A stretch of DNA of 54,721 bases from Oscillospiraceae bacterium (GTDB lineage: Bacteria > Bacillota > Clostridia > Oscillospirales > SIG530). Below the pieces are notes generated by a model. That model ran no database searches. It had not been told where the DNA came from and saw only the letters and a list, made by a program, of their open reading frames with translations. A program made the position numbers and the translations under genes. The DNA lies in NCBI GenBank assembly GCA_015067075.1, contig SVND01000009.1, positions 1 to 54,721 on the forward strand, written 5' to 3'. This document shows positions 1 to 54,721 of the stretch, piece by piece. The first letter of the stretch is position 1. Each line of letters starts with the position of its first letter.

Positions 1-1808
1 TCAGCGCAGTTTTCACATTTCTCACCGCATTCCGGACATACCGCAGCGCACTGTGCGCAACCATTTCCACAATCGCACACCATTCCAACGCAGTTTACAC
101 ATTCTCCGCATTCTTTACAAAACAGTTCTTCGCCTCCGACGCATCCAATACACAGTCCGCAGCCGCCGCAAAGCTCGTCGTCAGCGCAGTTTTCGCACAC
201 TTCACCGCATTCGGGACATATTGCGGCACAGTTGGAGCATCCGTTTCCGCAATAACATACCTGATCAACGCAGTTTTCACACTCGCCGCACTGGGCACAA
301 TATGCCCCCTCGCCGCCAACGCAATCCCAACAGATTCCACAGCTTCCGCAAAGCTGATCGTCAGCGCAGTTTTCGCATTTTTCGCCGCATTCGGGACATA
401 TTTCGGCACAATTGGAGCATCCGTTTCCGCAGTAGCACACCTGCTCAACGCATCTTTCACATTCACCGCATTGAGCACAGTATGCCCCTTCGCCTCCTAC
501 ACAGTCAAAGCAGATTCCACAGCTTCCGCAAAGCTGATCGTCAGCGCAGTTTTCGCATTTTTCGCCGCATTCGGGACATATTTCGGCACATTGTGAGCAA
601 CCCTGTCCGCAGGAGCAAATGTAATCTACGCAATTTTTACAGATGCCGCATTCCTCACAGTAGTTACCGTCGCCGCCAACGCAGTCCCAACAAATGTTGC
701 ATTCGCTGCAAAGCTGATCGTCAGCACAAGACTCGCATTTTTCACCGCAGTCGGGGCAGATCACGGCACAGTTCGAGCATCCGTTTCCACAGTAGCACAC
801 CTGCTCCACACAGTTTTCACATATGCTGCAGCTGTCGCAGAAACTGCCTTCCCCGCCCGCGCAGTTTTTACACGTTCCGCATTCAATACAGACCTCTCCG
901 TCGGCGCAGTTTTCGCATTTTTCACCGCATTCCGAACACACGTACGTGCACTCCGAACACCCTTGTCCGCAGTAACAGACTGCCTCAACGCAGTTCTCGC
1001 ATAGCTGGCACGTCTCGCAGAAGCTTCCCTCGCCACCCATGCAGTCTATACAGTACGAGCATTGGAGACACATCTTTTCGGGCTCGCAGTTGGTACACAC
1101 CTCATAGCAATCAGGACAGCCGAGGGCACATCGTGAGCATCCGTCACCGCAGTAGCAGATCCATTCGGCGCAGTTCAGGCAGATGTCGCAAACGGAACAG
1201 TATGCCTCGTTTCCTGCACAGTCGGGGCACTTGCCGCAGTCATCGCAGATCCATTCCGCACAGTCAACGCATTTTTCACCGCATTCGGAGCAGACGGCAT
1301 CGCCTACGTTGTAGCAGCCGCGGCACTTTTCGTCACACTCGCAGTGATCCTCAAGGCAGTTTCCGCAGTCGTCGCACATCTCGTTGTCTTCCTCGCACGC
1401 ACCGCAGTATCCGCAGTGGTGCTCTTCGTAGCAGTCACCGTCCGCGCCCTCGCCGCAGTGGTCGCCGTTCTCGCACTTCCAATCGTCGTAACGCCATCCG
1501 CCACAGTATTCGCACTCGACGCCGTCTTCATAATCGGCATATGCAGTGACAGATATTCCCGAAAGCAAAAAGTCAAGCACGCTCTCGCAAACAGACAGAA
1601 GATCAAACTGCGCCTGTTCTTCCTCGTGATTATGTTCATCTACGTAGATTTCTTCCTCAAAGCCGTGATCATCATGCTCCGTCTCAGTCTGCTCATGGCC
1701 GTGATCGTCCAGATGGATATGCTCATCGAACTTCATCCCGAAGGAGCTTCCGAAGATAAGCACCGCGCACATCAGTATGCTGATTATTCTTTCCAATTGT
1801 TTTTTCAT
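1..1808 (-). CDS. exported cysteine-rich 60-residue repeat protein (partial, C-terminus beyond left edge)
   Basis: The frame is open from the ATG at 1808 to the window edge, at least 602 residues, so the gene is cut. The start follows AGAGGT with 5 nt spacing. Residues 1-24 are a basic and hydrophobic export-like segment. Residues 27-64 are rich in His, Asp and Glu. Residues 68-91 form a second hydrophobic stretch ending in AYA, a possible cleavage site. Cysteine-rich sequence begins near residue 97. From about residue 240 it becomes a regular 60-residue repeat with roughly 16 Cys, mostly CxxC and CxC pairs (CPECGEKCENCAD, CYCGNGCSNC). The DNA repeats every 180 bp: related blocks begin at 1, 181, 361, 541, 721 and 901. 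It is the last visible gene of a same-strand cluster, 56 nt after the DUF4428-like gene. I recognise no family. Metal binding (zinc or Fe-S) or disulfide cross-linking outside the cell are inferences. Confidence 0.85.
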   Translation of the reverse strand, partial: MKKQLERIISILMCAVLIFGSSFGMKFDEHIHLDDHGHEQTETEHDDHGFEEEIYVDEHNHEEEQAQFDLLSVCESVLDFLLSGISVTAYADYEDGVECEYCGGWRYDDWKCENGDHCGEGADGDCYEEHHCGYCGACEEDNEMCDDCGNCLEDHCECDEKCRGCYNVGDAVCSECGEKCVDCAEWICDDCGKCPDCAGNEAYCSVCDICLNCAEWICYCGDGCSRCALGCPDCYEVCTNCEPEKMCLQCSYCIDCMGGEGSFCETCQLCENCVEAVCYCGQGCSECTYVCSECGEKCENCADGEVCIECGTCKNCAGGEGSFCDSCSICENCVEQVCYCGNGCSNCAVICPDCGEKCESCADDQLCSECNICWDCVGGDGNYCEECGICKNCVDYICSCGQGCSQCAEICPECGEKCENCADDQLCGSCGICFDCVGGEGAYCAQCGECERCVEQVCYCGNGCSNCAEICPECGEKCENCADDQLCGSCGICWDCVGGEGAYCAQCGECENCVDQVCYCGNGCSNCAAICPECGEVCENCADDELCGGCGLCIGCVGGEELFCKECGECVNCVGMVCDCGNGCAQCAAVCPECGEKCENCA

Positions 1809-1864
1809 ATTTTACCTCTTTCACAAAGATTATGCAAAATCATAAGTTTTCCATAATCTCCGTA

Positions 1865-2650
1865 TTACGGACGTGCACTTCCGCATTCCGTGCAAAATTT
1901 ACTTGTGTTTTCCGTACCGCAGCTGCATTTCCAGCTACCTGTGTTACTGCTTTCTTCCGTTTGAAGCTCAGCACTTTGCATCGGTACGGACTGTTTTTGC
2001 ATATTCATAACATATACATCAGGTCCCATCAGTACTGATTCTGACAGTTCGGGATGTATCCAGCTATTAATGATCGACACAAGCTCGTTCATCTTCATTT
2101 GCTGTTCAATAAACGTGTCGGAATTTCTGTCATCAGGTCTTTCGCCGTTATTGAGATCTACGCTGATCTCGTCAAACCACGGAGAGTCGATTTGGAAAGT
2201 AACGTGAAATTCATACGAATAGCTGTATCGAGGCGGATAATAGCTTTTTTCATTGCCTTCTTTATCCGTGAAAAAGATCTCCTCTTTGTTATCCTCAATG
2301 CTTTTTTCGCAGGAAATTATCTGTGAATAGTCTATAATATCAGGATTGTCTTCTCTGAAATTTCTTGCTCCCGTTACAACAAGCTTTTTTGCGTTCATAT
2401 CAAGATAAACCTTTTCATCTGTACCAAACACCATATTGGGATGAAACTGCTCCAGCTTCTTTGCATTTTCTTCCCTGTAAGCAAGCTGATCACGTATCTC
2501 CTGCACGGTGGAGCTTCGGCGCTCTCTGAAAAACGGAGAGAGCTTTCGCGCACAATCCTTACAAAGATTTCCGTCCTCAAGCTTACGGTTGCCGAGAAAT
2601 CCTATTTTTTCGCCGCAAATATCACAATATTTTTTATCAAACAGTCCCAT
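1865..2650 (-). CDS. DUF4428-like protein with N- and C-terminal zinc-ribbon motifs
   Basis: 261 aa. The start ATG follows AGGAGGATTACAT, a strong ribosome site. Residues 9-38 hold two CxxC pairs (CDICGEKIGF then LCKDCARKLS), matching the N-terminal zinc finger of DUF4428 proteins. The middle (about 60-210) is a mixed alpha/beta region resembling bacterial PH-like folds. The C-terminus has a second ribbon (CSCGTENTSKFCTECG). No signal peptide or membrane segment is seen, so it is probably cytoplasmic. It lies 18 nt after the DUF6935-like gene and 56 nt before the Cys-repeat gene, and is probably co-transcribed with both. The biochemical role is unknown; family assignment rests on the N-terminal motif and general layout. 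Confidence 0.8.
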   Translation of the reverse strand: MGLFDKKYCDICGEKIGFLGNRKLEDGNLCKDCARKLSPFFRERRSSTVQEIRDQLAYREENAKKLEQFHPNMVFGTDEKVYLDMNAKKLVVTGARNFREDNPDIIDYSQIISCEKSIEDNKEEIFFTDKEGNEKSYYPPRYSYSYEFHVTFQIDSPWFDEISVDLNNGERPDDRNSDTFIEQQMKMNELVSIINSWIHPELSESVLMGPDVYVMNMQKQSVPMQSAELQTEESSNTGSWKCSCGTENTSKFCTECGSARP

Positions 2651-2668
2651 ATGTAATCCTCCTTTATA

Positions 2669-3250
2669 TTATGCCCACGGGTCGTCAGACTTTGCCTTGC
2701 GTATGCTTACAAGCAAAAACTGTTCCCAAAGAAACCACGTTCCGTCGCCTCTCATGCGAAGCACGATCTCGCGCGGACTGTCTGCGCCGCCGCTTCTGAT
2801 AAATAGCTTTTTGTAACCTTCGCCTGCGTTGGCATCGGAATAAGTGCCGGCTTCCACTGTGATCGTAAAGGGTGTATCAGGTGTATAATCGTTTTCAGGA
2901 ACAGCGCCCTTGAAGTAGGAAAATGGCACGTGATGTCCGTCCATGAATCGGTCATTCAAAAAGGATTTTTGCACGTTGTTTAGCGGACGCGGTCCCAGCA
3001 GGAAATTCAGCATTTCAACGCCGACCTGCTTATCTGCCGCGTAAGCGCACAGCGCACAAACGGTAAGTGCCGCCGTCTTGAAGGGTGTGTCCATCGCCGC
3101 CTCAGGCAAAGCCTTCAACTCAGCAAGACTTTCAGGCAGAGCCTCAAAGGTAAAGGTCTCCTTATCTGACGTGCTTGCCGAAGGTGCTTTTTTCGCGTCT
3201 CCGTTCAGCGCTTCGTTTACAGTTTTCTTAAGCTTATCAAATATCGACAT
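2669..3250 (-). CDS. DUF6935-like cytoplasmic protein
   Basis: 193 aa, starting after GGAGGGAAAATC. It begins with a short amphipathic segment (MSIFDKLKKTVNEAL), then a polar linker to about residue 32. A conserved-looking domain follows, containing LPESLAELKALPEA, FKTAALTVCALCAYA, LLGPRPLNNVQKSFLNDRF and SYFKGAVPEN, and it ends in FIRSGGADSPREI and WFLWEQFLLVSIRK. These blocks match my recollection of DUF6935 proteins of Clostridia, often found beside DUF4428 and zinc-ribbon genes. No signal peptide or catalytic motif is evident. It is spaced 19 nt from the upstream membrane-protein gene and 18 nt from the downstream zinc-finger gene, so an operon is likely. Function is unknown. Confidence 0.75.
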   Translation of the reverse strand: MSIFDKLKKTVNEALNGDAKKAPSASTSDKETFTFEALPESLAELKALPEAAMDTPFKTAALTVCALCAYAADKQVGVEMLNFLLGPRPLNNVQKSFLNDRFMDGHHVPFSYFKGAVPENDYTPDTPFTITVEAGTYSDANAGEGYKKLFIRSGGADSPREIVLRMRGDGTWFLWEQFLLVSIRKAKSDDPWA

Positions 3251-3269
3251 GATTTTCCCTCCGTAGTTA

Positions 3270-3827
3270 TTATTTATTCAGTGATGTAAATAAATCAAAC
3301 AGCTTTTTAAGCATCGCACGCGGCAAAAAGTTGCTTTGGTTATTATACGCATAGATAGATTCTCCCGATGCATATCTGATATCCAGCAATGCGCCGTACA
3401 TATCGGGCAAACCGCTTACAGAATAGCTGTATCCGTTATGCTTTGCAAGGTTATATTCACAAGCTATTTGCTGTAGATTTTCCATAAATGCCGCATCCGC
3501 TTCAAATGAAAGGTCGTCGCCCTTTCCCGTGCGGTCGCGCCATCTGATATTGCAATCGACAGCTCCGCCATTTAAAACAGCCTTGCATTTATACAATCCG
3601 CATTCAAGCTCGCCCTCTTCTGCGTCGGCAAACAGAGAAAACGTACAGTTAAACTCTGTAATTTCGGTGGATTTTATCTCCTTCGGTGCATCATCACCGC
3701 TGTTATAGTGCCGAACTCCGCCATCCACATCGTCTGTTTCAGCACCTTTGCGACGCTTTTTTACGGCGAGCGCTACAGCCGATGCCGCGGCGCATACGAT
3801 TCCGATACCTAATATCAGCCATTTCAT
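3270..3827 (-). CDS. small membrane-anchored protein of unknown function
   Basis: 185 aa from the ATG at 3827, which follows TGAGGTGAAAAAT. An in-frame ATG at 3851 would add eight residues and also has a purine-rich leader, so the start is not fully certain. Residues 2-20 form one hydrophobic helix followed by KKRRKG, so the rest should be cytoplasmic if the positive-inside rule holds. The soluble part (about 25-185) has three cysteines and a mixed alpha/beta look, with no motif I recognise. It sits between the large surface-protein gene and the DUF6935-like gene, on the same strand with short gaps, which suggests a shared transcript. Confidence 0.7.
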   Translation of the reverse strand: MKWLILGIGIVCAAASAVALAVKKRRKGAETDDVDGGVRHYNSGDDAPKEIKSTEITEFNCTFSLFADAEEGELECGLYKCKAVLNGGAVDCNIRWRDRTGKGDDLSFEADAAFMENLQQIACEYNLAKHNGYSYSVSGLPDMYGALLDIRYASGESIYAYNNQSNFLPRAMLKKLFDLFTSLNK

Positions 3828-3883
3828 ATTTTTCACCTCAGCATATCTCACCTTTCATTTTTGATGAATATAGCTTTAAAGCC

Positions 3884-6871
3884 TTATTTTTTCTTTTTCT
3901 TCACCATTACAGCAACCGCCGCAGCTATACCGCCTATTACGATGACAGCCGCTACCGCCACGATGATCCAAACGACGCTGCCGCTCGGCTCATCATCCGC
4001 TGCTGGCTCGTCGCTCGGAGAATTGGGAGTAGGTGTGTCTTCAGATTTGGTTGGGGCAGGCGTTTCGTCTGTTTCCGCGGGCGTGGGCGTATTTACAGCT
4101 TCCGTAGGTGTCGGTGCCGCCTCCGTATCCGTGGGCGTTGGGTCTTCCGTTTCCGTAATCACTTCTCCGCTTCTATAGTTGCAAACGGTGCATCTGTTCT
4201 TCTCGCCGATTTCGTGTACGCCTTCCGTTCCTTCAATAATAATCTTACAGTTTTTGACCGTACATTCCTTCCAATGCTTTTCTCCGTCTGTTTTCCACTT
4301 GGACTCTTTATGACCTGTTGCGGGAATAACTATATCGTCCTCGGTTATTTCTTCCTTCGCCTTGTTATCAGCAAACAGCTTGCCGCATCCATCGCAGATA
4401 AAATGCTGTTTTTGACCCGCTTGCGTGCAGGTTTCAGCTATCTTCGCAACCTTTGTCAGCTTATGCTCATGGTCTTTTGCGGGAGCGATCATATAATTGC
4501 AAACGGTGCAGTTTTGGCTTGTTGTTTCCGTCGCTTCAGGGCCTGCCGTATGCTTTACAGCCTTGTCATGCTCGTCGCATCCCGCAACGGTGCAGGTATG
4601 AGCATGGCCCGAAGATGTAATATAGTCATATTCTTCGCTCCATTTATGCTCGCCCGTCTTTCCGTATTCAGTACTGCAAGCCTCGCATTTCGCCTTATTT
4701 TGGCAATCTGCCGTGCCGCCTGAATGAGCTACGATATCGTCGTGCTTTCCGCAAAGACTGCATTCGTGAGCGTGTCCTTTACTGTCCGTATAAGCCCAAT
4801 TTTCGCTCCACTTGTGCTCACCCTCCTCGCCGTATTCCATTTTACACTCAACGCATTTGGAAAACTTGCCGCATTCGGCTACGCCGCCCGTATGAGGCTG
4901 CAGTGTGTCAGGAGCATCGCAAGTTTTGCAAACGTGGGCATGGCCTATGGCATCCTTATAGTCCCAACCGCTTCCATAATTATGGGGAGCTTTAGCACCG
5001 TAAGGTGTGTCGCATCTTGAGCATCTTGCAAGCTCCGTGCAAGTCGCCTTGCCACCCGTATGGCCAAGCTTTTCGATCATGCCCCACGCATTGATATCGG
5101 AAATTTCCTTCGTGCACTTGGAGTCCTCAAAGTTTTTGCCGCACTCGGGGCAGAAGTAGTAAGCTTTCTTACCAACATCCTCGCAGGTTGCCTTGACCTC
5201 GTCAACCTTCAGCGGTAAGCATTTATGCTCCTCGGTTTTAGGGAAGGTGTAGTATAGCGTAACTTCTTCATTGTTTCTGGAGCTTACGTCAGCATTTTTG
5301 CCATTGACGGTACCGGCTACATTCACCGCACCGGATTTGTATTGGAATTCATAACCTTCATTTGTCCAGATCGTAACCTGAACGGTATAGGTCTTGCCAG
5401 CTTCAAACTTGTCGGAGGTGGACATGATTTTCTTATCGGTTTCATTGTACCAGGAAATACCGTTTTTCGTGGATTTATCATTATAATTCGCGGCACCATA
5501 ATTTACATTTGTATACGACGCGGTGTAGTCGGGCGACTGACCCGTAACGGGTGCATCGATGTCGGTAACACCAACATTACCAATGGCTACGCTTCCTGTA
5601 GCAGAGAATGCATATGTAACGAGTATTTCGTTCTTGTTTCCGGAGATAGTTGCGCTCTTGCCGTTAACAGTAGCAGTCATAGAAACGTTACCGTAAGAAT
5701 TGGTGGCAAATTCATACCCATGCTTTGCCTTTATGCGGATGTCCACCTGGTAAGCCTTACCAGGCAAGAATGCCTGCGTGCCGTCACAGAGGATATACGA
5801 GCTTCCCACCTCTGACCAGCAAACGCCGTTCTTGTAGTAGGCATCGTTTCTGCCGTTGTTCTCATATCCGGCACCACCGGTGAAGGTATAGTCGGGTGCT
5901 TTGCCCGCAACGGGTGCGTCGATGCCGCCAATCTCGATCTTGTTTATTTTAGCAGTTGTGTCACAGTCAAATACGCAGGATGCAACTACGTACATATTGG
6001 AATAGTTGTCGTACGTCGGAAGGACGGTCGCCGTCTTTCCGTTCATGGTCACCGTAACGGTGGGGAACGGCTTGCCGGGTTGTGCTAAAAAGTGATTTGC
6101 GTCGGTGGCAAAGCTTGCACCGTAGGCAGTGTTGAGCGTAAGCTTCAGTGCGTATTTCTTGCCGTATTCAAAGACTGCATTTCCCGCAAGGGGAGTGCCG
6201 TCCTGCAAAGTCCATTCAAACTTGTTAACGTTGACCCGACCGTCGTTCGCGTTTCCGTTTATAGCGTCAATGCTTATTCCCGAATCTTGCCATGTGATAG
6301 GAACGCGCTCGCCGGGGACAAGCGCAGGGACGCCGAACTCGATACTTTCGATGGGAGCCGCTTCAACCGTCGGAAAGGTATACATAACGGTCAAATATTT
6401 CTGATACGTGGTATCGTGCTCATACTTGGATGCGTCCACCGAGAAAAGGCTGTAATCCATCGTATTGTTTGCATTTGCAGCATTACCGTTTACGGTTACA
6501 GACGGAACCGCCGATACTCTTCCCTCTCCGGTCATGAAATAGTGATTGGGAGTTGCAACCTCAAGAACCACGTAAACCGTGTATTTTGTTCCTGCAGTTG
6601 CTGATTCAGAGGTGCTTGTTATGTAATTATTGCCATACTGCGACTTCCAGGCAACCTTGATGACGTTATATTTCTGAGAGTTCTCCTCTGCTGTAAAATC
6701 GAATTTTTTGCCTGCTGTGGGCGCATCGATTCCGGTAATGGTAACGTCATCGATCTGATATGTTGTAAACATCTCCTTCGCCGCAAACACCGATGTCGGC
6801 AGTACGCTGAGCATCATGATCATACAGAGCATCGCGGCAAATATGCGCTTAAAATTTGTAATCTTTTTCAT
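3884..6871 (-). CDS. large surface protein with beta-modules, CxxC modules and C-terminal membrane anchor
   Basis: 995 aa. The start is preceded by AAGGAGATATACACA. A signal peptide covers residues 1-30 (cleavage after SVFA). Four repeats of about 110-130 residues follow (near 40-170, 175-305, 310-425, 432-545). At least two carry IDAPVxGxxPDYT, a Trp, an AGKxYxVxV strand and a VNGxxA strand, suggesting beta-sandwich modules. Residues 550-880 hold repeated Cys/His modules with HTGGxAxC, CxxCxxxYG and GHAHxC, resembling zinc-knuckle-like repeats common in Firmicute surface proteins. A Thr/Pro/Glu-rich linker (about 890-950) leads to a hydrophobic segment and KKKKK at the end, so the chain is anchored in the membrane with no LPXTG seen. 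It lies 16 nt after the double zinc-ribbon gene. Ligand and role are unknown. Confidence 0.85.
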   Translation of the reverse strand: MKKITNFKRIFAAMLCMIMMLSVLPTSVFAAKEMFTTYQIDDVTITGIDAPTAGKKFDFTAEENSQKYNVIKVAWKSQYGNNYITSTSESATAGTKYTVYVVLEVATPNHYFMTGEGRVSAVPSVTVNGNAANANNTMDYSLFSVDASKYEHDTTYQKYLTVMYTFPTVEAAPIESIEFGVPALVPGERVPITWQDSGISIDAINGNANDGRVNVNKFEWTLQDGTPLAGNAVFEYGKKYALKLTLNTAYGASFATDANHFLAQPGKPFPTVTVTMNGKTATVLPTYDNYSNMYVVASCVFDCDTTAKINKIEIGGIDAPVAGKAPDYTFTGGAGYENNGRNDAYYKNGVCWSEVGSSYILCDGTQAFLPGKAYQVDIRIKAKHGYEFATNSYGNVSMTATVNGKSATISGNKNEILVTYAFSATGSVAIGNVGVTDIDAPVTGQSPDYTASYTNVNYGAANYNDKSTKNGISWYNETDKKIMSTSDKFEAGKTYTVQVTIWTNEGYEFQYKSGAVNVAGTVNGKNADVSSRNNEEVTLYYTFPKTEEHKCLPLKVDEVKATCEDVGKKAYYFCPECGKNFEDSKCTKEISDINAWGMIEKLGHTGGKATCTELARCSRCDTPYGAKAPHNYGSGWDYKDAIGHAHVCKTCDAPDTLQPHTGGVAECGKFSKCVECKMEYGEEGEHKWSENWAYTDSKGHAHECSLCGKHDDIVAHSGGTADCQNKAKCEACSTEYGKTGEHKWSEEYDYITSSGHAHTCTVAGCDEHDKAVKHTAGPEATETTSQNCTVCNYMIAPAKDHEHKLTKVAKIAETCTQAGQKQHFICDGCGKLFADNKAKEEITEDDIVIPATGHKESKWKTDGEKHWKECTVKNCKIIIEGTEGVHEIGEKNRCTVCNYRSGEVITETEDPTPTDTEAAPTPTEAVNTPTPAETDETPAPTKSEDTPTPNSPSDEPAADDEPSGSVVWIIVAVAAVIVIGGIAAAVAVMVKKKKK

Positions 6872-6887
6872 TGTGTATATCTCCTTA

Positions 6888-7181
6888 TTAATCAGTCATT
6901 TGTTCGCTTGGATGAAAAACGACCTTTTTTCCGCAATGGGGGCAATACTGCGCGTCCGCCGTCAACGACGTTTTACACTGTGGGCACTGGAAATGTAATT
7001 TTCTATAAAGGTCGAACAGTGTTTTCGTCGGCAGACGTTTTTTGCAAATGGGGCACAAAAAACTCCTTTTTCCCACAAGCCGACCGCATTCAGGACAGAC
7101 CTTCAGTTTTTTCATCATGTACGGACCCATGCCCAAAGCTTCGAGTCGGACGTATTTTTCACTTTTTGCAAGATCAATCAT
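6888..7181 (-). CDS. double zinc-ribbon small protein
   Basis: 97 aa from the ATG at 7181. This start is chosen over longer in-frame options because GGAGGTAGCTTTG lies directly upstream and the gene then overlaps the preceding stop codon by 8 nt (ATGATTGA), a usual sign of translational coupling. Two four-cysteine ribbons are visible: CPECG with CPICKKRL, then CPQCKTSL with CPHCGKKV. No membrane segment or signal is seen. Proteins like this often act as zinc-stabilised adaptors or nucleic-acid binders, but nothing here fixes a role. It is second in the minus-strand Cys-rich cluster. Confidence 0.75.
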   Translation of the reverse strand: MIDLAKSEKYVRLEALGMGPYMMKKLKVCPECGRLVGKRSFLCPICKKRLPTKTLFDLYRKLHFQCPQCKTSLTADAQYCPHCGKKVVFHPSEQMTD

Positions 7182-7542
7182 CAAAGCTACCTCCATAAAT
7201 AAGCTGTTTTCCGCACATTGGGCAGACAGCGTCACAGGCATTCACCTTTGCTCCGCAAAACTTACAGTAGCGCGGTGTGTTTTCCCACGGCGCGCAGGCA
7301 ACGCATTCCAGTGCATCAGCATTGAACAGCGCCTCCATTACCCACTTTCCGCACTTGTGGCACAAGTTGAAATTCTGTTTTCCTTCCCTTTCCCATGCAA
7401 GCTCCAGCTCACGCTCCGCAGTTTTCTCACGGTACGGCTCGGTCGTACACAGCAAAGCTCCTGACAACTCGCAGTAAAAGCTGTAGCGGTTTCCGCCCGA
7501 ATCCAAAATTATCTTGTACGTTGCAGTATTTTTTCTGTTCAC
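7174..7542 (-). CDS. zinc-ribbon domain protein, first gene of the Cys-rich cluster
   Basis: 122 aa using a GTG start at 7542, placed nine bases after GGAGGGAGG; an ATG at 7581 would add 13 residues but has no ribosome site. Residues 1-50 form a small beta-rich region (YKIILDSGGNRYSFYCELSG). Cys pairs follow: CHKCGKW, CVAC, CKFCGAK and CPMCGKQ. The stop overlaps the start of the next zinc-ribbon gene. It is the promoter-proximal gene of the cluster that ends in the Cys-repeat protein. It points away from the solute-binding-protein operon, sharing a short intergenic region with it. No clear minus-strand promoter was identified there. Function is unknown. Confidence 0.7.
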   Translation of the reverse strand: MNRKNTATYKIILDSGGNRYSFYCELSGALLCTTEPYREKTAERELELAWEREGKQNFNLCHKCGKWVMEALFNADALECVACAPWENTPRYCKFCGAKVNACDAVCPMCGKQLIYGGSFDD

Positions 7543-7597
7543 AAGACGTTGCCTCCCTCCGTGTTTTTTTGACACGAGCATTGCGCCGTCATCACCA

Positions 7598-7626
7598 TTG
7601 ACTTTCGCAATGTTCTATGTTATAAT
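7598..7626 (+). promoter_or_regulatory. sigma-A promoter of the solute-binding protein operon
   Basis: TTGACT (7598-7603), a 17-bp spacer and a perfect TATAAT (7621-7626). Transcription should begin near 7633, giving a leader of about 260 nt before the ATG at 7893. Confidence 0.8.
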
Positions 7627-7632
7627 AATAAA

Positions 7633-7892
7633 AATAAACGGGGTGGTCTCGAATCCGTTGGCGCGCGTTCCGAGACATGATGAGTTATCACCACGGGGTA
7701 CCCCAAACTTCTTTGTGTCGAAGACAGGACCTTATACCCTCCTTGAATTGCTCCTGCAATATATATTATATGGATTTTTAGGATTTTGTCCCCCACCCAA
7801 ACAGGCAAAAGGTGGGGAAAACATAAATTTTTTTATGTTTTTTGCTTCAAAATCTTCAAAACAAGGCTACAAATGCCGAGGAGGAACAAATT
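7633..7892 (+). promoter_or_regulatory. long structured 5' leader, possible attenuator or riboswitch of unknown class
   Basis: The leader contains GGTGGT pairing with ATCACC around an inner TCTCG/CGAGA stem (about 7652-7693), a GGGGTACCCC palindrome (7695-7704), and a CCCCACC/GGTGGGG hairpin (about 7791-7817). That last hairpin is followed by a T-rich stretch from 7829 and looks like a weak intrinsic terminator. A second AT-rich inverted repeat (AAAACATAAA with TTTATGTTTT) overlaps the T-run. I could not match it to a known riboswitch consensus. Pairing was judged by eye. Confidence 0.4.
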
Positions 7893-9245
7893 ATGAAAAA
7901 ATCCCGCACTCAAATTTTAACAAGGATCATTTTGCTTTTGCTTATCGTCATCAGCACTGTCTGCATGGCAAGCGGTTGCTCTAACAGCACTCTGCTCGAC
8001 CCTGATGACCCTGTCACACTCACCATATGGCACGTTTACGGTGAGCAGGCAAACGCACCGATGAATCTTCTTGTTGACGAGTTCAACGACACGGTCGGCA
8101 AGGAAAAAGGCATTCAGGTCATCGTCACCAACGTGACGGGTACATCAAAAATTCTTGCCCAGCTTTTAGATGCGCAAGCAGGAAAGCCCGGTGCGCTTGA
8201 GATGCCCGATCTTTTCTCCTGCCACACGCAAAACGCTCCGTCCTTGGGAGCTGACAATCTCGTTGACCTTGGACAATGGTTCACCGATAAAGAGCTGAAC
8301 AGCTATGTACCTGAATTTCTTGAAAGCGGTATGTTTGAAGGAAAGTTAGCTGTTTTTCCCGTATCAAAATCCACCTATGCGCTGTTTATCAACGGCTCGC
8401 AGTTCAAGCGTTTTTCCGCGGATACAGGTGTTACATATGAAAGCTTGTCCGATTGGAACGGATTTTTCGATGTTGCCGAAAAGTATTATAACTGGTCAAA
8501 CGGCAAGGCGTTTTGCGCCTTCGACTATCTGATCCGCCATCTGGAGCTTGACATTATCTCCCGTTACGGAAAGCTCGACTACACAGACAGCGGCTGGTAC
8601 GACGAGAATGACCCTGCTGTGAAGGAGTCCTTTACCATGTTTGCCGAGGCGTTTGCCAAGGGACATATTACCGTTTCTAATATGTACGCCAACACGCAGG
8701 TCATGACGGGCGAAGTTCCCTCAGGCATCGGCTCATCGGCGGCTATAGGATATTATAACGACACAGTCACCTACCCCGACAACACCTCTGAACCTACCGA
8801 TTTGCAGGTATTGCCCTTGCCGAAATCAGGCGGTGAGCATGAATATATGCCGCAGACCGGTGTCGGCATATGCGCATATAAAACAACTGAACAAAAGGCT
8901 GAAGCCGCTTATGAATTTATAAAATGGTTTACTGAGAGCGAACGTAATCTTGATTTTGTTGTTAAAACAGGATATATGCCTGTAACAAACAGAGCTTTCG
9001 CGGCAATCGACGGTTATGCGTTTGAGGATAAAGGCTATGAAAGCCTCTACAACGCAATCAAGACAATGCACGACGGTTATACGCCCATCGTCCGTCCCGA
9101 TTTTGACGGCTTTTATGACAAAACGAACGCGCTTTACGACTGGCTTCGCGAAAATCAACCTTCTTTGACTGAGCGCTATCAAAACGGCGAAGACATTTCC
9201 GTTTTAACAGAAGAAATGTGGAGCTTTTTCTGCGATATTGACTGA
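7893..9245 (+). CDS. extracellular solute-binding lipoprotein, sugar ABC type (family 1)
   Basis: 450 aa from the ATG at 7893, preceded by GAGGAGGAACAAATT; an upstream in-frame ATG lacks a ribosome site. The N-terminus has a lipoprotein signal with lipobox ASGC, so the mature protein should be tethered outside the membrane. The mature part starts with VTLTIWHVYGEQANAPM, typical of family 1 sugar-binding proteins, and has the late AAYEFIKWFTESE block found in this family. It is followed 13 nt later by a membrane LuxR-type regulator, and no permease or ATPase gene lies beside it. It may therefore serve signalling, transport through permeases encoded elsewhere, or both. The ligand is probably an oligosaccharide by family; none is proven. 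Confidence 0.9.
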   Translation: MKKSRTQILTRIILLLLIVISTVCMASGCSNSTLLDPDDPVTLTIWHVYGEQANAPMNLLVDEFNDTVGKEKGIQVIVTNVTGTSKILAQLLDAQAGKPGALEMPDLFSCHTQNAPSLGADNLVDLGQWFTDKELNSYVPEFLESGMFEGKLAVFPVSKSTYALFINGSQFKRFSADTGVTYESLSDWNGFFDVAEKYYNWSNGKAFCAFDYLIRHLELDIISRYGKLDYTDSGWYDENDPAVKESFTMFAEAFAKGHITVSNMYANTQVMTGEVPSGIGSSAAIGYYNDTVTYPDNTSEPTDLQVLPLPKSGGEHEYMPQTGVGICAYKTTEQKAEAAYEFIKWFTESERNLDFVVKTGYMPVTNRAFAAIDGYAFEDKGYESLYNAIKTMHDGYTPIVRPDFDGFYDKTNALYDWLRENQPSLTERYQNGEDISVLTEEMWSFFCDID

Positions 9246-9258
9246 TTGAGGTGGGAGT

Positions 9259-10983
9259 ATGGCAAAGATATCTGCCTTTAAGCATTCCGAATGGACGCTA
9301 AAGCGCAAGCTTTTCGTCTATATGCTCCTTTTAGCCGTCTTGCTCCTTTTTATCCTCGCATCATGTCTTATCCTGTTTGGACGGACAAATAACACAGCAG
9401 AAATATATTACGAGTCTTTGACGACACAAATGGAGATTTTCGAAAAGGATGTTTCATCCCATTTCGATCACCTTGCCGCATCTGCCATTTCTCTTTCAGA
9501 AAATATGACCTCGATTCTGGAGGACACTCTTTCCGAGCAAAACATATCTTTTTACCAATTGACCGATTCAAAGGACAGTATCGCCGCCTTGCAAAGCGCA
9601 ATGATCGAGCCTTTGCGGCAAAAGCTGCTTCAAACCAACTGTTCGGGCGCTTTCCTTATGCTAAACGCAACCGTCAACAGCTCCCTTGCTCAATCTGCCC
9701 ACTCAAAAACAGGGCTTTATCTTCAGACAAGCGGCTACCTTCACTCCGATTCCGAGGTGCTTTTGTACCGAGGAAATTCTGACATTGCCCTTGCAAAAGG
9801 TATTACGCCTCACCGCAAATGGCGATTGGAATTTCGCACAGACCTTTTTCCCGATTATGCAAAGCTTATCTCCGACGCCGCGCATCCGCTAAATACCGCT
9901 TACCGCATCACTTCACCCTTTACTCTGCCCGGTACGTCGGAGCAGGTGCTTTTATTGACGATTCCCATGCTCAGTAAGGACGGTACGTTTTACGGCATTT
10001 GCGGATATGAGATCAGCGCCAGCTACTTTATGACACATCACACTCAGCCGTCAAGGCTTGCTCACCTTAGCTGTCTTTTGGCAACTGCCCACGACAACGT
10101 CCTTATTTCAAAGCAGGCTATGTACTGCGGCGGAGCAGACGGATATTTCCATTCCTTGACCGAGGATTACGCCATACAAAAAGGCAATCACGGTTTCTCC
10201 GTTTTTACGGACGATATTTTCTCATACATCGGCGTTACAAAGAAAGTTTCCCTTTCGTCCGATGAAAGTCAGCAGCTATTGGTAACGATGATACCGAAAA
10301 CAGATTACGACCGTGCAAGGCTTAAAAGCTTTGCGCAGACCTGCGGACTTTTAGTTTTGCTTCTGTTTTTCACCGTAAGCTTTTGCCGTTTTTTCAGCAG
10401 ACGCTTCCTCTCCCCGATTTTAACCGCGCTTGAACAAATAAAATCAAATAAGCGAGCATCCTCGGACATTCCTGAGATACTCGACCTTATCGCATATCTC
10501 GACAAGCAGGAAAAGGAGCACGGAGAAGCACTTGATGCTCTTGAAAAAAAGCATCAAGTATCAGAAGCAGAAAAGCTTCGCTTACAGCAGGAATATGAAA
10601 GTGCATTGTCATCATTCCGCAAAACTGAACTGGAATACGAAAAAGCGCAGGAAGAGCTTTTACGCGTGCAAAAGAAGATCGAGCACTTGGCATATTCCAG
10701 AAAAGCCGAGATAGACCCTGCTGATTACGCATACTTTTTAAGCGGGCTTCAAACGCTGACAAAGGCAGAGAGAAATCTTTTCGAGCTTTACCTTGCAGGA
10801 AAAAGCGCCGCAGAGATCCTTGAACTTATGGGAATAAAGGAAAGCACGCTTAAATATCACAATCACAACCTTCTCGGAAAGCTCGGCGTTACCTCGCGCA
10901 AGCAAATGCTTCGCTACGCGGAGATCATGCGTCAGCAAAACGAGGACGAAAACAAACCTGCAAACCATAGCACCGTATTCTAA
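9259..10983 (+). CDS. membrane-spanning one-component regulator, extracellular sensor plus LuxR-type HTH
   Basis: 574 aa, starting after GAGGTGGGAGT. One membrane helix lies near residues 17-40 and a second near 360-380. They bracket about 320 extracellular residues that look like a Cache-type sensor region. A cytoplasmic coiled coil spans about 415-490. The C-terminus (about 500-560: LTKAERNLFELYLAGKSAAEI, then GIKESTLKYHNHNLLGKLGV) is a LuxR/GerE-type DNA-binding helix-turn-helix. No kinase or receiver domain is present, so the protein would read an outside signal and bind DNA itself. It lies 13 nt after the solute-binding lipoprotein and is probably co-translated; the lipoprotein could present a sugar to the sensor region. 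Target genes are not known. Confidence 0.85.
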   Translation: MAKISAFKHSEWTLKRKLFVYMLLLAVLLLFILASCLILFGRTNNTAEIYYESLTTQMEIFEKDVSSHFDHLAASAISLSENMTSILEDTLSEQNISFYQLTDSKDSIAALQSAMIEPLRQKLLQTNCSGAFLMLNATVNSSLAQSAHSKTGLYLQTSGYLHSDSEVLLYRGNSDIALAKGITPHRKWRLEFRTDLFPDYAKLISDAAHPLNTAYRITSPFTLPGTSEQVLLLTIPMLSKDGTFYGICGYEISASYFMTHHTQPSRLAHLSCLLATAHDNVLISKQAMYCGGADGYFHSLTEDYAIQKGNHGFSVFTDDIFSYIGVTKKVSLSSDESQQLLVTMIPKTDYDRARLKSFAQTCGLLVLLLFFTVSFCRFFSRRFLSPILTALEQIKSNKRASSDIPEILDLIAYLDKQEKEHGEALDALEKKHQVSEAEKLRLQQEYESALSSFRKTELEYEKAQEELLRVQKKIEHLAYSRKAEIDPADYAYFLSGLQTLTKAERNLFELYLAGKSAAEILELMGIKESTLKYHNHNLLGKLGVTSRKQMLRYAEIMRQQNEDENKPANHSTVF

Positions 10984-11011
10984 GATCAGTTTTTTCATGG
11001 TATAACAATAA

Positions 11012-11063
11012 TTTATAGCCAAAGCCTCCCTTGTGTATGCACAAGGGAGGCTTTGGCTATAAA
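11012..11063. repeat. perfect 24-bp inverted repeat with 4-nt loop
   Basis: Arms 11012-11035 and 11040-11063 pair without mismatch around TATG. The core is AAAGCCTCCCTTGTG and its complement. There is no T-run after it, so it is not a classic terminator, though it may stop or stabilise the upstream transcript. The core resembles the hairpin repeats at 12022 and 50891. Confidence 0.85.
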
Positions 11064-11082
11064 TGTTGCAAGCTTGTGGGCA

Positions 11083-11111
11083 TTGACTTTTGTATGCAGT
11101 GGTGATATAAT
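11083..11111 (+). promoter_or_regulatory. sigma-A promoter of the AAA ATPase gene
   Basis: TTGACT (11083-11088), a 17-bp spacer, TATAAT (11106-11111), 21 bp before the chosen start codon at 11133. Confidence 0.8.
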
Positions 11112-11132
11112 AAAAACGAAAGGATGCTTACT

Positions 11133-12002
11133 ATGGTTTATTTAAAAAGCTTTACTTTGCCTACGCGCGAAGCGGAAGAAAGCATAGTTACACCAAATGA
11201 ATACCCATTCGGTCTTTTTGCCTTCCGTGATATTGAGCCTCTTATCTTCAGCCCCATCACTATTCTCTATGGCTCAAACGGCTCAGGCAAGTCCACTTTG
11301 CTCAACCTTATCGGCGAAAAGCTTCGCCTTGCAAGGGAAACTCAATTTAACAAAAGCCGTCTTTTCGACACCTATGCCCATGATTTTTGCGATTATTCCC
11401 TTGCCTACGATGACGACGGCGTTATGATGAGCATTCCACAAGGCTCAAAGGTCATCACAAGCGACGATATTTTTTCATCTATTCTTTTTTCCCGCAGTAA
11501 AAACGAACGGCTTAACAATGAAAAGCAAGCCGCCGAGCGCGACTATATGCAAGCAAAATACAACCGTGTCGTCTTCCGCGATATGGACGACCTTGATAAG
11601 CTGAAGCTGCAAAACGAGGCGCGCAGTAAGTCCATGCGCCGTTTCACCGAGGAGCGTACTGAAAGCCTTATCCCTTTGCATTCCAACGGCGAGACCGTCA
11701 TTGAGTATTATAACAGAACGCTTGCGGAAAACCGTCTTTATCTGTTGGACGAGCCCGAAAACAGCCTTGCTCCATATTTTCAAAGGAAGCTTTGCGCGAT
11801 TATCGACGATATGGCGCGCTTTTGCGGTTGTCAGTTCATCATCGCCACTCATTCGCCCTTTTTCCTTTCCATGGAAAGCGCGCGGATATATGACCTTGAC
11901 AGCGTACCAGTTTGCGAAAAGTCATGGTATGAGCTTAAAAATATGCAGGAGTATTTTTCTTTGTTTTTTAATACACGAGAGGATTTTCTCAGAAAAATGT
12001 AA
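11133..12002 (+). CDS. AAA/ABC-type ATPase, monocistronic
   Basis: 289 aa from the ATG at 11133, eight bases after AAAGGA; the ATG at 11124 is too close to that site. Walker A is GSNGSGKS near residue 47, a signature-like SNGET sits before Walker B, YLLDEPENSL carries the Walker B acid, and IIATHSPFF supplies the switch His. The layout matches stand-alone ABC-type ATPases of the AAA_21 kind, which handle varied jobs including defence and DNA-related tasks; no membrane segment or partner gene is present. It has its own promoter and a terminator at 12139. The cellular role is open. Confidence 0.85.
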   Translation: MVYLKSFTLPTREAEESIVTPNEYPFGLFAFRDIEPLIFSPITILYGSNGSGKSTLLNLIGEKLRLARETQFNKSRLFDTYAHDFCDYSLAYDDDGVMMSIPQGSKVITSDDIFSSILFSRSKNERLNNEKQAAERDYMQAKYNRVVFRDMDDLDKLKLQNEARSKSMRRFTEERTESLIPLHSNGETVIEYYNRTLAENRLYLLDEPENSLAPYFQRKLCAIIDDMARFCGCQFIIATHSPFFLSMESARIYDLDSVPVCEKSWYELKNMQEYFSLFFNTREDFLRKM

Positions 12003-12021
12003 TAAAAGAGTCAATCATTGA

Positions 12022-12119
12022 AAAGGCTCTCCCTTTGGGAGAGCTCCCGACATAGTCGGGTGAGAGGGCGCCCTCTCCGTCACGCACACTACGTGACACC
12101 TCTCCCAAAGGGAGAGGCT
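12022..12119. repeat. head-to-head pair of palindromic hairpin repeats
   Basis: Two inverted arms (12022-12069 and 12070-12119) meet at the palindrome GAGAGGGCGCCCTCTC (12062-12077). Each arm itself has a CTCTCCCTTTGGGAGAG hairpin and a second small hairpin (CCCGACATAGTCGGG in one, GTCACG-type in the other). Related single copies lie at 50891 and 51027. They resemble the non-coding hairpin repeats scattered in gut Clostridia genomes. Confidence 0.8.
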
Positions 12120-12138
12120 CTCCCCACCGTAATACAAA

Positions 12139-12175
12139 AAAAGGAGCAAGTTTTCGCTTGCTTCTTTTAATTTTA
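12139..12175 (+). terminator. intrinsic terminator after the AAA ATPase gene
   Basis: AGGAGCAAG and CTTGCTTCT pair around TTTTCG, followed by TTTTAATTTTATT. The same stem, nearly identical, recurs at 12693. Confidence 0.75.
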
Positions 12176-12476
12176 TTCATCTGCATAAATCTTAAAAATG
12201 CTCTGATAATCATTATCCACGGTCAAGCACACGGCGGTGTTCGTCAACAAACAAATTTCCGCCGGCGGAGCCGTTTTTTCCTAATGTTTAACAAAACAGA
12301 GAAATTGATAGAAAACTCGCACAGCTAAAAATAAAATTATTATCGTTTTAATGGAAAGAGAGATATTAATAAAATTCATACAAAGCATTAAACGCATTAC
12401 ATAACCCTGAACCACAACATTCGACGGGAGCAAACAACTCTTTTTCATCTTCCACAGCTAAAAAGTATTATATAGC
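12176..12476. other. intergenic stretch without recognised features
   Basis: AT-rich sequence between the ATPase terminator and the dispersed repeat. No convincing open frame with a ribosome site was seen; the only local structure is a short CCGCCGGCGG palindrome near 12262. Confidence 0.5.
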
Positions 12477-12592
12477 AAAATGATGAAAAAGTCGCTTTGG
12501 AGGATGGGATACATAAGGGAAGGAGGAATCGAAACCTCCTTCCCTTATGCGCCTTCTTTTGTCCATTTCTTTGGCGCGAAAGAAATGGACAA
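12477..12592. repeat. dispersed non-coding repeat, copy A
   Basis: It begins AAATGATGAAAAAGTCG, contains a near-perfect hairpin (CATAAGGGAAGGAGG with CCTCCTTCCCTTATG), then CTTCTTTTG and a second hairpin (GTCCATTTCTTT with AAAGAAATGGAC). A diverged copy in the opposite orientation lies at 51129-51260. Confidence 0.75.
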
Positions 12593-12692
12593 TGTGTATG
12601 ATGAAATAGTAAGTGATAGTAAACAACTTCTATGTGAATGAGGCAAAATGCCTCCTCTACGAGCACACCGTGAAATTGTTCGCGTTGTATTA

Positions 12693-12722
12693 AAAAGGAG
12701 CAAGTTTTCGCTTGCTCCTTTT
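12693..12722 (-). terminator. terminator of the glmU-pth operon
   Basis: AAAAGGAGCAAG and CTTGCTCCTTTT pair around TTTTCG; on the minus strand the stem is followed by a T-run. It lies just after the pth stop codon. Confidence 0.85.
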
Positions 12723-12725
12723 ATA

Positions 12726-13391
12726 TTAATTAAATTTTTGCATAGCCGATTGTGCGTTGCCCTTTACTATTTCTGCTACGGCTTCGTTTATCTTCGGCAA
12801 AAGCTCCGAAATTGTTTTCATATCGCTTTCCGAAAACTTACCTAAGACCCAATCAGCTGTATCATACTCTGCAGGGCGCTTGCCCACACCTATTTTTATG
12901 CGAGGGAATTCATCACTTCCCATTTGTGCAATAATGGAACGAAGTCCCTTCTGTCCGCCGTCGCTTCCCTTTAGTCTTATGCGCATAACGCCAACGTCAA
13001 AGCTGATATCATCAGACAACACAAGTATCTTCTCAACGGGAATTTTATAAAACTGCGCCGCTTCCCTTACGGCATCGCCCGACAGGTTCATATACGTTTG
13101 CGGCTTCATCAAAAGCACGGGAACGCCCTCCAAAACGCCCACACCTGTCAGCGCCTTGGCTTTCAGCTTCGTTACCTTTACACCGTTTTTTTGCGCAATG
13201 TAATCGAGGGCAATAAAGCCTGCGTTATGGCGTGTTTTCTCATACTCCGCCCCGGGATTTCCAAGTCCGCAAATTATGTACTGCGGTACTGCAGAGCCTA
13301 CTCTCTTTTCCATCTGCGCCGCGCCCTCGGCTTTTTTCTTTGCAAGCCTGTTTTCCGTATGCTGCTGCTTCAGCTTTTCCCAAAGTTTCAT
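12726..13391 (-). CDS. pth: peptidyl-tRNA hydrolase with an N-terminal extension
   Basis: 221 aa. It releases peptides from tRNA after premature dissociation from the ribosome. The core begins at YIICGLGNPGAEYEKTRHNAGF, including the catalytic His region (TRHNAGF), then KPQTYMNLSG and the LSDDISFDVG block, all family hallmarks. The start overlaps the glmU stop by four bases (ATGA), so coupling is likely. The first ~35 residues form a basic, Lys- and Gln-rich extension absent from the usual 185-190-aa protein; an internal Met at residue 27 lacks a ribosome site. The terminator at 12693 closes the operon. Confidence 0.95.
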   Translation of the reverse strand: MKLWEKLKQQHTENRLAKKKAEGAAQMEKRVGSAVPQYIICGLGNPGAEYEKTRHNAGFIALDYIAQKNGVKVTKLKAKALTGVGVLEGVPVLLMKPQTYMNLSGDAVREAAQFYKIPVEKILVLSDDISFDVGVMRIRLKGSDGGQKGLRSIIAQMGSDEFPRIKIGVGKRPAEYDTADWVLGKFSESDMKTISELLPKINEAVAEIVKGNAQSAMQKFN

Positions 13392-14761
13392 TTCTTTATT
13401 TTACCTTCCGCCCAGCCAGCCTTATTTGTCTGACGGCTTCTTCCTATGGCAAGGGAGCCTTCAGGTACATCGTCCGTAACCGTCGTTCCCGCCGCAGTAT
13501 ACGCGCCGTCACCAACCGTTACGGGAGCAACGAGATTGGTATTGCATCCGATAAACGCATCGTTTCCGATGACCGTTCTGTGCTTTTTAAGCCCGTCGTA
13601 ATTGCAGGTAACCGTACCGCAACCGAAATTGACGTGCTCACCCACGTCGCTGTCGCCGATATACGTCAAATGGGAAACGCTTGTTCTCGCGCCGATGGTC
13701 GAGTTTTTGATCTCAACAAAATCGCCTATTTTTACATTTTCACCAATTACACTGTCAGGTCTGATATAAGCAAAAGGTCCTATCCTCGTGCCGTCACCCA
13801 CCTTTGCGCAGTATATCTGGGAGCTGTTGACCTTAACACCGTTTCCAACAACGCTGTCTTCGATATAAGCGTTAGGGCCGATTACGCAGTCCTCACCGAT
13901 AGTGACCTTACCTTTGATCACTGTGCCAGGTAAAATAAGCGTATCCCTGCCGATATTTGCATCGGGTGAAATTATTATTCCGCTTTCATCCATAACGGAA
14001 ACACCGTTATTCAAAACGCGCATTATCTCGCGCTTTGCCGCGCTCTTATTGAGCTGATGAAGCTGTACTCTGTCGTTTGCCGAAGCTGTTTCATCATTAT
14101 CGCCGATGGGGTAAGAATCCACGTTGTCGCCGCTTTGTGCAAGCACCATGGGAAGGTCTGTAAGGTAATACTCGTGTTGCGCATTATTGGGCGTTATCTT
14201 CGAAAGTCCAAACAACAATCTGTCCGCATCAGCCCAGTACATACCAACGTTTGATTCTTTAATGAGCTTTTGCTCCGCCGTGCAATCGCGCTCCTCGACT
14301 ATTTTTTCAAATTTTCCGTTGTTTTTGAAAATACGGCCATAGCCAAAGGGGTTGTCAAGAACAGCCGACAAAAGCGTGCAGGTGCATCCTGCTTCTTTAT
14401 GGGCGTTATACATACCTTCAATGGTATCCTTTGAAATGAACGGCGCATCGCCGTACATGATAAGCACGTCAGAGCCGCTATGCTTTTTTATAAACTCAGA
14501 CGCCGCCATTACTGCGTGACCTGTGCCAAGCTGTTCTGTTTGACGTGCATATTCAACGGTATCTCCGAAATAATCCTCAATATATTCAGCGCCGTGACCC
14601 GTTACGATGCAGATATCCTCAATTTCACAGCTTCTTACGGCATCAACCACCCACTGAACCATGGGCTTGAAAAGCACCTCGGCAAGTGCCTTCGGTTTTT
14701 TGGATTTTAATCTTTTTCCTGCTCCTGCCGCTAAAATAACGGCACAACAATTTGAAAGCAA
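13388..14761 (-). CDS. glmU: bifunctional GlcNAc-1-phosphate uridyltransferase / glucosamine-1-phosphate acetyltransferase
   Basis: 457 aa, full length for the family. It makes UDP-GlcNAc for peptidoglycan. The N-terminal pyrophosphorylase half has the nucleotide motif LAAGAGKRLKSKKPKAL (about 11-27) and MYGDAPF; the C-terminal half is a left-handed beta helix of hexapeptide repeats with the NFGCGTVTCNYDG acetyltransferase signature. The start is TTG, eight bases after GGAG. A minus-strand promoter lies at 14792-14820. It is co-transcribed with pth. Confidence 0.97.
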   Translation of the reverse strand: MLSNCCAVILAAGAGKRLKSKKPKALAEVLFKPMVQWVVDAVRSCEIEDICIVTGHGAEYIEDYFGDTVEYARQTEQLGTGHAVMAASEFIKKHSGSDVLIMYGDAPFISKDTIEGMYNAHKEAGCTCTLLSAVLDNPFGYGRIFKNNGKFEKIVEERDCTAEQKLIKESNVGMYWADADRLLFGLSKITPNNAQHEYYLTDLPMVLAQSGDNVDSYPIGDNDETASANDRVQLHQLNKSAAKREIMRVLNNGVSVMDESGIIISPDANIGRDTLILPGTVIKGKVTIGEDCVIGPNAYIEDSVVGNGVKVNSSQIYCAKVGDGTRIGPFAYIRPDSVIGENVKIGDFVEIKNSTIGARTSVSHLTYIGDSDVGEHVNFGCGTVTCNYDGLKKHRTVIGNDAFIGCNTNLVAPVTVGDGAYTAAGTTVTDDVPEGSLAIGRSRQTNKAGWAEGKIKK

Positions 14762-14791
14762 ATTATCATCTCCAATAAATTATTACATTAT

Positions 14792-14820
14792 ATAATATAC
14801 CATTTTCGAAAATTTGTAAA
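14792..14820 (-). promoter_or_regulatory. sigma-A promoter of glmU-pth
   Basis: On the minus strand: TTTACA (14815-14820), a 17-bp spacer, TATTAT (14792-14797), about 30 bp before the TTG start. Confidence 0.6.
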
Positions 14821-14837
14821 GTAAAAATCAGATTTAT

Positions 14838-16100
14838 TTACATTTTTACATTAAAATCAATGATTTTTCCGCTTTGTACAGCTTCTATTACCGTATCACG
14901 AAGCTCCATCATGGTCTTTCCGTCAGATGTAACCTTGTATACATCCACGTCGAGCGTCATGTTTTTCTCAACCTTGCCGCGCTTATTCAAAAGCTCAAAC
15001 GTATCGGCAAGTCCCTTCGGGAAGCGCTTCGTTATCTCCTTTTCATTCATATCGTCATCGTAAAAGCCCTGATAGCGAGTGGGATCGCCCTGATCCTCAT
15101 AATCGTCAAAGCCCCAGTTGAGCCAGCCGTCACAGAACTTGCTTCCGCGCTTCATGGCAACGTCTATTACCCAATCTGCCTGCGTTTTCTGGCTGAGCGG
15201 CGCATATTGGCGCGTACCCAAATGAGCAGGGCCTCCACCGTAAAGTCCAAACTCCTCCAAAACAACGGGCTTGCCAACGTCCATATACTGCATCGCGCCG
15301 TGCAAAAACGCCGCATTGTATTCGAAGGTCTCCCTATCACCCTCTACGATATCCTTGTCAAGATAGGGATACCAATGAAGGGATACGTAATCAACCAGCT
15401 CGCCTATGGCATGGGGATCGAAGCAGAAATAATGTGAGGGATGCTGCCCGCAGAAAGGCACCGTCCACTGATGAGAGCCGACGGAAATAAGATGAGCTTT
15501 GTCGTGCTTGCGTATGGCATCGACACAAAGCTTTGTGAAATCGTAAGATATCTTTTGGCGCTTTTCGTGGAATTTTTCGATGGAAAGTCCATCATAGTCA
15601 GGAGAAAAGCGAATCATCGGCTCGTTGAAAAGGTCATATCCGAAAAAGCCCTCATGCTCGCCGAAGGCTTCGCCCGCAACGTGATAAAAATGCTCAAGGC
15701 TCTTTAAAAAGCGCTCGTTTTCAAAATAACCGCCGTTTTGTACAAGCTCCTTCATCCAAAGGGGAATTCCCTCCCATGCGTTAGGTCCCGAATAAATAAC
15801 ACGCAGACCGTATTCCTTTGCATAGTCAAGCAGCTTTATACATTTTTCAAGCTCCTTTTCGTTTACGCACATTTCCTCGCCCATAAGTCCGTTTATGCCA
15901 AGGAAAACTCTTATGGTGTTCATTCCAAGCGCCTTAATTCTGCTGAAATCTCTTTCAAACCATTTTTCATCAAAAAGCTTCCATATCTTAGGCGCCCAGC
16001 CCGAACCTCTTGCGAACCAATTTACGCCGACAGGGACATACTTTTTTCCTGTTGCCGTTTCAAAAAACTCTTTTCCTTCTACTTTTACGAAGTTTTTCAT
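14838..16100 (-). CDS. GH5-like glycoside hydrolase (cellulase/mannanase-type barrel), cytoplasmic
   Basis: 420 aa, starting after AAGGGGAGCGGACA. The TIM-barrel pattern is clear: VPVGVNWFA (first strand), IRVFLG, the acid/base motif GYDLFNEP with Glu160, LHWYPY, and the nucleophile motif PVVLEEFG with Glu283. Both catalytic residues are in the places expected for clan GH-A, family 5 or a close relative. No signal peptide is present, so it likely acts on imported oligosaccharides. It follows the DUF4838 gene by 13 nt under the promoter at 18028. Substrate (beta-mannan, beta-glucan or other) cannot be decided. Confidence 0.85.
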   Translation of the reverse strand: MKNFVKVEGKEFFETATGKKYVPVGVNWFARGSGWAPKIWKLFDEKWFERDFSRIKALGMNTIRVFLGINGLMGEEMCVNEKELEKCIKLLDYAKEYGLRVIYSGPNAWEGIPLWMKELVQNGGYFENERFLKSLEHFYHVAGEAFGEHEGFFGYDLFNEPMIRFSPDYDGLSIEKFHEKRQKISYDFTKLCVDAIRKHDKAHLISVGSHQWTVPFCGQHPSHYFCFDPHAIGELVDYVSLHWYPYLDKDIVEGDRETFEYNAAFLHGAMQYMDVGKPVVLEEFGLYGGGPAHLGTRQYAPLSQKTQADWVIDVAMKRGSKFCDGWLNWGFDDYEDQGDPTRYQGFYDDDMNEKEITKRFPKGLADTFELLNKRGKVEKNMTLDVDVYKVTSDGKTMMELRDTVIEAVQSGKIIDFNVKM

Positions 16101-16113
16101 TGTCCGCTCCCCT

Positions 16114-18000
16114 TTAGCCCCATTTTTTCATCGCCTGATACCATTCGTTCATCGTACCGTAAAATCTGACGGCATCTTCTCCGCATCTTCCGTTATACTT
16201 AAGCGGAACAGTTGCCATAGTTTCAGCACCCTTTTCACGAAGCTTTATCGCTTCATCAAAATGCTCATGACGCGCAGGTACGTCGCCGAGATAGCCCAAA
16301 ATGCGTCCCGTCATTTGCTCGCAAACAGCCCTCGCATCAAGCGCCGTCGTTTGCATAAGGTACATTTCACGTTCAATATATGTAAATTCCTTTTCGCCTT
16401 GGCTCATTTGGCAAAGCTTTTGCAAAAGCTCATACGCTTTTTCATACAAAGCTACAGCCTGCTCTATCATAGCAATGTGCTTTTGATAAAAATCAGGGCA
16501 CTGAGGCGGTATATTGCGAAGGTCTGATATATTGTCTCCGTATTCACAAAATGCAAGCATTTTCATCGACGCCTGTTCAAACAGCTCGTAATACTCGCCC
16601 ATTTCCTTTGCATATTTTCCGTACATACGCAAAAGCTTTTCCTCATGCTCGCCTTTGCTGTCATAATTTATGTCCCAGCACGCACGGTTGAAGGCATACA
16701 TATTGCCGTGGTATGCCCACCAGCTGTATTTACCGAACATGAGATTGCATATCTTATCAACATTCAGTGCTTTATATTCTTTAATATCCTTTATAATAAT
16801 GGACGGAATATGGATACCGAGGTTGATAAATAAAATAAAGTCGGCGTAGTATTCAAAAATATACATTTTATCAGCACCAAAATACTCAATATCCTTTTTC
16901 AGCGCCGTCATTTGTCTCTCATTTTTCGCGCATCCGCTTTCCGCAATGGAATGATATCTGCATCTTTCGCGGGGGCAGAAAAAGCCGTAAATTCCTTCGT
17001 TCGGCTGTATGGGTACGCCGCTCATATCAAGCGTATCGTGGTAAAGGATAATGTCAAGCATCAAATCAGGCTTTTCCTTTTTCATCCGCTCGCTTACGGC
17101 GTTTATTACAGTCATAAGCTGTTCGGTCGGTGTTTTATCCTTACATTTTTCACAGCTGCACCAGCTTCCGCCTTCAACATCGTCAAACCACAAATGCAAA
17201 ACGGAAATATCAAGCCACGGGAAGTCCTTGAACAGCTTTGAAACGCCGTCGCAAACCATCTGCACAGCCTTGGGATTTGAGCTGCAAAAGTTGCCGCTGC
17301 TGTCGCGCTTGCCGTCCTTTTCGCGGAACAGCTCAGGCTCGCTTTCAAAAAGGCTCTTTTTAACAAGCTCCTGTACTCCGTGACCGCCAAGCTCAACCAT
17401 TATTCCGCGCTTTGCACATTGTTCGCAAATATACTTAAGCCCTGCAATGCCGTCGTAGGGATATTCACAAAAATACACGGCATTTATGCCCATTTTTGCA
17501 AACCAATCAATGGCATCACCCATTTCCTTTGTCCAAACGCCAAGCTCCTCATCGCTTCCATCGTGCGGTCCGTCATATGTATAATTGCGTATGGACATAT
17601 CAGGCTCGCTCACCGTTTTAAGCTCTGTTTTAAGCGTATCAGTCCTTTCGGGCAAAAACTCGCCGTCATCACCGGGAAAATACCAGCGCACGCCTAAGGA
17701 ATGGATAAGTGCGTATACGGCGTAAAGCGCGCTTCGCTTTTCTCCGCCTGTGAGCACAAGCGCCTGTTCATCCGCATCAATAACAAATCCGTCGTGCTTC
17801 ACATGAAATTGCTTACCCGTTTGGGAATATATCCAACCCAAAGAGCCGATATATATCTTTTTCTCTCCGTCCAGATCGCAGTCCGTAAGAAGCTTAACGT
17901 ATTTTTCAAGCTCCTTTGCCGCAAATTCATAGACCTTGTCGTTTTCAAAAAATACCCTTGCATCAGCCTTGCCGTTTTCAACAATTTTAAACACTTTCAT
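16114..18000 (-). CDS. DUF4838 protein, probable glycoside hydrolase-like enzyme
   Basis: 628 aa from the ATG at 18000, which follows GAAAGGCGGG; the longer open frame runs into the promoter and is rejected. The N-terminal part (about 1-130) resembles the GH20/GH67-type accessory beta domain (AAKELEKYVKLLTDCD, LVLTGGEKRSALYAVYALIHSLGVRWYFPGDDGEFLP). The central region (about 150-460) is barrel-like with WFDDVEGGSWCSCEKCKD, a block typical of DUF4838. The tail is helical. No signal peptide is seen. It is the first gene of an operon with the GH5-like enzyme, fitting a role in sugar-chain breakdown; the reaction is not known. Confidence 0.85.
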   Translation of the reverse strand: MKVFKIVENGKADARVFFENDKVYEFAAKELEKYVKLLTDCDLDGEKKIYIGSLGWIYSQTGKQFHVKHDGFVIDADEQALVLTGGEKRSALYAVYALIHSLGVRWYFPGDDGEFLPERTDTLKTELKTVSEPDMSIRNYTYDGPHDGSDEELGVWTKEMGDAIDWFAKMGINAVYFCEYPYDGIAGLKYICEQCAKRGIMVELGGHGVQELVKKSLFESEPELFREKDGKRDSSGNFCSSNPKAVQMVCDGVSKLFKDFPWLDISVLHLWFDDVEGGSWCSCEKCKDKTPTEQLMTVINAVSERMKKEKPDLMLDIILYHDTLDMSGVPIQPNEGIYGFFCPRERCRYHSIAESGCAKNERQMTALKKDIEYFGADKMYIFEYYADFILFINLGIHIPSIIIKDIKEYKALNVDKICNLMFGKYSWWAYHGNMYAFNRACWDINYDSKGEHEEKLLRMYGKYAKEMGEYYELFEQASMKMLAFCEYGDNISDLRNIPPQCPDFYQKHIAMIEQAVALYEKAYELLQKLCQMSQGEKEFTYIEREMYLMQTTALDARAVCEQMTGRILGYLGDVPARHEHFDEAIKLREKGAETMATVPLKYNGRCGEDAVRFYGTMNEWYQAMKKWG

Positions 18001-18027
18001 CCCGCCTTTCAGCTTTTTTCGATTTCG

Positions 18028-18056
18028 ATTATAACATATGTAAATTGCCATGTCAA
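18028..18056 (-). promoter_or_regulatory. consensus sigma-A promoter of the DUF4838/GH5-like operon
   Basis: On the minus strand: TTGACA (18051-18056), a 17-bp spacer, TATAAT (18028-18033). The spacer ends in CATATGT, as does that of the divergent promoter at 18126. Confidence 0.85.
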
Positions 18057-18125
18057 GCAAATTCACATCATTAAAAAAAACACGCAAAATTAGTCGCGTT
18101 ACATCGCCCGGCAAAGCAAAAAAAC

Positions 18126-18154
18126 TTGACAAGTTTTAAACCATATGTTATAAT
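18126..18154 (+). promoter_or_regulatory. consensus sigma-A promoter of the lipoprotein gene
   Basis: TTGACA (18126-18131), a 17-bp spacer, TATAAT (18149-18154). It shares CTTGACA and CATATGTTATAAT with the divergent promoter at 18028. Confidence 0.85.
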
Positions 18155-18191
18155 ATAATCATAAAAACAATTTTTGTAAAGGGCGGTTGAA

Positions 18192-18953
18192 ATGAGGTCA
18201 GCTTTGTTTTCATATTTGCGTAAAGCTTCTTTTTTGCTTGCAATATCCGTTATGCTTTTATTCGTCTCATGTGCTGCTGCACCGACAACCACAATAACTC
18301 CGACGGTTACAAGTACACCGACGCCATCGCTGCCTCACGTTTCAACCTTTACAATAGAGCAACTACTGTTTGACGGAGAATATACGCAGGAAAAGATGGA
18401 TGAGCTTGTGCGAAGTATAATTTTAGCCACAGGTATTGTCGATAATTCTCCCTTTTATTTGTCATACCTGCAAAATGTGAGTTTTACGGATGACGGCAAA
18501 TTCATGCTCTTTCTCGATAAACACGGACAGGAGTATAAAAATGAAAGCGGATATACCGTGCCTGTCGAAGATGTGAGGGATTTCCTTTATTTTTCCCATA
18601 TTCAGCAGGTCGGATTCAGCAAAAGAATATATGAAAAAAACAATTTTAATCCTAAGGAGGTTTCCTTTGCACAGTATGACAGCGAAAACGACACCTTGTT
18701 TCTGTCTGCACTTCCCAAAACGAATATACAAGTAAGCGGCGCTCAATTTGAATACAGCTCAACGATTAAAAAGCCCATTGAGCGGTTGCTTTATATTAAA
18801 GGCGGAACGATGACGGATGTAAACGGTAATGAACACTTTCTCGACGGAGTTATACTGCTTGATTTTTGCACTATGCCCGATCTTTACAGAGAAAACGATG
18901 ATTATGTCGGACTTTTCTGGATAGACGGTATAAAATGGGGACCAAAAGCATAG
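18192..18953 (+). CDS. lipoprotein with Pro/Thr linker, paralogue 1 of 3
   Basis: 253 aa. A lipoprotein signal ends in the lipobox FVSC (Cys near residue 28), followed by a Thr/Pro-rich linker (TPTVTSTPTPS) and a globular domain. Conserved blocks shared with the two genes to the right are LLFDGEYTQEKMDELVRSI, SFTDDGKFMLFLDKHGQEYK, YTVPVEDVR, VSFAQYDSENDTL and LPKTNIQV. The domain is not one I recognise. It should be anchored outside the membrane. The ribosome site is weak (GGGCGG). The gene has its own consensus promoter and a two-way terminator at 18965. Confidence 0.8.
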   Translation: MRSALFSYLRKASFLLAISVMLLFVSCAAAPTTTITPTVTSTPTPSLPHVSTFTIEQLLFDGEYTQEKMDELVRSIILATGIVDNSPFYLSYLQNVSFTDDGKFMLFLDKHGQEYKNESGYTVPVEDVRDFLYFSHIQQVGFSKRIYEKNNFNPKEVSFAQYDSENDTLFLSALPKTNIQVSGAQFEYSSTIKKPIERLLYIKGGTMTDVNGNEHFLDGVILLDFCTMPDLYRENDDYVGLFWIDGIKWGPKA

Positions 18954-18964
18954 CAACATCAGAT

Positions 18965-19000
18965 AAAAACGGCGTATTCCGAAAAGAATACGCCGTTTTT
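18965..19000. terminator. bidirectional terminator between convergent lipoprotein genes
   Basis: A perfect 15-bp stem (18965-18979 with 18986-19000), core ACGGCGTATTC, with A- and T-runs at its two ends, so it works in both directions. Confidence 0.9.
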
Positions 19001-19020
19001 GCGGATAATCCCGTAAGATT

Positions 19021-19833
19021 TTAAACAACATGGGCGTCGCAACCGTCAAAGTAAAAATAACCGTCGTCGCTCAAAGCTCCACGCCAATAAATCTTTCCAT
19101 CCATTTCTTCAAACCCGTCTTGTTCCCATTTGTTTCCGTCAGCATCAATAAAGCCGCAGGTTATATAAAGGTTGGCATAATACGCCTTGTGTTCGTCAAG
19201 CTGCCATGGACAAAGAAGCTTGTCGTTAGTAACCTGTATGTTTGTTTTCGGAAGCTCGGTCAACGTCAAAGTGTCATTTTCGCTGTCATACTGCGCAAAA
19301 GTGACTTTTTCGGGATCAAAAGAGTTTTTTTCGGAAGACTCTTGAATATGAAGCTCTCGTAAAACAGCCCTGACATCCTTTACAGGAACGGTATATTTTC
19401 CGTCTTGCTTATACTCTGATGCGTGCTTATTCATAAATAGCTTGAATTTCCCGTCGTCGCTGAAATTTATACCGCTTTCCTTGACATACCAACCCCAAAA
19501 AGGATGCATATCAAGGCAATCTGTGGCAATAAAAATATTTCGTACTATTTCACTCAGCTTCTCCTCGGTAAACTCACCGTCAAACAGTAAGTCTTCCACC
19601 GATTCTCCGACGGCAGGCGTTGGATACGGTGTCGGTGTAAACGTCGGAGTCGGTGTACTTGTGGCTGTAGGAGTCGGCGCAAATGTTACTAACGGTGTCG
19701 GTGTACTTGTAACCGTCGGCTCAACTGTAGCTGTCGGTGTGGGAGCTGTAACAGCGGGTGTGCTGCCGCAGGAGGCGAGAGCAAGGATGAAAAAAGCCGA
19801 AATGATTGCGAGCAATAGGGTTTTCGGTTTCAT
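19021..19833 (-). CDS. lipoprotein with Pro/Thr linker, paralogue 2 of 3
   Basis: 270 aa, starting after AAGGAGGCACACGTTTA. The lipobox is LASC near residue 22, followed by a long linker with repeated PTPTAT/TSTPTP units (about residues 28-75) and then the same domain as its neighbours: DLLFDGEFTEEKLSEIVRNI, FSDDGKFKLFMNKHASEYK, YTVPVKDVR, VTFAQYDSENDTL, LPKTNIQV. Function is unknown; the protein should sit on the outer face of the membrane. It converges on paralogue 1 at the shared terminator. Confidence 0.8.
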   Translation of the reverse strand: MKPKTLLLAIISAFFILALASCGSTPAVTAPTPTATVEPTVTSTPTPLVTFAPTPTATSTPTPTFTPTPYPTPAVGESVEDLLFDGEFTEEKLSEIVRNIFIATDCLDMHPFWGWYVKESGINFSDDGKFKLFMNKHASEYKQDGKYTVPVKDVRAVLRELHIQESSEKNSFDPEKVTFAQYDSENDTLTLTELPKTNIQVTNDKLLCPWQLDEHKAYYANLYITCGFIDADGNKWEQDGFEEMDGKIYWRGALSDDGYFYFDGCDAHVV

Positions 19834-19866
19834 TAAACGTGTGCCTCCTTGTCAAAATTTAGTGTT

Positions 19867-20673
19867 TTATGCCGCAGTATAGGTGTAATACGGGTACATA
19901 AAATTAAATTTTCCCGTAAAGCGAGAGTTTACGTCGTATAAAAGCTGAATGTAAATGCTTTCTTGCGAAAAATCATGCCTGATACCGTGGATATCTACCA
20001 TATACCCCTCAAGGATTTTTATATGAAAGCTGCTCGTAGGTATCCAATATTCCTTATCTAATAAGTTCTCATTTCCGCCGTACAAAACAACATCATGCAC
20101 TTGTATTGAAGTGTTGGGAAGCTCTGATAAAATAAGTATATCAGCCTTCGGTTCATACTCGGCAAAGCTTACGTTTTCAGGCGAAAAAGAGAGCTTTTCA
20201 GGTTTGCCGTCGACGTATTTATATATATCGCCGAAATGCATACGATCAAGAAATACAAATACATCGTTTACAGGTATAATATACTTGTCATTGTCCTTAT
20301 ACTTTTCACCTTGTTTATCGAGAAAAAGCATAAATTTACCGTCATCGGTAAAATAAACTCCGTCGCCTATTACAGAAAAAGGCGAGCTTTCAAGATGGCC
20401 CGATGCGATAACAACGGAACGCACCATATCGTTAAGCTTTTCTTGCGTAAATTCACCGTCGAAAAAAACGTCTTCAAAAGTTAAACACGGCTGTGTGGCG
20501 TGTGGTGTAACGGTAACTGCGGGAGTCGGTGTATTTGTAACCGTCGGCGCTACTGTAGCTGTTGGCGTAGGTACTGTGTCAGTCGGTGCGCCGGCACACG
20601 AGGTGAGCGAAAGTATAAAAAGCACGGCAACAACAATTGTTGCTTTACGTAAATGTAAAAATGAAATTACCAT
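19867..20673 (-). CDS. lipoprotein with Pro/Thr linker, paralogue 3 of 3
   Basis: 268 aa from the ATG at 20673, four bases after GGAGGGA; an in-frame ATG at 20727 has no ribosome site. The lipobox is LTSC, then a Thr/Pro/Val linker, then the family domain: VFFDGEFTQEKLNDMVRSV, YFTDDGKFMLFLDKQGEKYK, YIIPVNDV, VSFAEYEPKADIL, LPNTSIQV. Its promoter is at 20866-20894, giving a leader of about 190 nt. Paralogue 2 lies 33 nt downstream on the same strand, so both may be read together. Role unknown. Confidence 0.8.
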   Translation of the reverse strand: MVISFLHLRKATIVVAVLFILSLTSCAGAPTDTVPTPTATVAPTVTNTPTPAVTVTPHATQPCLTFEDVFFDGEFTQEKLNDMVRSVVIASGHLESSPFSVIGDGVYFTDDGKFMLFLDKQGEKYKDNDKYIIPVNDVFVFLDRMHFGDIYKYVDGKPEKLSFSPENVSFAEYEPKADILILSELPNTSIQVHDVVLYGGNENLLDKEYWIPTSSFHIKILEGYMVDIHGIRHDFSQESIYIQLLYDVNSRFTGKFNFMYPYYTYTAA

Positions 20674-20865
20674 CATTCCCTCCAACATTATAAAGCTTAA
20701 TAGCTTGAGATTGCGTGTTATTGTCAAGTAAGATTTCTATTGGCGCGGCACTATTGGGATCAGAAAATTATTGAAAGCGATATTCATCCCACGCACCGTT
20801 CGCAAATAAACAAACATTACTAAACCATTCGCTTTCGCACAAAAAAATTCGACGATTACAATTAT

Positions 20866-20894
20866 ATGATACCACACATCACAAATTTTGTCAA
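20866..20894 (-). promoter_or_regulatory. sigma-A promoter of lipoprotein paralogue 3
   Basis: On the minus strand: TTGACA (20889-20894), a 17-bp spacer, TATCAT (20866-20871). Confidence 0.7.
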
Positions 20895-20990
20895 TATTTT
20901 CACACAAAAAGTCAAAAATTCCATACCAAAAAACGGCGCATTTGTGATATGCACCCCAAAAGTTAGACACATTTGGAGGTGCATATTTTT

Positions 20991-21380
20991 ATGGGCAAAA
21001 CAGGAAGAAAAAACAAAAGCTACTCGCCAGAATTCAAAATCTGTGTTATAATGGATATGCGAGAACACCGATTAAGTTATTCTGAGACAGTACGAAAGTA
21101 TAGCTTAGGAGCAGTAGAAACTGGAGGAGCAAGAGATATGTTGCAAAGGTGGGAACGCATATTCTTAGAAGAAGGAGCCGAAGGTCTAATGAAAGAAAGA
21201 CGAGGTAGAGCTTGTAAAGCAAGCGGTTCTAATAAGGGTCACCCACCGAAGCTCGACCGAAAGGTAGAAGAAGATCTTATCGCAGAGAACCAAAGACTCA
21301 GAATGGAGATAGAGTACTTAAAAAAACTGAGTGCCTTAGTTCTTGCGGAAGAGCAAAAGAACGGCAAAAAGCGTTCATAA
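20991..21380 (+). CDS. IS3-family transposase OrfA (helix-turn-helix subunit)
   Basis: 129 aa from the ATG at 20991, ten bases after GGAGGT. The N-terminal half holds the HTH (YSPEFKICVIMDMREHRLSYSE region), and the C-terminal part is a leucine-zipper-like helix (VEEDLIAENQRLRMEIEYLKK) used for multimerisation in IS3 elements. It binds the inverted repeats and, when joined to OrfB, forms the active transposase. Its last part overlaps the frame of OrfB across an A-rich slippery site at 21320-21326. Confidence 0.9.
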   Translation: MGKTGRKNKSYSPEFKICVIMDMREHRLSYSETVRKYSLGAVETGGARDMLQRWERIFLEEGAEGLMKERRGRACKASGSNKGHPPKLDRKVEEDLIAENQRLRMEIEYLKKLSALVLAEEQKNGKKRS

Positions 21381-21396
21381 TTGCTGAACTAAGGCA
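21320..21396 (+). promoter_or_regulatory. programmed -1 frameshift signal
   Basis: The heptamer A_AAA_AAA lies at 21320-21326 in the OrfA frame. Five bases later an 11-bp perfect stem begins (TGCCTTAGTTC 21332-21342 with GAACTAAGGCA 21386-21396). A -1 shift here joins OrfA to OrfB. Confidence 0.75.
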
Positions 21397-22216
21397 AAAG
21401 TATCCGCTTAAAGATTTGTTAGAGCTTTCCGGGATAGCAAGAAGCACGTACTATTACTATCTGAAACAGAAGGATAAAGACAAATACGAAAGCGAAAAGC
21501 AAGATATATTAGAAATCTACAATACTCACAAAGGAAGATACGGCTACAGACGTATTTGCTCTGAATTAAAAGCAAAGGGATATCCAATCAACCATAAAAC
21601 CGTGCTAAAACTGATGAAATCTCTTCATTTGCGTGGAAAACAGAGCAAAAATGGCAAATACCATTCCTACAAAGGCGAAGTTGGTAAGGTGGCTGACAAT
21701 CTGCTAAAAAGAGATTTTCATGCGGACAAGCCGTTTGAGAAGCTAACAACAGACGTTACGGAGTTTAAGATCGGTGATAAAAAAGTGTATCTTTCACCTG
21801 TACTCGATATGTTCAACCGCGAAATTATATCTTATTCTATTTCGACGAGTCCAAATTTGTGGCAAATACGAGAAATGTTAGATGGCTTATTTGCCAAACT
21901 ACCAACCGATGCCCGGCCTATCTTCCACTCTGATCAAGGTTGGCAATACCAGCACGCCGAATATCAACGATTACTTGCTGAGCATAACATTACGCAAAGC
22001 ATGTCCCGAAAAGGAAACTGTATGGACAATGGCATCATGGAAAACTTCTTCGGCAGATTGAAAGTTGAGATGTATTACGGCGAAAAATTTGAATCCCCTC
22101 GGGGATTCATTGAAAAGTTGGAAGAGTACATACATTACTACAACAACGAGAGAATCTCTCTAAAATTAAAAGGAATGAGCCCAGTTCAATACCGAGCTCA
22201 TTCACAAGCAATTTAA
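21320..22216 (+). CDS. IS3-family transposase OrfB (DDE integrase), expressed by -1 frameshift
   Basis: The frame is open from the slippery site to 22216 and has no own ATG with a ribosome site, so expression as an OrfAB fusion of about 408 aa is expected. An HTH_21-like region (YGYRRICSELKAKGYPINHKTV) precedes the catalytic core. The acidic triad is visible: Asp in LTTDVTEF, Asp in FHSDQGWQYQH, Glu in NGIMENFFGRLK. The frame is intact, so the element may still be active. Confidence 0.9.
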   Translation, partial: KKTECLSSCGRAKERQKAFIIAELRQKYPLKDLLELSGIARSTYYYYLKQKDKDKYESEKQDILEIYNTHKGRYGYRRICSELKAKGYPINHKTVLKLMKSLHLRGKQSKNGKYHSYKGEVGKVADNLLKRDFHADKPFEKLTTDVTEFKIGDKKVYLSPVLDMFNREIISYSISTSPNLWQIREMLDGLFAKLPTDARPIFHSDQGWQYQHAEYQRLLAEHNITQSMSRKGNCMDNGIMENFFGRLKVEMYYGEKFESPRGFIEKLEEYIHYYNNERISLKLKGMSPVQYRAHSQAI

Positions 22217-22274
22217 TACTTATTTTTTGTCTAAACTTTTGGGTTCACTTCATTGAAAAAATACGCCGTTTTTT

Positions 22275-23126
22275 TCAGTTTTCAGCTTCAAATTTACAGT
22301 TTTCTTCGCTGAATAATTCTTGTTTTTTACCCGTGTACCGCTTACGGTATTCGCCCGGTGTCATGCCCTGAGCCTTGGCGAAAACGCGGTTAAAGCTTCG
22401 AAGGCACGAAAAGCCGCACTCGTACGCGATTTTGGTTATGCTCTCCGTCGTATTGATAAGCATTTTCACCGCGTTATTTACACGGACTTTGTTCACGTAT
22501 TCCGTAAAGCTCATCCCTATCTTGCTGTTAAACATACGGGACAGATTGCCTGCCGACATTTCCACAGCCTCTGCCGTGGCGGTCAAGGACAGCTCCGCTT
22601 CGCCGTGGTTTTCCTGAATATAGTTCATTGCCTCACGAAGAGCATAGCCTCGCATATCACTGCATTCATAAAGCCTCGCCCGTTCAAGCACACGCCCCAA
22701 AATAACCGTCACATAGCCCATTACTGCCGTTTTATTCGGCTCGCCTGCTATCTCTTTTTTCAGCCTGCCGATAACGAAGTCCATTTCGTCCGAAATATCA
22801 TTGAAATCAAAAAAGGGATCTTCCAAATTCTTTTTATAGACAGCATTGGAAAAAGCGCCTATCTGCTCAGGCTCAAAAACTATGGTCATGTGCTTATTTG
22901 TGCTGTGTGTATAAAAATTATGCACATTATTGCTCAGCACAACGCAAAGCTCATTTTTAGTGAGCCTTTTCGTATGACCGTCAACCATAACGTCCACTTC
23001 CCCGTCAAGCACGTAAAAAATCTCTATCTGCGTATGAATATGAGGAAAAAACCTTATATTTTCAGACGTAAAAACTCTTATTCCGGGTGCTCCCTTATCA
23101 AAATCATTCTGATATATCGGATCCAT
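22275..23126 (-). CDS. AraC-family transcriptional regulator with cupin-like sensor domain
   Basis: 283 aa, starting after GGAGGATAAA. The N-terminal ~150 residues look like a cupin (FPHIHTQIEIFYVLDGEVDVMVDG), the usual sugar-sensing part. The C-terminal ~100 residues carry the two AraC helix-turn-helix motifs (LSLTATAEAVEMSAGNLSRMF and ITKIAYECGFSCLRSFNRVFAKAQGMTPGEYRK). It is 19 nt downstream of the GH3 gene and probably controls it and other carbohydrate genes. Its original terminator was split by the IS3 insertion. Confidence 0.92.
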   Translation of the reverse strand: MDPIYQNDFDKGAPGIRVFTSENIRFFPHIHTQIEIFYVLDGEVDVMVDGHTKRLTKNELCVVLSNNVHNFYTHSTNKHMTIVFEPEQIGAFSNAVYKKNLEDPFFDFNDISDEMDFVIGRLKKEIAGEPNKTAVMGYVTVILGRVLERARLYECSDMRGYALREAMNYIQENHGEAELSLTATAEAVEMSAGNLSRMFNSKIGMSFTEYVNKVRVNNAVKMLINTTESITKIAYECGFSCLRSFNRVFAKAQGMTPGEYRKRYTGKKQELFSEENCKFEAEN

Positions 23127-23145
23127 TTTATCCTCCGCTATTTTT

Positions 23146-25431
23146 CTATTTCAGCGTTATAATGAGTTTATTTTCACAGTCGAGATCTCCTCCGACTAAA
23201 AATTCAAACTCGCCCTTCTCCGCTGTGTAATTCATATTTATATCGTGGAATGCAAGGCTTTCCCTGTTTATCTCGAAGCTGACCGTCTTAGTTTCGCCTG
23301 CCTTGATAAACGTGCGTTCAAAACCGCGAAGCATAATGCGCGGGCGCGTTACAGAGGCAAAAAGGTCGCGCATGAACAAAAGTGTTACCTCATCGCTGTC
23401 ACGCTCGCCTGTATTCGTAACGTCCACATATAGCTTTATCTGCTCATCCTCAGTCATTTCCACCTTATCCGCGCGGAAATTTTCATATTTGAAGCTTGTA
23501 TATGAAAGTCCATAGCCGAACCGGAATTTCGGTCTGTTTACAAGGTCGATATATGGATTTTTAAGCGCCGAGGTATTATAGTAAACAGGGAGCTGTCCCT
23601 CGTGGTCAGGCACGGAAATGGGCAATCTGCCCGACGGTGAAAAATCGCCCGCTATGGCTGATGCCACAGCCCTACCACCCATTTCACCGGGATACCACGC
23701 CAAAATTACTGCCGATGAATACTGCATTACCTGCGTCATGATAAGAGGTCTGCCCTGAATAAGCACAGTTACCACGGGCTTTTCAAGCATAGAAAGTTTT
23801 TCCAAAAGCTTTGTCTGCACGCCTGCATATGATAAATACGCTCTGTCATAGCCCTCACCGCTGTCTTTATCAAATTTGCTGTCATTTTTTATCTCATCTA
23901 TGCGCGCCGCACCGTTTTCCAAAAATCCCGTCTCGGAGTCAGCCGCACTTGATCCGCCCATAACGTAAATTATCACGTCAGACTGCTTTGCCGCTTCTAT
24001 CGCTTCGTCAAATCCGCTTTCGTCAAGGTTTCGGATGCTGCAGCCCTTCGCATATTTTATCTCACTTTCTGCAAATCTGTCCTTTACACCTTTGAGCACC
24101 GTCTGTATTTTGCCCGTCGGCTGAGGGGCAGTATAGTCTCCAAGCTGATTTAAAGGCATATTTGCATTAGGTCCGATTACAGCTATCCTTTTCGGAGCGG
24201 AAAGCGGAAGCGTTTGTCCATCGTTTTTAAGCAAAACCAGCGCCTTTTGCGCCATTTTTTCCGCAAGTGCCTTGTGCTTTTCGCAGTTTACGTTCACCCA
24301 TGCGTTTTCATCTATATAGGGATTTTCAAAAAGTCCGAGTCTGAACTTGGTTTTCAAAACATTCAAAACACACTTATCTACGTCTGCAATGGGAACAATA
24401 CCGTCGAGCACGGCTTTTTCCAAGGATGTTTCAAAAAGGTCAGTGCAAAGCTCCGTATCAACGCCTGCATCAAGCGCCATCGCCATTGCCTTATCGTAGC
24501 TTTCAGCAACTCTTTGCGCATTCAAAAGCCCCGGAATAGCCCCTGCATCGGAAACGGCAAAGCCGTCAAAGCCCCATTGATCGCGCAATATCTCCGTAAA
24601 CAGCTTTTTGCTGCCCGTGCAAGGTGCGCCGTCTATCTCGTTGTAAGAGGACATGATGGACATTGCGCCAGCTTCGATACATTTTTTAAACGCATACAAA
24701 TGCACGTCGTGCAATTCCCTTTCGCCTACGTGAGTCGGCGCGCTGTTGTGACCGCCTTCAGGCTCGCCGTGCGCCGCAAAATGCTTGAGCGTAGATACAA
24801 CGTGCTCACCGTCTATTTTCTTAACAGCCGTTCCTCCCTGAAGTCCCTGCACCTGTGCCACGCCCAGCTCACTTGTGAGATACGGTTCTTCGCCGTAGCC
24901 CTCCTCAACTCTCGACCAGCGCGGATCGCGTGCCACGTCAAGAATAGGACCGTACGTCACGTTTGCGCCCATTGAGCGCGCTTCAACAGCTACAGCCGCG
25001 CCCATTTCCTTTATAAGCTCGCGGTCGAAGGATGATGCCTGTCCCATTCCCGTAGGAAATACTGTCGCGCCAAGAGCCATGAGACCGTGAGGACCTTCCT
25101 CGCACACAAGAAGCGGTATGCCAAGGCGTGAGCTCATTGCAGTTTTCTGAAGCTCGTTGACAATTTTAGCCGCAGTCTTCGGCTGTATGCCCGTTTCAAG
25201 GCTTTTGCCTGTCCACCAGTCAGATCTGAGCAGTCCGTAAACATTTCCGACTGTTCCCTTTGCCAGCTTTTGGCGTATTTCATCTGTTATAGTTATATTT
25301 TTGCCGTCGCTTTCATGCCATGAGGTTCCCTGTTGCATTATAAGCTGTCCCACCTTTTCGTGCAAGGTCATACGGGAAAGCAGATCCTCTGCGCGCTGCT
25401 CGGGTGTTTTAGTTGCATCCTTGTATATCAT
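23146..25431 (-). CDS. GH3 beta-glucosidase/xylosidase-type enzyme, cytoplasmic
   Basis: 761 aa, start after GGAGGGCTTTTT. The N-terminal barrel has LLVCEEGPHGL, the KHF motif (216-218) and the nucleophile Asp295 in GFAVSDAG. The alpha/beta sandwich follows (VLLKNDGQTLPL, IAVIGPNANMPLNQLGDY), and the C-terminus is a fibronectin-III-like domain (KFRFGYGLSYTSF, VDVTNTGERDSDEV). The length and order fit the BglX type. No signal peptide, so it likely cleaves imported oligosaccharides. It is in an operon with the AraC regulator. Confidence 0.95.
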   Translation of the reverse strand: MIYKDATKTPEQRAEDLLSRMTLHEKVGQLIMQQGTSWHESDGKNITITDEIRQKLAKGTVGNVYGLLRSDWWTGKSLETGIQPKTAAKIVNELQKTAMSSRLGIPLLVCEEGPHGLMALGATVFPTGMGQASSFDRELIKEMGAAVAVEARSMGANVTYGPILDVARDPRWSRVEEGYGEEPYLTSELGVAQVQGLQGGTAVKKIDGEHVVSTLKHFAAHGEPEGGHNSAPTHVGERELHDVHLYAFKKCIEAGAMSIMSSYNEIDGAPCTGSKKLFTEILRDQWGFDGFAVSDAGAIPGLLNAQRVAESYDKAMAMALDAGVDTELCTDLFETSLEKAVLDGIVPIADVDKCVLNVLKTKFRLGLFENPYIDENAWVNVNCEKHKALAEKMAQKALVLLKNDGQTLPLSAPKRIAVIGPNANMPLNQLGDYTAPQPTGKIQTVLKGVKDRFAESEIKYAKGCSIRNLDESGFDEAIEAAKQSDVIIYVMGGSSAADSETGFLENGAARIDEIKNDSKFDKDSGEGYDRAYLSYAGVQTKLLEKLSMLEKPVVTVLIQGRPLIMTQVMQYSSAVILAWYPGEMGGRAVASAIAGDFSPSGRLPISVPDHEGQLPVYYNTSALKNPYIDLVNRPKFRFGYGLSYTSFKYENFRADKVEMTEDEQIKLYVDVTNTGERDSDEVTLLFMRDLFASVTRPRIMLRGFERTFIKAGETKTVSFEINRESLAFHDINMNYTAEKGEFEFLVGGDLDCENKLIITLK

Positions 25432-25548
25432 AAAAAGCCCTCCGCCGATAAATATATATTACTATTATATATTATCCGTGTCTTTTTTTCTCGACATATC
25501 TTGTTATAAATAAGACATTTTTTGATATTTTTCTTATTGTCCAAAAAA

Positions 25549-25574
25549 GGACGAATAATTGATGTTATTCGTCC
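25549..25574 (-). terminator. terminator of the cysE-cysS-FNT operon
   Basis: A perfect 10-bp stem (GGACGAATAA with TTATTCGTCC) around TTGATG, followed on the minus strand by a T-run; it lies 8 nt after the channel gene. Confidence 0.9.
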
Positions 25575-25582
25575 CCGTTTTT

Positions 25583-26155
25583 TTATGCCGTTTCCGACCG
25601 CTTATATAAAAATCCCGAAAGAGCGCCACCTATCCAATTTCCCGCAAAGCAGATAAGTATCTGCCACCATTGTGGCAATATGAACATATTGACGACAACG
25701 TGCTGATACCTTGACAAAATGAACACAGGTATCAGTAAAAGCGCCATCCATTTATGCTGCTGCAAAACGATAAGCCCGATGACAAAGCCGCAAAGCATGG
25801 AGGATGCTATGAGCGAATACACGGAAAAGCTGTCTATCGCCGCGTTTTGCACCGTAAAATCAGGATAGCCCAGCAGCAATACGCGCACTATCATCGTGCC
25901 GACGAAATTGCCTGCCGTTGCTAAAAACACACGTAAAAGGTAATTGTTTTTTGCTTTAAATGTGGGAAATACTCCTGTTACAAGAGGTGTTTTATATATG
26001 ATACAGCAAAGTATACCTGCGGAAAAGAGAAGGGCACCGATATATTTTCCAAGCAGTGCATCGCCTGCGCACAGCATAAGATTTACCGCACAGCCAAGTG
26101 CGATAAATACGCCTGCATATATGGACATACAAAAGCTTTTAAAATGTTCCTTCAT
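25583..26155 (-). CDS. short formate/nitrite transporter (FNT) family channel
   Basis: 190 aa, shorter than the usual 250-280 aa. About six hydrophobic segments are visible. FNT blocks: LVTGVFPTFKAKN (extended loop between helices), LATAGNFVGTMIV, LIPVFILSRYQHVVVNMF (with the His and NMF of the FocA/NirC HxxANMF motif), and FAGNWIGGALSG. The family passes small anions such as formate, nitrite, lactate or hydrosulfide. It is 33 nt downstream of cysS, after cysE, which suggests a link to sulfide or cysteine metabolism. The start follows GGAGGGGACGTTGAA. Substrate is inferred from context only. Confidence 0.75.
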   Translation of the reverse strand: MKEHFKSFCMSIYAGVFIALGCAVNLMLCAGDALLGKYIGALLFSAGILCCIIYKTPLVTGVFPTFKAKNNYLLRVFLATAGNFVGTMIVRVLLLGYPDFTVQNAAIDSFSVYSLIASSMLCGFVIGLIVLQQHKWMALLLIPVFILSRYQHVVVNMFILPQWWQILICFAGNWIGGALSGFLYKRSETA

Positions 26156-26188
26156 TTCAACGTCCCCTCCGCAAATATTATATCCGCT

Positions 26189-27574
26189 TTATATCTTTTT
26201 CCACTTAACGCCTGTGGGGGTATCCTCAAGCACGATGCCTCGTGCCTTAAGCTCGTCACGGATAGCATCAGCTTGCTTAAAATCCTTCGCCTTGCGAGCC
26301 GCCTGACGCTTCTCGATAAGCTCCTCTATTTCAGCGTCGATGGACTGCTCCTGCTCGGGAGCGATACCTAAAACGTCGCAAAGCTCCGCTAAAATAGCCT
26401 TTGCTCCCTGCGCATACTTTGCGCTGGGCTCTTTTTCGCTGTTTATATCGCGGACAAGCTCGAAAATTACAGCTATTGCGTCCGCCGTGTTGAAATCGTC
26501 GTCAAGTGCCGCCTTGTACTTTTCGCGGTAGCTGTTAAACTCCTCAATGCGCGATGCATCACTGTCTTTTTCAGCTACAGCCGCGTTTTTCACAAGGAAA
26601 GTAAGGTTGTCTCGGCAGGTAGTTATTCTCGTAAGACCTGCCTTTGCCTGATCAAGTATATCGGCACTGTAGTTTATGGGGCTGCGATAATGCGCCGAAA
26701 GCATGAAAAAGCGGATAAGCGGATAGCCGTATACGCTTGCCGCATCTCTTACGGTGAAAAAGTTGTTTTTCGACTTGGACATTTTTTCATTGTCCACGTT
26801 GATATAGCCGTTGTGTATCCAATATCGGGCAAATTCGCATCCGTTTGCCGCTTCGCTCTGTGCAATTTCATTTTCATGGTGGGGGAATATAAGGTCTTGA
26901 CCGCCTGAATGAATGTCGATAGTCTTTCCGAGATAGCGGCGCGACATAGCGGAGCATTCAATGTGCCAGCCGGGACGGCCATCGCCCCAAGGCGACTCCC
27001 AATAGGGCTCGCCCGGCTTTGCCGCCTTCCAAAGGGCAAAGTCTACGGGAGAACGCTTTATATCAGAAACGTCTATACGTGCGCCTGCGAAGAGATCGTC
27101 CAAAGGCTGATGAGAAAGCTTGCCGTACTGCGCAAACTTTTCCGTTGAAAAGTATACATTGCCGTTCGATTCGTAGGCAAAGCCCTTTTCAATAAGCGTA
27201 GACACAAAATCGATTATCTCATTGATGTTTTCAGTTGCCTTCGGATGAACCGTTGCGGGACGGATACCAAGTCCTTTGGCATCAGTAAAATACTCGGCAA
27301 TATATTTTTCAGCAACCTCTGCGGGAGATATACCTTCGGTATTTGCTCTCTGAATTATCTTGTCGTCAACGTCTGTAAAATTCTGAACAAACGTTACCTT
27401 ATAGCCCACATATTCAAAATATCTGCGAAGCGCATCAAAAATTATGAACGGACGGGCATTTCCGATATGGAAAAAATTATATACCGTCGGGCCGCAGGAG
27501 TACATTTTGACCTCGCCCGGTGTTACGGGGATGAATTCATCCTTATTTCTTGTCATTGTGTTGTAAAGCTTCAT
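26189..27574 (-). CDS. cysS: cysteinyl-tRNA synthetase
   Basis: 461 aa, normal length. It charges tRNA-Cys. Class I signatures: YSCGPTVYNFFHIGNARP (HIGH-type motif and one zinc ligand), CSAMSRRYLGKTIDIHSGGQDLIFPHHENEIAQSEA (zinc ligands) and KMSKSKNN (KMSKS loop). The start overlaps the cysE stop by four bases (ATGA), so the two are translated together. Confidence 0.98.
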   Translation of the reverse strand: MKLYNTMTRNKDEFIPVTPGEVKMYSCGPTVYNFFHIGNARPFIIFDALRRYFEYVGYKVTFVQNFTDVDDKIIQRANTEGISPAEVAEKYIAEYFTDAKGLGIRPATVHPKATENINEIIDFVSTLIEKGFAYESNGNVYFSTEKFAQYGKLSHQPLDDLFAGARIDVSDIKRSPVDFALWKAAKPGEPYWESPWGDGRPGWHIECSAMSRRYLGKTIDIHSGGQDLIFPHHENEIAQSEAANGCEFARYWIHNGYINVDNEKMSKSKNNFFTVRDAASVYGYPLIRFFMLSAHYRSPINYSADILDQAKAGLTRITTCRDNLTFLVKNAAVAEKDSDASRIEEFNSYREKYKAALDDDFNTADAIAVIFELVRDINSEKEPSAKYAQGAKAILAELCDVLGIAPEQEQSIDAEIEELIEKRQAARKAKDFKQADAIRDELKARGIVLEDTPTGVKWKKI

Positions 27575-28239
27575 TTTACCTTCTCCTTTAACTGCTCAAG
27601 CTCCTGCTGTGTCTCCAAAAGCTGTTTTTCAAGGCGTTCCGTATGGATGCGCATCTTGCAAAGCTCTTGTGCAACAGGGTCGGGAATATGTATCTGATCC
27701 AGATTGTTTTTTACTACTCGTTTACCTTCAAGTGTCACAACTCGTCCCGGTACACCGACTACCGTAGAGTTTGGCGGCACTTCCTCAAGCACGATAGAGC
27801 CTGCCGCAATTTTGGCGTTGTCGCCCACCTTGAAAGGTCCCAATACCTTTGCGCCTGCACCTACCATGACGTTGTTGCCCAATGTGGGATGGCGTTTTCC
27901 CGTGTCCTTGCCTGTACCGCCCAAGGTCACGCCCTGATAAAGCGTACAGTCGTCACCTATCTCCGCCGTTTCTCCTATAACAACGCCGCTTCCGTGGTCA
28001 ATAAGCAAGCCTCTGCCTATCTTTGCGGCAGGATGTATCTCGACGCCCGTAAAAAATCGAGTAAGCTGCGACCACATTCTCGCGATAAATTTAAGATGAC
28101 ATCGCCAGAAAAAGTGCGCTATTCTGTAGCCCTGAACTGCATGAAAGCCCGAATACAAAAGCCATATTTCAATACTGCTTCTCGCCGCAGGGTCACGTTC
28201 CTTTATTGACTTCAGATCGTATCGTATGTTATCAAACAT
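27571..28239 (-). CDS. cysE: serine O-acetyltransferase
   Basis: 222 aa. It makes O-acetylserine from serine and acetyl-CoA, the acceptor for sulfide in cysteine synthesis. Seen: the helical N-terminal part, then left-handed beta-helix hexapeptides with IHPAAKIGRGLLIDHGSGVVIGETAEIGDDCTLYQGVTLGGTG, containing the catalytic His in IDHG, and a helical tail ending in LEQLKEKVK. First gene of the cysE-cysS-FNT operon; promoter at 28270. The leader is short and shows no T-box. Confidence 0.96.
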   Translation of the reverse strand: MFDNIRYDLKSIKERDPAARSSIEIWLLYSGFHAVQGYRIAHFFWRCHLKFIARMWSQLTRFFTGVEIHPAAKIGRGLLIDHGSGVVIGETAEIGDDCTLYQGVTLGGTGKDTGKRHPTLGNNVMVGAGAKVLGPFKVGDNAKIAAGSIVLEEVPPNSTVVGVPGRVVTLEGKRVVKNNLDQIHIPDPVAQELCKMRIHTERLEKQLLETQQELEQLKEKVK

Positions 28240-28269
28240 AGGCGGATTTTCCTTTATATATAATAATAT

Positions 28270-28298
28270 ATGATATACGGCTTTTGCAAAAATGTCAA
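28270..28298 (-). promoter_or_regulatory. sigma-A promoter of the cysE operon
   Basis: On the minus strand: TTGACA (28293-28298), a 17-bp spacer, TATCAT (28270-28275), about 31 bp before the start codon. Confidence 0.7.
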
Positions 28299-28518
28299 CA
28301 CTTTTTTATAAAAAAATAATACTTATTTTGTTTTTATCTTCAAAATAAAGGCTGTTTTTCAATTCACGTTCAAATCCTACTGTTCTACAGCTTTGTTTTT
28401 ACCGTTACGCAATTCAAGTATATTTACTCAGTTCTATTATTTATACAGTCAAATATTATTGCGTATATTTACTAATAATTACCGCTGATAATGCATCTAT
28501 ACTACTATACTACAATAA
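28299..28518. other. AT-rich intergenic stretch, nothing recognised
   Basis: This stretch lies between the cysE promoter and the bofA terminator. No open frame with a ribosome site, hairpin or repeat stands out. Confidence 0.5.
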
Positions 28519-28556
28519 AAAACAGACCTATTCCGCAAAAGAAACAGGTCTGTTTT
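28519..28556 (-). terminator. terminator of spoIIID-bofA
   Basis: AAAACAGACCT (28519-28529) pairs with AGGTCTGTTTT (28546-28556); on the minus strand a T-run follows. It overlaps the end of bofA only at its base. Confidence 0.85.
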
Positions 28557-28562
28557 CGCCTT

Positions 28563-28811
28563 TTACAGCATCATCGCTACCGCTATCATTCCGCACGTGC
28601 CCGGCACACCTAAAATTAAAGACACCGTAACAGTAAATAAATTTATTCCTATTGGTACGAGCGTATTTGCAAACGTCGCCGTCACGGCAAGAAGCGCAAA
28701 ACCCGAAAACATTTTTATTACAGCCGAGCGTACTCTGCGAAGGGGACGCAAAAACGTACATCCCACAGTTATTGCCATTAATAATAATGTAATTATTATA
28801 TATTCATTCAT
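28563..28811 (-). CDS. bofA: BofA-family pro-sigma-K processing inhibitor
   Basis: 82 aa with two to three hydrophobic helices. The C-terminal half (PIGINLFTVTVSLILGVPGTCGMI) matches the BofA signature NxxTxxxxxxLGxPG. In spore formers BofA holds the SpoIVFB protease inactive in the outer forespore membrane until engulfment is complete. The start follows AAGGGC. It lies 27 nt downstream of spoIIID, and both act in the mother-cell sigma-E/sigma-K stage, which supports the call. Confidence 0.9.
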   Translation of the reverse strand: MNEYIIITLLLMAITVGCTFLRPLRRVRSAVIKMFSGFALLAVTATFANTLVPIGINLFTVTVSLILGVPGTCGMIAVAMML

Positions 28812-28838
28812 ATATACTGCCCTTTCGTATACAAAGCT

Positions 28839-29096
28839 TCAGGTGTTTTCACCCGAATATTTATTATGTGTCGCTATTCCTCCGCGAATGTGGCGCTCCG
28901 CCTTATTTATATCAAGTATCGTTCTTACCTGCGAATAGAGTGACGGATTTATCTTTTTCAGCCGCTCCGTAACATCTTTATGTACACTGCTTTTCGATAT
29001 GCCGAATTTTTTTGCCGTTTCACGTACAGTTACACGATTTTCAACGATATATTCCCCCATCTGAACGGCTCTTTCTTCAATATCGCCCTTCAACAC
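28839..29096 (-). CDS. spoIIID: stage III sporulation transcriptional regulator SpoIIID
   Basis: 85 aa with a GTG start. It is a mother-cell DNA-binding protein that switches gene sets between sigma-E and sigma-K. The helix-turn-helix (VTVRETAKKFGISKSSVHKDV) and the tail (INPSLYSQVRTILDINKAERHIRGGIATHNKY) line up closely with the known protein. Normal length is 80-95 aa. No confident sigma-E promoter was picked out upstream. It forms a two-gene unit with bofA. Confidence 0.95.
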   Translation of the reverse strand: MLKGDIEERAVQMGEYIVENRVTVRETAKKFGISKSSVHKDVTERLKKINPSLYSQVRTILDINKAERHIRGGIATHNKYSGENT

Positions 29097-29154
29097 ATCA
29101 CACCCTTTGGCTTATTTTCACTACAACATTATGCGTAAAACTGCCTTGTTAGAA

Positions 29155-29186
29155 CAAAAAATACAGCCCGCCGAAGCGAGCCGCAT
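29155..29186 (-). terminator. terminator of the S1-domain gene
   Basis: On the minus strand, ATGCGGCTCGC pairs with GCGGGCTGTAT (with some G-U pairs) around a TTCG loop, followed by ATTTTTT; 36 nt after the S1 gene. Confidence 0.85.
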
Positions 29187-29221
29187 TTTTGGAGGTATAT
29201 GAAAAAACGATGAAAAAGCGT

Positions 29222-30187
29222 TTATACTGCACCTGCGTAAAACCTGTCGTCCATAGTAAACAGCGTTTCCACAAGTCGCTCACAGCTGGGCGGAGAATAG
29301 CGCCAACGGTCAATATGACCTTCTTCGATAAAATATTGCGGCTTTTCCCTTACAAATTCGCCGTCAAAGCTGTCAATAATAATAAGCTTGAGCTTCATTT
29401 TTTGCGGAATGATATTTTTTATAAAAACTGCCGTTTGCTGTCCGGGCACAATTCCCTCCTTCCACTCCGCAAGTCCTGCAAGATTCGGCGTAAGCTCAAC
29501 GAAAACGCCGTAGCTTTCCACACTGCGCACGATTCCCGCCGCAGTTTGCCCCGCCTCAAAAAACGCGGCATTTTGCTCCCATGTGCCAAGTAGCTCTTTA
29601 TGAGACAGATTTATCCGTCCCGTTTCCTTATCAATATCCTTAACAACGGCTTTTATGTACTGACCTGCAAAAAATCTGTCGCGCGGATGGGAAATTCGTG
29701 AAACCGATATGTTATCAATGGTTATCATGGCGATAACGCCGCATCCTATATCGACAAAGCATCCAAATGGCTCAAGATGTGTCACTCTGCCGTCGACGAT
29801 ATCACCGGGCTGCAACTTTGATATTTTCTTTTCAATGCATTCCCTTTGAGCCTGTGCCCTCGAAAGAAACGCTATTGCTTGCCCGTTGGGATCATGCACA
29901 AGCTGTTGCACCTTAAAGCAAACAGGTTTATTCACTCTTGTAATAATTGCTATATCGCGCACGCTTCCGTCCGATATACCTATCGCCGTCTCGCTTCGTT
30001 CGATTATACCGCGCACTCCGCCGAGATCAACAATAAGATTATGTCCGCTGTCGCAAAGAATAGTTCTCGCCTCAAGTATTCTATCCTGTAGAATAGCTCT
30101 TTCCAGTCCTGCAACTGATGATATAAATTCCTTGTTTTCCGCTGTCGCCGAGAGCATTCCCTCGGGAAAATAATTTTGTTCTGCCAT
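29222..30187 (-). CDS. S1-like RNA-binding protein (two S1 domains)
   Basis: 321 aa, start after GGAAGAAAAGGT. Residues 1-115 form an unassigned domain with VDLGGVRGIIERSE. Two S1 modules follow: about 123-192 (GDIVDGRVTHLEPFGCFVDIG, RINLSHKELLG) and about 203-265 (GIVRSVESYGVFVELTPNLAGLAEW). The C-terminal ~55 residues are a separate tail. It is shorter than a standard ribosomal protein S1 (four to six S1 modules) but fits the Clostridial S1-like type. It probably binds mRNA; whether it belongs to the ribosome is unknown. It is a single-gene unit with promoter and terminator. Confidence 0.85.
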   Translation of the reverse strand: MAEQNYFPEGMLSATAENKEFISSVAGLERAILQDRILEARTILCDSGHNLIVDLGGVRGIIERSETAIGISDGSVRDIAIITRVNKPVCFKVQQLVHDPNGQAIAFLSRAQAQRECIEKKISKLQPGDIVDGRVTHLEPFGCFVDIGCGVIAMITIDNISVSRISHPRDRFFAGQYIKAVVKDIDKETGRINLSHKELLGTWEQNAAFFEAGQTAAGIVRSVESYGVFVELTPNLAGLAEWKEGIVPGQQTAVFIKNIIPQKMKLKLIIIDSFDGEFVREKPQYFIEEGHIDRWRYSPPSCERLVETLFTMDDRFYAGAV

Positions 30188-30238
30188 ACCTTTTCTTCCT
30201 TTCGGTTATTCTGTTGTTATTTAACAATTTCTGCCTGT

Positions 30239-30267
30239 AGTATAGCACCCTATTTCCTGTTTGTCAA
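30239..30267 (-). promoter_or_regulatory. sigma-A promoter of the S1-domain gene
   Basis: On the minus strand: TTGACA (30262-30267), a 17-bp spacer, TATACT (30239-30244). Confidence 0.75.
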
Positions 30268-30356
30268 TAGTTTTTACAATACTTTCCAAAAATAGTTGTT
30301 TTTCGACACGTTTACATCTGAACAAAATTTTTTTATCAAAAAGCGAAATATTACTA

Positions 30357-30384
30357 TTGACTTTTTCTAAATATAGTGTATAAT
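30357..30384 (+). promoter_or_regulatory. sigma-A promoter of nrdD-nrdG
   Basis: TTGACT (30357-30362), a 16-bp spacer, TATAAT (30379-30384), about 115 bp before the nrdD start. Confidence 0.7.
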
Positions 30385-30410
30385 AGTACTTGCCCACAAG
30401 ATATAGGGGG
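30364..30410 (+). promoter_or_regulatory. paired NrdR-box-like sites over the nrdD promoter
   Basis: Two related sites share an ATATAG core (30371-30376 and 30401-30406), exactly 30 bp or about three helical turns apart. The first reads CTAAATATAGTGT and the second CCACAAGATATAGGGG, each close to the NrdR consensus. They flank the -10 box, as expected for repression by NrdR. NrdR itself is not in the window. Confidence 0.6.
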
Positions 30411-30426
30411 TAAACGCCTTAATAAA

Positions 30427-30461
30427 ACACAAAATATTCCACAAACAACCATATTTTGTGT
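30427..30461. repeat. 11-bp inverted repeat in the nrdD leader
   Basis: ACACAAAATAT (30427-30437) and ATATTTTGTGT (30451-30461) are perfect complements separated by 13 bp. It could be a third regulator site or an RNA hairpin in the leader. Confidence 0.7.
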
Positions 30462-30498
30462 ATGAATAGCGAAAGAATAATAATCGGAGGAAAGACTA

Positions 30499-32808
30499 AT
30501 GATCACTAACATCGTAAAACGCGACGGACGCACAGTTGAATTTAACATCGAAAAGATCGGAGAAGCTATTTTCAAGGCTCTGCAGGCAAGCGGAAGCCGC
30601 CACAACAAAGAATACGCAATCAATCTCGCATACAAGGTCGAAGAGCAGCTTGCCGAGCTCGGCATTGACACTCCTACTGTAGAACAGGTTCAGGATGTGG
30701 TTGAATCCACACTTATTCGCGAAGGTCTTGTCCGCGCAGCAAAGTCATACATCCTTTACCGTGCCGAAAGAACACGTGTCCGCAACTCCAAATCCCGTCT
30801 TATGCAGATATACGACGATATTACATTCTCCTCTTCCAGAGACAGCGAACTTAAGCGCAGCAACGCCAACGTAAACGGCGACACGCCCATGGGCACGATG
30901 CTTATGTACGGCTCCGAAGGCGCAAAGCAGTTTTATGAAATGTTCGTTTTGAAGCCGGAGCATTCCAAGGCTCATATCGAAGGCGATATTCACATTCACG
31001 ACCTTGACTTCCTTACTCTTACAACGACCTGCTGTCAGATAGACATTATCAAGCTTTTCAAGGACGGCTTTTGCACAGGTCACGGCGCACTTCGCGAGCC
31101 CCAGGATATTTACAGCTACGCCGCTCTCGCTTGTATCGCTATCCAGTCCAACCAGAACGACCAGCACGGCGGTCAGAGCATCCAGAACTTCGATTACGGT
31201 CTTGCTCCCGGTGTAAAAAAGACATTTATCCGTAAATACAGACAGAACCTTATGAAGGCTCTCGTTCTTCTCGGCGGCTACGCTGACGAGGAGGACAAGC
31301 TCAAGGCTATTCAGAAAGCTCTCCTTGCAGACGGTCTCGTTCTCCGCATGGAAGAAAACGAAGCTTACCTTGCCGCGGAGCACGCAAAGCTCGTTGCAGA
31401 AGGCTACGATGCTGAAACTCTTTCCAAGGCTCAGGCTTACTCCATCAAAAAATCCATCGAGGAAACAGATGCCGCCACAGCTCAGGCTATGGAAGCTCTT
31501 ATCCACAACCTTAACACCATGCACTCCCGCGCAGGCGCACAGACTCCCTTCTCCTCCATCAACTACGGTATGGATACCACCGCTGAAGGCCGTATGGTTA
31601 TAAAGAACGTTTTACTTGCTCAGGAGGCAGGTCTCGGAAACGGTGAAACACCTATCTTCCCCATCCACATTTTCCGTGTAAAGGAAGGCGTAAACTACAA
31701 TCCCGAGGATCCTAACTACGATCTTTTCAAGCTTGCAATGCACGTTAGCGCAAAGCGCCTTTTCCCCAACTTCTCTTTCATCGACGCGCCCTTCAATCTT
31801 CAGTATTACAACGGCACTCCCGAGTCTGAAATTTCTTACATGGGCTGCCGTACACGCGTAATGGGTAACGTATACGATCCGTCCCGTGAGATCAGCACAG
31901 GACGCGGAAACCTCAGCTTTACATCAATTAACCTTCCCCGTATAGCTATCAAGGCAAACAAGGATCTTAACTGGTTCTTCGACGAGCTCGACCGCAAGAT
32001 AGACCTTTGCGTAGACCAGCTTCTTGAGCGTTTTGAAATTCAGAAGCACAAGAAGGTCAGAAACTTCCCCTTCCTCATGGGTGAAGGCGTATGGCTCGAC
32101 AGCGAAAAGCTCGGTCCCGATGATGAGGTCGGCGAAGTTCTCAAGCACGGTACTCTTTCCGTCGGTTTCATCGGTCTTGCTGAATCTCTCGTTGCTCTTT
32201 TGGGTGTACATCACGGTCAGAGCGAAGCGGCTCAGAACCTCGGTATTGAGATCATCAGTCATATGCGCGAAGTCCTCGATGCAAAATCCAAAGAGATGCA
32301 GCTCAACTTCTCCCTTCTTGCAACTCCCGCCGAAGGTCTCTCCGGCAGATTTATTAAGATGGACCGCGCTCGTTTCGGCGTAATTCCCGGCATCACAGAC
32401 CGCGAATACTATACAAACAGCTTCCACATCCCCGTTTATTTCCCCATCAATGCATTCGATAAGATCCGGCTCGAAGCTCCTTATCACGCGCTCACAAACG
32501 CAGGTCACATCACTTACGTTGAACTTGACGGCGACGTTGCAAAGAACCTTACAGCTTATGAAAAGGTTATCCGCGCAATGCACGATGCAGGTATCGGCTA
32601 CGGCTCCGTAAACCATCCCGTTGACAGAGACCCCGTTTGCGGCTACAACGGAATCATCGACGACGAATGCCCGCAGTGCGGCAGAACGGAAGAATCAGGT
32701 CAATTCGAGCGTATCCGCAGAATTACAGGCTACCTTGTAGGTACTATGGATAAGTGGAACTCTGCAAAGCGTGCTGAAGAGCGTGACCGTGTAAAGCACA
32801 CAATCTAA
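30499..32808 (+). CDS. nrdD: anaerobic ribonucleoside-triphosphate reductase, catalytic subunit
   Basis: 769 aa, start after CGGAGGAAAGACTA. It makes dNTPs without oxygen by glycyl-radical chemistry. The N-terminal ATP-cone runs from ITNIVKRDGRTVEFN to about residue 90. The middle has the class III core (TTTCCQIDIIKLF, GNLSFTSINLPRIA). The C-terminus has a zinc site (CGYNGIIDDECPQCG) and the glycyl-radical site (RRITGYLVG). It is followed by its activase nrdG. Confidence 0.98.
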   Translation: MITNIVKRDGRTVEFNIEKIGEAIFKALQASGSRHNKEYAINLAYKVEEQLAELGIDTPTVEQVQDVVESTLIREGLVRAAKSYILYRAERTRVRNSKSRLMQIYDDITFSSSRDSELKRSNANVNGDTPMGTMLMYGSEGAKQFYEMFVLKPEHSKAHIEGDIHIHDLDFLTLTTTCCQIDIIKLFKDGFCTGHGALREPQDIYSYAALACIAIQSNQNDQHGGQSIQNFDYGLAPGVKKTFIRKYRQNLMKALVLLGGYADEEDKLKAIQKALLADGLVLRMEENEAYLAAEHAKLVAEGYDAETLSKAQAYSIKKSIEETDAATAQAMEALIHNLNTMHSRAGAQTPFSSINYGMDTTAEGRMVIKNVLLAQEAGLGNGETPIFPIHIFRVKEGVNYNPEDPNYDLFKLAMHVSAKRLFPNFSFIDAPFNLQYYNGTPESEISYMGCRTRVMGNVYDPSREISTGRGNLSFTSINLPRIAIKANKDLNWFFDELDRKIDLCVDQLLERFEIQKHKKVRNFPFLMGEGVWLDSEKLGPDDEVGEVLKHGTLSVGFIGLAESLVALLGVHHGQSEAAQNLGIEIISHMREVLDAKSKEMQLNFSLLATPAEGLSGRFIKMDRARFGVIPGITDREYYTNSFHIPVYFPINAFDKIRLEAPYHALTNAGHITYVELDGDVAKNLTAYEKVIRAMHDAGIGYGSVNHPVDRDPVCGYNGIIDDECPQCGRTEESGQFERIRRITGYLVGTMDKWNSAKRAEERDRVKHTI

Positions 32809-32830
32809 GCTTTTTCGGTAAAAATATACT

Positions 32831-32860
32831 CTATACCACAGCTATACTGCTGTGGTATAG
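32831..32860 (+). other. hairpin between nrdD and nrdG
   Basis: CTATACCACAG (32831-32841) pairs with CTGTGGTATAG (32850-32860). No T-run follows, so it more likely tunes mRNA stability or the nrdD/nrdG ratio than ends transcription. Confidence 0.7.
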
Positions 32861-32878
32861 ATTTCATTGGAGGCAAAT

Positions 32879-33376
32879 ATGGAAATACGCATAGCAGGAA
32901 TCGTCAACGATTCCATAACAGACGGCCCCGGCTTTCGCCTTACTGTCTTTACACAGGGCTGTCCCCACAACTGCGAGGGCTGTCACAATCCGCAGACACA
33001 TGATTTTTCCGCAGGCACGGTAACGGATACGGACGATATTATGGCGAAGGTGAAAAAAAATCCCCTTTTGGACGGTATAACTCTTTCCGGCGGCGAGCCC
33101 TTTTGCCAAAGCGCCCCTTGCGCAGAGCTAGCCCGCCAGGCACACAAGCTCGGGCTTACGGTAATGACATACACGGGCTATCTTTACGAGCAGCTTGCAA
33201 GCTCTGAGGACGAGGATGTCAAAGCCTTGCTGAAAGAAACCGATATTCTCGTTGACGGCCCTTTTATCCTTGCAAAGCGCAAGCTATCGCTGATGTTCCG
33301 CGGCTCTGAAAATCAGCGCATAATAGATATAAAAAAGACCACGGAAACAGGCTCCGTAGTCGAATATAAGTTTTAG
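32879..33376 (+). CDS. nrdG: anaerobic ribonucleotide reductase activating protein (radical SAM)
   Basis: 165 aa from the ATG at 32879, after GGAGGCAAAT; a TTG twelve bases earlier overlaps the ribosome site and is rejected. The radical-SAM cluster motif is GCPHNCEGC (Cys28, Cys32, Cys35), followed by the LSGGEPF SAM-binding block. It installs the glycyl radical in NrdD. It is 70 nt downstream of nrdD in the same operon. Confidence 0.97.
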   Translation: MEIRIAGIVNDSITDGPGFRLTVFTQGCPHNCEGCHNPQTHDFSAGTVTDTDDIMAKVKKNPLLDGITLSGGEPFCQSAPCAELARQAHKLGLTVMTYTGYLYEQLASSEDEDVKALLKETDILVDGPFILAKRKLSLMFRGSENQRIIDIKKTTETGSVVEYKF

Positions 33377-33378
33377 AT

Positions 33379-33411
33379 AAAACGGAGAAGCCGTGTGACT
33401 TCTCCGTTTTT
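33379..33411. terminator. bidirectional terminator between nrdG and the GH3/PA14 gene
   Basis: AAAACGGAGAAG pairs with CTTCTCCGTTTT around CCGTGTGA. The A- and T-runs serve both converging genes. Confidence 0.85.
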
Positions 33412-33415
33412 ATAT

Positions 33416-35848
33416 TTATTTTTCCAGATTGAAGTTTACTTTGAGCGTTTCCGCGCTGTTTGCGCCGACGTATGCGGTAAACATACCGGGCTCTGCTATC
33501 CATGACTTTGTGTAAATATCGTAGAAAGAAAGGTCTTTTCTTGTGATGTTGAACTGAACACGCTTTTCCTCGCCCGCCTTAAGAGCAACTCTTTCAAAGC
33601 CCTTAAGCTCCTTAATGGGACGGGCAACAGACGCCTTATCGTCGCCGATATAAAGCTGTACTATCTCCTCGCCGTCAACGTCGCCCACGTTCTTTACCGT
33701 GCAATACACCTTGTACATTACAGCGCCGCAATGTACGCGCTCAACAGCAATATCGCTGTATTCATAGCTCGTATATGACAAGCCGTAGCCGAAGGGATAG
33801 CGCGGCTTACGATCTTCTATCTCATATCCGCGGTAGCCCACAAATACGCCCTCGCGGTAGTAAATAGGATGCATAAAGCTTCTGCGAAGGTCGGGATAGA
33901 AGGAGCTGTAAGATGGAGAATCCTCAAGCTTCTTATCAAAGGTTACGGGAAGCTTGCCCGACGGATTCACCTTGCCCATGAGAATATCAGCAACAGGCAC
34001 CGTGCCCATCTGACCGCAATACCAGCACTGAAGTATCGCAGCAACGTCATCATGCCACATATCCATATCAAACGCACCGCAACCGTTATGGAGCACGATA
34101 GTATTCTTATTGCCCTTGCATATGGCGGCAATAGTTTCATCCTGATAGATGGGAAGCTTGAAGTGGCGCTCAACGCCTTCGCCCTCTTCTACCATCTGAC
34201 AGCCTGCGCAGTATACGACACAGTCGTACTTTGCAGCTTCCTTCTCAAACTTTTTGAAATCGGGAACAAATATGGCAACAGCCGCAGTAATGCAATGGGG
34301 TGCCATGCAGTTTTTGTACTCGACTTTAACCGCGTATTCCTTACCCTTTTCAAGCTTCCTCTCACAGCTTCTTACAAGATCAAGCATATACGGACGCTCT
34401 TCATTGTCAACGGTATCATCCAGCACAAGCTCGCCATCAATCCAAACGCGCATACCGCCGTTGGAGCGTTTCATAACAGTATATACATCCGTCTTTTCGG
34501 GAGCAAAAATACCCTCCCAGATTACACCCAATCTCTGAACGGGCTGTATCTGCTTGAGCCAGTCGATTTTTCTCCACGCATGACCGCAATTGAGGTAACG
34601 GTCAGTTCTTACAACGTCAGGAGCCTTGTCAAACTCAGCTGTTCTATAGTAGGATGCCTTAAGTCCCTGTACCTTTGTGCCGTTATCGTCATAGTAAAAT
34701 TCAGTTGTTTCGTATGCAGTTTCAACAAGGTCATCAACGAGCGTTACCTCGCAATTCTCCGCCGCATTTTTAATAGCGTCATAGAAGGATATCTGATTGC
34801 AATCCACGTGGGAGCTTCCCAAAATACCGCTTTCCGTCGGATATGCATTGGGACCCATAACGGCGATCTTCTTTTTGCCCTTGATCGGTAAAATGCCGTT
34901 ATTTTTAAGCATAACCGTGCCCTTTGCGCCGATCTCATAGCACATCTTGTCAACAAACTTTCCGCCGACAGTATAACCTGCCTTTATATCGGCATTGTCA
35001 AGGAATCCGTATTCCGCAGCCTTTGTAAGTATTCTGCAAACAGCTTCGTTCACACGCTCAACAGTTACCTTACCCTCCTCGATAGCCTTTCTCACAACGT
35101 CAGGTCTGCCCATTTCGCCAACAGGCATTGCAACGTCAAGTCCGTGCATAAGCGTCCATGTGGGATCACCCTGACCTGCGCCCCAATCGGACATTACAAA
35201 TCCGTCAAAGCCCCACTCTTTTTTAAGCACGTTTTTCATTATGTACTCATTTCGAGAGCAGTTTTCACCGTTTACCGCGTTGTACGCCGTCATAACTGTC
35301 GCAACCTTTGCGCGTTTTACGGAAGCTTCAAACGCGGGCATATATATTTCTCTGAGCGTACGTTCATCTACAAGAGACATCGTTGCCGTACGGTAATTTT
35401 CCATGCTGTTTGCAACGAAATGCTTTGCGCAAGCCCAAACTCCCTTGGACTGCACACCCTTTATCGTAGAAACAGCCATTTCAGCCGTAAGGTATGGGTC
35501 TTCGCTGTAATATTCGCTGCTTCTGCCCGCCAAGGGTGTGCGGATAATATTCATACCGGGGCCGAGAATGCAGTGATATCCCTTTGCTCTGCTGTCGTTG
35601 CCCAGCGCTTTACCGAAATCATAGGACAGCTTGCGGTCAAAGGAAGACGCTATGGCAGTTGCAGAAGGAAACGCCGTTGCCCCCTGCGCACCCAGCGGAC
35701 CGTCGCTGAGTCTGAAATCAGGTATTCCAAGGCGCTCAACGCCCTGCATATGACCGAAGTCAAGCCCCTCCAGCATCTCTATCTTTTCATCTAATGTCAT
35801 TTGTGACATGAGATTTTTGACTTTTCTTTTAATTGATTCTTTGTTCAT
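33416..35848 (-). CDS. GH3 glycosidase with PA14 insertion, cytoplasmic
   Basis: 810 aa, start after AAAGGAATGGCGTAA. GH3 barrel: FRLSDGPLGAQG, GRSSEYYSEDPYL, CAKHFVANSMENYR and the nucleophile Asp221 in GFVMSDWG. The alpha/beta sandwich is interrupted by a PA14-type module (about 385-530: LKASYYRTAEFDKAPDV, WEGIFAPEKTDVYTV, GGMRVWIDGELVLDD) that in relatives shapes substrate choice. A fibronectin-III-like domain ends the chain (YPFGYGLSYTSYEY). No signal peptide. Its promoter has two direct repeats upstream that look like an activator site. Substrate class: beta-glucoside or similar. Confidence 0.93.
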   Translation of the reverse strand: MNKESIKRKVKNLMSQMTLDEKIEMLEGLDFGHMQGVERLGIPDFRLSDGPLGAQGATAFPSATAIASSFDRKLSYDFGKALGNDSRAKGYHCILGPGMNIIRTPLAGRSSEYYSEDPYLTAEMAVSTIKGVQSKGVWACAKHFVANSMENYRTATMSLVDERTLREIYMPAFEASVKRAKVATVMTAYNAVNGENCSRNEYIMKNVLKKEWGFDGFVMSDWGAGQGDPTWTLMHGLDVAMPVGEMGRPDVVRKAIEEGKVTVERVNEAVCRILTKAAEYGFLDNADIKAGYTVGGKFVDKMCYEIGAKGTVMLKNNGILPIKGKKKIAVMGPNAYPTESGILGSSHVDCNQISFYDAIKNAAENCEVTLVDDLVETAYETTEFYYDDNGTKVQGLKASYYRTAEFDKAPDVVRTDRYLNCGHAWRKIDWLKQIQPVQRLGVIWEGIFAPEKTDVYTVMKRSNGGMRVWIDGELVLDDTVDNEERPYMLDLVRSCERKLEKGKEYAVKVEYKNCMAPHCITAAVAIFVPDFKKFEKEAAKYDCVVYCAGCQMVEEGEGVERHFKLPIYQDETIAAICKGNKNTIVLHNGCGAFDMDMWHDDVAAILQCWYCGQMGTVPVADILMGKVNPSGKLPVTFDKKLEDSPSYSSFYPDLRRSFMHPIYYREGVFVGYRGYEIEDRKPRYPFGYGLSYTSYEYSDIAVERVHCGAVMYKVYCTVKNVGDVDGEEIVQLYIGDDKASVARPIKELKGFERVALKAGEEKRVQFNITRKDLSFYDIYTKSWIAEPGMFTAYVGANSAETLKVNFNLEK

Positions 35849-35893
35849 TTACGCCATTCCTTTCAAGTAAAAATAGTCTTTTGCTATATAAAT

Positions 35894-35922
35894 ATTTTAC
35901 AGTATGCGCCGAACAAAGTCAA
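35894..35922 (-). promoter_or_regulatory. promoter of the GH3/PA14 gene
   Basis: On the minus strand: TTGACT (35917-35922), a 17-bp spacer, TAAAAT (35894-35899). Confidence 0.6.
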
Positions 35923-35932
35923 TATCAAACAC

Positions 35933-35966
35933 AAATTGTCTTAAATTAAGAATAAATTGTCTTAAA
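35933..35966. promoter_or_regulatory. two direct repeats spaced 21 bp, candidate AraC-type activator site
   Basis: AAATTGTCTTAAA occurs at 35933-35945 and again at 35954-35966, a period of two helical turns. The pair ends 11 bp upstream of the -35 box of the GH3/PA14 promoter, the usual geometry for AraC-family activators. It also lies about 58 bp upstream of the aconitase -35 box. Confidence 0.5.
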
Positions 35967-36023
35967 ATTTTACACGGTTTTCCTGTTGCTATATTGCAAA
36001 TAATAATTTTTTAAATTAAAAGA

Positions 36024-36052
36024 TTGACAATTTCTGTTTTTCCGTTTATAAT
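36024..36052 (+). promoter_or_regulatory. consensus sigma-A promoter of aconitase-rex
   Basis: TTGACA (36024-36029), a 17-bp spacer, TATAAT (36047-36052), 51 bp before the chosen start. Confidence 0.85.
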
Positions 36053-36103
36053 ATATAAATATATAATTATACTTTTCCCTTTTATTAAAGAATGGAGCGC
36101 ATT

Positions 36104-38029
36104 ATGGGTTTAACTATAGCACAAAAAATCATAAAAAACCATCTTATTGCAGGCGAGATGACTGCAGGCAGCGAGGTCTCGCTTCGCATAGACCAGACTC
36201 TTACTCAGGACGCCACAGGTACAATGGCTTATCTTCAGTTTGAAGCCATGGATATTCCGCGCGTAAAAACGGAGCTTTCCGTTTCTTACATAGATCATAA
36301 CACACTTCAATCAGGCTTTGAAAACGCGGACGACCACAAATACCTGCAAACCGTCGCATACACCCACGGTGTATATTTTTCACGTCCCGGTAACGGCATT
36401 TGCCATCAGCTCCACCTTGAGCGCTTCGGCGTGCCGGGCAAAACGCTTATCGGCTCCGACAGCCATACTCCCACCTGCGGTGGTATAGGTATGCTCGCCA
36501 TGGGCGCAGGCGGTCTTGACGTCGCCGTTGCAATGGGCGGCGGTGCATACAACATTCCCATGCCGAAGATGGTTCGCATTAACCTTAGGGGCAAGCTTTC
36601 CAAGGGCGTTTCCGCAAAGGATATTATCCTTGAGGTCCTTCGCCTGATGACCGTCAAGGGCGGCGTAGGTAAAATAGTCGAATACAGCGGCGAAGCCTTG
36701 TCAACGCTTACCGTTCCTGAACGCGCTACCATAACGAATATGGGCGCAGAGCTTGGCGCTACGACCTCGATCTTCCCCTCCGACGACGTTACACGCGCAT
36801 TTTTAGCCGCCCAAGGCCGCGAGGATGTATGGACTCCCCTCTGCTCCGACGAGGATGCTGTATACGATGAGGAATATTCCATCGACCTTTCTGCTCTCCG
36901 TCCTCTCGCCGCTTGTCCTCACAGCCCCGACGCTGTAAAGAGCGTTGCAGAAATAGGTGCGCTCAAGATCGATCAGGTATGCATCGGCTCTTGCACAAAC
37001 TCTTCGTATCTTGACCTTATGAAGGTCGCCGCGATACTTAAGGGAAAGACAGTTCATCCCAACGTATCACTCGTTATCGCTCCCGGCTCAAAGCAGGTGC
37101 TTTCCATGCTTGCACAAAACGGTGCTCTTGCCGACATGGTAAATGCAGGCGCCCGTATAATTGAATGCGCTTGCGGCCCTTGCATCGGTATGGGACAGTC
37201 GCCCAAGAGCGAAGGTGTTTCCTTGCGCACGTTCAACCGCAACTTTGAAGGTCGAAGCGGTACGCAAAGCGCAAAGGTCTATCTTGTAAGCCCCGAAACT
37301 GCCGCAGCATCAGCTTTGGCAGGCGTTTTCACCGAGGCTGACCCAGCTATCATCCCCGACATCGCCATGCCCGAGCATTTTTACATCAACGATAACCTTA
37401 TCGTTGCACCGGCGCCCGACGGCACGGATGCTGAGATAGTCCGCGGTCCAAACATTAAGCCCTTCCCCCTCAACGTTCCTCTCACAGAAAATCTTTCCTA
37501 TAAGGCAGTTTTAAAGGTCGGCGACAACATCACCACCGACCACATCATGCCTGCAGGCTCGAAGCTTTTGCCCTATCGCTCCAATGTTCCGTATATGGCA
37601 AACTTCTGCTTCACACGTTGCGACGAGCAGTTCCCCGAACGCGCAAAGCAGTGGGGTGGCGGCTTTATAATCGGCGGTTCAAATTACGGTCAAGGCTCTT
37701 CCCGTGAACACGCCGCTCTCGCTCCCCTTCAGCTCGGTATCCGCGCAGTCATCGCAAAATCCTTCGCAAGAATTCACAAGGCAAACCTTATAAATTCAGG
37801 CATTATTCCTCTCACCTTCGCAAACGAAGAGGATTACGACCGCATTTCTCTCGGCGACAGTTTGGAACTCAGCGGTATTCTTTCTTCCGTCAAGGACAAC
37901 GACAGCTGTACCATGACAAACAGCACAACGGGCGACGTTATCAAGCTTGAGCTTTCACTTTCCGAGCGAGAACGCGCCGTTCTCACCCACGGTGGCCTTA
38001 TCAATATGATAAAAGCCATGAACAAATAA
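36104..38029 (+). CDS. aconitate hydratase
   Basis: 641 aa from the ATG at 36104, seven bases after GGAG. It converts citrate to isocitrate with a 4Fe-4S cluster. Seen: DSHTPTCGG, the cluster cysteines (GSCTNSSY and CACGPCIGMG), and the swivel domain with DNITTDHIMPAG and GGSNYGQGSSREHAALAP. The length is typical of the ~640-aa aconitases of anaerobes. The gene is followed 33 nt later by the NADH sensor Rex, so citrate flow and redox control may be linked. In strict anaerobes it usually serves glutamate synthesis. Confidence 0.95.
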   Translation: MGLTIAQKIIKNHLIAGEMTAGSEVSLRIDQTLTQDATGTMAYLQFEAMDIPRVKTELSVSYIDHNTLQSGFENADDHKYLQTVAYTHGVYFSRPGNGICHQLHLERFGVPGKTLIGSDSHTPTCGGIGMLAMGAGGLDVAVAMGGGAYNIPMPKMVRINLRGKLSKGVSAKDIILEVLRLMTVKGGVGKIVEYSGEALSTLTVPERATITNMGAELGATTSIFPSDDVTRAFLAAQGREDVWTPLCSDEDAVYDEEYSIDLSALRPLAACPHSPDAVKSVAEIGALKIDQVCIGSCTNSSYLDLMKVAAILKGKTVHPNVSLVIAPGSKQVLSMLAQNGALADMVNAGARIIECACGPCIGMGQSPKSEGVSLRTFNRNFEGRSGTQSAKVYLVSPETAAASALAGVFTEADPAIIPDIAMPEHFYINDNLIVAPAPDGTDAEIVRGPNIKPFPLNVPLTENLSYKAVLKVGDNITTDHIMPAGSKLLPYRSNVPYMANFCFTRCDEQFPERAKQWGGGFIIGGSNYGQGSSREHAALAPLQLGIRAVIAKSFARIHKANLINSGIIPLTFANEEDYDRISLGDSLELSGILSSVKDNDSCTMTNSTTGDVIKLELSLSERERAVLTHGGLINMIKAMNK

Positions 38030-38062
38030 AATTTTACGCCGTAAACGCGGCACGGAGTTATT

Positions 38063-38704
38063 ATGAAAAATAATGATAGCATTTCTATCGCAGTCATAAA
38101 GCGCCTTCCCCGCTACTACAGATATCTTACGGATCTTGCCGCCCACGGTATCGACAAGGTCTCTTCAACTGAGCTTAGCCGCCGCATGGGGCTTACCGCC
38201 TCGCAGATCAGACAGGATCTCAACTGCTTCGGCGATTTCGGCCGCAAGGGATATGGCTACAACGTGGAATCCCTGCGCGCTGAGATAGGAGCTATCTTCG
38301 GCATCGGCAACAATTATTCCGCCATAATGATCGGTGCAGGTAATCTCGGTCACGCTTTGGCAAACCATTTCGATTTCAAAAAGCGCGGCGTTCATCTTGC
38401 AGGCATTTTCGATATTCGCCGCGAAATCGTAGGCGAATCCATTTCCGGGCTCACCATAAAGCATATGGATCAAGTCGAAGCCTTCTGCAAGGAAAACAAG
38501 CCCGATATAGCAATTTTGACAGTACCGAAAACCGAAATACGTCCCACAGTTGCAAGACTTACGGCTTGCGGTGTAAACGCGTTTTGGAATTTTGCTGGTC
38601 TGGATCTGCACCTTGAGTTTCCCAATGCGCAGGTCGAAAACGTCCATATGGGTGACAGTCTCATGTCTCTTTGCTATAAGATCGCAAACAAAAAAGATAT
38701 TTAA
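38063..38704 (+). CDS. rex: redox-sensing transcriptional repressor Rex
   Basis: 213 aa, start after GGAG. Rex binds DNA when NAD+ is high and lets go when NADH rises, turning on fermentation genes. The winged helix is at 1-75 (SSTELSRRMGLTASQIRQDLNCFGDFG), the NAD(H)-binding Rossmann motif is GAGNLG (91-96), and the family tail NFAGLDLHLEFPNAQVENVHMGDSL is present. A terminator at 38711 follows. I did not find a convincing Rex operator near the aconitase promoter. Confidence 0.96.
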   Translation: MKNNDSISIAVIKRLPRYYRYLTDLAAHGIDKVSSTELSRRMGLTASQIRQDLNCFGDFGRKGYGYNVESLRAEIGAIFGIGNNYSAIMIGAGNLGHALANHFDFKKRGVHLAGIFDIRREIVGESISGLTIKHMDQVEAFCKENKPDIAILTVPKTEIRPTVARLTACGVNAFWNFAGLDLHLEFPNAQVENVHMGDSLMSLCYKIANKKDI

Positions 38705-38710
38705 AAGACA

Positions 38711-38742
38711 AACAGCATTCCTTAAAAGCAAGGAATGCTGTT
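38711..38742. terminator. terminator between rex and the SleB-like gene
   Basis: AACAGCATTCCTT pairs with AAGGAATGCTGTT, followed by TTTTT; with the A-run on the other side it may serve both converging genes. Confidence 0.9.
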
Positions 38743-38746
38743 TTTT

Positions 38747-39553
38747 TCAGTTAAAAAAAGTGTGATTTCCTATTTCCATCACCTTTTCTCTGTTCCGGCT
38801 GACCCATGCGCTTTTCGCTATGCGCTCATTGACAAAATACAGCGCATCATCCGCCACTCTGACGCCTTCAAGACACAATTTTGCCGCTATGACACAGCTT
38901 TCATCCGGAGTATTGTTTATAGTACCGTTCGACGTGGGCGTAAACTGGACGCCGTATTTCCTGTCGAAAATGACGCTGTATACGTCGTCAGGAAATTCAT
39001 CGCTTTCAACCCTGTTCATCACAACGCAGCCCACGGCAAGCTTCCCCTCAAAGGGCTCGCCTCTGCTTTCCGCATAAATTATCCTTGAAAGCCAAAGCAC
39101 GTCCGTTTCATCGTAAAACTTGTCGCCGCAAAGCATCACACCGCCGCTTTCCACATAAACTCGCTTGTTTTCGCCATCCCAAGTGACATCGCCATTGACA
39201 GTCTTTGCAAGCAATCTTATGGCCACGCACATTCGCCCGTCCACGTTTTTAGCGGGCTTTCCAAGGAAAATGTATCTTCCGTTTGCCGACATATATTCCT
39301 TGTCGGCAAAAATCTTTATCTCAGTACCCTCCAGCTTAACCGTTGCAACGCGTTTTTCTCCGTCCCATTCAACACTTTCAGCGCCTGACGCATTGTAAAA
39401 CGCTCTTATAGGTACATATGTAACGCCGTTTTCAATAAATGCGCCTTCGACCCTTTGCATATCCACCCAAACAGACACATCCTTTTCATCCGCCTGCGTC
39501 GATATGCAAAGCATTAACGCGAACAACGCAAAAAGTATAAATATTTTTTTCAT
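38747..39553 (-). CDS. exported SleB-type cell wall hydrolase with copper-amine-oxidase-like N-terminal domain
   Basis: 268 aa, start after AAGGAAGGAGCAAA. Signal peptide 1-20. Residues ~25-135 form two copper-amine-oxidase-N-like beta repeats (YVPIRAFYNASGAESVEWDG, MCVAIRLLAKTVNGDVTWDG), used for wall attachment. Residues ~150-265 are a Hydrolase_2/SleB lytic transglycosylase-like domain with the catalytic Glu in IIYAESRGEPFEGKLAVG and VMNRV. In spore formers such enzymes act on cortex or wall peptidoglycan. Whether it is a germination enzyme or acts in growth is open. Confidence 0.88.
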   Translation of the reverse strand: MKKIFILFALFALMLCISTQADEKDVSVWVDMQRVEGAFIENGVTYVPIRAFYNASGAESVEWDGEKRVATVKLEGTEIKIFADKEYMSANGRYIFLGKPAKNVDGRMCVAIRLLAKTVNGDVTWDGENKRVYVESGGVMLCGDKFYDETDVLWLSRIIYAESRGEPFEGKLAVGCVVMNRVESDEFPDDVYSVIFDRKYGVQFTPTSNGTINNTPDESCVIAAKLCLEGVRVADDALYFVNERIAKSAWVSRNREKVMEIGNHTFFN

Positions 39554-39702
39554 TTTGCTCCTTCCTTTCGTATTCGCCGCGCAGCTTGTAACTATATTGT
39601 AACATATTTTAATAAAAAATCAATCGGTAAATAATTCCTTGTCATATTTTGACCTGTTTTTTACTATACTATAATAATAAACAAGTCAAAAGGAGAATAA
39701 AT

Positions 39703-40518
39703 ATGTTTGCCATAGTTTCAACAAAAAATGCACCTGTTTTCAGCGGAATCCGCAGATTTTTCGCGTTACTTAAGGGTTATACTTTAACAAAACAAAGCTA
39801 TAAAGAGACAGATTTCATTTTATGCGAGCTTTATAAAAGCAAAAACGAGCGTCGCAATATCCGTGCGTGCGCTCGTCTTTTTTCAAAGCTCAAATCGCTG
39901 AACTGCAATAAATGCGTCTTTGAGCGCGATTTCCCGTTTCATGAGCTTGCAAATCAGTTTGGTATAAATAAAATTACCGCACACAGCATTTACCGTCAGT
40001 TTTTACCCGAAATAATAAACAGTGTGTGCGATAATTGCAGTGACATTGCCCTCTGCATTTTTACAAACAGTCCTGAAGATTTTAAATCTTTTGCCAATAT
40101 ATCGCAAAGCATTTCTCAAATACATATTATCACTGACAAAAGCGAATGCATTTTTGAAGATATGCGTATAAAACAGCTAAAAAAAGCCGAGCAAGCTTGC
40201 CACATTGCCGCAATATACAGCGGCGACGAGCTTTTAAGCTCAGCCGTTGTAAAAGAACACGGACTTATATTGAACTTTTCAAATTGCGCTTTGCCCACCA
40301 CGCTTGCAAAAACACGGACAGTTGCTGACAATATCGCCTTCAGATTTGGCAAGGAGCTTATTGTCAAGCTCCCGTCAGGCAATTTTAACCACGCTGAAAT
40401 TGCGCAGGCATTTTTGGACGAGGACAGCAAATGTGATATAAAAGCCGCAGGATTTTGGAGCGGCGGCAGATACATCGGCTTTCGCACAGTTATCCGTCAG
40501 CTTTCAAGCTCCCTTTAG
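39703..40518 (+). CDS. protein of unknown function (271 aa)
   Basis: The ATG at 39703 follows AAAAGGAGAATAAAT, so the longer open frame (from 39649) is rejected. No signal peptide or membrane helix is present. The first half is Lys/Arg- and Cys-rich (NIRACARLF, LNCNKCVFE, VCDNCSD); the second half looks alpha/beta (SQIHIITDKSECIFEDM, KEHGLILNFSNCALP). I do not recognise the family. A sequence like TTGACC and TATAAT near 39647-39675 may be its promoter. Its stop overlaps the stop of the convergent pdaA-like gene by four bases. Base use looks like its neighbours, so recent transfer is not indicated. Confidence 0.65.
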   Translation: MFAIVSTKNAPVFSGIRRFFALLKGYTLTKQSYKETDFILCELYKSKNERRNIRACARLFSKLKSLNCNKCVFERDFPFHELANQFGINKITAHSIYRQFLPEIINSVCDNCSDIALCIFTNSPEDFKSFANISQSISQIHIITDKSECIFEDMRIKQLKKAEQACHIAAIYSGDELLSSAVVKEHGLILNFSNCALPTTLAKTRTVADNIAFRFGKELIVKLPSGNFNHAEIAQAFLDEDSKCDIKAAGFWSGGRYIGFRTVIRQLSSSL

Positions 40519-41306
40519 TCAGTAGCGCAAAGCTCGTTGAGAGTTGCAAAGCTGTAGCCACGCTCGCGCCACATTGCAATAATTTGCGGTAAAATTTCCG
40601 CGTTTGTTTTCGAAGTGGAATGCAAAAGTGCCACCATGCCGGGATGTGTGCGCGACATTATCTTTTTTATTGCTTCCTGCGGTGCAGGCTGTTTATCGTT
40701 GTACCAATCGACGTAAGCAAAGCTCCAAAACACCGTTTTATAGCCCAACTCCTTGGCAAATTTCAGCGACTGCTCCGAATAGCATCCCATGGGAGGACGG
40801 TAAAACTTCGGCATATCGCAGCCAGTAGCTTCCTTATATTTCTCATTTAACGAATCAAGCTCCGCTGCAAACTGAGCCTTGTCCGTTATTTTCGACATAT
40901 CGGGATGTTTATCCGTATGATTGCAAACGAGATGCCCTTCATTTGCCATACGCCTTATAGCGTCCGTGCTGTTTTTAAAAACGGCACCGGTTACAAAAAA
41001 CGCCGCAGGCACGTTTTCTTTTTTAAGTGTATCCAATATACTTTCAAGATAACCGTTATCATACCCAACGTCGAAGGTGAGATATATCACCTTTTCATCG
41101 GGCTTGCCTGCATAGAAAGCGTCATATTTACGGAGAAAATCCACCTTGGGATCGATGGACGGCTGTTTTTCGTTTTCGCAGGGCTTAAAATACCAATCGT
41201 GTTTTTCAGTTGAAGCCTCACTCTCTGCGAAGACCGCTGAAGTAAGAGCAAGGCAGACGCAAAAAAAGCACATCAGTAAAATTCCTGTTTTTATAAATCT
41301 TTTCAT
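40515..41306 (-). CDS. pdaA: PdaA-type polysaccharide deacetylase (delta-lactam synthesis)
   Basis: 263 aa, start after AAAGGAAATGAAGA. Signal peptide to about residue 27 (AVFA). NodB-like deacetylase core: TFDVGYDNGY (PdaA-specific form of the first motif), the zinc His in CNHTDKHPDMS, YRPPMGCYSEQSL, VFWSFAYVDWYNDKQP and HPGMVALLHS. PdaA removes acetyl groups from muramic acid so that spore-cortex muramic delta-lactam can form. The motif variant and length support this over a general chitin/xylan deacetylase. Confidence 0.88.
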   Translation of the reverse strand: MKRFIKTGILLMCFFCVCLALTSAVFAESEASTEKHDWYFKPCENEKQPSIDPKVDFLRKYDAFYAGKPDEKVIYLTFDVGYDNGYLESILDTLKKENVPAAFFVTGAVFKNSTDAIRRMANEGHLVCNHTDKHPDMSKITDKAQFAAELDSLNEKYKEATGCDMPKFYRPPMGCYSEQSLKFAKELGYKTVFWSFAYVDWYNDKQPAPQEAIKKIMSRTHPGMVALLHSTSKTNAEILPQIIAMWRERGYSFATLNELCATD

Positions 41307-41390
41307 TCTTCATTTCCTTTCTGCTTTATGAAGCCTTAAATATTTTATGCAGAAAAAAACGAAAACGAATATTAAAAAAATGACAAAAAA

Positions 41391-41423
41391 AGACCTTGTT
41401 TTCTTTTGAAGAAAGCAAGGTCT
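41391..41423 (-). terminator. terminator of putP
   Basis: AGACCTTG (41391-41398) pairs with CAAGGTCT (41416-41423), extended inward by T/A and G-U pairs, with a T-run on the minus strand. Confidence 0.85.
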
Positions 41424-41437
41424 GTATTTTAATTAAA

Positions 41438-43003
41438 TTATGCTTCTATGCCTTTTTTAACAGCTTCAAAGTCTTCTTCTATCTCTTTAGACGGCTTGGG
41501 TGTCAGAAGAGATACAACTACGATGCAGATAAGGGAGAAAATAAATGCGGGAAGAAGCTCGTAGATAGCGAATGCACCGCCGAGCTTGCTGATAACAAGC
41601 TTCCAAAGGAAGACCATGCCTGCGCCTCCGACCATACCTGCGATAGCGCCTGCCTGAGTTGTGCGCTTCCAGAAAAGTGAAAGTATCATCAAAGGTCCAA
41701 ATGTAGCGCCAAAGCCTGCCCATGCGAAGGAAACGACCTTGAATATAATGCTGTTTTCATCAAGAGCGATGAGAATAGCGATCAATGCAATTACAAGGAG
41801 AGTAATTCTCGTTACCCACATAACCTGCTTATCCGTTGCCTTTTTCTTTATAACGCCCTGGAAAATATTCTTTGCTACTGCAGAGGACGCAATAAGAAGA
41901 TAGGAGTCAGAGGAGCTGATCGTCGCGGCAAGGATACCTGCCATTACGAAGCCTGCCAAAATTGCAGGAAGCGAAGATGTTGCCAACGTGATAAAGATGT
42001 TTTCAGCAGAGGAAGCTGTAAGATGCTCTACGGGGAAGAGCTGTCTGCCGAGGATACCGATGAATACGGCAACTGCAAGGGAAATAACGACCCATACCAT
42101 AGCAATTCTTCTGGAAGCCTTAAGTTCGCCTTCCTTGCGGATAGCCATGAAGCGAAGGAGAACCTGAGGCATACCGAAGTAGCCAAGACCCCAAGCAAGC
42201 ATGGAGCATACGTTGAGAATGCCGTAATCTCTGGGTGCCGCGAAAACAGGCTTACCCGCTTCAACGATCTGCTTGCCTGCCTCGTCAAGAGCAGGAGTTG
42301 CCATTCCGAAAAATTCCAAAAATCCGGGAATAGCCTTGGCATTTTCGATGATAGCACCAAAGCCGCCTGCCTTAACAACACCGATAGCAACGATAACTGT
42401 AAGAGCTATGATCATAACGATGGCCTGCATAAAGTCGGAAACGCTTTCTGCGAGGAAGCCTCCAAGAATGGTATACAAAAGAACGAATATCGCGCCAATT
42501 ATCATCATTGCAATATAAGGTGCACCAAACAGGGTGGAGAAAAGCTTGCCGCACGTTACGAAACAGCTGGAAGCGTAAACTGTAAAGAAAACAAGTATAA
42601 ATACAGCCGCCAAGGTCATGATTATCTTATTCTTTTCACGGAAACGGTTTGAGAAAAACTCGGGAAGAGTTATGGAGTTATTGGCTCTTACGCTGTATCT
42701 GCGAAGTCTCTTTGAGACGATAAGCCAGTTGAAATAAGTGCCGACGGCAAGACCGATAGCCGTCCACGCCGCATCAGCTAAGCCGCACCAATATGCAACA
42801 CCGGGAAGTCCCATCAAAAGCCATCCGCTCATGTCAGATGCTTCAGCACTCATCGCCGTTACCCACGGACCGAGTGAACGTCCGCCAAGAAAATAGTTTT
42901 CTGAACTTTTATTTGCCCTTTTTGCGCAAACAACGCCGATTACGATAACAACTGCCATGTAAATTATCATAGCAATCAGTATCTTAATTGTTTGACCGTT
43001 CAT
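41438..43003 (-). CDS. putP: sodium/proline symporter
   Basis: 521 aa with about 13 membrane helices, normal for the SSS family. Start after CGGAGGAATAAAAA. PutP-like blocks: NYFLGGRSLGPWVTAMSAEASDMSGWLLMGLPG, LRRYSVRANNSITLPEFFSNRF, and ILAATISSSDSYLLIASSAVAKNIF. It brings in proline with sodium. It is a single gene with its own terminator and an inverted repeat (43066-43107) just upstream of its promoter. Exact substrate cannot be proven, but the match to PutP is good along the whole chain. Confidence 0.93.
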   Translation of the reverse strand: MNGQTIKILIAMIIYMAVVIVIGVVCAKRANKSSENYFLGGRSLGPWVTAMSAEASDMSGWLLMGLPGVAYWCGLADAAWTAIGLAVGTYFNWLIVSKRLRRYSVRANNSITLPEFFSNRFREKNKIIMTLAAVFILVFFTVYASSCFVTCGKLFSTLFGAPYIAMMIIGAIFVLLYTILGGFLAESVSDFMQAIVMIIALTVIVAIGVVKAGGFGAIIENAKAIPGFLEFFGMATPALDEAGKQIVEAGKPVFAAPRDYGILNVCSMLAWGLGYFGMPQVLLRFMAIRKEGELKASRRIAMVWVVISLAVAVFIGILGRQLFPVEHLTASSAENIFITLATSSLPAILAGFVMAGILAATISSSDSYLLIASSAVAKNIFQGVIKKKATDKQVMWVTRITLLVIALIAILIALDENSIIFKVVSFAWAGFGATFGPLMILSLFWKRTTQAGAIAGMVGGAGMVFLWKLVISKLGGAFAIYELLPAFIFSLICIVVVSLLTPKPSKEIEEDFEAVKKGIEA

Positions 43004-43036
43004 TTTTTATTCCTCCGTATTGAAATAATTTTCGTT

Positions 43037-43107
43037 ATTATACCATACTTTTAATTAGAATGAAATACAGAATACATTATAGAATAAATTCTGTACTGTA
43101 TTCTGTA
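43037..43107 (-). promoter_or_regulatory. putP promoter with upstream inverted-repeat operator
   Basis: TATAAT on the minus strand at 43037-43042; the -35 position (43060-43065) is poor. Directly upstream, TACAGAATACA (43066-43076) and TGTATTCTGTA (43097-43107) are perfect complements 20 bp apart. A poor -35 box with an adjoining palindrome suggests activation by a dimeric regulator. Confidence 0.55.
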
Positions 43108-43190
43108 TAAATCTAATTTCCCTATTGATAATCAAGGATTTTATTGCTGTACTTTTATCAGTATTAAAAATAATCTTAAAAAAATATTTT

Positions 43191-43787
43191 TTATTTTACA
43201 TTAAAAAATCCCTGCAAAAACATGGGCATCATGGTTTCACCGTATTTTTTCAGCGAATATTCACCGTTGCAAATGCACCAATCGTATATCAGCGCTCTTT
43301 CGCAAAGCGCATACGCCTTTACAAATTCGTTTACCGTTATTTCGCTCTTTATTTCTCCGTTTTCCTGAGCTTTGACCGTTATCTTTTTGAGAAGCTTATA
43401 GTAAACCCTGCGATGGTCAAGCAGATGCTTCTCACCGCTGGTTATGAGCTGTGACGAATAAAGGCGTGCAAGAAGATCGACTGAAATACTGCTTTCTATC
43501 ATGCCGAAAAGCTCGCGGTTAAGGTACATTAACTGCTGAAAGCAAGTCATCGTATCGTCAAGCGTTTCCGTAAGCTGTTCATATTTTTCATCGAAAAGAT
43601 ATGAAAGAGAGCTTAAAAGCGCATCCTTGCCGTCAAAATAATGATAAAACGAGCCCTTTGACGTTTCCGATTCAAAAACTATATCCTCAATAGTCGTATC
43701 ATCGTAGCCCTGCTCATAAAAAAGCTTCCACGCCGCCGCAACTATCTTGCCCTTTGTATTTCTTCCGTTTTTGCTTCCCTTTTTCAC
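43191..43787 (-). CDS. TetR-family transcriptional regulator
   Basis: 198 aa from a GTG at 43787, six bases after GAGGAG and two bases after the stop of the upstream gene; the longer ATG frame overlaps that gene heavily and is rejected. The TetR helix-turn-helix is clear: KIVAAAWKLFYEQGYDDTTIEDIVFESETSKGSFYHYFDGKDALL (about 14-58). The rest is the helical ligand-binding part. It is last in the rnhA-to-tetR run, beside the thioredoxin-reductase-like gene. Ligand unknown. No clear terminator was found after it. Confidence 0.9.
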   Translation of the reverse strand: MKKGSKNGRNTKGKIVAAAWKLFYEQGYDDTTIEDIVFESETSKGSFYHYFDGKDALLSSLSYLFDEKYEQLTETLDDTMTCFQQLMYLNRELFGMIESSISVDLLARLYSSQLITSGEKHLLDHRRVYYKLLKKITVKAQENGEIKSEITVNEFVKAYALCERALIYDWCICNGEYSLKKYGETMMPMFLQGFFNVK

Positions 43788-43789
43788 TT

Positions 43790-44656
43790 TTATCTCCTCG
43801 CTCTCAGCCTTGGGATAATAGACATCGCCGCCTGTGCTCCGTCTGAAACAGCCTTGGATATTTGCAAAAGTCCTCCTATGCAATCGCCTGCCGCATAGAT
43901 CCCCTCCACGTTGGTTTGGAATTTTTCATCGACGATTATATTGCTTGCCTCCGTCATTATTCCCGCCTTTTCAGCAAGATCCGACGAGCTCGCCATACCT
44001 TCCGCAACAAAAACGCCTGCTACCTCAAACTTTATGCCGTCAGTCGTTTCCACAGCTGTAACTCTTTCCTCGCCGCATATCTGCGCTATAGGCGTTTCTA
44101 CTATTTTCACATCCTCGGGAAATTCGCATTCGATCTGCTCACCGTTTGTAAAAACAGTTATGTCATTTGTAAAATGCATAAGTTCCTCAAGCTCAGCTCT
44201 CGCATACGCGCCTGCGCCGATAAGACCAATGCTCTTTTTTCTGTAGAAAAATCCGTCGCAAACTGCGCAAAAGGAAACTCCGCTTCCGCGAAGGCGCTCA
44301 ACACCCTCAATTTTGCTCGTTTTTCTCGCCTTTCCCGTAGCCAAAAGCACAGCGTCAGCCGTAAATTCGCCCTTATCCGTTTTAACAACGAACGGCGCAT
44401 CCATTGAAACAGACGTGACCTGCGCCGAGATAACGTCAACGCCAAGCTCCTTTGCCTGCGCAACTCCCCTTGCCGCAAGCTCCGCGCCGCTGGGATTGTC
44501 AGCCGCGCCGTAGAAATTTTCCACGCGCTCTGCTTTTTCCAAAGCGCCTACGCCTGCGCCGATGACAGCCACGCTCAGTCCCGCTCTTTTAACGTATATG
44601 GCACAGCTTATTCCACACGGACCTTGTCCCACAACGATAAGATCGTATTTATTCAT
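43790..44656 (-). CDS. thioredoxin-reductase-like FAD/NAD(P) oxidoreductase
   Basis: 288 aa from the ATG at 44656 (after AAGGTG), which overlaps the ogt stop by 8 nt; a start at 44677 would overlap more. FAD motif GQGPCGISCA near residue 10, second nucleotide motif GLIGAGAYA, the redox pair CAVCDG (Cys130, Cys133), and the FAD-binding end GIYAAGDCIGGLLQ. This is the low-molecular-weight thioredoxin-reductase type. Length is about 20 aa shorter than usual. No thioredoxin gene lies beside it, so its partner may be another small redox protein. Confidence 0.9.
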   Translation of the reverse strand: MNKYDLIVVGQGPCGISCAIYVKRAGLSVAVIGAGVGALEKAERVENFYGAADNPSGAELAARGVAQAKELGVDVISAQVTSVSMDAPFVVKTDKGEFTADAVLLATGKARKTSKIEGVERLRGSGVSFCAVCDGFFYRKKSIGLIGAGAYARAELEELMHFTNDITVFTNGEQIECEFPEDVKIVETPIAQICGEERVTAVETTDGIKFEVAGVFVAEGMASSSDLAEKAGIMTEASNIIVDEKFQTNVEGIYAAGDCIGGLLQISKAVSDGAQAAMSIIPRLRARR

Positions 44657-45116
44657 TTGCAACGCACCTTCTCTCATGTTCTAAAAGATATTTCTTTATT
44701 TCCGTCCCATATCCATAGCCGACGAGCTTTCCGCTTTTGCCCACGACTCTGTGACACGGCACTATGATGGCAACGGGATTTTTATTGCAGGCTTGTCCTA
44801 CGGCACGCACCGCCGCATTGCATCCTATCCTTTCTGCAATTTGCGAATACGAACGCGTTTCGCCGTAGGGAATTTCCAAAAGCGCAGACCATACCCGCTT
44901 TTGAAAATCCGTACCTGCCGCTGCAATAGGAAAGCTCACGGGCGTTGATTTTCCCGAAAAATAATCAGTAAGCCAGGCTCCGACCTGTTTTATCAAATCA
45001 GTTTCACAAGCATTTTCACCCGCGACTTTGCCAAACCGCACAGCCGTCACCGCTTTTTCATTGCAAAAAACAGTTATCTCCCCCACGGGCGACGTATAGG
45101 TATATTCATTTTCCAT
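44649..45116 (-). CDS. ogt: methylated-DNA-[protein]-cysteine S-methyltransferase
   Basis: 155 aa. It repairs O6-alkylguanine by moving the alkyl group to its own Cys121 in the motif IIVPCHRVVG. The helix-turn-helix part (IPYGETRSYSQIAERIG) precedes it. Its ATG directly follows the stop of the DUF362 gene with no gap. The protein lacks the Ada regulatory domain, as Ogt does. Confidence 0.95.
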   Translation of the reverse strand: MENEYTYTSPVGEITVFCNEKAVTAVRFGKVAGENACETDLIKQVGAWLTDYFSGKSTPVSFPIAAAGTDFQKRVWSALLEIPYGETRSYSQIAERIGCNAAVRAVGQACNKNPVAIIVPCHRVVGKSGKLVGYGYGTEIKKYLLEHERRCVANE

Positions 45117-46247
45117 TTAATTTATCTTCCCTAATCTGCGTTTTATCTTGACCGCATGAGCAGGGCACATTTCATGGCAACAAAAGCATGAAATACATTT
45201 GCTTTTATCTCCGATACACGCTTTTTTATTCTTTATCTCGATTATATGGGCAGGACAGCTTTCCGCACACCTGCCGCAGCCAACGCATTTTTCCTTATCT
45301 ATCCTCGGCACTGATTTCAGCACAGCCTTCATAACCACCGATGCAGGCTTTCTCATAAACCTCGGAAGCTTATCCAGAAAGTCAAGCTTTCTTGTGTCGG
45401 GCAGTAAGAAAGGTCTGTCAAGTTTCGGAAGAGGCTCGCCCATAAGTTCACATTCATCCGCATTGAAAAGTCCCATCTGCCCTGATATTTTTACAGTCTG
45501 CACCTGATCCGTATCAAGTCCGATATATTTTGCCGCCACATAGTCTGCCGCATACATATTTTTCGACACCAAAACCGCTCCCACATGGCGCTTCGTTCCC
45601 GAATTCGGACCGTTACCCTCCATCGCGTCTATTGCATCCACCACCGTTACGCTCGGTGCAACAGTTGCTGACAGTTCCACAAGCATTTTTGAAAAATCCT
45701 CGATATTGGGATATTTATAATGAAGCTCGGGCTTTTGAAGTCCCGGAATAGTTCCGAAAAGATTTTTCACACCATTGGAAAGCATCGTCATAGTATGAGT
45801 TTTAAGCTTCGGAGCATTGATAATATAGTCCGCTTTTAAAACAGGATTTATAAGGTTAAAGCTTTTGCAAAGCTCACCCTTTGCCGTTTTTTCCGCAAAG
45901 CCCGTATCGTAATTGAGCATCAAAACGCCCTCAAGCTCCCTGTAGCCCGCCGCCGTGTATATGCTTTTCAGCGCCTGTGCCGTATAAAGACCGCCTGCGC
46001 TGTCTGCCACAGTTATATCGTTTACACCGTGCTTTTTCAGGCATTTTGCAATAGCACAGACAACTGCAGGATGCGTCGTTACAGCAAGCTCAGGCTTTCT
46101 CGCCAGCACAAGGTTCGGCTTTATCAAGACCCTTTTATCAGCCGTAAGCTCCGTCCACACACCGAGCTCATCAAAAGCCTTTTCGAGCTTGCTTTCTATC
46201 AGCGCTTCATCATATGCATCACTGCAAAAGGTATAAACCTTACTCAT
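45117..46247 (-). CDS. DUF362 protein with C-terminal 2x[4Fe-4S] ferredoxin domain
   Basis: 376 aa. The ATG lies nine bases after GGAGG and overlaps the addB stop by 8 nt. The DUF362 part (about 1-300) has VLIKPNLV, THPAVV, VADSAGG and INAPKLKTHTMTMLSNGVKNLFGTIPG. The C-terminus holds two clusters: CVGCGRCAESCP and CISCFCCHEMC, the second with an unusual CFCC run. The family is widespread in anaerobes but its reaction is unsettled; an electron-transfer role is likely from the clusters. No signal peptide. Confidence 0.9.
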   Translation of the reverse strand: MSKVYTFCSDAYDEALIESKLEKAFDELGVWTELTADKRVLIKPNLVLARKPELAVTTHPAVVCAIAKCLKKHGVNDITVADSAGGLYTAQALKSIYTAAGYRELEGVLMLNYDTGFAEKTAKGELCKSFNLINPVLKADYIINAPKLKTHTMTMLSNGVKNLFGTIPGLQKPELHYKYPNIEDFSKMLVELSATVAPSVTVVDAIDAMEGNGPNSGTKRHVGAVLVSKNMYAADYVAAKYIGLDTDQVQTVKISGQMGLFNADECELMGEPLPKLDRPFLLPDTRKLDFLDKLPRFMRKPASVVMKAVLKSVPRIDKEKCVGCGRCAESCPAHIIEIKNKKACIGDKSKCISCFCCHEMCPAHAVKIKRRLGKIN

Positions 46248-49200
46248 CCGCTATTGCCTCCCAAAAATCATCAACTTTCAGCTTGCGCCTGTAGCCATGC
46301 TGTTTTTTATCATATCTGCATATCGCTCGCATATCGCAATACTTGCACGCATCTTCTCCTCCCAGAGGCTTTATTTCCGCCTTTCCGCTCAAAAGCTCTC
46401 TGCCGATAGCTGAAAGTGCCTTTTCAATATGCTTTTTCAGCTTACCCATCTGCTCCATGGTGGACAAAGTGACCTCCTTATTCGCTTTTAATCCGCCTTC
46501 CTTATCCACCTGCACAGCAATATACGTTTTGTCAAGCTCGCCTGACATCGCGCGCACTATCTGCACGTCATCAAGCAAAATTCCGCTTCGCTTCATTCCT
46601 TCGTTCAGCTTTTTCACTATCTCCGCTTCGTGGCTTTTCGCCTCCATATCAGCCGACACGGTCGGTGCCGTGGCAGGCATATATACAGCCGCCGCAGGCA
46701 CACATTCAGCATTGTTATAAAGCTTTCCTCCGTTTTTCCAAAGGGAAAAAAGATAAAGAGGAAGCTGCATATCAAGTCCGTTGTATATCTCGGAAAGACT
46801 GAACGTCTTTGGTCCCGTTTTATAATCCACAACACGGATATACACCTGACCGTCCTTTTCGTACTTATCCACACGGTCTATTCTTCCCACAAGGCGCAAC
46901 GTAACACCGTCGCCGGCTCTTATTTCAACTGCCTCAACAGTGTCTCCGCTTCCGTCGCCAACGGCAAGCTCCGCCCTGTCAGGCACAAATTCCCCTGCCT
47001 TAAGCTCATCGCAAATGTTTTTGCAAACGAGATAAATACTATCCTTAAGCCTTTCAAAAAGGTGCAAAAATCTCGCCGTCTGCGTTTTTTCGCCTCTTGT
47101 AATTCTGTTAAGCTCCCCTTCAACAAGCGCATCTATTATACTTTTCAGTTCTTCATCGTCAAACTCAAAGCCCTTTTCAACTATTATCTCTGTGAAATGC
47201 TGGAGCACGGAATGAACGAACGTGCCGCTGTCAGGTGCAGAAAATCCGCCCGACGGAAGCGGCGTCAAGCGCAAGCCGTATTGACATAAATATCTGAATT
47301 TACATTTCGCCAGCGTGTCCGAGTTCGTCGCAGACATATTTATCCGCTTTCCGTAAAGCGCAAGCACCGTCCGCTCGCTTATATCCGTACTATGCTTTTC
47401 AAACTCAAGCGCTGTCATGTATTTGCCCAGCCTTTGTTTTCCGCTTTCCGTCCGTGCGATACAATCAAATATGGCGCGCCGTTTGTTCTCGTCCGTTTCC
47501 TTTCCGAGCGCATCGAAAGCCGATGCAACGCTCTCGGCATATGCGGCATCCGACGTCTTAAAGCTGTCCTTTTTCAGTTTCGGAAACATTTCCTTTATTT
47601 GCGCAAGCACATAGGACGGTCGGCACGGCTTTCCATCCATTCCTGCCGCCGAATCACATATAAACAGCTCCTTCGAGGGCGCTGTAAGACACATATAGAC
47701 GTAATATTCCTCGTCGGTGAGCATACGGACGCTGTTTTTAGAAATGGTTATTCCGCATTCCTCAAGCACCTTTTTTTCATCGTCACCTAAAATATTATCC
47801 GTAGACGGCGCTTTTGGAAAGCTTCCATCGTTAAAGCCGAGTAAAAACACATATTTCGCCTCGTGCAAGCGCGACCTGTCAGCCGCCGCCAAAAAAACGG
47901 CATCGGAAAGAAGCGGAATACGTCCAATGTCATATTCCGATATAACAAGCTTCAAAAGCTCCTTATAACTTTGCACCGTCATTGGCGCATCCTTAAGTAT
48001 ATACACCGTTTGCGACAAAGCCGCGGTAAACGTTTCCCAAAGCTGACGGTACTCCTCTGCAAGAGCAAGCTCGCCCTGTCGTGTAAAGCCGTCGCAAATC
48101 ATCTTTATCCTTTGCGGCGCTCCTATTTCCGCTAAAAAACCTGTAATTGCCTTTGAAATATTCGTCGCCGTCATTTCTCCGCTGACAGCTTTTTCAAGCA
48201 ACATGAGCGGCTTTACCACGCGTCTGCGGACATCGTTTATCCGTTTAAGCTTTTGTGCCGTTTGTTCGTCATCGTCAAATCTTCTGTATCCGTTTGGGCT
48301 GAGCACCCAATCCTCTTCACTCGTCCAGCGCTTTCCTTTTATGCGCCATGTTGTCGCATACATTTCCAAAAGGTCAACGTCATCCGACACCTCGTCAACG
48401 AGACCGCATTTAAGATAACGAAAAATATCCTCCGTTTCCCATCCGCCCGAAACAATATCAAGGGCAGAAAAAACGAGAAGCATTATAGGCTTTGACAGCA
48501 CCGCCGTTCTCATATCCGTAAACACGGGAATACCGTGGCGTGCAAATACCTCCTGCGCTATGGCTGCATACTCGTCAGGACTTCGTGCAATAAGCACAGC
48601 ATCGCTGAATTTACATTTTTCCTCTCTGCAAAGGCGCAAAATGTTCATCGCCGCATATTCACATTCATTGTAAGGCGACGACGCCGTATAAATATGTATT
48701 CCATCGCCCTGCGACGTTTCCTTGCCGCAGGCGAAAATATTTTTTTCAAGAAAACGCATTCCTTCGCTTTCCATGCCGTAAACAGTATCAAGATGTATCT
48801 GCGGCAGTTGCTTTACGCCGTTGCTTTCTGCCATTTTTTTAAGCCTTGCGCACGTTATCTCGCATTCCGAGAAGATACGGCTTTGTGCGCCTTCCTTCAT
48901 CGTCAGCGTCACCGTCATTTTTTCACAATCAACCATGAGCTGCTCTATTACTTTAAGCTCAACGGCTGTAAATCCCGTAAATCCGTGGAAATAAATGTGG
49001 GCGTTTTCAAATAAACGCGCCTGACAAAGTGCATCGGCAAGCTGTAAAAGCTCGTCAGCACCGTCAGCAAAGCTCTCCGCCAAAAGCGCATTGTAGCTTG
49101 CATATATAAGTGCAAGCTCAGAAAGCTTATCTCGCACAGAGCCGCTTTCCATCATCTTCGTAGCCTTTTCAAGCATAAGCTCGCTTACGCCGCCGCGCTT

Positions 49201-49581
49201 GAGCTCATCCACCGCATTGATAAGCTTTTTCAAAAAAGCAGGGCGTTTTGCAGGTCTGCTGTAGATATTGAGCATATCGGAAACGCTTTCCACCGCAAGC
49301 TCCATTATGAGAAGGCGCGCACCGCCGTCAATATACCTTCCCCCTCTGCTTCCCATCTGACGGCGCACGAACGCGGCAAGGGATTTAAAGCTCATCACGT
49401 TTACCCTCGCCGCAAGGCTGTTGGAAAGCATTTTTAAAATTGTCTTTTCCGTCTCAAAGGTAAACTGCTCGGGTACGATGAGGAAAACGTCCTTTTCCCC
49501 TTTTCTCACCGTTTCCGCAATTTCCGCATACATACGATGCGCCTTACCTGTACGAGCTCCGCCTGTTATCAGTTGAAGCAT
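46240..49581 (-). CDS. addB: AddB subunit of the AddAB helicase-nuclease
   Basis: 1,113 aa from the ATG at 49581, with AAAGGAG five bases upstream; it overlaps spoIIR by 13 nt. AddAB processes double-strand DNA ends for recombination. Seen: the Walker-A-like loop GGARTGKAHRMY near the start, VPEQFTFETEKTIL (typical of AddB), the PD-(D/E)xK nuclease motif VVDYKTG near residue 960, and Cys residues for an Fe-S cluster (CKFRYLC and CKYCDMRAIC). No addA follows; the next gene is the DUF362 protein. Confidence 0.93.
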   Translation of the reverse strand: MLQLITGGARTGKAHRMYAEIAETVRKGEKDVFLIVPEQFTFETEKTILKMLSNSLAARVNVMSFKSLAAFVRRQMGSRGGRYIDGGARLLIMELAVESVSDMLNIYSRPAKRPAFLKKLINAVDELKRGGVSELMLEKATKMMESGSVRDKLSELALIYASYNALLAESFADGADELLQLADALCQARLFENAHIYFHGFTGFTAVELKVIEQLMVDCEKMTVTLTMKEGAQSRIFSECEITCARLKKMAESNGVKQLPQIHLDTVYGMESEGMRFLEKNIFACGKETSQGDGIHIYTASSPYNECEYAAMNILRLCREEKCKFSDAVLIARSPDEYAAIAQEVFARHGIPVFTDMRTAVLSKPIMLLVFSALDIVSGGWETEDIFRYLKCGLVDEVSDDVDLLEMYATTWRIKGKRWTSEEDWVLSPNGYRRFDDDEQTAQKLKRINDVRRRVVKPLMLLEKAVSGEMTATNISKAITGFLAEIGAPQRIKMICDGFTRQGELALAEEYRQLWETFTAALSQTVYILKDAPMTVQSYKELLKLVISEYDIGRIPLLSDAVFLAAADRSRLHEAKYVFLLGFNDGSFPKAPSTDNILGDDEKKVLEECGITISKNSVRMLTDEEYYVYMCLTAPSKELFICDSAAGMDGKPCRPSYVLAQIKEMFPKLKKDSFKTSDAAYAESVASAFDALGKETDENKRRAIFDCIARTESGKQRLGKYMTALEFEKHSTDISERTVLALYGKRINMSATNSDTLAKCKFRYLCQYGLRLTPLPSGGFSAPDSGTFVHSVLQHFTEIIVEKGFEFDDEELKSIIDALVEGELNRITRGEKTQTARFLHLFERLKDSIYLVCKNICDELKAGEFVPDRAELAVGDGSGDTVEAVEIRAGDGVTLRLVGRIDRVDKYEKDGQVYIRVVDYKTGPKTFSLSEIYNGLDMQLPLYLFSLWKNGGKLYNNAECVPAAAVYMPATAPTVSADMEAKSHEAEIVKKLNEGMKRSGILLDDVQIVRAMSGELDKTYIAVQVDKEGGLKANKEVTLSTMEQMGKLKKHIEKALSAIGRELLSGKAEIKPLGGEDACKYCDMRAICRYDKKQHGYRRKLKVDDFWEAIADE

Positions 49582-50195
49582 AGCCACTCCTTTATTTGTT
49601 CCCAGATCTCAACTATCTTGAATTTGATTTCATATTCCGTCTTTTTTTCCGTAATTACCGTTATATCCTTTTCAGAAAACCCTGCATCATAAAGTTTTTC
49701 GCTTTCCTCCTCGCTGAAAACGCCGTCAGTCAGACAAAGCGGCGGAAACAGCACGCACCACCAATTTTGTCCCTCTCCGCTTCCAAGCTCCACCGTCAGC
49801 GCTGTATAAACGCCTGCTGGAAAGGTAAACTCGCCGTAATCCTTCGTTGTAAAAAATTTATCGCTTATTTGCGCATGGGCGCTGTAGCTGTATCCCCGCT
49901 TGCGCATCTCATTTTCAGCTATCGCCTCGATTTTTTCAAGGCTTTCCTCGCATATCAGCTTTGCCTGTTCCTTCGTTGTGGCAGTCGAAAAAGCTTCGCC
50001 TGCCTGCGCAAGTATGGCATCGCGTACGGCAAGCTTAAGCTGCTGGTCAGCTTTTGTGTCGGAATTTGCCTTCACGTGAAGGCGCAATGCGTTTTTGCGG
50101 ATCCCATCGTTTTCACGGCTCATGCCTTCCGCGCAAAGCCCAAGCATTACACATATTACGAATGCTGTAATTACGGATATTTTTATAAATCTCAT
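49569..50195 (-). CDS. spoIIR: stage II sporulation protein R
   Basis: 208 aa with an N-terminal signal/anchor (about 1-24). SpoIIR is made in the forespore and triggers SpoIIGA in the membrane, which activates sigma-E in the mother cell. Family blocks: LRLHVKANSDTKADQQLKLAVRDAIL and GEGQNWWCVLFPPLC. It is preceded by a candidate sigma-F promoter at 50228. Its end overlaps addB, so addB may also be read from that promoter. Confidence 0.95.
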   Translation of the reverse strand: MRFIKISVITAFVICVMLGLCAEGMSRENDGIRKNALRLHVKANSDTKADQQLKLAVRDAILAQAGEAFSTATTKEQAKLICEESLEKIEAIAENEMRKRGYSYSAHAQISDKFFTTKDYGEFTFPAGVYTALTVELGSGEGQNWWCVLFPPLCLTDGVFSEEESEKLYDAGFSEKDITVITEKKTEYEIKFKIVEIWEQIKEWLCFN

Positions 50196-50227
50196 CCAAA
50201 TCGCTCCAATCTCACTTGTACAGCTTG

Positions 50228-50256
50228 ATTATAACGCAATTTGGCATTTTTATACA
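50228..50256 (-). promoter_or_regulatory. candidate sigma-F promoter of spoIIR
   Basis: On the minus strand: TGTATA (50251-50256), a 14-bp spacer, CGTTATAAT (50228-50236). This fits a GYATA / gGnnAnAnT sigma-F pattern apart from one base. It also contains TATAAT, so sigma-A use cannot be excluded. Confidence 0.45.
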
Positions 50257-50257
50257 G

Positions 50258-50695
50258 TTATTTATACTTTTCTGCCGCCGCTACAGCAAGCTTGTCGCAT
50301 CGCTCGTTGTATTCGTGGCCGTCGTGTCCTTTTACCCAAACGATCTTTACGCTATGCTTTTCCAAAAGCGTCAAAAGCCTTTCCCAAAGGTCTGGGTTAA
50401 GAGCAGGCTTGTTGTCAGCCTTTTTCCAGCCCCGTCTTTTCCAAGACAAAGCCCAGCCTTTGTCAATTCCGTCAGCAACGTATTTCGAGTCGGTATAAAG
50501 CGTTACCTCGCAAGGCTCTTTAAGTGCTTCAAGCCCCGTTATCGCCGCGGTTAGCTCCATTCTGTTGTTGGTTGTGTTTGCTTCACCGCCCGACAGCTCT
50601 TTTTGCGCTGTGCCGTATTCAAGTATAACGCCCCAGCCGCCCGGACCGGGATTTCCCGAGCAAGCACCGTCTGTATATAAATTAACTTTTTTCAT
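50258..50695 (-). CDS. rnhA: ribonuclease HI
   Basis: 145 aa. It cuts RNA in RNA-DNA hybrids. The active-site acids are visible: Asp in [17 protein letters not shown], Glu in [12 protein letters not shown], Asp in LYTDSKYV, and the late Asp in [11 protein letters not shown], with the WVKGHDGH loop. Full length for the bacterial type. First gene of the run to spoIIR and addB, with its own promoter at 50726. Confidence 0.97.
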
Positions 50696-50725
50696 CTGTC
50701 CATCCTTAAAAGGTTTTATTATATT

Positions 50726-50754
50726 ATTTTAGCATATTACAATAGCGTTAGCAA
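50726..50754 (-). promoter_or_regulatory. promoter of rnhA
   Basis: On the minus strand: TTGCTA (50749-50754), a 17-bp spacer, TAAAAT (50726-50731). Confidence 0.55.
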
Positions 50755-50817
50755 GAGTTTTTTGTCATATGTAAAGAAAAAATAGCAAAGATCATATTGG
50801 GCATAACGCCATATAAC

Positions 50818-50868
50818 GCAAGAGTTTTTTATTGATAAAACAGCCATAAACCTTGCTGTGATTTTCCT
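50818..50868. repeat. 51-bp direct repeat, copy 1
   Basis: It shares TTTTTT(A/G)(T/C)TGATAAAACAGCC, then GCTGTGATTTTCCT, with the copy at 51475-51525 in the same direction. Confidence 0.75.
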
Positions 50869-50890
50869 CATTCGAAAGCATAGCGACTGC

Positions 50891-50946
50891 GGCTCCCTTT
50901 GGGAGGGAGCTGGATTTTTGCCGAAGGCAAAAAGACTGATGGAGAG
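50891..50946. repeat. palindromic hairpin repeat
   Basis: GGCTCCCTTTGGGAGGGAGCT followed by a TTTTTGCC/GGCAAAAA hairpin and ACTGATGGAG. Same layout as the arms at 12022-12119. Confidence 0.65.
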
Positions 50947-51026
50947 ATAATATCGCCATATGCTGTGACGAGAGGGCGGTTCTCAGACAGAGATGTCTCA
51001 CCTGTCCAAAAATCAACTCGTAGAAA

Positions 51027-51078
51027 GAGCCTTCCCCTTGAGGAGAAGGTGTCAGCTTTAGCTGACGGATGAGGTGTC
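51027..51078. repeat. palindromic hairpin repeat, second type
   Basis: GCCTTCCCCTTGAGGAGAAGG, then GTCAGCTTTAGCTGAC, then GGATGAGGTG. It has the same two-hairpin layout with different bases. Confidence 0.65.
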
Positions 51079-51128
51079 TACGATAGCTTTTTTGCTTTGA
51101 TATTATTTTATTGCTTTATTGTGTTATA

Positions 51129-51260
51129 CGCCTATTTCTTCTGCGGAGAAGAAATAGGCAAAAGAAGCCGTAAGGGGCAAGAGGTTTCGATTCCGAATGA
51201 GCGAAGCTCATTTTCCTCCCATTTAGAATCCCTCCCATCAAAACGACTTTTTCATCATTT
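51129..51260. repeat. dispersed non-coding repeat, copy B (opposite orientation to copy A)
   Basis: Read on the minus strand it has AAATGATGAAAAAGTCG, then AATCGAAACCTC, CTTCTTTTG and a terminal hairpin with CCTATTTCTTC, matching the order in copy A at 12477. The middle hairpin differs in sequence but is in the same place. Confidence 0.7.
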
Positions 51261-51474
51261 AACTTGTTTCAAATTTTCCGCCTCACGTTTATGAAAAAGT
51301 GCTTTTTACTTCGTCGGTAAGATATGATAGGTAGTTTTTGATGTAATTTTAAAGCTTATTTTGTTGGTTTTTTAATTGTTTTTCACTTCAAACTTGTTCT
51401 CTCCTATTATTTGCTCTGCAAATTTTCTTCCATTTCACATTATTTGTTGAGCGTCGGGGATAAATGCTCCGCAC

Positions 51475-51525
51475 GAAGACTTTTTTGCTGATAAAACAGC
51501 CGTAAGCGGCGCTGTGATTTTCCTT
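51475..51525. repeat. 51-bp direct repeat, copy 2
   Basis: Second copy of the repeat at 50818. Just after it (51583-51605) comes a GGACGAAC/GTTCGTCC hairpin followed by CTAC, related to the repeats at 53792-53918. Confidence 0.75.
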
Positions 51526-51620
51526 ACCAGCGGATACCTTCCAGTATGGGCGTAAATGAGCAAAGCTTGTATGTGAACGCCACGGACGAACAAAGTTCGT
51601 CCCTACTTTAGTTGCAAAAC

Positions 51621-51648
51621 AAAAGCTGTCACCGAAGTGACAGCTTTT
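51621..51648 (-). terminator. terminator of the first SLH gene
   Basis: AAAAGCTGTCAC and GTGACAGCTTTT pair perfectly around CGAA; on the minus strand TTTTGTTTTG follows the stem. It lies 45 nt after the SLH stop codon. Confidence 0.85.
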
Positions 51649-51693
51649 GCAGGAGAAATGCGTACTATTTACGCAAAAAGCATTATTCTCTTA

Positions 51694-53625
51694 TTACAGA
51701 GCATTGAAAAGTCTGTAGACCGTAAGGATAGACTGTTCTCTTGTATATGTGCGAAGGGGGCTGAAGTTGGGAGGTGTTGTCGTGCTTGTGCCGTTCATTA
51801 CACCGATCGTATTTACATAGTAAATAAATTCCTTTGCCCATGCATAGATATCGTCTGCGTCTGCAAATGCTACTTCGCTTGCTGTGATGTCAGCACCAAG
51901 TACCTTTGCCGCAAGTGCAAGCATCTTCGCAGCTTCCTGACGTGTAATGTTTGCTGTGGGATCGAATGCACCGCTGGATCTGCCGTTTACGATGCCGAGC
52001 TTTGCTGCTGCAATCACGTTTGCGCTATCTGTGTCGGGGAAGGATACGTCTGCCTTTGCATCTGCATAGCCTGCGATTACGTCAGCGATAGCTTTGCCGC
52101 TCTTCTTTTCGATCATCTTGATGATAAGATCGCAGAAATCGCTTCTTGTGATATCCGTTGTGTAATTGCTGTTAACGTGTTCGGGAACGAGGTCTGCTTC
52201 GAGAGCTTTAAGGATCTCTTCCTTTGCCCATGCAGAAGGCTCGCCGTTAAGTGTAGGAGCTACAGGAGCAGGTGTGGGTTCTGCAGAAGGTGCTTCGATG
52301 GGAGCAAGGCTTGTGTAATCGGCAACAGGCTTGTCGCCTTCAACAACTGCAAGGCCGTCAAACCACGCTGTACCGGACATACACGCCCAGATCTGACAGT
52401 TGATCGTTACAAGGAGTTCTTCATCACTCTCAGGCATTGTAAACGTAGAAGAAACAAGCGTCCAATCCTTTGTACCTGTAAGAACAATGTCTGTAACTAC
52501 ATTTGCTTCGAGGTTAACATGATCTTGATTTTTTACTTCTACGCTGACTGATGCACCTATATCTCCAAGTATCTTATTGGTCTTAACATATCCTTGGACT
52601 GTATATGTCTTTCCTGCTTCGAAATTATCACCCGGGAGAGCTACAAACGCTCTGATGTGTCTTTCAGTCTTGCTGGGAATTTTGAGCATAATGGATCTTG
52701 ATCCAAATTTAACTGTTTCCGTGTCAAAATTTATATATTCAGAGGGGAAACCAATTTCTTGTTCATTCGGGCTGTCGATCCAGCTACCCATACAGGGTGT
52801 TTGGTATTGGAAATTAGGAGAGGACGGAATGTAAAGCCAAGAGCCTGCGGCTTTATGAATAGTTGTGGCCGACTCTTCATCCATGACGATGAGGTTTTTT
52901 CCGGTTCTATCTTTATCATCGACAGGCGCATCCGTAGGTGCAGGTGTGGGGTCTGCCGGTGTATCTGTGCCATCGTTTGCGCGAACAAGCGTTTCGTACT
53001 CCTTAACAGGCTCACCGCCCTCAACGAGTGCAAGGCCGTCAAACCAAGCCGTTCCGCTTACAGCACCGTAAACACCGCATTTAAGTATAGCGATATTTTC
53101 GGGATCGTCGGGAGCTGTAAATGTAACGGAGATAAGAGTCCAATCCTTGGTACCGATAACAGGCTCGCTGCTTGCGCCGTCGTTTACAAGTCTGTATTCA
53201 GGAACGACCGCTTTATTTTCAACACCGACGAATGCACCGGATGCCGCGGAAAGAACCTTATTTGTTTTTACATATGCCTGGAAGGTATATGTCTTACCTG
53301 GTGTGAGATAACCGATAGCAAGGGGGAAATTCACCTCGGAATTTTCCGATTCACCGCGTTCAAACTTAAAGGAATACTTTCCGTATTTTACGTTTTCCGT
53401 GTCAAGGGTTATACCTTCGACATCGTTTCCGCTTCTGTAAATACCGCCGCTCTGACCGAGCATATCAGCAGCTACAACTGACGGAATCCATGCACCGCAT
53501 CCGTTATCAACGAAGTTTTCTTCCGTTACGGGAAGAAGATTTTTCGTTTCAGCGGAAACGCTTGTGAAAGAGAACATAGTTGCCATTAAAATTACTGCCA
53601 TTAAAACAGATAATATTTTTTTCAT
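51694..53625 (-). CDS. exported SLH-domain surface protein with two carbohydrate-binding-like domains
   Basis: 643 aa, start after AAAAGGAGAAAAGTT. Signal peptide 1-25 (SVSA). Two beta-sandwich domains of about 150 residues (near 30-210 and 250-440) each end in SGTAWFDGLA(L/V)VEG and carry FEAGKTYTVQGYVKTNK- or PGKTYTFQAYVKTNK-type strands, resembling CBM4/9-like modules. A Pro/Thr/Asp linker separates them. Residues ~460-643 are SLH repeats (ITRSDFCDLIIKM, FDPTANITRQEAAKML, FSPLRTYTREQSILTVYRLF) that hold proteins to the wall polymer. It is a near twin of the next gene at the C-terminus. No catalytic domain is seen, so a binding or scaffold role is likely. Confidence 0.88.
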   Translation of the reverse strand: MKKILSVLMAVILMATMFSFTSVSAETKNLLPVTEENFVDNGCGAWIPSVVAADMLGQSGGIYRSGNDVEGITLDTENVKYGKYSFKFERGESENSEVNFPLAIGYLTPGKTYTFQAYVKTNKVLSAASGAFVGVENKAVVPEYRLVNDGASSEPVIGTKDWTLISVTFTAPDDPENIAILKCGVYGAVSGTAWFDGLALVEGGEPVKEYETLVRANDGTDTPADPTPAPTDAPVDDKDRTGKNLIVMDEESATTIHKAAGSWLYIPSSPNFQYQTPCMGSWIDSPNEQEIGFPSEYINFDTETVKFGSRSIMLKIPSKTERHIRAFVALPGDNFEAGKTYTVQGYVKTNKILGDIGASVSVEVKNQDHVNLEANVVTDIVLTGTKDWTLVSSTFTMPESDEELLVTINCQIWACMSGTAWFDGLAVVEGDKPVADYTSLAPIEAPSAEPTPAPVAPTLNGEPSAWAKEEILKALEADLVPEHVNSNYTTDITRSDFCDLIIKMIEKKSGKAIADVIAGYADAKADVSFPDTDSANVIAAAKLGIVNGRSSGAFDPTANITRQEAAKMLALAAKVLGADITASEVAFADADDIYAWAKEFIYYVNTIGVMNGTSTTTPPNFSPLRTYTREQSILTVYRLFNAL

Positions 53626-53653
53626 AACTTTTCTCCTTTTTTAAGGTTTCTTT

Positions 53654-53682
53654 ATTATACCACACTTTATGTCATATTACAA
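53654..53682 (-). promoter_or_regulatory. promoter of the first SLH gene
   Basis: On the minus strand: TTGTAA (53677-53682), a 17-bp spacer, TATAAT (53654-53659). Confidence 0.65.
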
Positions 53683-53791
53683 AAGCACAAATTTTACATG
53701 ATTTTTCAAGAAAATTTCGCAATTGTTTTCATGCTCATTATTTTACCAACAGGCAGAAATTTCTCTCTGCCCGTTGTTGTTTAATTTGATT

Positions 53792-53918
53792 TGTAGCGGC
53801 GAACTGCGTTCGCCATGCAGGCGTTCAAAGAACGTCCCTACCGATGTGGTATGTTTGGTCTGTATTTTGTAGCGGGGAACTGTGTTCGCCATACGGACGT
53901 TCAAAGAACATCCCCTAC
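53792..53918. repeat. two tandem 51-bp repeats, 76 bp apart
   Basis: TGTAGCGG(C/G)GAACTG(C/T)GTTCGCCAT, then GTTCAAAGAAC and CCCTAC, at about 53792-53842 and 53868-53918. They fill the gap between the SLH genes and contain GTTC/GAAC hairpins. Confidence 0.8.
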
Positions 53919-53921
53919 TTC

Positions 53922-54721
53922 TTACAGAGCATTGAAAAGTCTATATACCGTAAGGATAGACTGTTCTCTTGTGTATGTGCGAAGGGGACTGAAGTTGGGA
54001 GGTGTTGTCGTGCTTGTGCCGTTCATTACACCGATCGTATTTACATAGTAAATGTATTCCTTAGCCCATGCATAGATATCGTCTGCGTCTGCAAATGCTA
54101 CTTCGCTTGCTGTGATGTCAGCGCCAAGTACCTTTGCCGCAAGTGCAAGCATCTTTGCTGCTTCCTGTCTCGTAATGTTTGCCGTGGGATCAAATGCACC
54201 GCTGCTGCGTCCGTTTACGATGCCAAGCTTTGCTGCTGCGATTACGTTTGCGCTATCTGTATCGGGGAAGGATACGTCAGACTTTGCATCTGCGTAGCCT
54301 GCGATCACGTCAGCGATAGCTTTGCCGCTCTTTTTCTCGATCATCTTGATGATAAGATCGCAGAAATCGCTTCTTGTGATATCTGTTGTGTAGTTGCTGT
54401 TAACGTGAGCGGGAACGAGGTCAGCTTCAAGAGCCTTGATTATCTCTTCCTTTGCCCATGCAGAAGGCTCACCGTTGAGCGTCGGAGCTACGGGGGTATC
54501 AGGAGTGTCGGGTGTGTCTGTGCCAACGCTTGCGCGAACAAGCGTTTCATAATCCTTAACAGGCTCACCGCCCTCAACGAGAGCAATACCGTCAAACCAT
54601 GCTGTACCGCTCATCGTTCCGAAAACGCCGCAGTTAAGTATAACGATAGCATCTGGGTCTGCGGGAGCTGTAAATGTGACAGAGATAAGTGTCCAATCCT
54701 TTGTGCCGATAACAGGCTCAC
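53922..54721 (-). CDS. SLH-domain surface protein, paralogue of the preceding gene (partial, N-terminus beyond right edge)
   Basis: The frame is open from the right edge to the stop at 53922, so 266 residues are visible and the start lies outside. The visible N-terminal part (PVIGTKDWTLISVTFTAP, SGTAWFDGIALVEGG) is the end of a CBM4/9-like domain. The short Thr/Pro linker leads to an SLH region nearly identical to that of the 51694 gene, including FDPTANITRQEAAKML and FSPLRTYTREQSILTVYRLF. The DNA of the two SLH regions also differs at few positions, so duplication or gene conversion is recent. Wall attachment is the known SLH function. Confidence 0.88.
   Translation of the reverse strand, partial: EPVIGTKDWTLISVTFTAPADPDAIVILNCGVFGTMSGTAWFDGIALVEGGEPVKDYETLVRASVGTDTPDTPDTPVAPTLNGEPSAWAKEEIIKALEADLVPAHVNSNYTTDITRSDFCDLIIKMIEKKSGKAIADVIAGYADAKSDVSFPDTDSANVIAAAKLGIVNGRSSGAFDPTANITRQEAAKMLALAAKVLGADITASEVAFADADDIYAWAKEYIYYVNTIGVMNGTSTTTPPNFSPLRTYTREQSILTVYRLFNAL

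Follow-up and report, generated by a model that had tools for sequence, protein, structure and literature searches.

The start of the window, the whole stretch of DNA analysed here (54,721 nucleotides of an Oscillospiraceae bacterium, contig C15 of its genome), raises the question of what an exported protein does with an extreme load of cysteine, and what chemistry holds such a protein together. Obligate anaerobes tend to keep cysteine out of exported proteins (PMC12453122), which makes this one surprising. An earlier note, made from the sequence alone, had described a Cys-rich repeat at positions 1 to 1080 and had suggested metal storage, electron carriage or a cross-linked wall as roles. Among the three, a metal-dependent structural protein appeared to fit best, whereas enzyme-made disulfides and Fe-S electron carriage were disfavoured.

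The repeat proved to be real, but the frame that carries it was longer than described. It lies on the minus strand and runs from an ATG at 1808 to base 3, over 602 amino acids, with zero stops; a stop codon, which the note had named as evidence against translation, was not found. The features of the gene, in window coordinates unless a contig is given, were as follows.

1815..1819, minus strand: Shine-Dalgarno-like AGAGG, 6 bases before the ATG, from the sequence
3..1808, minus strand: gene of the Cys-rich surface protein, N-terminal 602 aa; open frame at the contig end, dN/dS well below 1
1737..1808, minus strand: hydrophobic core of the signal peptide, residues 1-24, from the sequence; conserved in 12 homologues
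1611..1736, minus strand: His/Asp/Glu-rich insert, residues 25-66, in 11 of the 12 leaders compared, absent from that of locus L030
1536..1610, minus strand: second hydrophobic stretch with an A-x-A type motif, AYA (residues 89-91), at its end, directly before YEDG, from the leader comparison
1248..1535, minus strand: conserved N-terminal Cys module, residues 92-187 (YEDGVEC..C...CYEEHHC), from the homologue comparison
1071..1247, minus strand: divergent first repeat, residues 188-246, from the repeat profile
3..1070, minus strand: five complete 60-residue repeats (residues 247-546) followed by most of a further one (547-602), all built of four 4-Cys units
G000:C44:33506-36175, minus strand: C-terminal 889 aa of the Cys-rich protein; the frame is open where contig C44 ends

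The window start coincides with the contig end, and the rest of the gene was sought in the same genome. Outside C15, matches to the Cys-rich gene lay only at one end of contig C44: a frame of 889 aa there, open at the contig end, carried five further copies of the same repeat and the full C-terminus. Each piece is open precisely where its contig stops, and the genome contains one N-terminus and one C-terminus; the simplest reading is therefore a single gene whose repeats caused the assembly to break, and two separate genes seemed less likely on the same grounds. The joined protein would be no shorter than about 1,490 residues, a figure that does not count the gap between the two pieces. A candidate paralogue on contig C78, suggested by a BLAST match of the leader, was rejected: the matching DNA lies in a gene for a membrane protein, and the likeness is due to chance.

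Relatives numbered twelve, and every one came from a Clostridia genome. Nine related loci came from a scan of one genome per species, all of them Clostridia/Oscillospiraceae MAGs, and the source MAGs of the relatives include sheep, roe deer and water-buffalo colon or rectum. The family is rare: whole-genome searches were positive for 3 of 394 genomes at the order level (G126, G185 and the window's own genome), for 2 of 391 at the class level, where G746 was found, and for the own genome alone in a phylum sample of 398. Viral contigs, plasmid records and PHROGs yielded zero relatives. Relatives scored far above shuffled sequences in which every Cys was fixed and the rest permuted (391 bits versus at most 22 for L032, the most Cys-rich member, with 315 Cys in an open frame of 1,385 residues), so their kinship does not reflect mere cysteine content. 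Between species, dN was 0.18-0.31, while dS was 1.5-4.2 where computable and otherwise saturated. The frame is therefore not a chance one, and its identity as a real gene under strong purifying selection is well supported.

Export, as the earlier note had proposed, was borne out by a signal peptide in all complete homologues and by an [AVT]-x-A motif which, in all 12 homologues compared, directly precedes the start of the mature protein. The leader with its His/Asp/Glu-rich sequence and second hydrophobic stretch was likewise present, and conserved in 11 of the 12 homologues. The leader of L030 is an ordinary signal peptide that stops at this same position (SVFA before GYEDG), and for this reason the insert looks as if it had been spliced into a signal peptide; our guess is that it picks up metal during export. 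The N-terminal Cys module that follows showed 67-86% identity among orthologues and was still recognisable in L030 and L032. Its structure model was poor (pLDDT 38) and was left out of the fold search.

Tandem Repeats Finder returned the 180-bp period noticed previously (positions 1-821, 77% matches), and a repeat profile counted 7 copies in the window part. The same profile showed GGEGxYC and CPECGEKCENC, confirming the two conserved blocks that the note had given as GGEGAYC and CPECGEKCENC. A cysteine content of about 27% was right for the repeats (16 Cys per 60 residues, or 26.7%), the whole 602-aa part having 22.1% (133 Cys), versus a mean of 2.25% for the other ORFs of the window. This part was also strongly acidic, with 125 Asp+Glu versus 21 Lys+Arg. 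Each repeat consisted of four 4-Cys units of 13-17 residues, spaced C-x2-C-x2-C-x2-C in units 1 and 2, C-x-C-x3-C-x2-C in unit 3, and C-x2-C-x3-C-x2-C in unit 4. Toward the C-terminus, the units turned into a plain 14-residue repeat (for example, CEDCGKCSGCMDEF and CPDCGICIDCADAM).

The cysteines were nearly immovable. The window genome and nine related loci supplied 86 full repeats, in which 14 of the 16 Cys sites never varied and each of the remaining two was retained in 83. Genuine swaps were few and of two kinds only: three repeats had His in place of C27, and in L012, L017 and L032 C34 was replaced by Asn, accompanied by a new Asp two residues further along; apparent losses of C32 were rejected as misaligned C-terminal units. 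All three C27 cases sit in a similar repeat, and may thus represent a single event. Repeats with one Cys swapped kept the other 15. Non-Cys positions were variable, repeat number differed among relatives, and indels fell mostly in the linkers between units.

Searches of Pfam, NCBIfam and the PDB gave zero family matches to the protein, which matched zero Pfam families at E ≤ 1. The family is thus undescribed in the databases searched, in line with the first impression that no known family has this repeat. DUF326 (PF03860), the family of the copper storage proteins (Csp), matched 15 of 55 repeat triplets weakly (best E 0.014), none of them the window's own triplet; no match exceeded the curated Pfam cut-off, and the weak ones look like an effect of composition. 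The AlphaFold model of three repeats was almost helix-free (pLDDT 79, pTM 0.48; two of the five models were poor). Its best PDB fold matches were mostly PHD, RING, FYVE-like and LIM domains, all with E values of 1.6 or worse, and VIA-align gave one weak row (PHF1, Z 2.3 over 36 residues). The likeness of this model to zinc fingers is only suggestive.

Most relatives, as well as the C44 part, ended in a hydrophobic segment followed by a Lys tail. In L016, the C-terminus consisted instead of SLH repeats (PF00395, E 2e-19), and in L032 of a type I dockerin (PF00404, E 5e-7). Exchangeable anchors of the SLH and dockerin type imply display on the cell surface or on a cohesin scaffold, and the interchange of membrane segment, SLH repeats and dockerin leaves surface display of the protein well supported by sequence.

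Taken together, we propose, with about even confidence, a surface rod or coat of 4-Cys mini-modules that would be folded and stiffened by bound metal, most likely zinc. The replacement of Cys by His, or by Asn with a new Asp, suits an exchange of metal ligands and not disulfides. Each unit would provide two pairs of thiols, and one zinc would be bound jointly by the final pair of a unit and the opening pair of the unit after it; we infer this sharing from the spacing, the near-invariance of the cysteines, the two kinds of swap and the absence of the disulfide enzymes searched for. The load would come to about four zincs per 60 residues, or tens per molecule. Export, which the sequence supports, would be of the Sec type, through a leader whose His/Asp-rich insert may load the metal, and the C-terminus, as membrane segment, SLH repeats or dockerin, would tether the rod to the cell surface or a cohesin scaffold. 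By analogy with the variant-specific surface proteins (VSPs) of Giardia, the metal-stapled rod could resist gut proteases and serve as a protective or spacing layer.

The coats that VSPs form are rich in CXXC; chelators or reductants abolish their resistance to proteases, and metal brings it back (PMC6341118). VSPs also bind zinc and carry a CxxCxxxCxxC motif (PMC2996952), which is the same as unit 4 of the repeat. They resemble the present protein in being exported, Cys-rich and full of CXXC, in their C-terminal membrane anchor and gut habitat and, for some, in tandem repeats. They differ in that the bacterial protein has a strict 60-residue, 16-Cys repeat, a bacterial leader with a His-rich insert and exchangeable anchors, and in that one gene copy in the genome here stands against a large switching repertoire there. 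PF03302, the VSP family, did not match the protein at E ≤ 1 and was found in 0 of 55 repeat triplets at E ≤ 10, a search in which most matches above 0.1 were filtered out. The protein would thus work like a VSP by analogy, not by homology. We tentatively advance a wider possibility: that anaerobic Clostridia of the gut possess their own, hitherto undescribed equivalent of the CXXC-rich coats of protozoa, a protease-resistant surface layer of metal-bridged 4-Cys modules, loaded during export by a His/Asp-rich segment within the signal peptide and fixed to the cell by exchangeable anchors. If true, intestinal protozoan coats would have a bacterial parallel, and metal thiolates could stand in for disulfides as extracellular staples in anaerobes. 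Members of the family place 130 to more than 300 Cys outside the cell, here from a genome that has no recognisable disulfide enzymes of the families searched, and the repeat could represent a ready-made, tunable metal-binding polymer.

Other metal-binding systems were compared as well. Zinc fingers of the LIM, PHD, RING and FYVE-like types share closely spaced CxxC pairs with the repeat, and in LIM domains a (C/H)xxCxxCxxC centre is split between two zincs. However, these domains are cytoplasmic or nuclear and hold 2 Zn in 50-60 residues, whereas the repeat would need about 4 Zn per 60 residues outside the cell; none matched it significantly in sequence or fold. The Csp proteins and metallothioneins are Cys-rich with a high metal capacity. 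Csp proteins are four-helix bundles with CxxxC on the helices, unlike the almost helix-free repeat model (its pTM being only 0.48), and metallothioneins are short and have no 60-residue repeats, signal peptide or anchor.

An extracellular metallothionein-like sponge for Zn, Cu or Ni, which would feed uptake or protect from excess, is the alternative that survives best, although we judge it unlikely. According to this reading, the His-rich leader and acidic repeats provide capacity, not stiffness, which agrees with the His/Asp-rich insert in 11 of 12 leaders and with the very large number of thiols available (133 Cys in the window part and as many as 315 in L032). An oligopeptide-type ABC importer at 8597-13745 of L030 (minus strand), about 7 kb from the Cys-rich gene, also speaks for it, its His-rich subunit tails (HTHTHIHDHEHG...) suggesting metal or metallophore uptake. 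However, the other loci had no conserved adjoining metal transporter or metal regulator, and exact Cys spacing, conserved linkers and the N-terminal module point to a defined fold.

A cross-linked wall protein, as the note had suggested, here taken as one whose cysteines pair extracellularly in a dense mesh of disulfides within and between molecules, appears improbable. The even number of Cys per repeat (16) would allow it, VSPs may combine metal and disulfides (PMC6341118), and uncatalysed disulfides or other thiol oxidants are possible. Nevertheless, a search of the 96% complete genome for the DsbA, VKOR and Thioredoxin_4 families found none of the three, while the positive controls matched. 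The habitat is reducing, and single Cys were lost without loss of a partner, leaving 15 in the repeat. Because these enzymes were absent, because obligate anaerobes tend to avoid exported Cys, and because lone cysteines gave way to His or Asn/Asp, the main staple is probably something other than disulfides.

The metal may merely keep a passive spacer folded while a working part binds host mucus, plant fibre or other cells, a ligand-binding or adhesive stalk that we rate as no less improbable than the disulfide wall. The working part could be the variable repeat surface or the HTHxY/CxxC and List_Bact_rpt-like modules of the C-terminus. Variable non-Cys positions and repeat numbers, the dockerin of L032 and a weak List_Bact_rpt match in the C-terminus are in keeping with this, but no carbohydrate-binding or adhesin domain was recognised, and the stalk overlaps with the metal-stapled rod without excluding it.

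Fe-S clusters are assembled in the cytoplasm and exported by Tat, and CxxCxxC resembles a ferredoxin motif. An Fe-S or redox wire, in which regularly spaced CxxCxxCxxC units hold clusters or relay electrons across the envelope as dithiols, is nevertheless very improbable, given the Sec-type leader and the absence of Fe-S families from the Pfam and NCBIfam matches, of CxxxCP from the repeat consensus and of conserved redox genes nearby, and the electron-carrying role put forward earlier is disfavoured with it.

The metal-stapled rod was also considered in its genomic context. The Cys-rich gene is the last one seen in a series of genes on one strand, which extends from about 7581 to 3; upstream of it, the series contains the following genes.

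1865..2650, minus strand: DUF4428 and zinc-ribbon protein; adjoins the family also in L010 and L017
2669..3250, minus strand: DUF6935 protein, conserved in 6 related loci
3270..3851, minus strand: small protein with an N-terminal hydrophobic segment, conserved in 5 related loci
3884..6871, minus strand: 995-aa surface protein with CxxC pairs, a C-terminal membrane segment and a Lys tail
6888..7241, minus strand: double zinc-ribbon protein, conserved in L011 and L014

Several of these conserved neighbours carry zinc ribbons. The 995-aa protein adjoins the family also in L011, L013, L014, L015 and L031, and more weakly in L032; the rod might perhaps act with it, under cell-envelope control. In L010, L012 and L017, the genes directly upstream were YdjI-like (SPFH and zinc-ribbon), YdjG-like (zinc-ribbon membrane) and YdjH-like (TPM), as named by domain content and gene order. 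YdjG, YdjH and YdjI of B. subtilis tie PspA to the membrane in envelope stress (PMC8581546). The pspA-ydjGHI operon thus has the gene types found in these three loci, but it has no counterpart of the Cys-rich protein, and in the window genome the YdjG/H/I-like trio is located on another contig, C84.

Several other observations were made along these contigs. At 1493-3721 of L030 (minus strand), beside the G746 homologue, a second Cys-rich exported protein (11% Cys) combined repeated Ig/CarboxypepD_reg-like modules with a C-terminal dockerin. A pair formed by an extracellular solute-binding protein and a LuxR-type membrane regulator, divergent from the Cys-rich cluster, was present both in the window (7842-10983) and in L030 (5565-8533), with 60% and 44% identity, the two genomes being distant; in L032, a 7TM-LuxR regulator adjoins the Cys-rich homologue. 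Directly downstream of the C-terminal Cys-rich part in L005, two similar proteins of 567-568 aa in tandem (9899-13450) look like right-handed beta-helix enzymes.

An ORF of 292 aa with 14% Cys at 53844-54719 (plus strand) was rejected as a gene, since it is antisense to an SLH protein. That protein (53922-54719, minus strand) and its very similar neighbour (51694-53625, minus strand), the latter with CBM_4_9 modules, are adjacent, and this contig end is probably also a repeat break. Elsewhere in the window, three paralogous lipoprotein-like genes (18192-20727; 253-286 aa) with Thr/Pro linkers adjoin an IS3-like transposase pair at 20973-22216.
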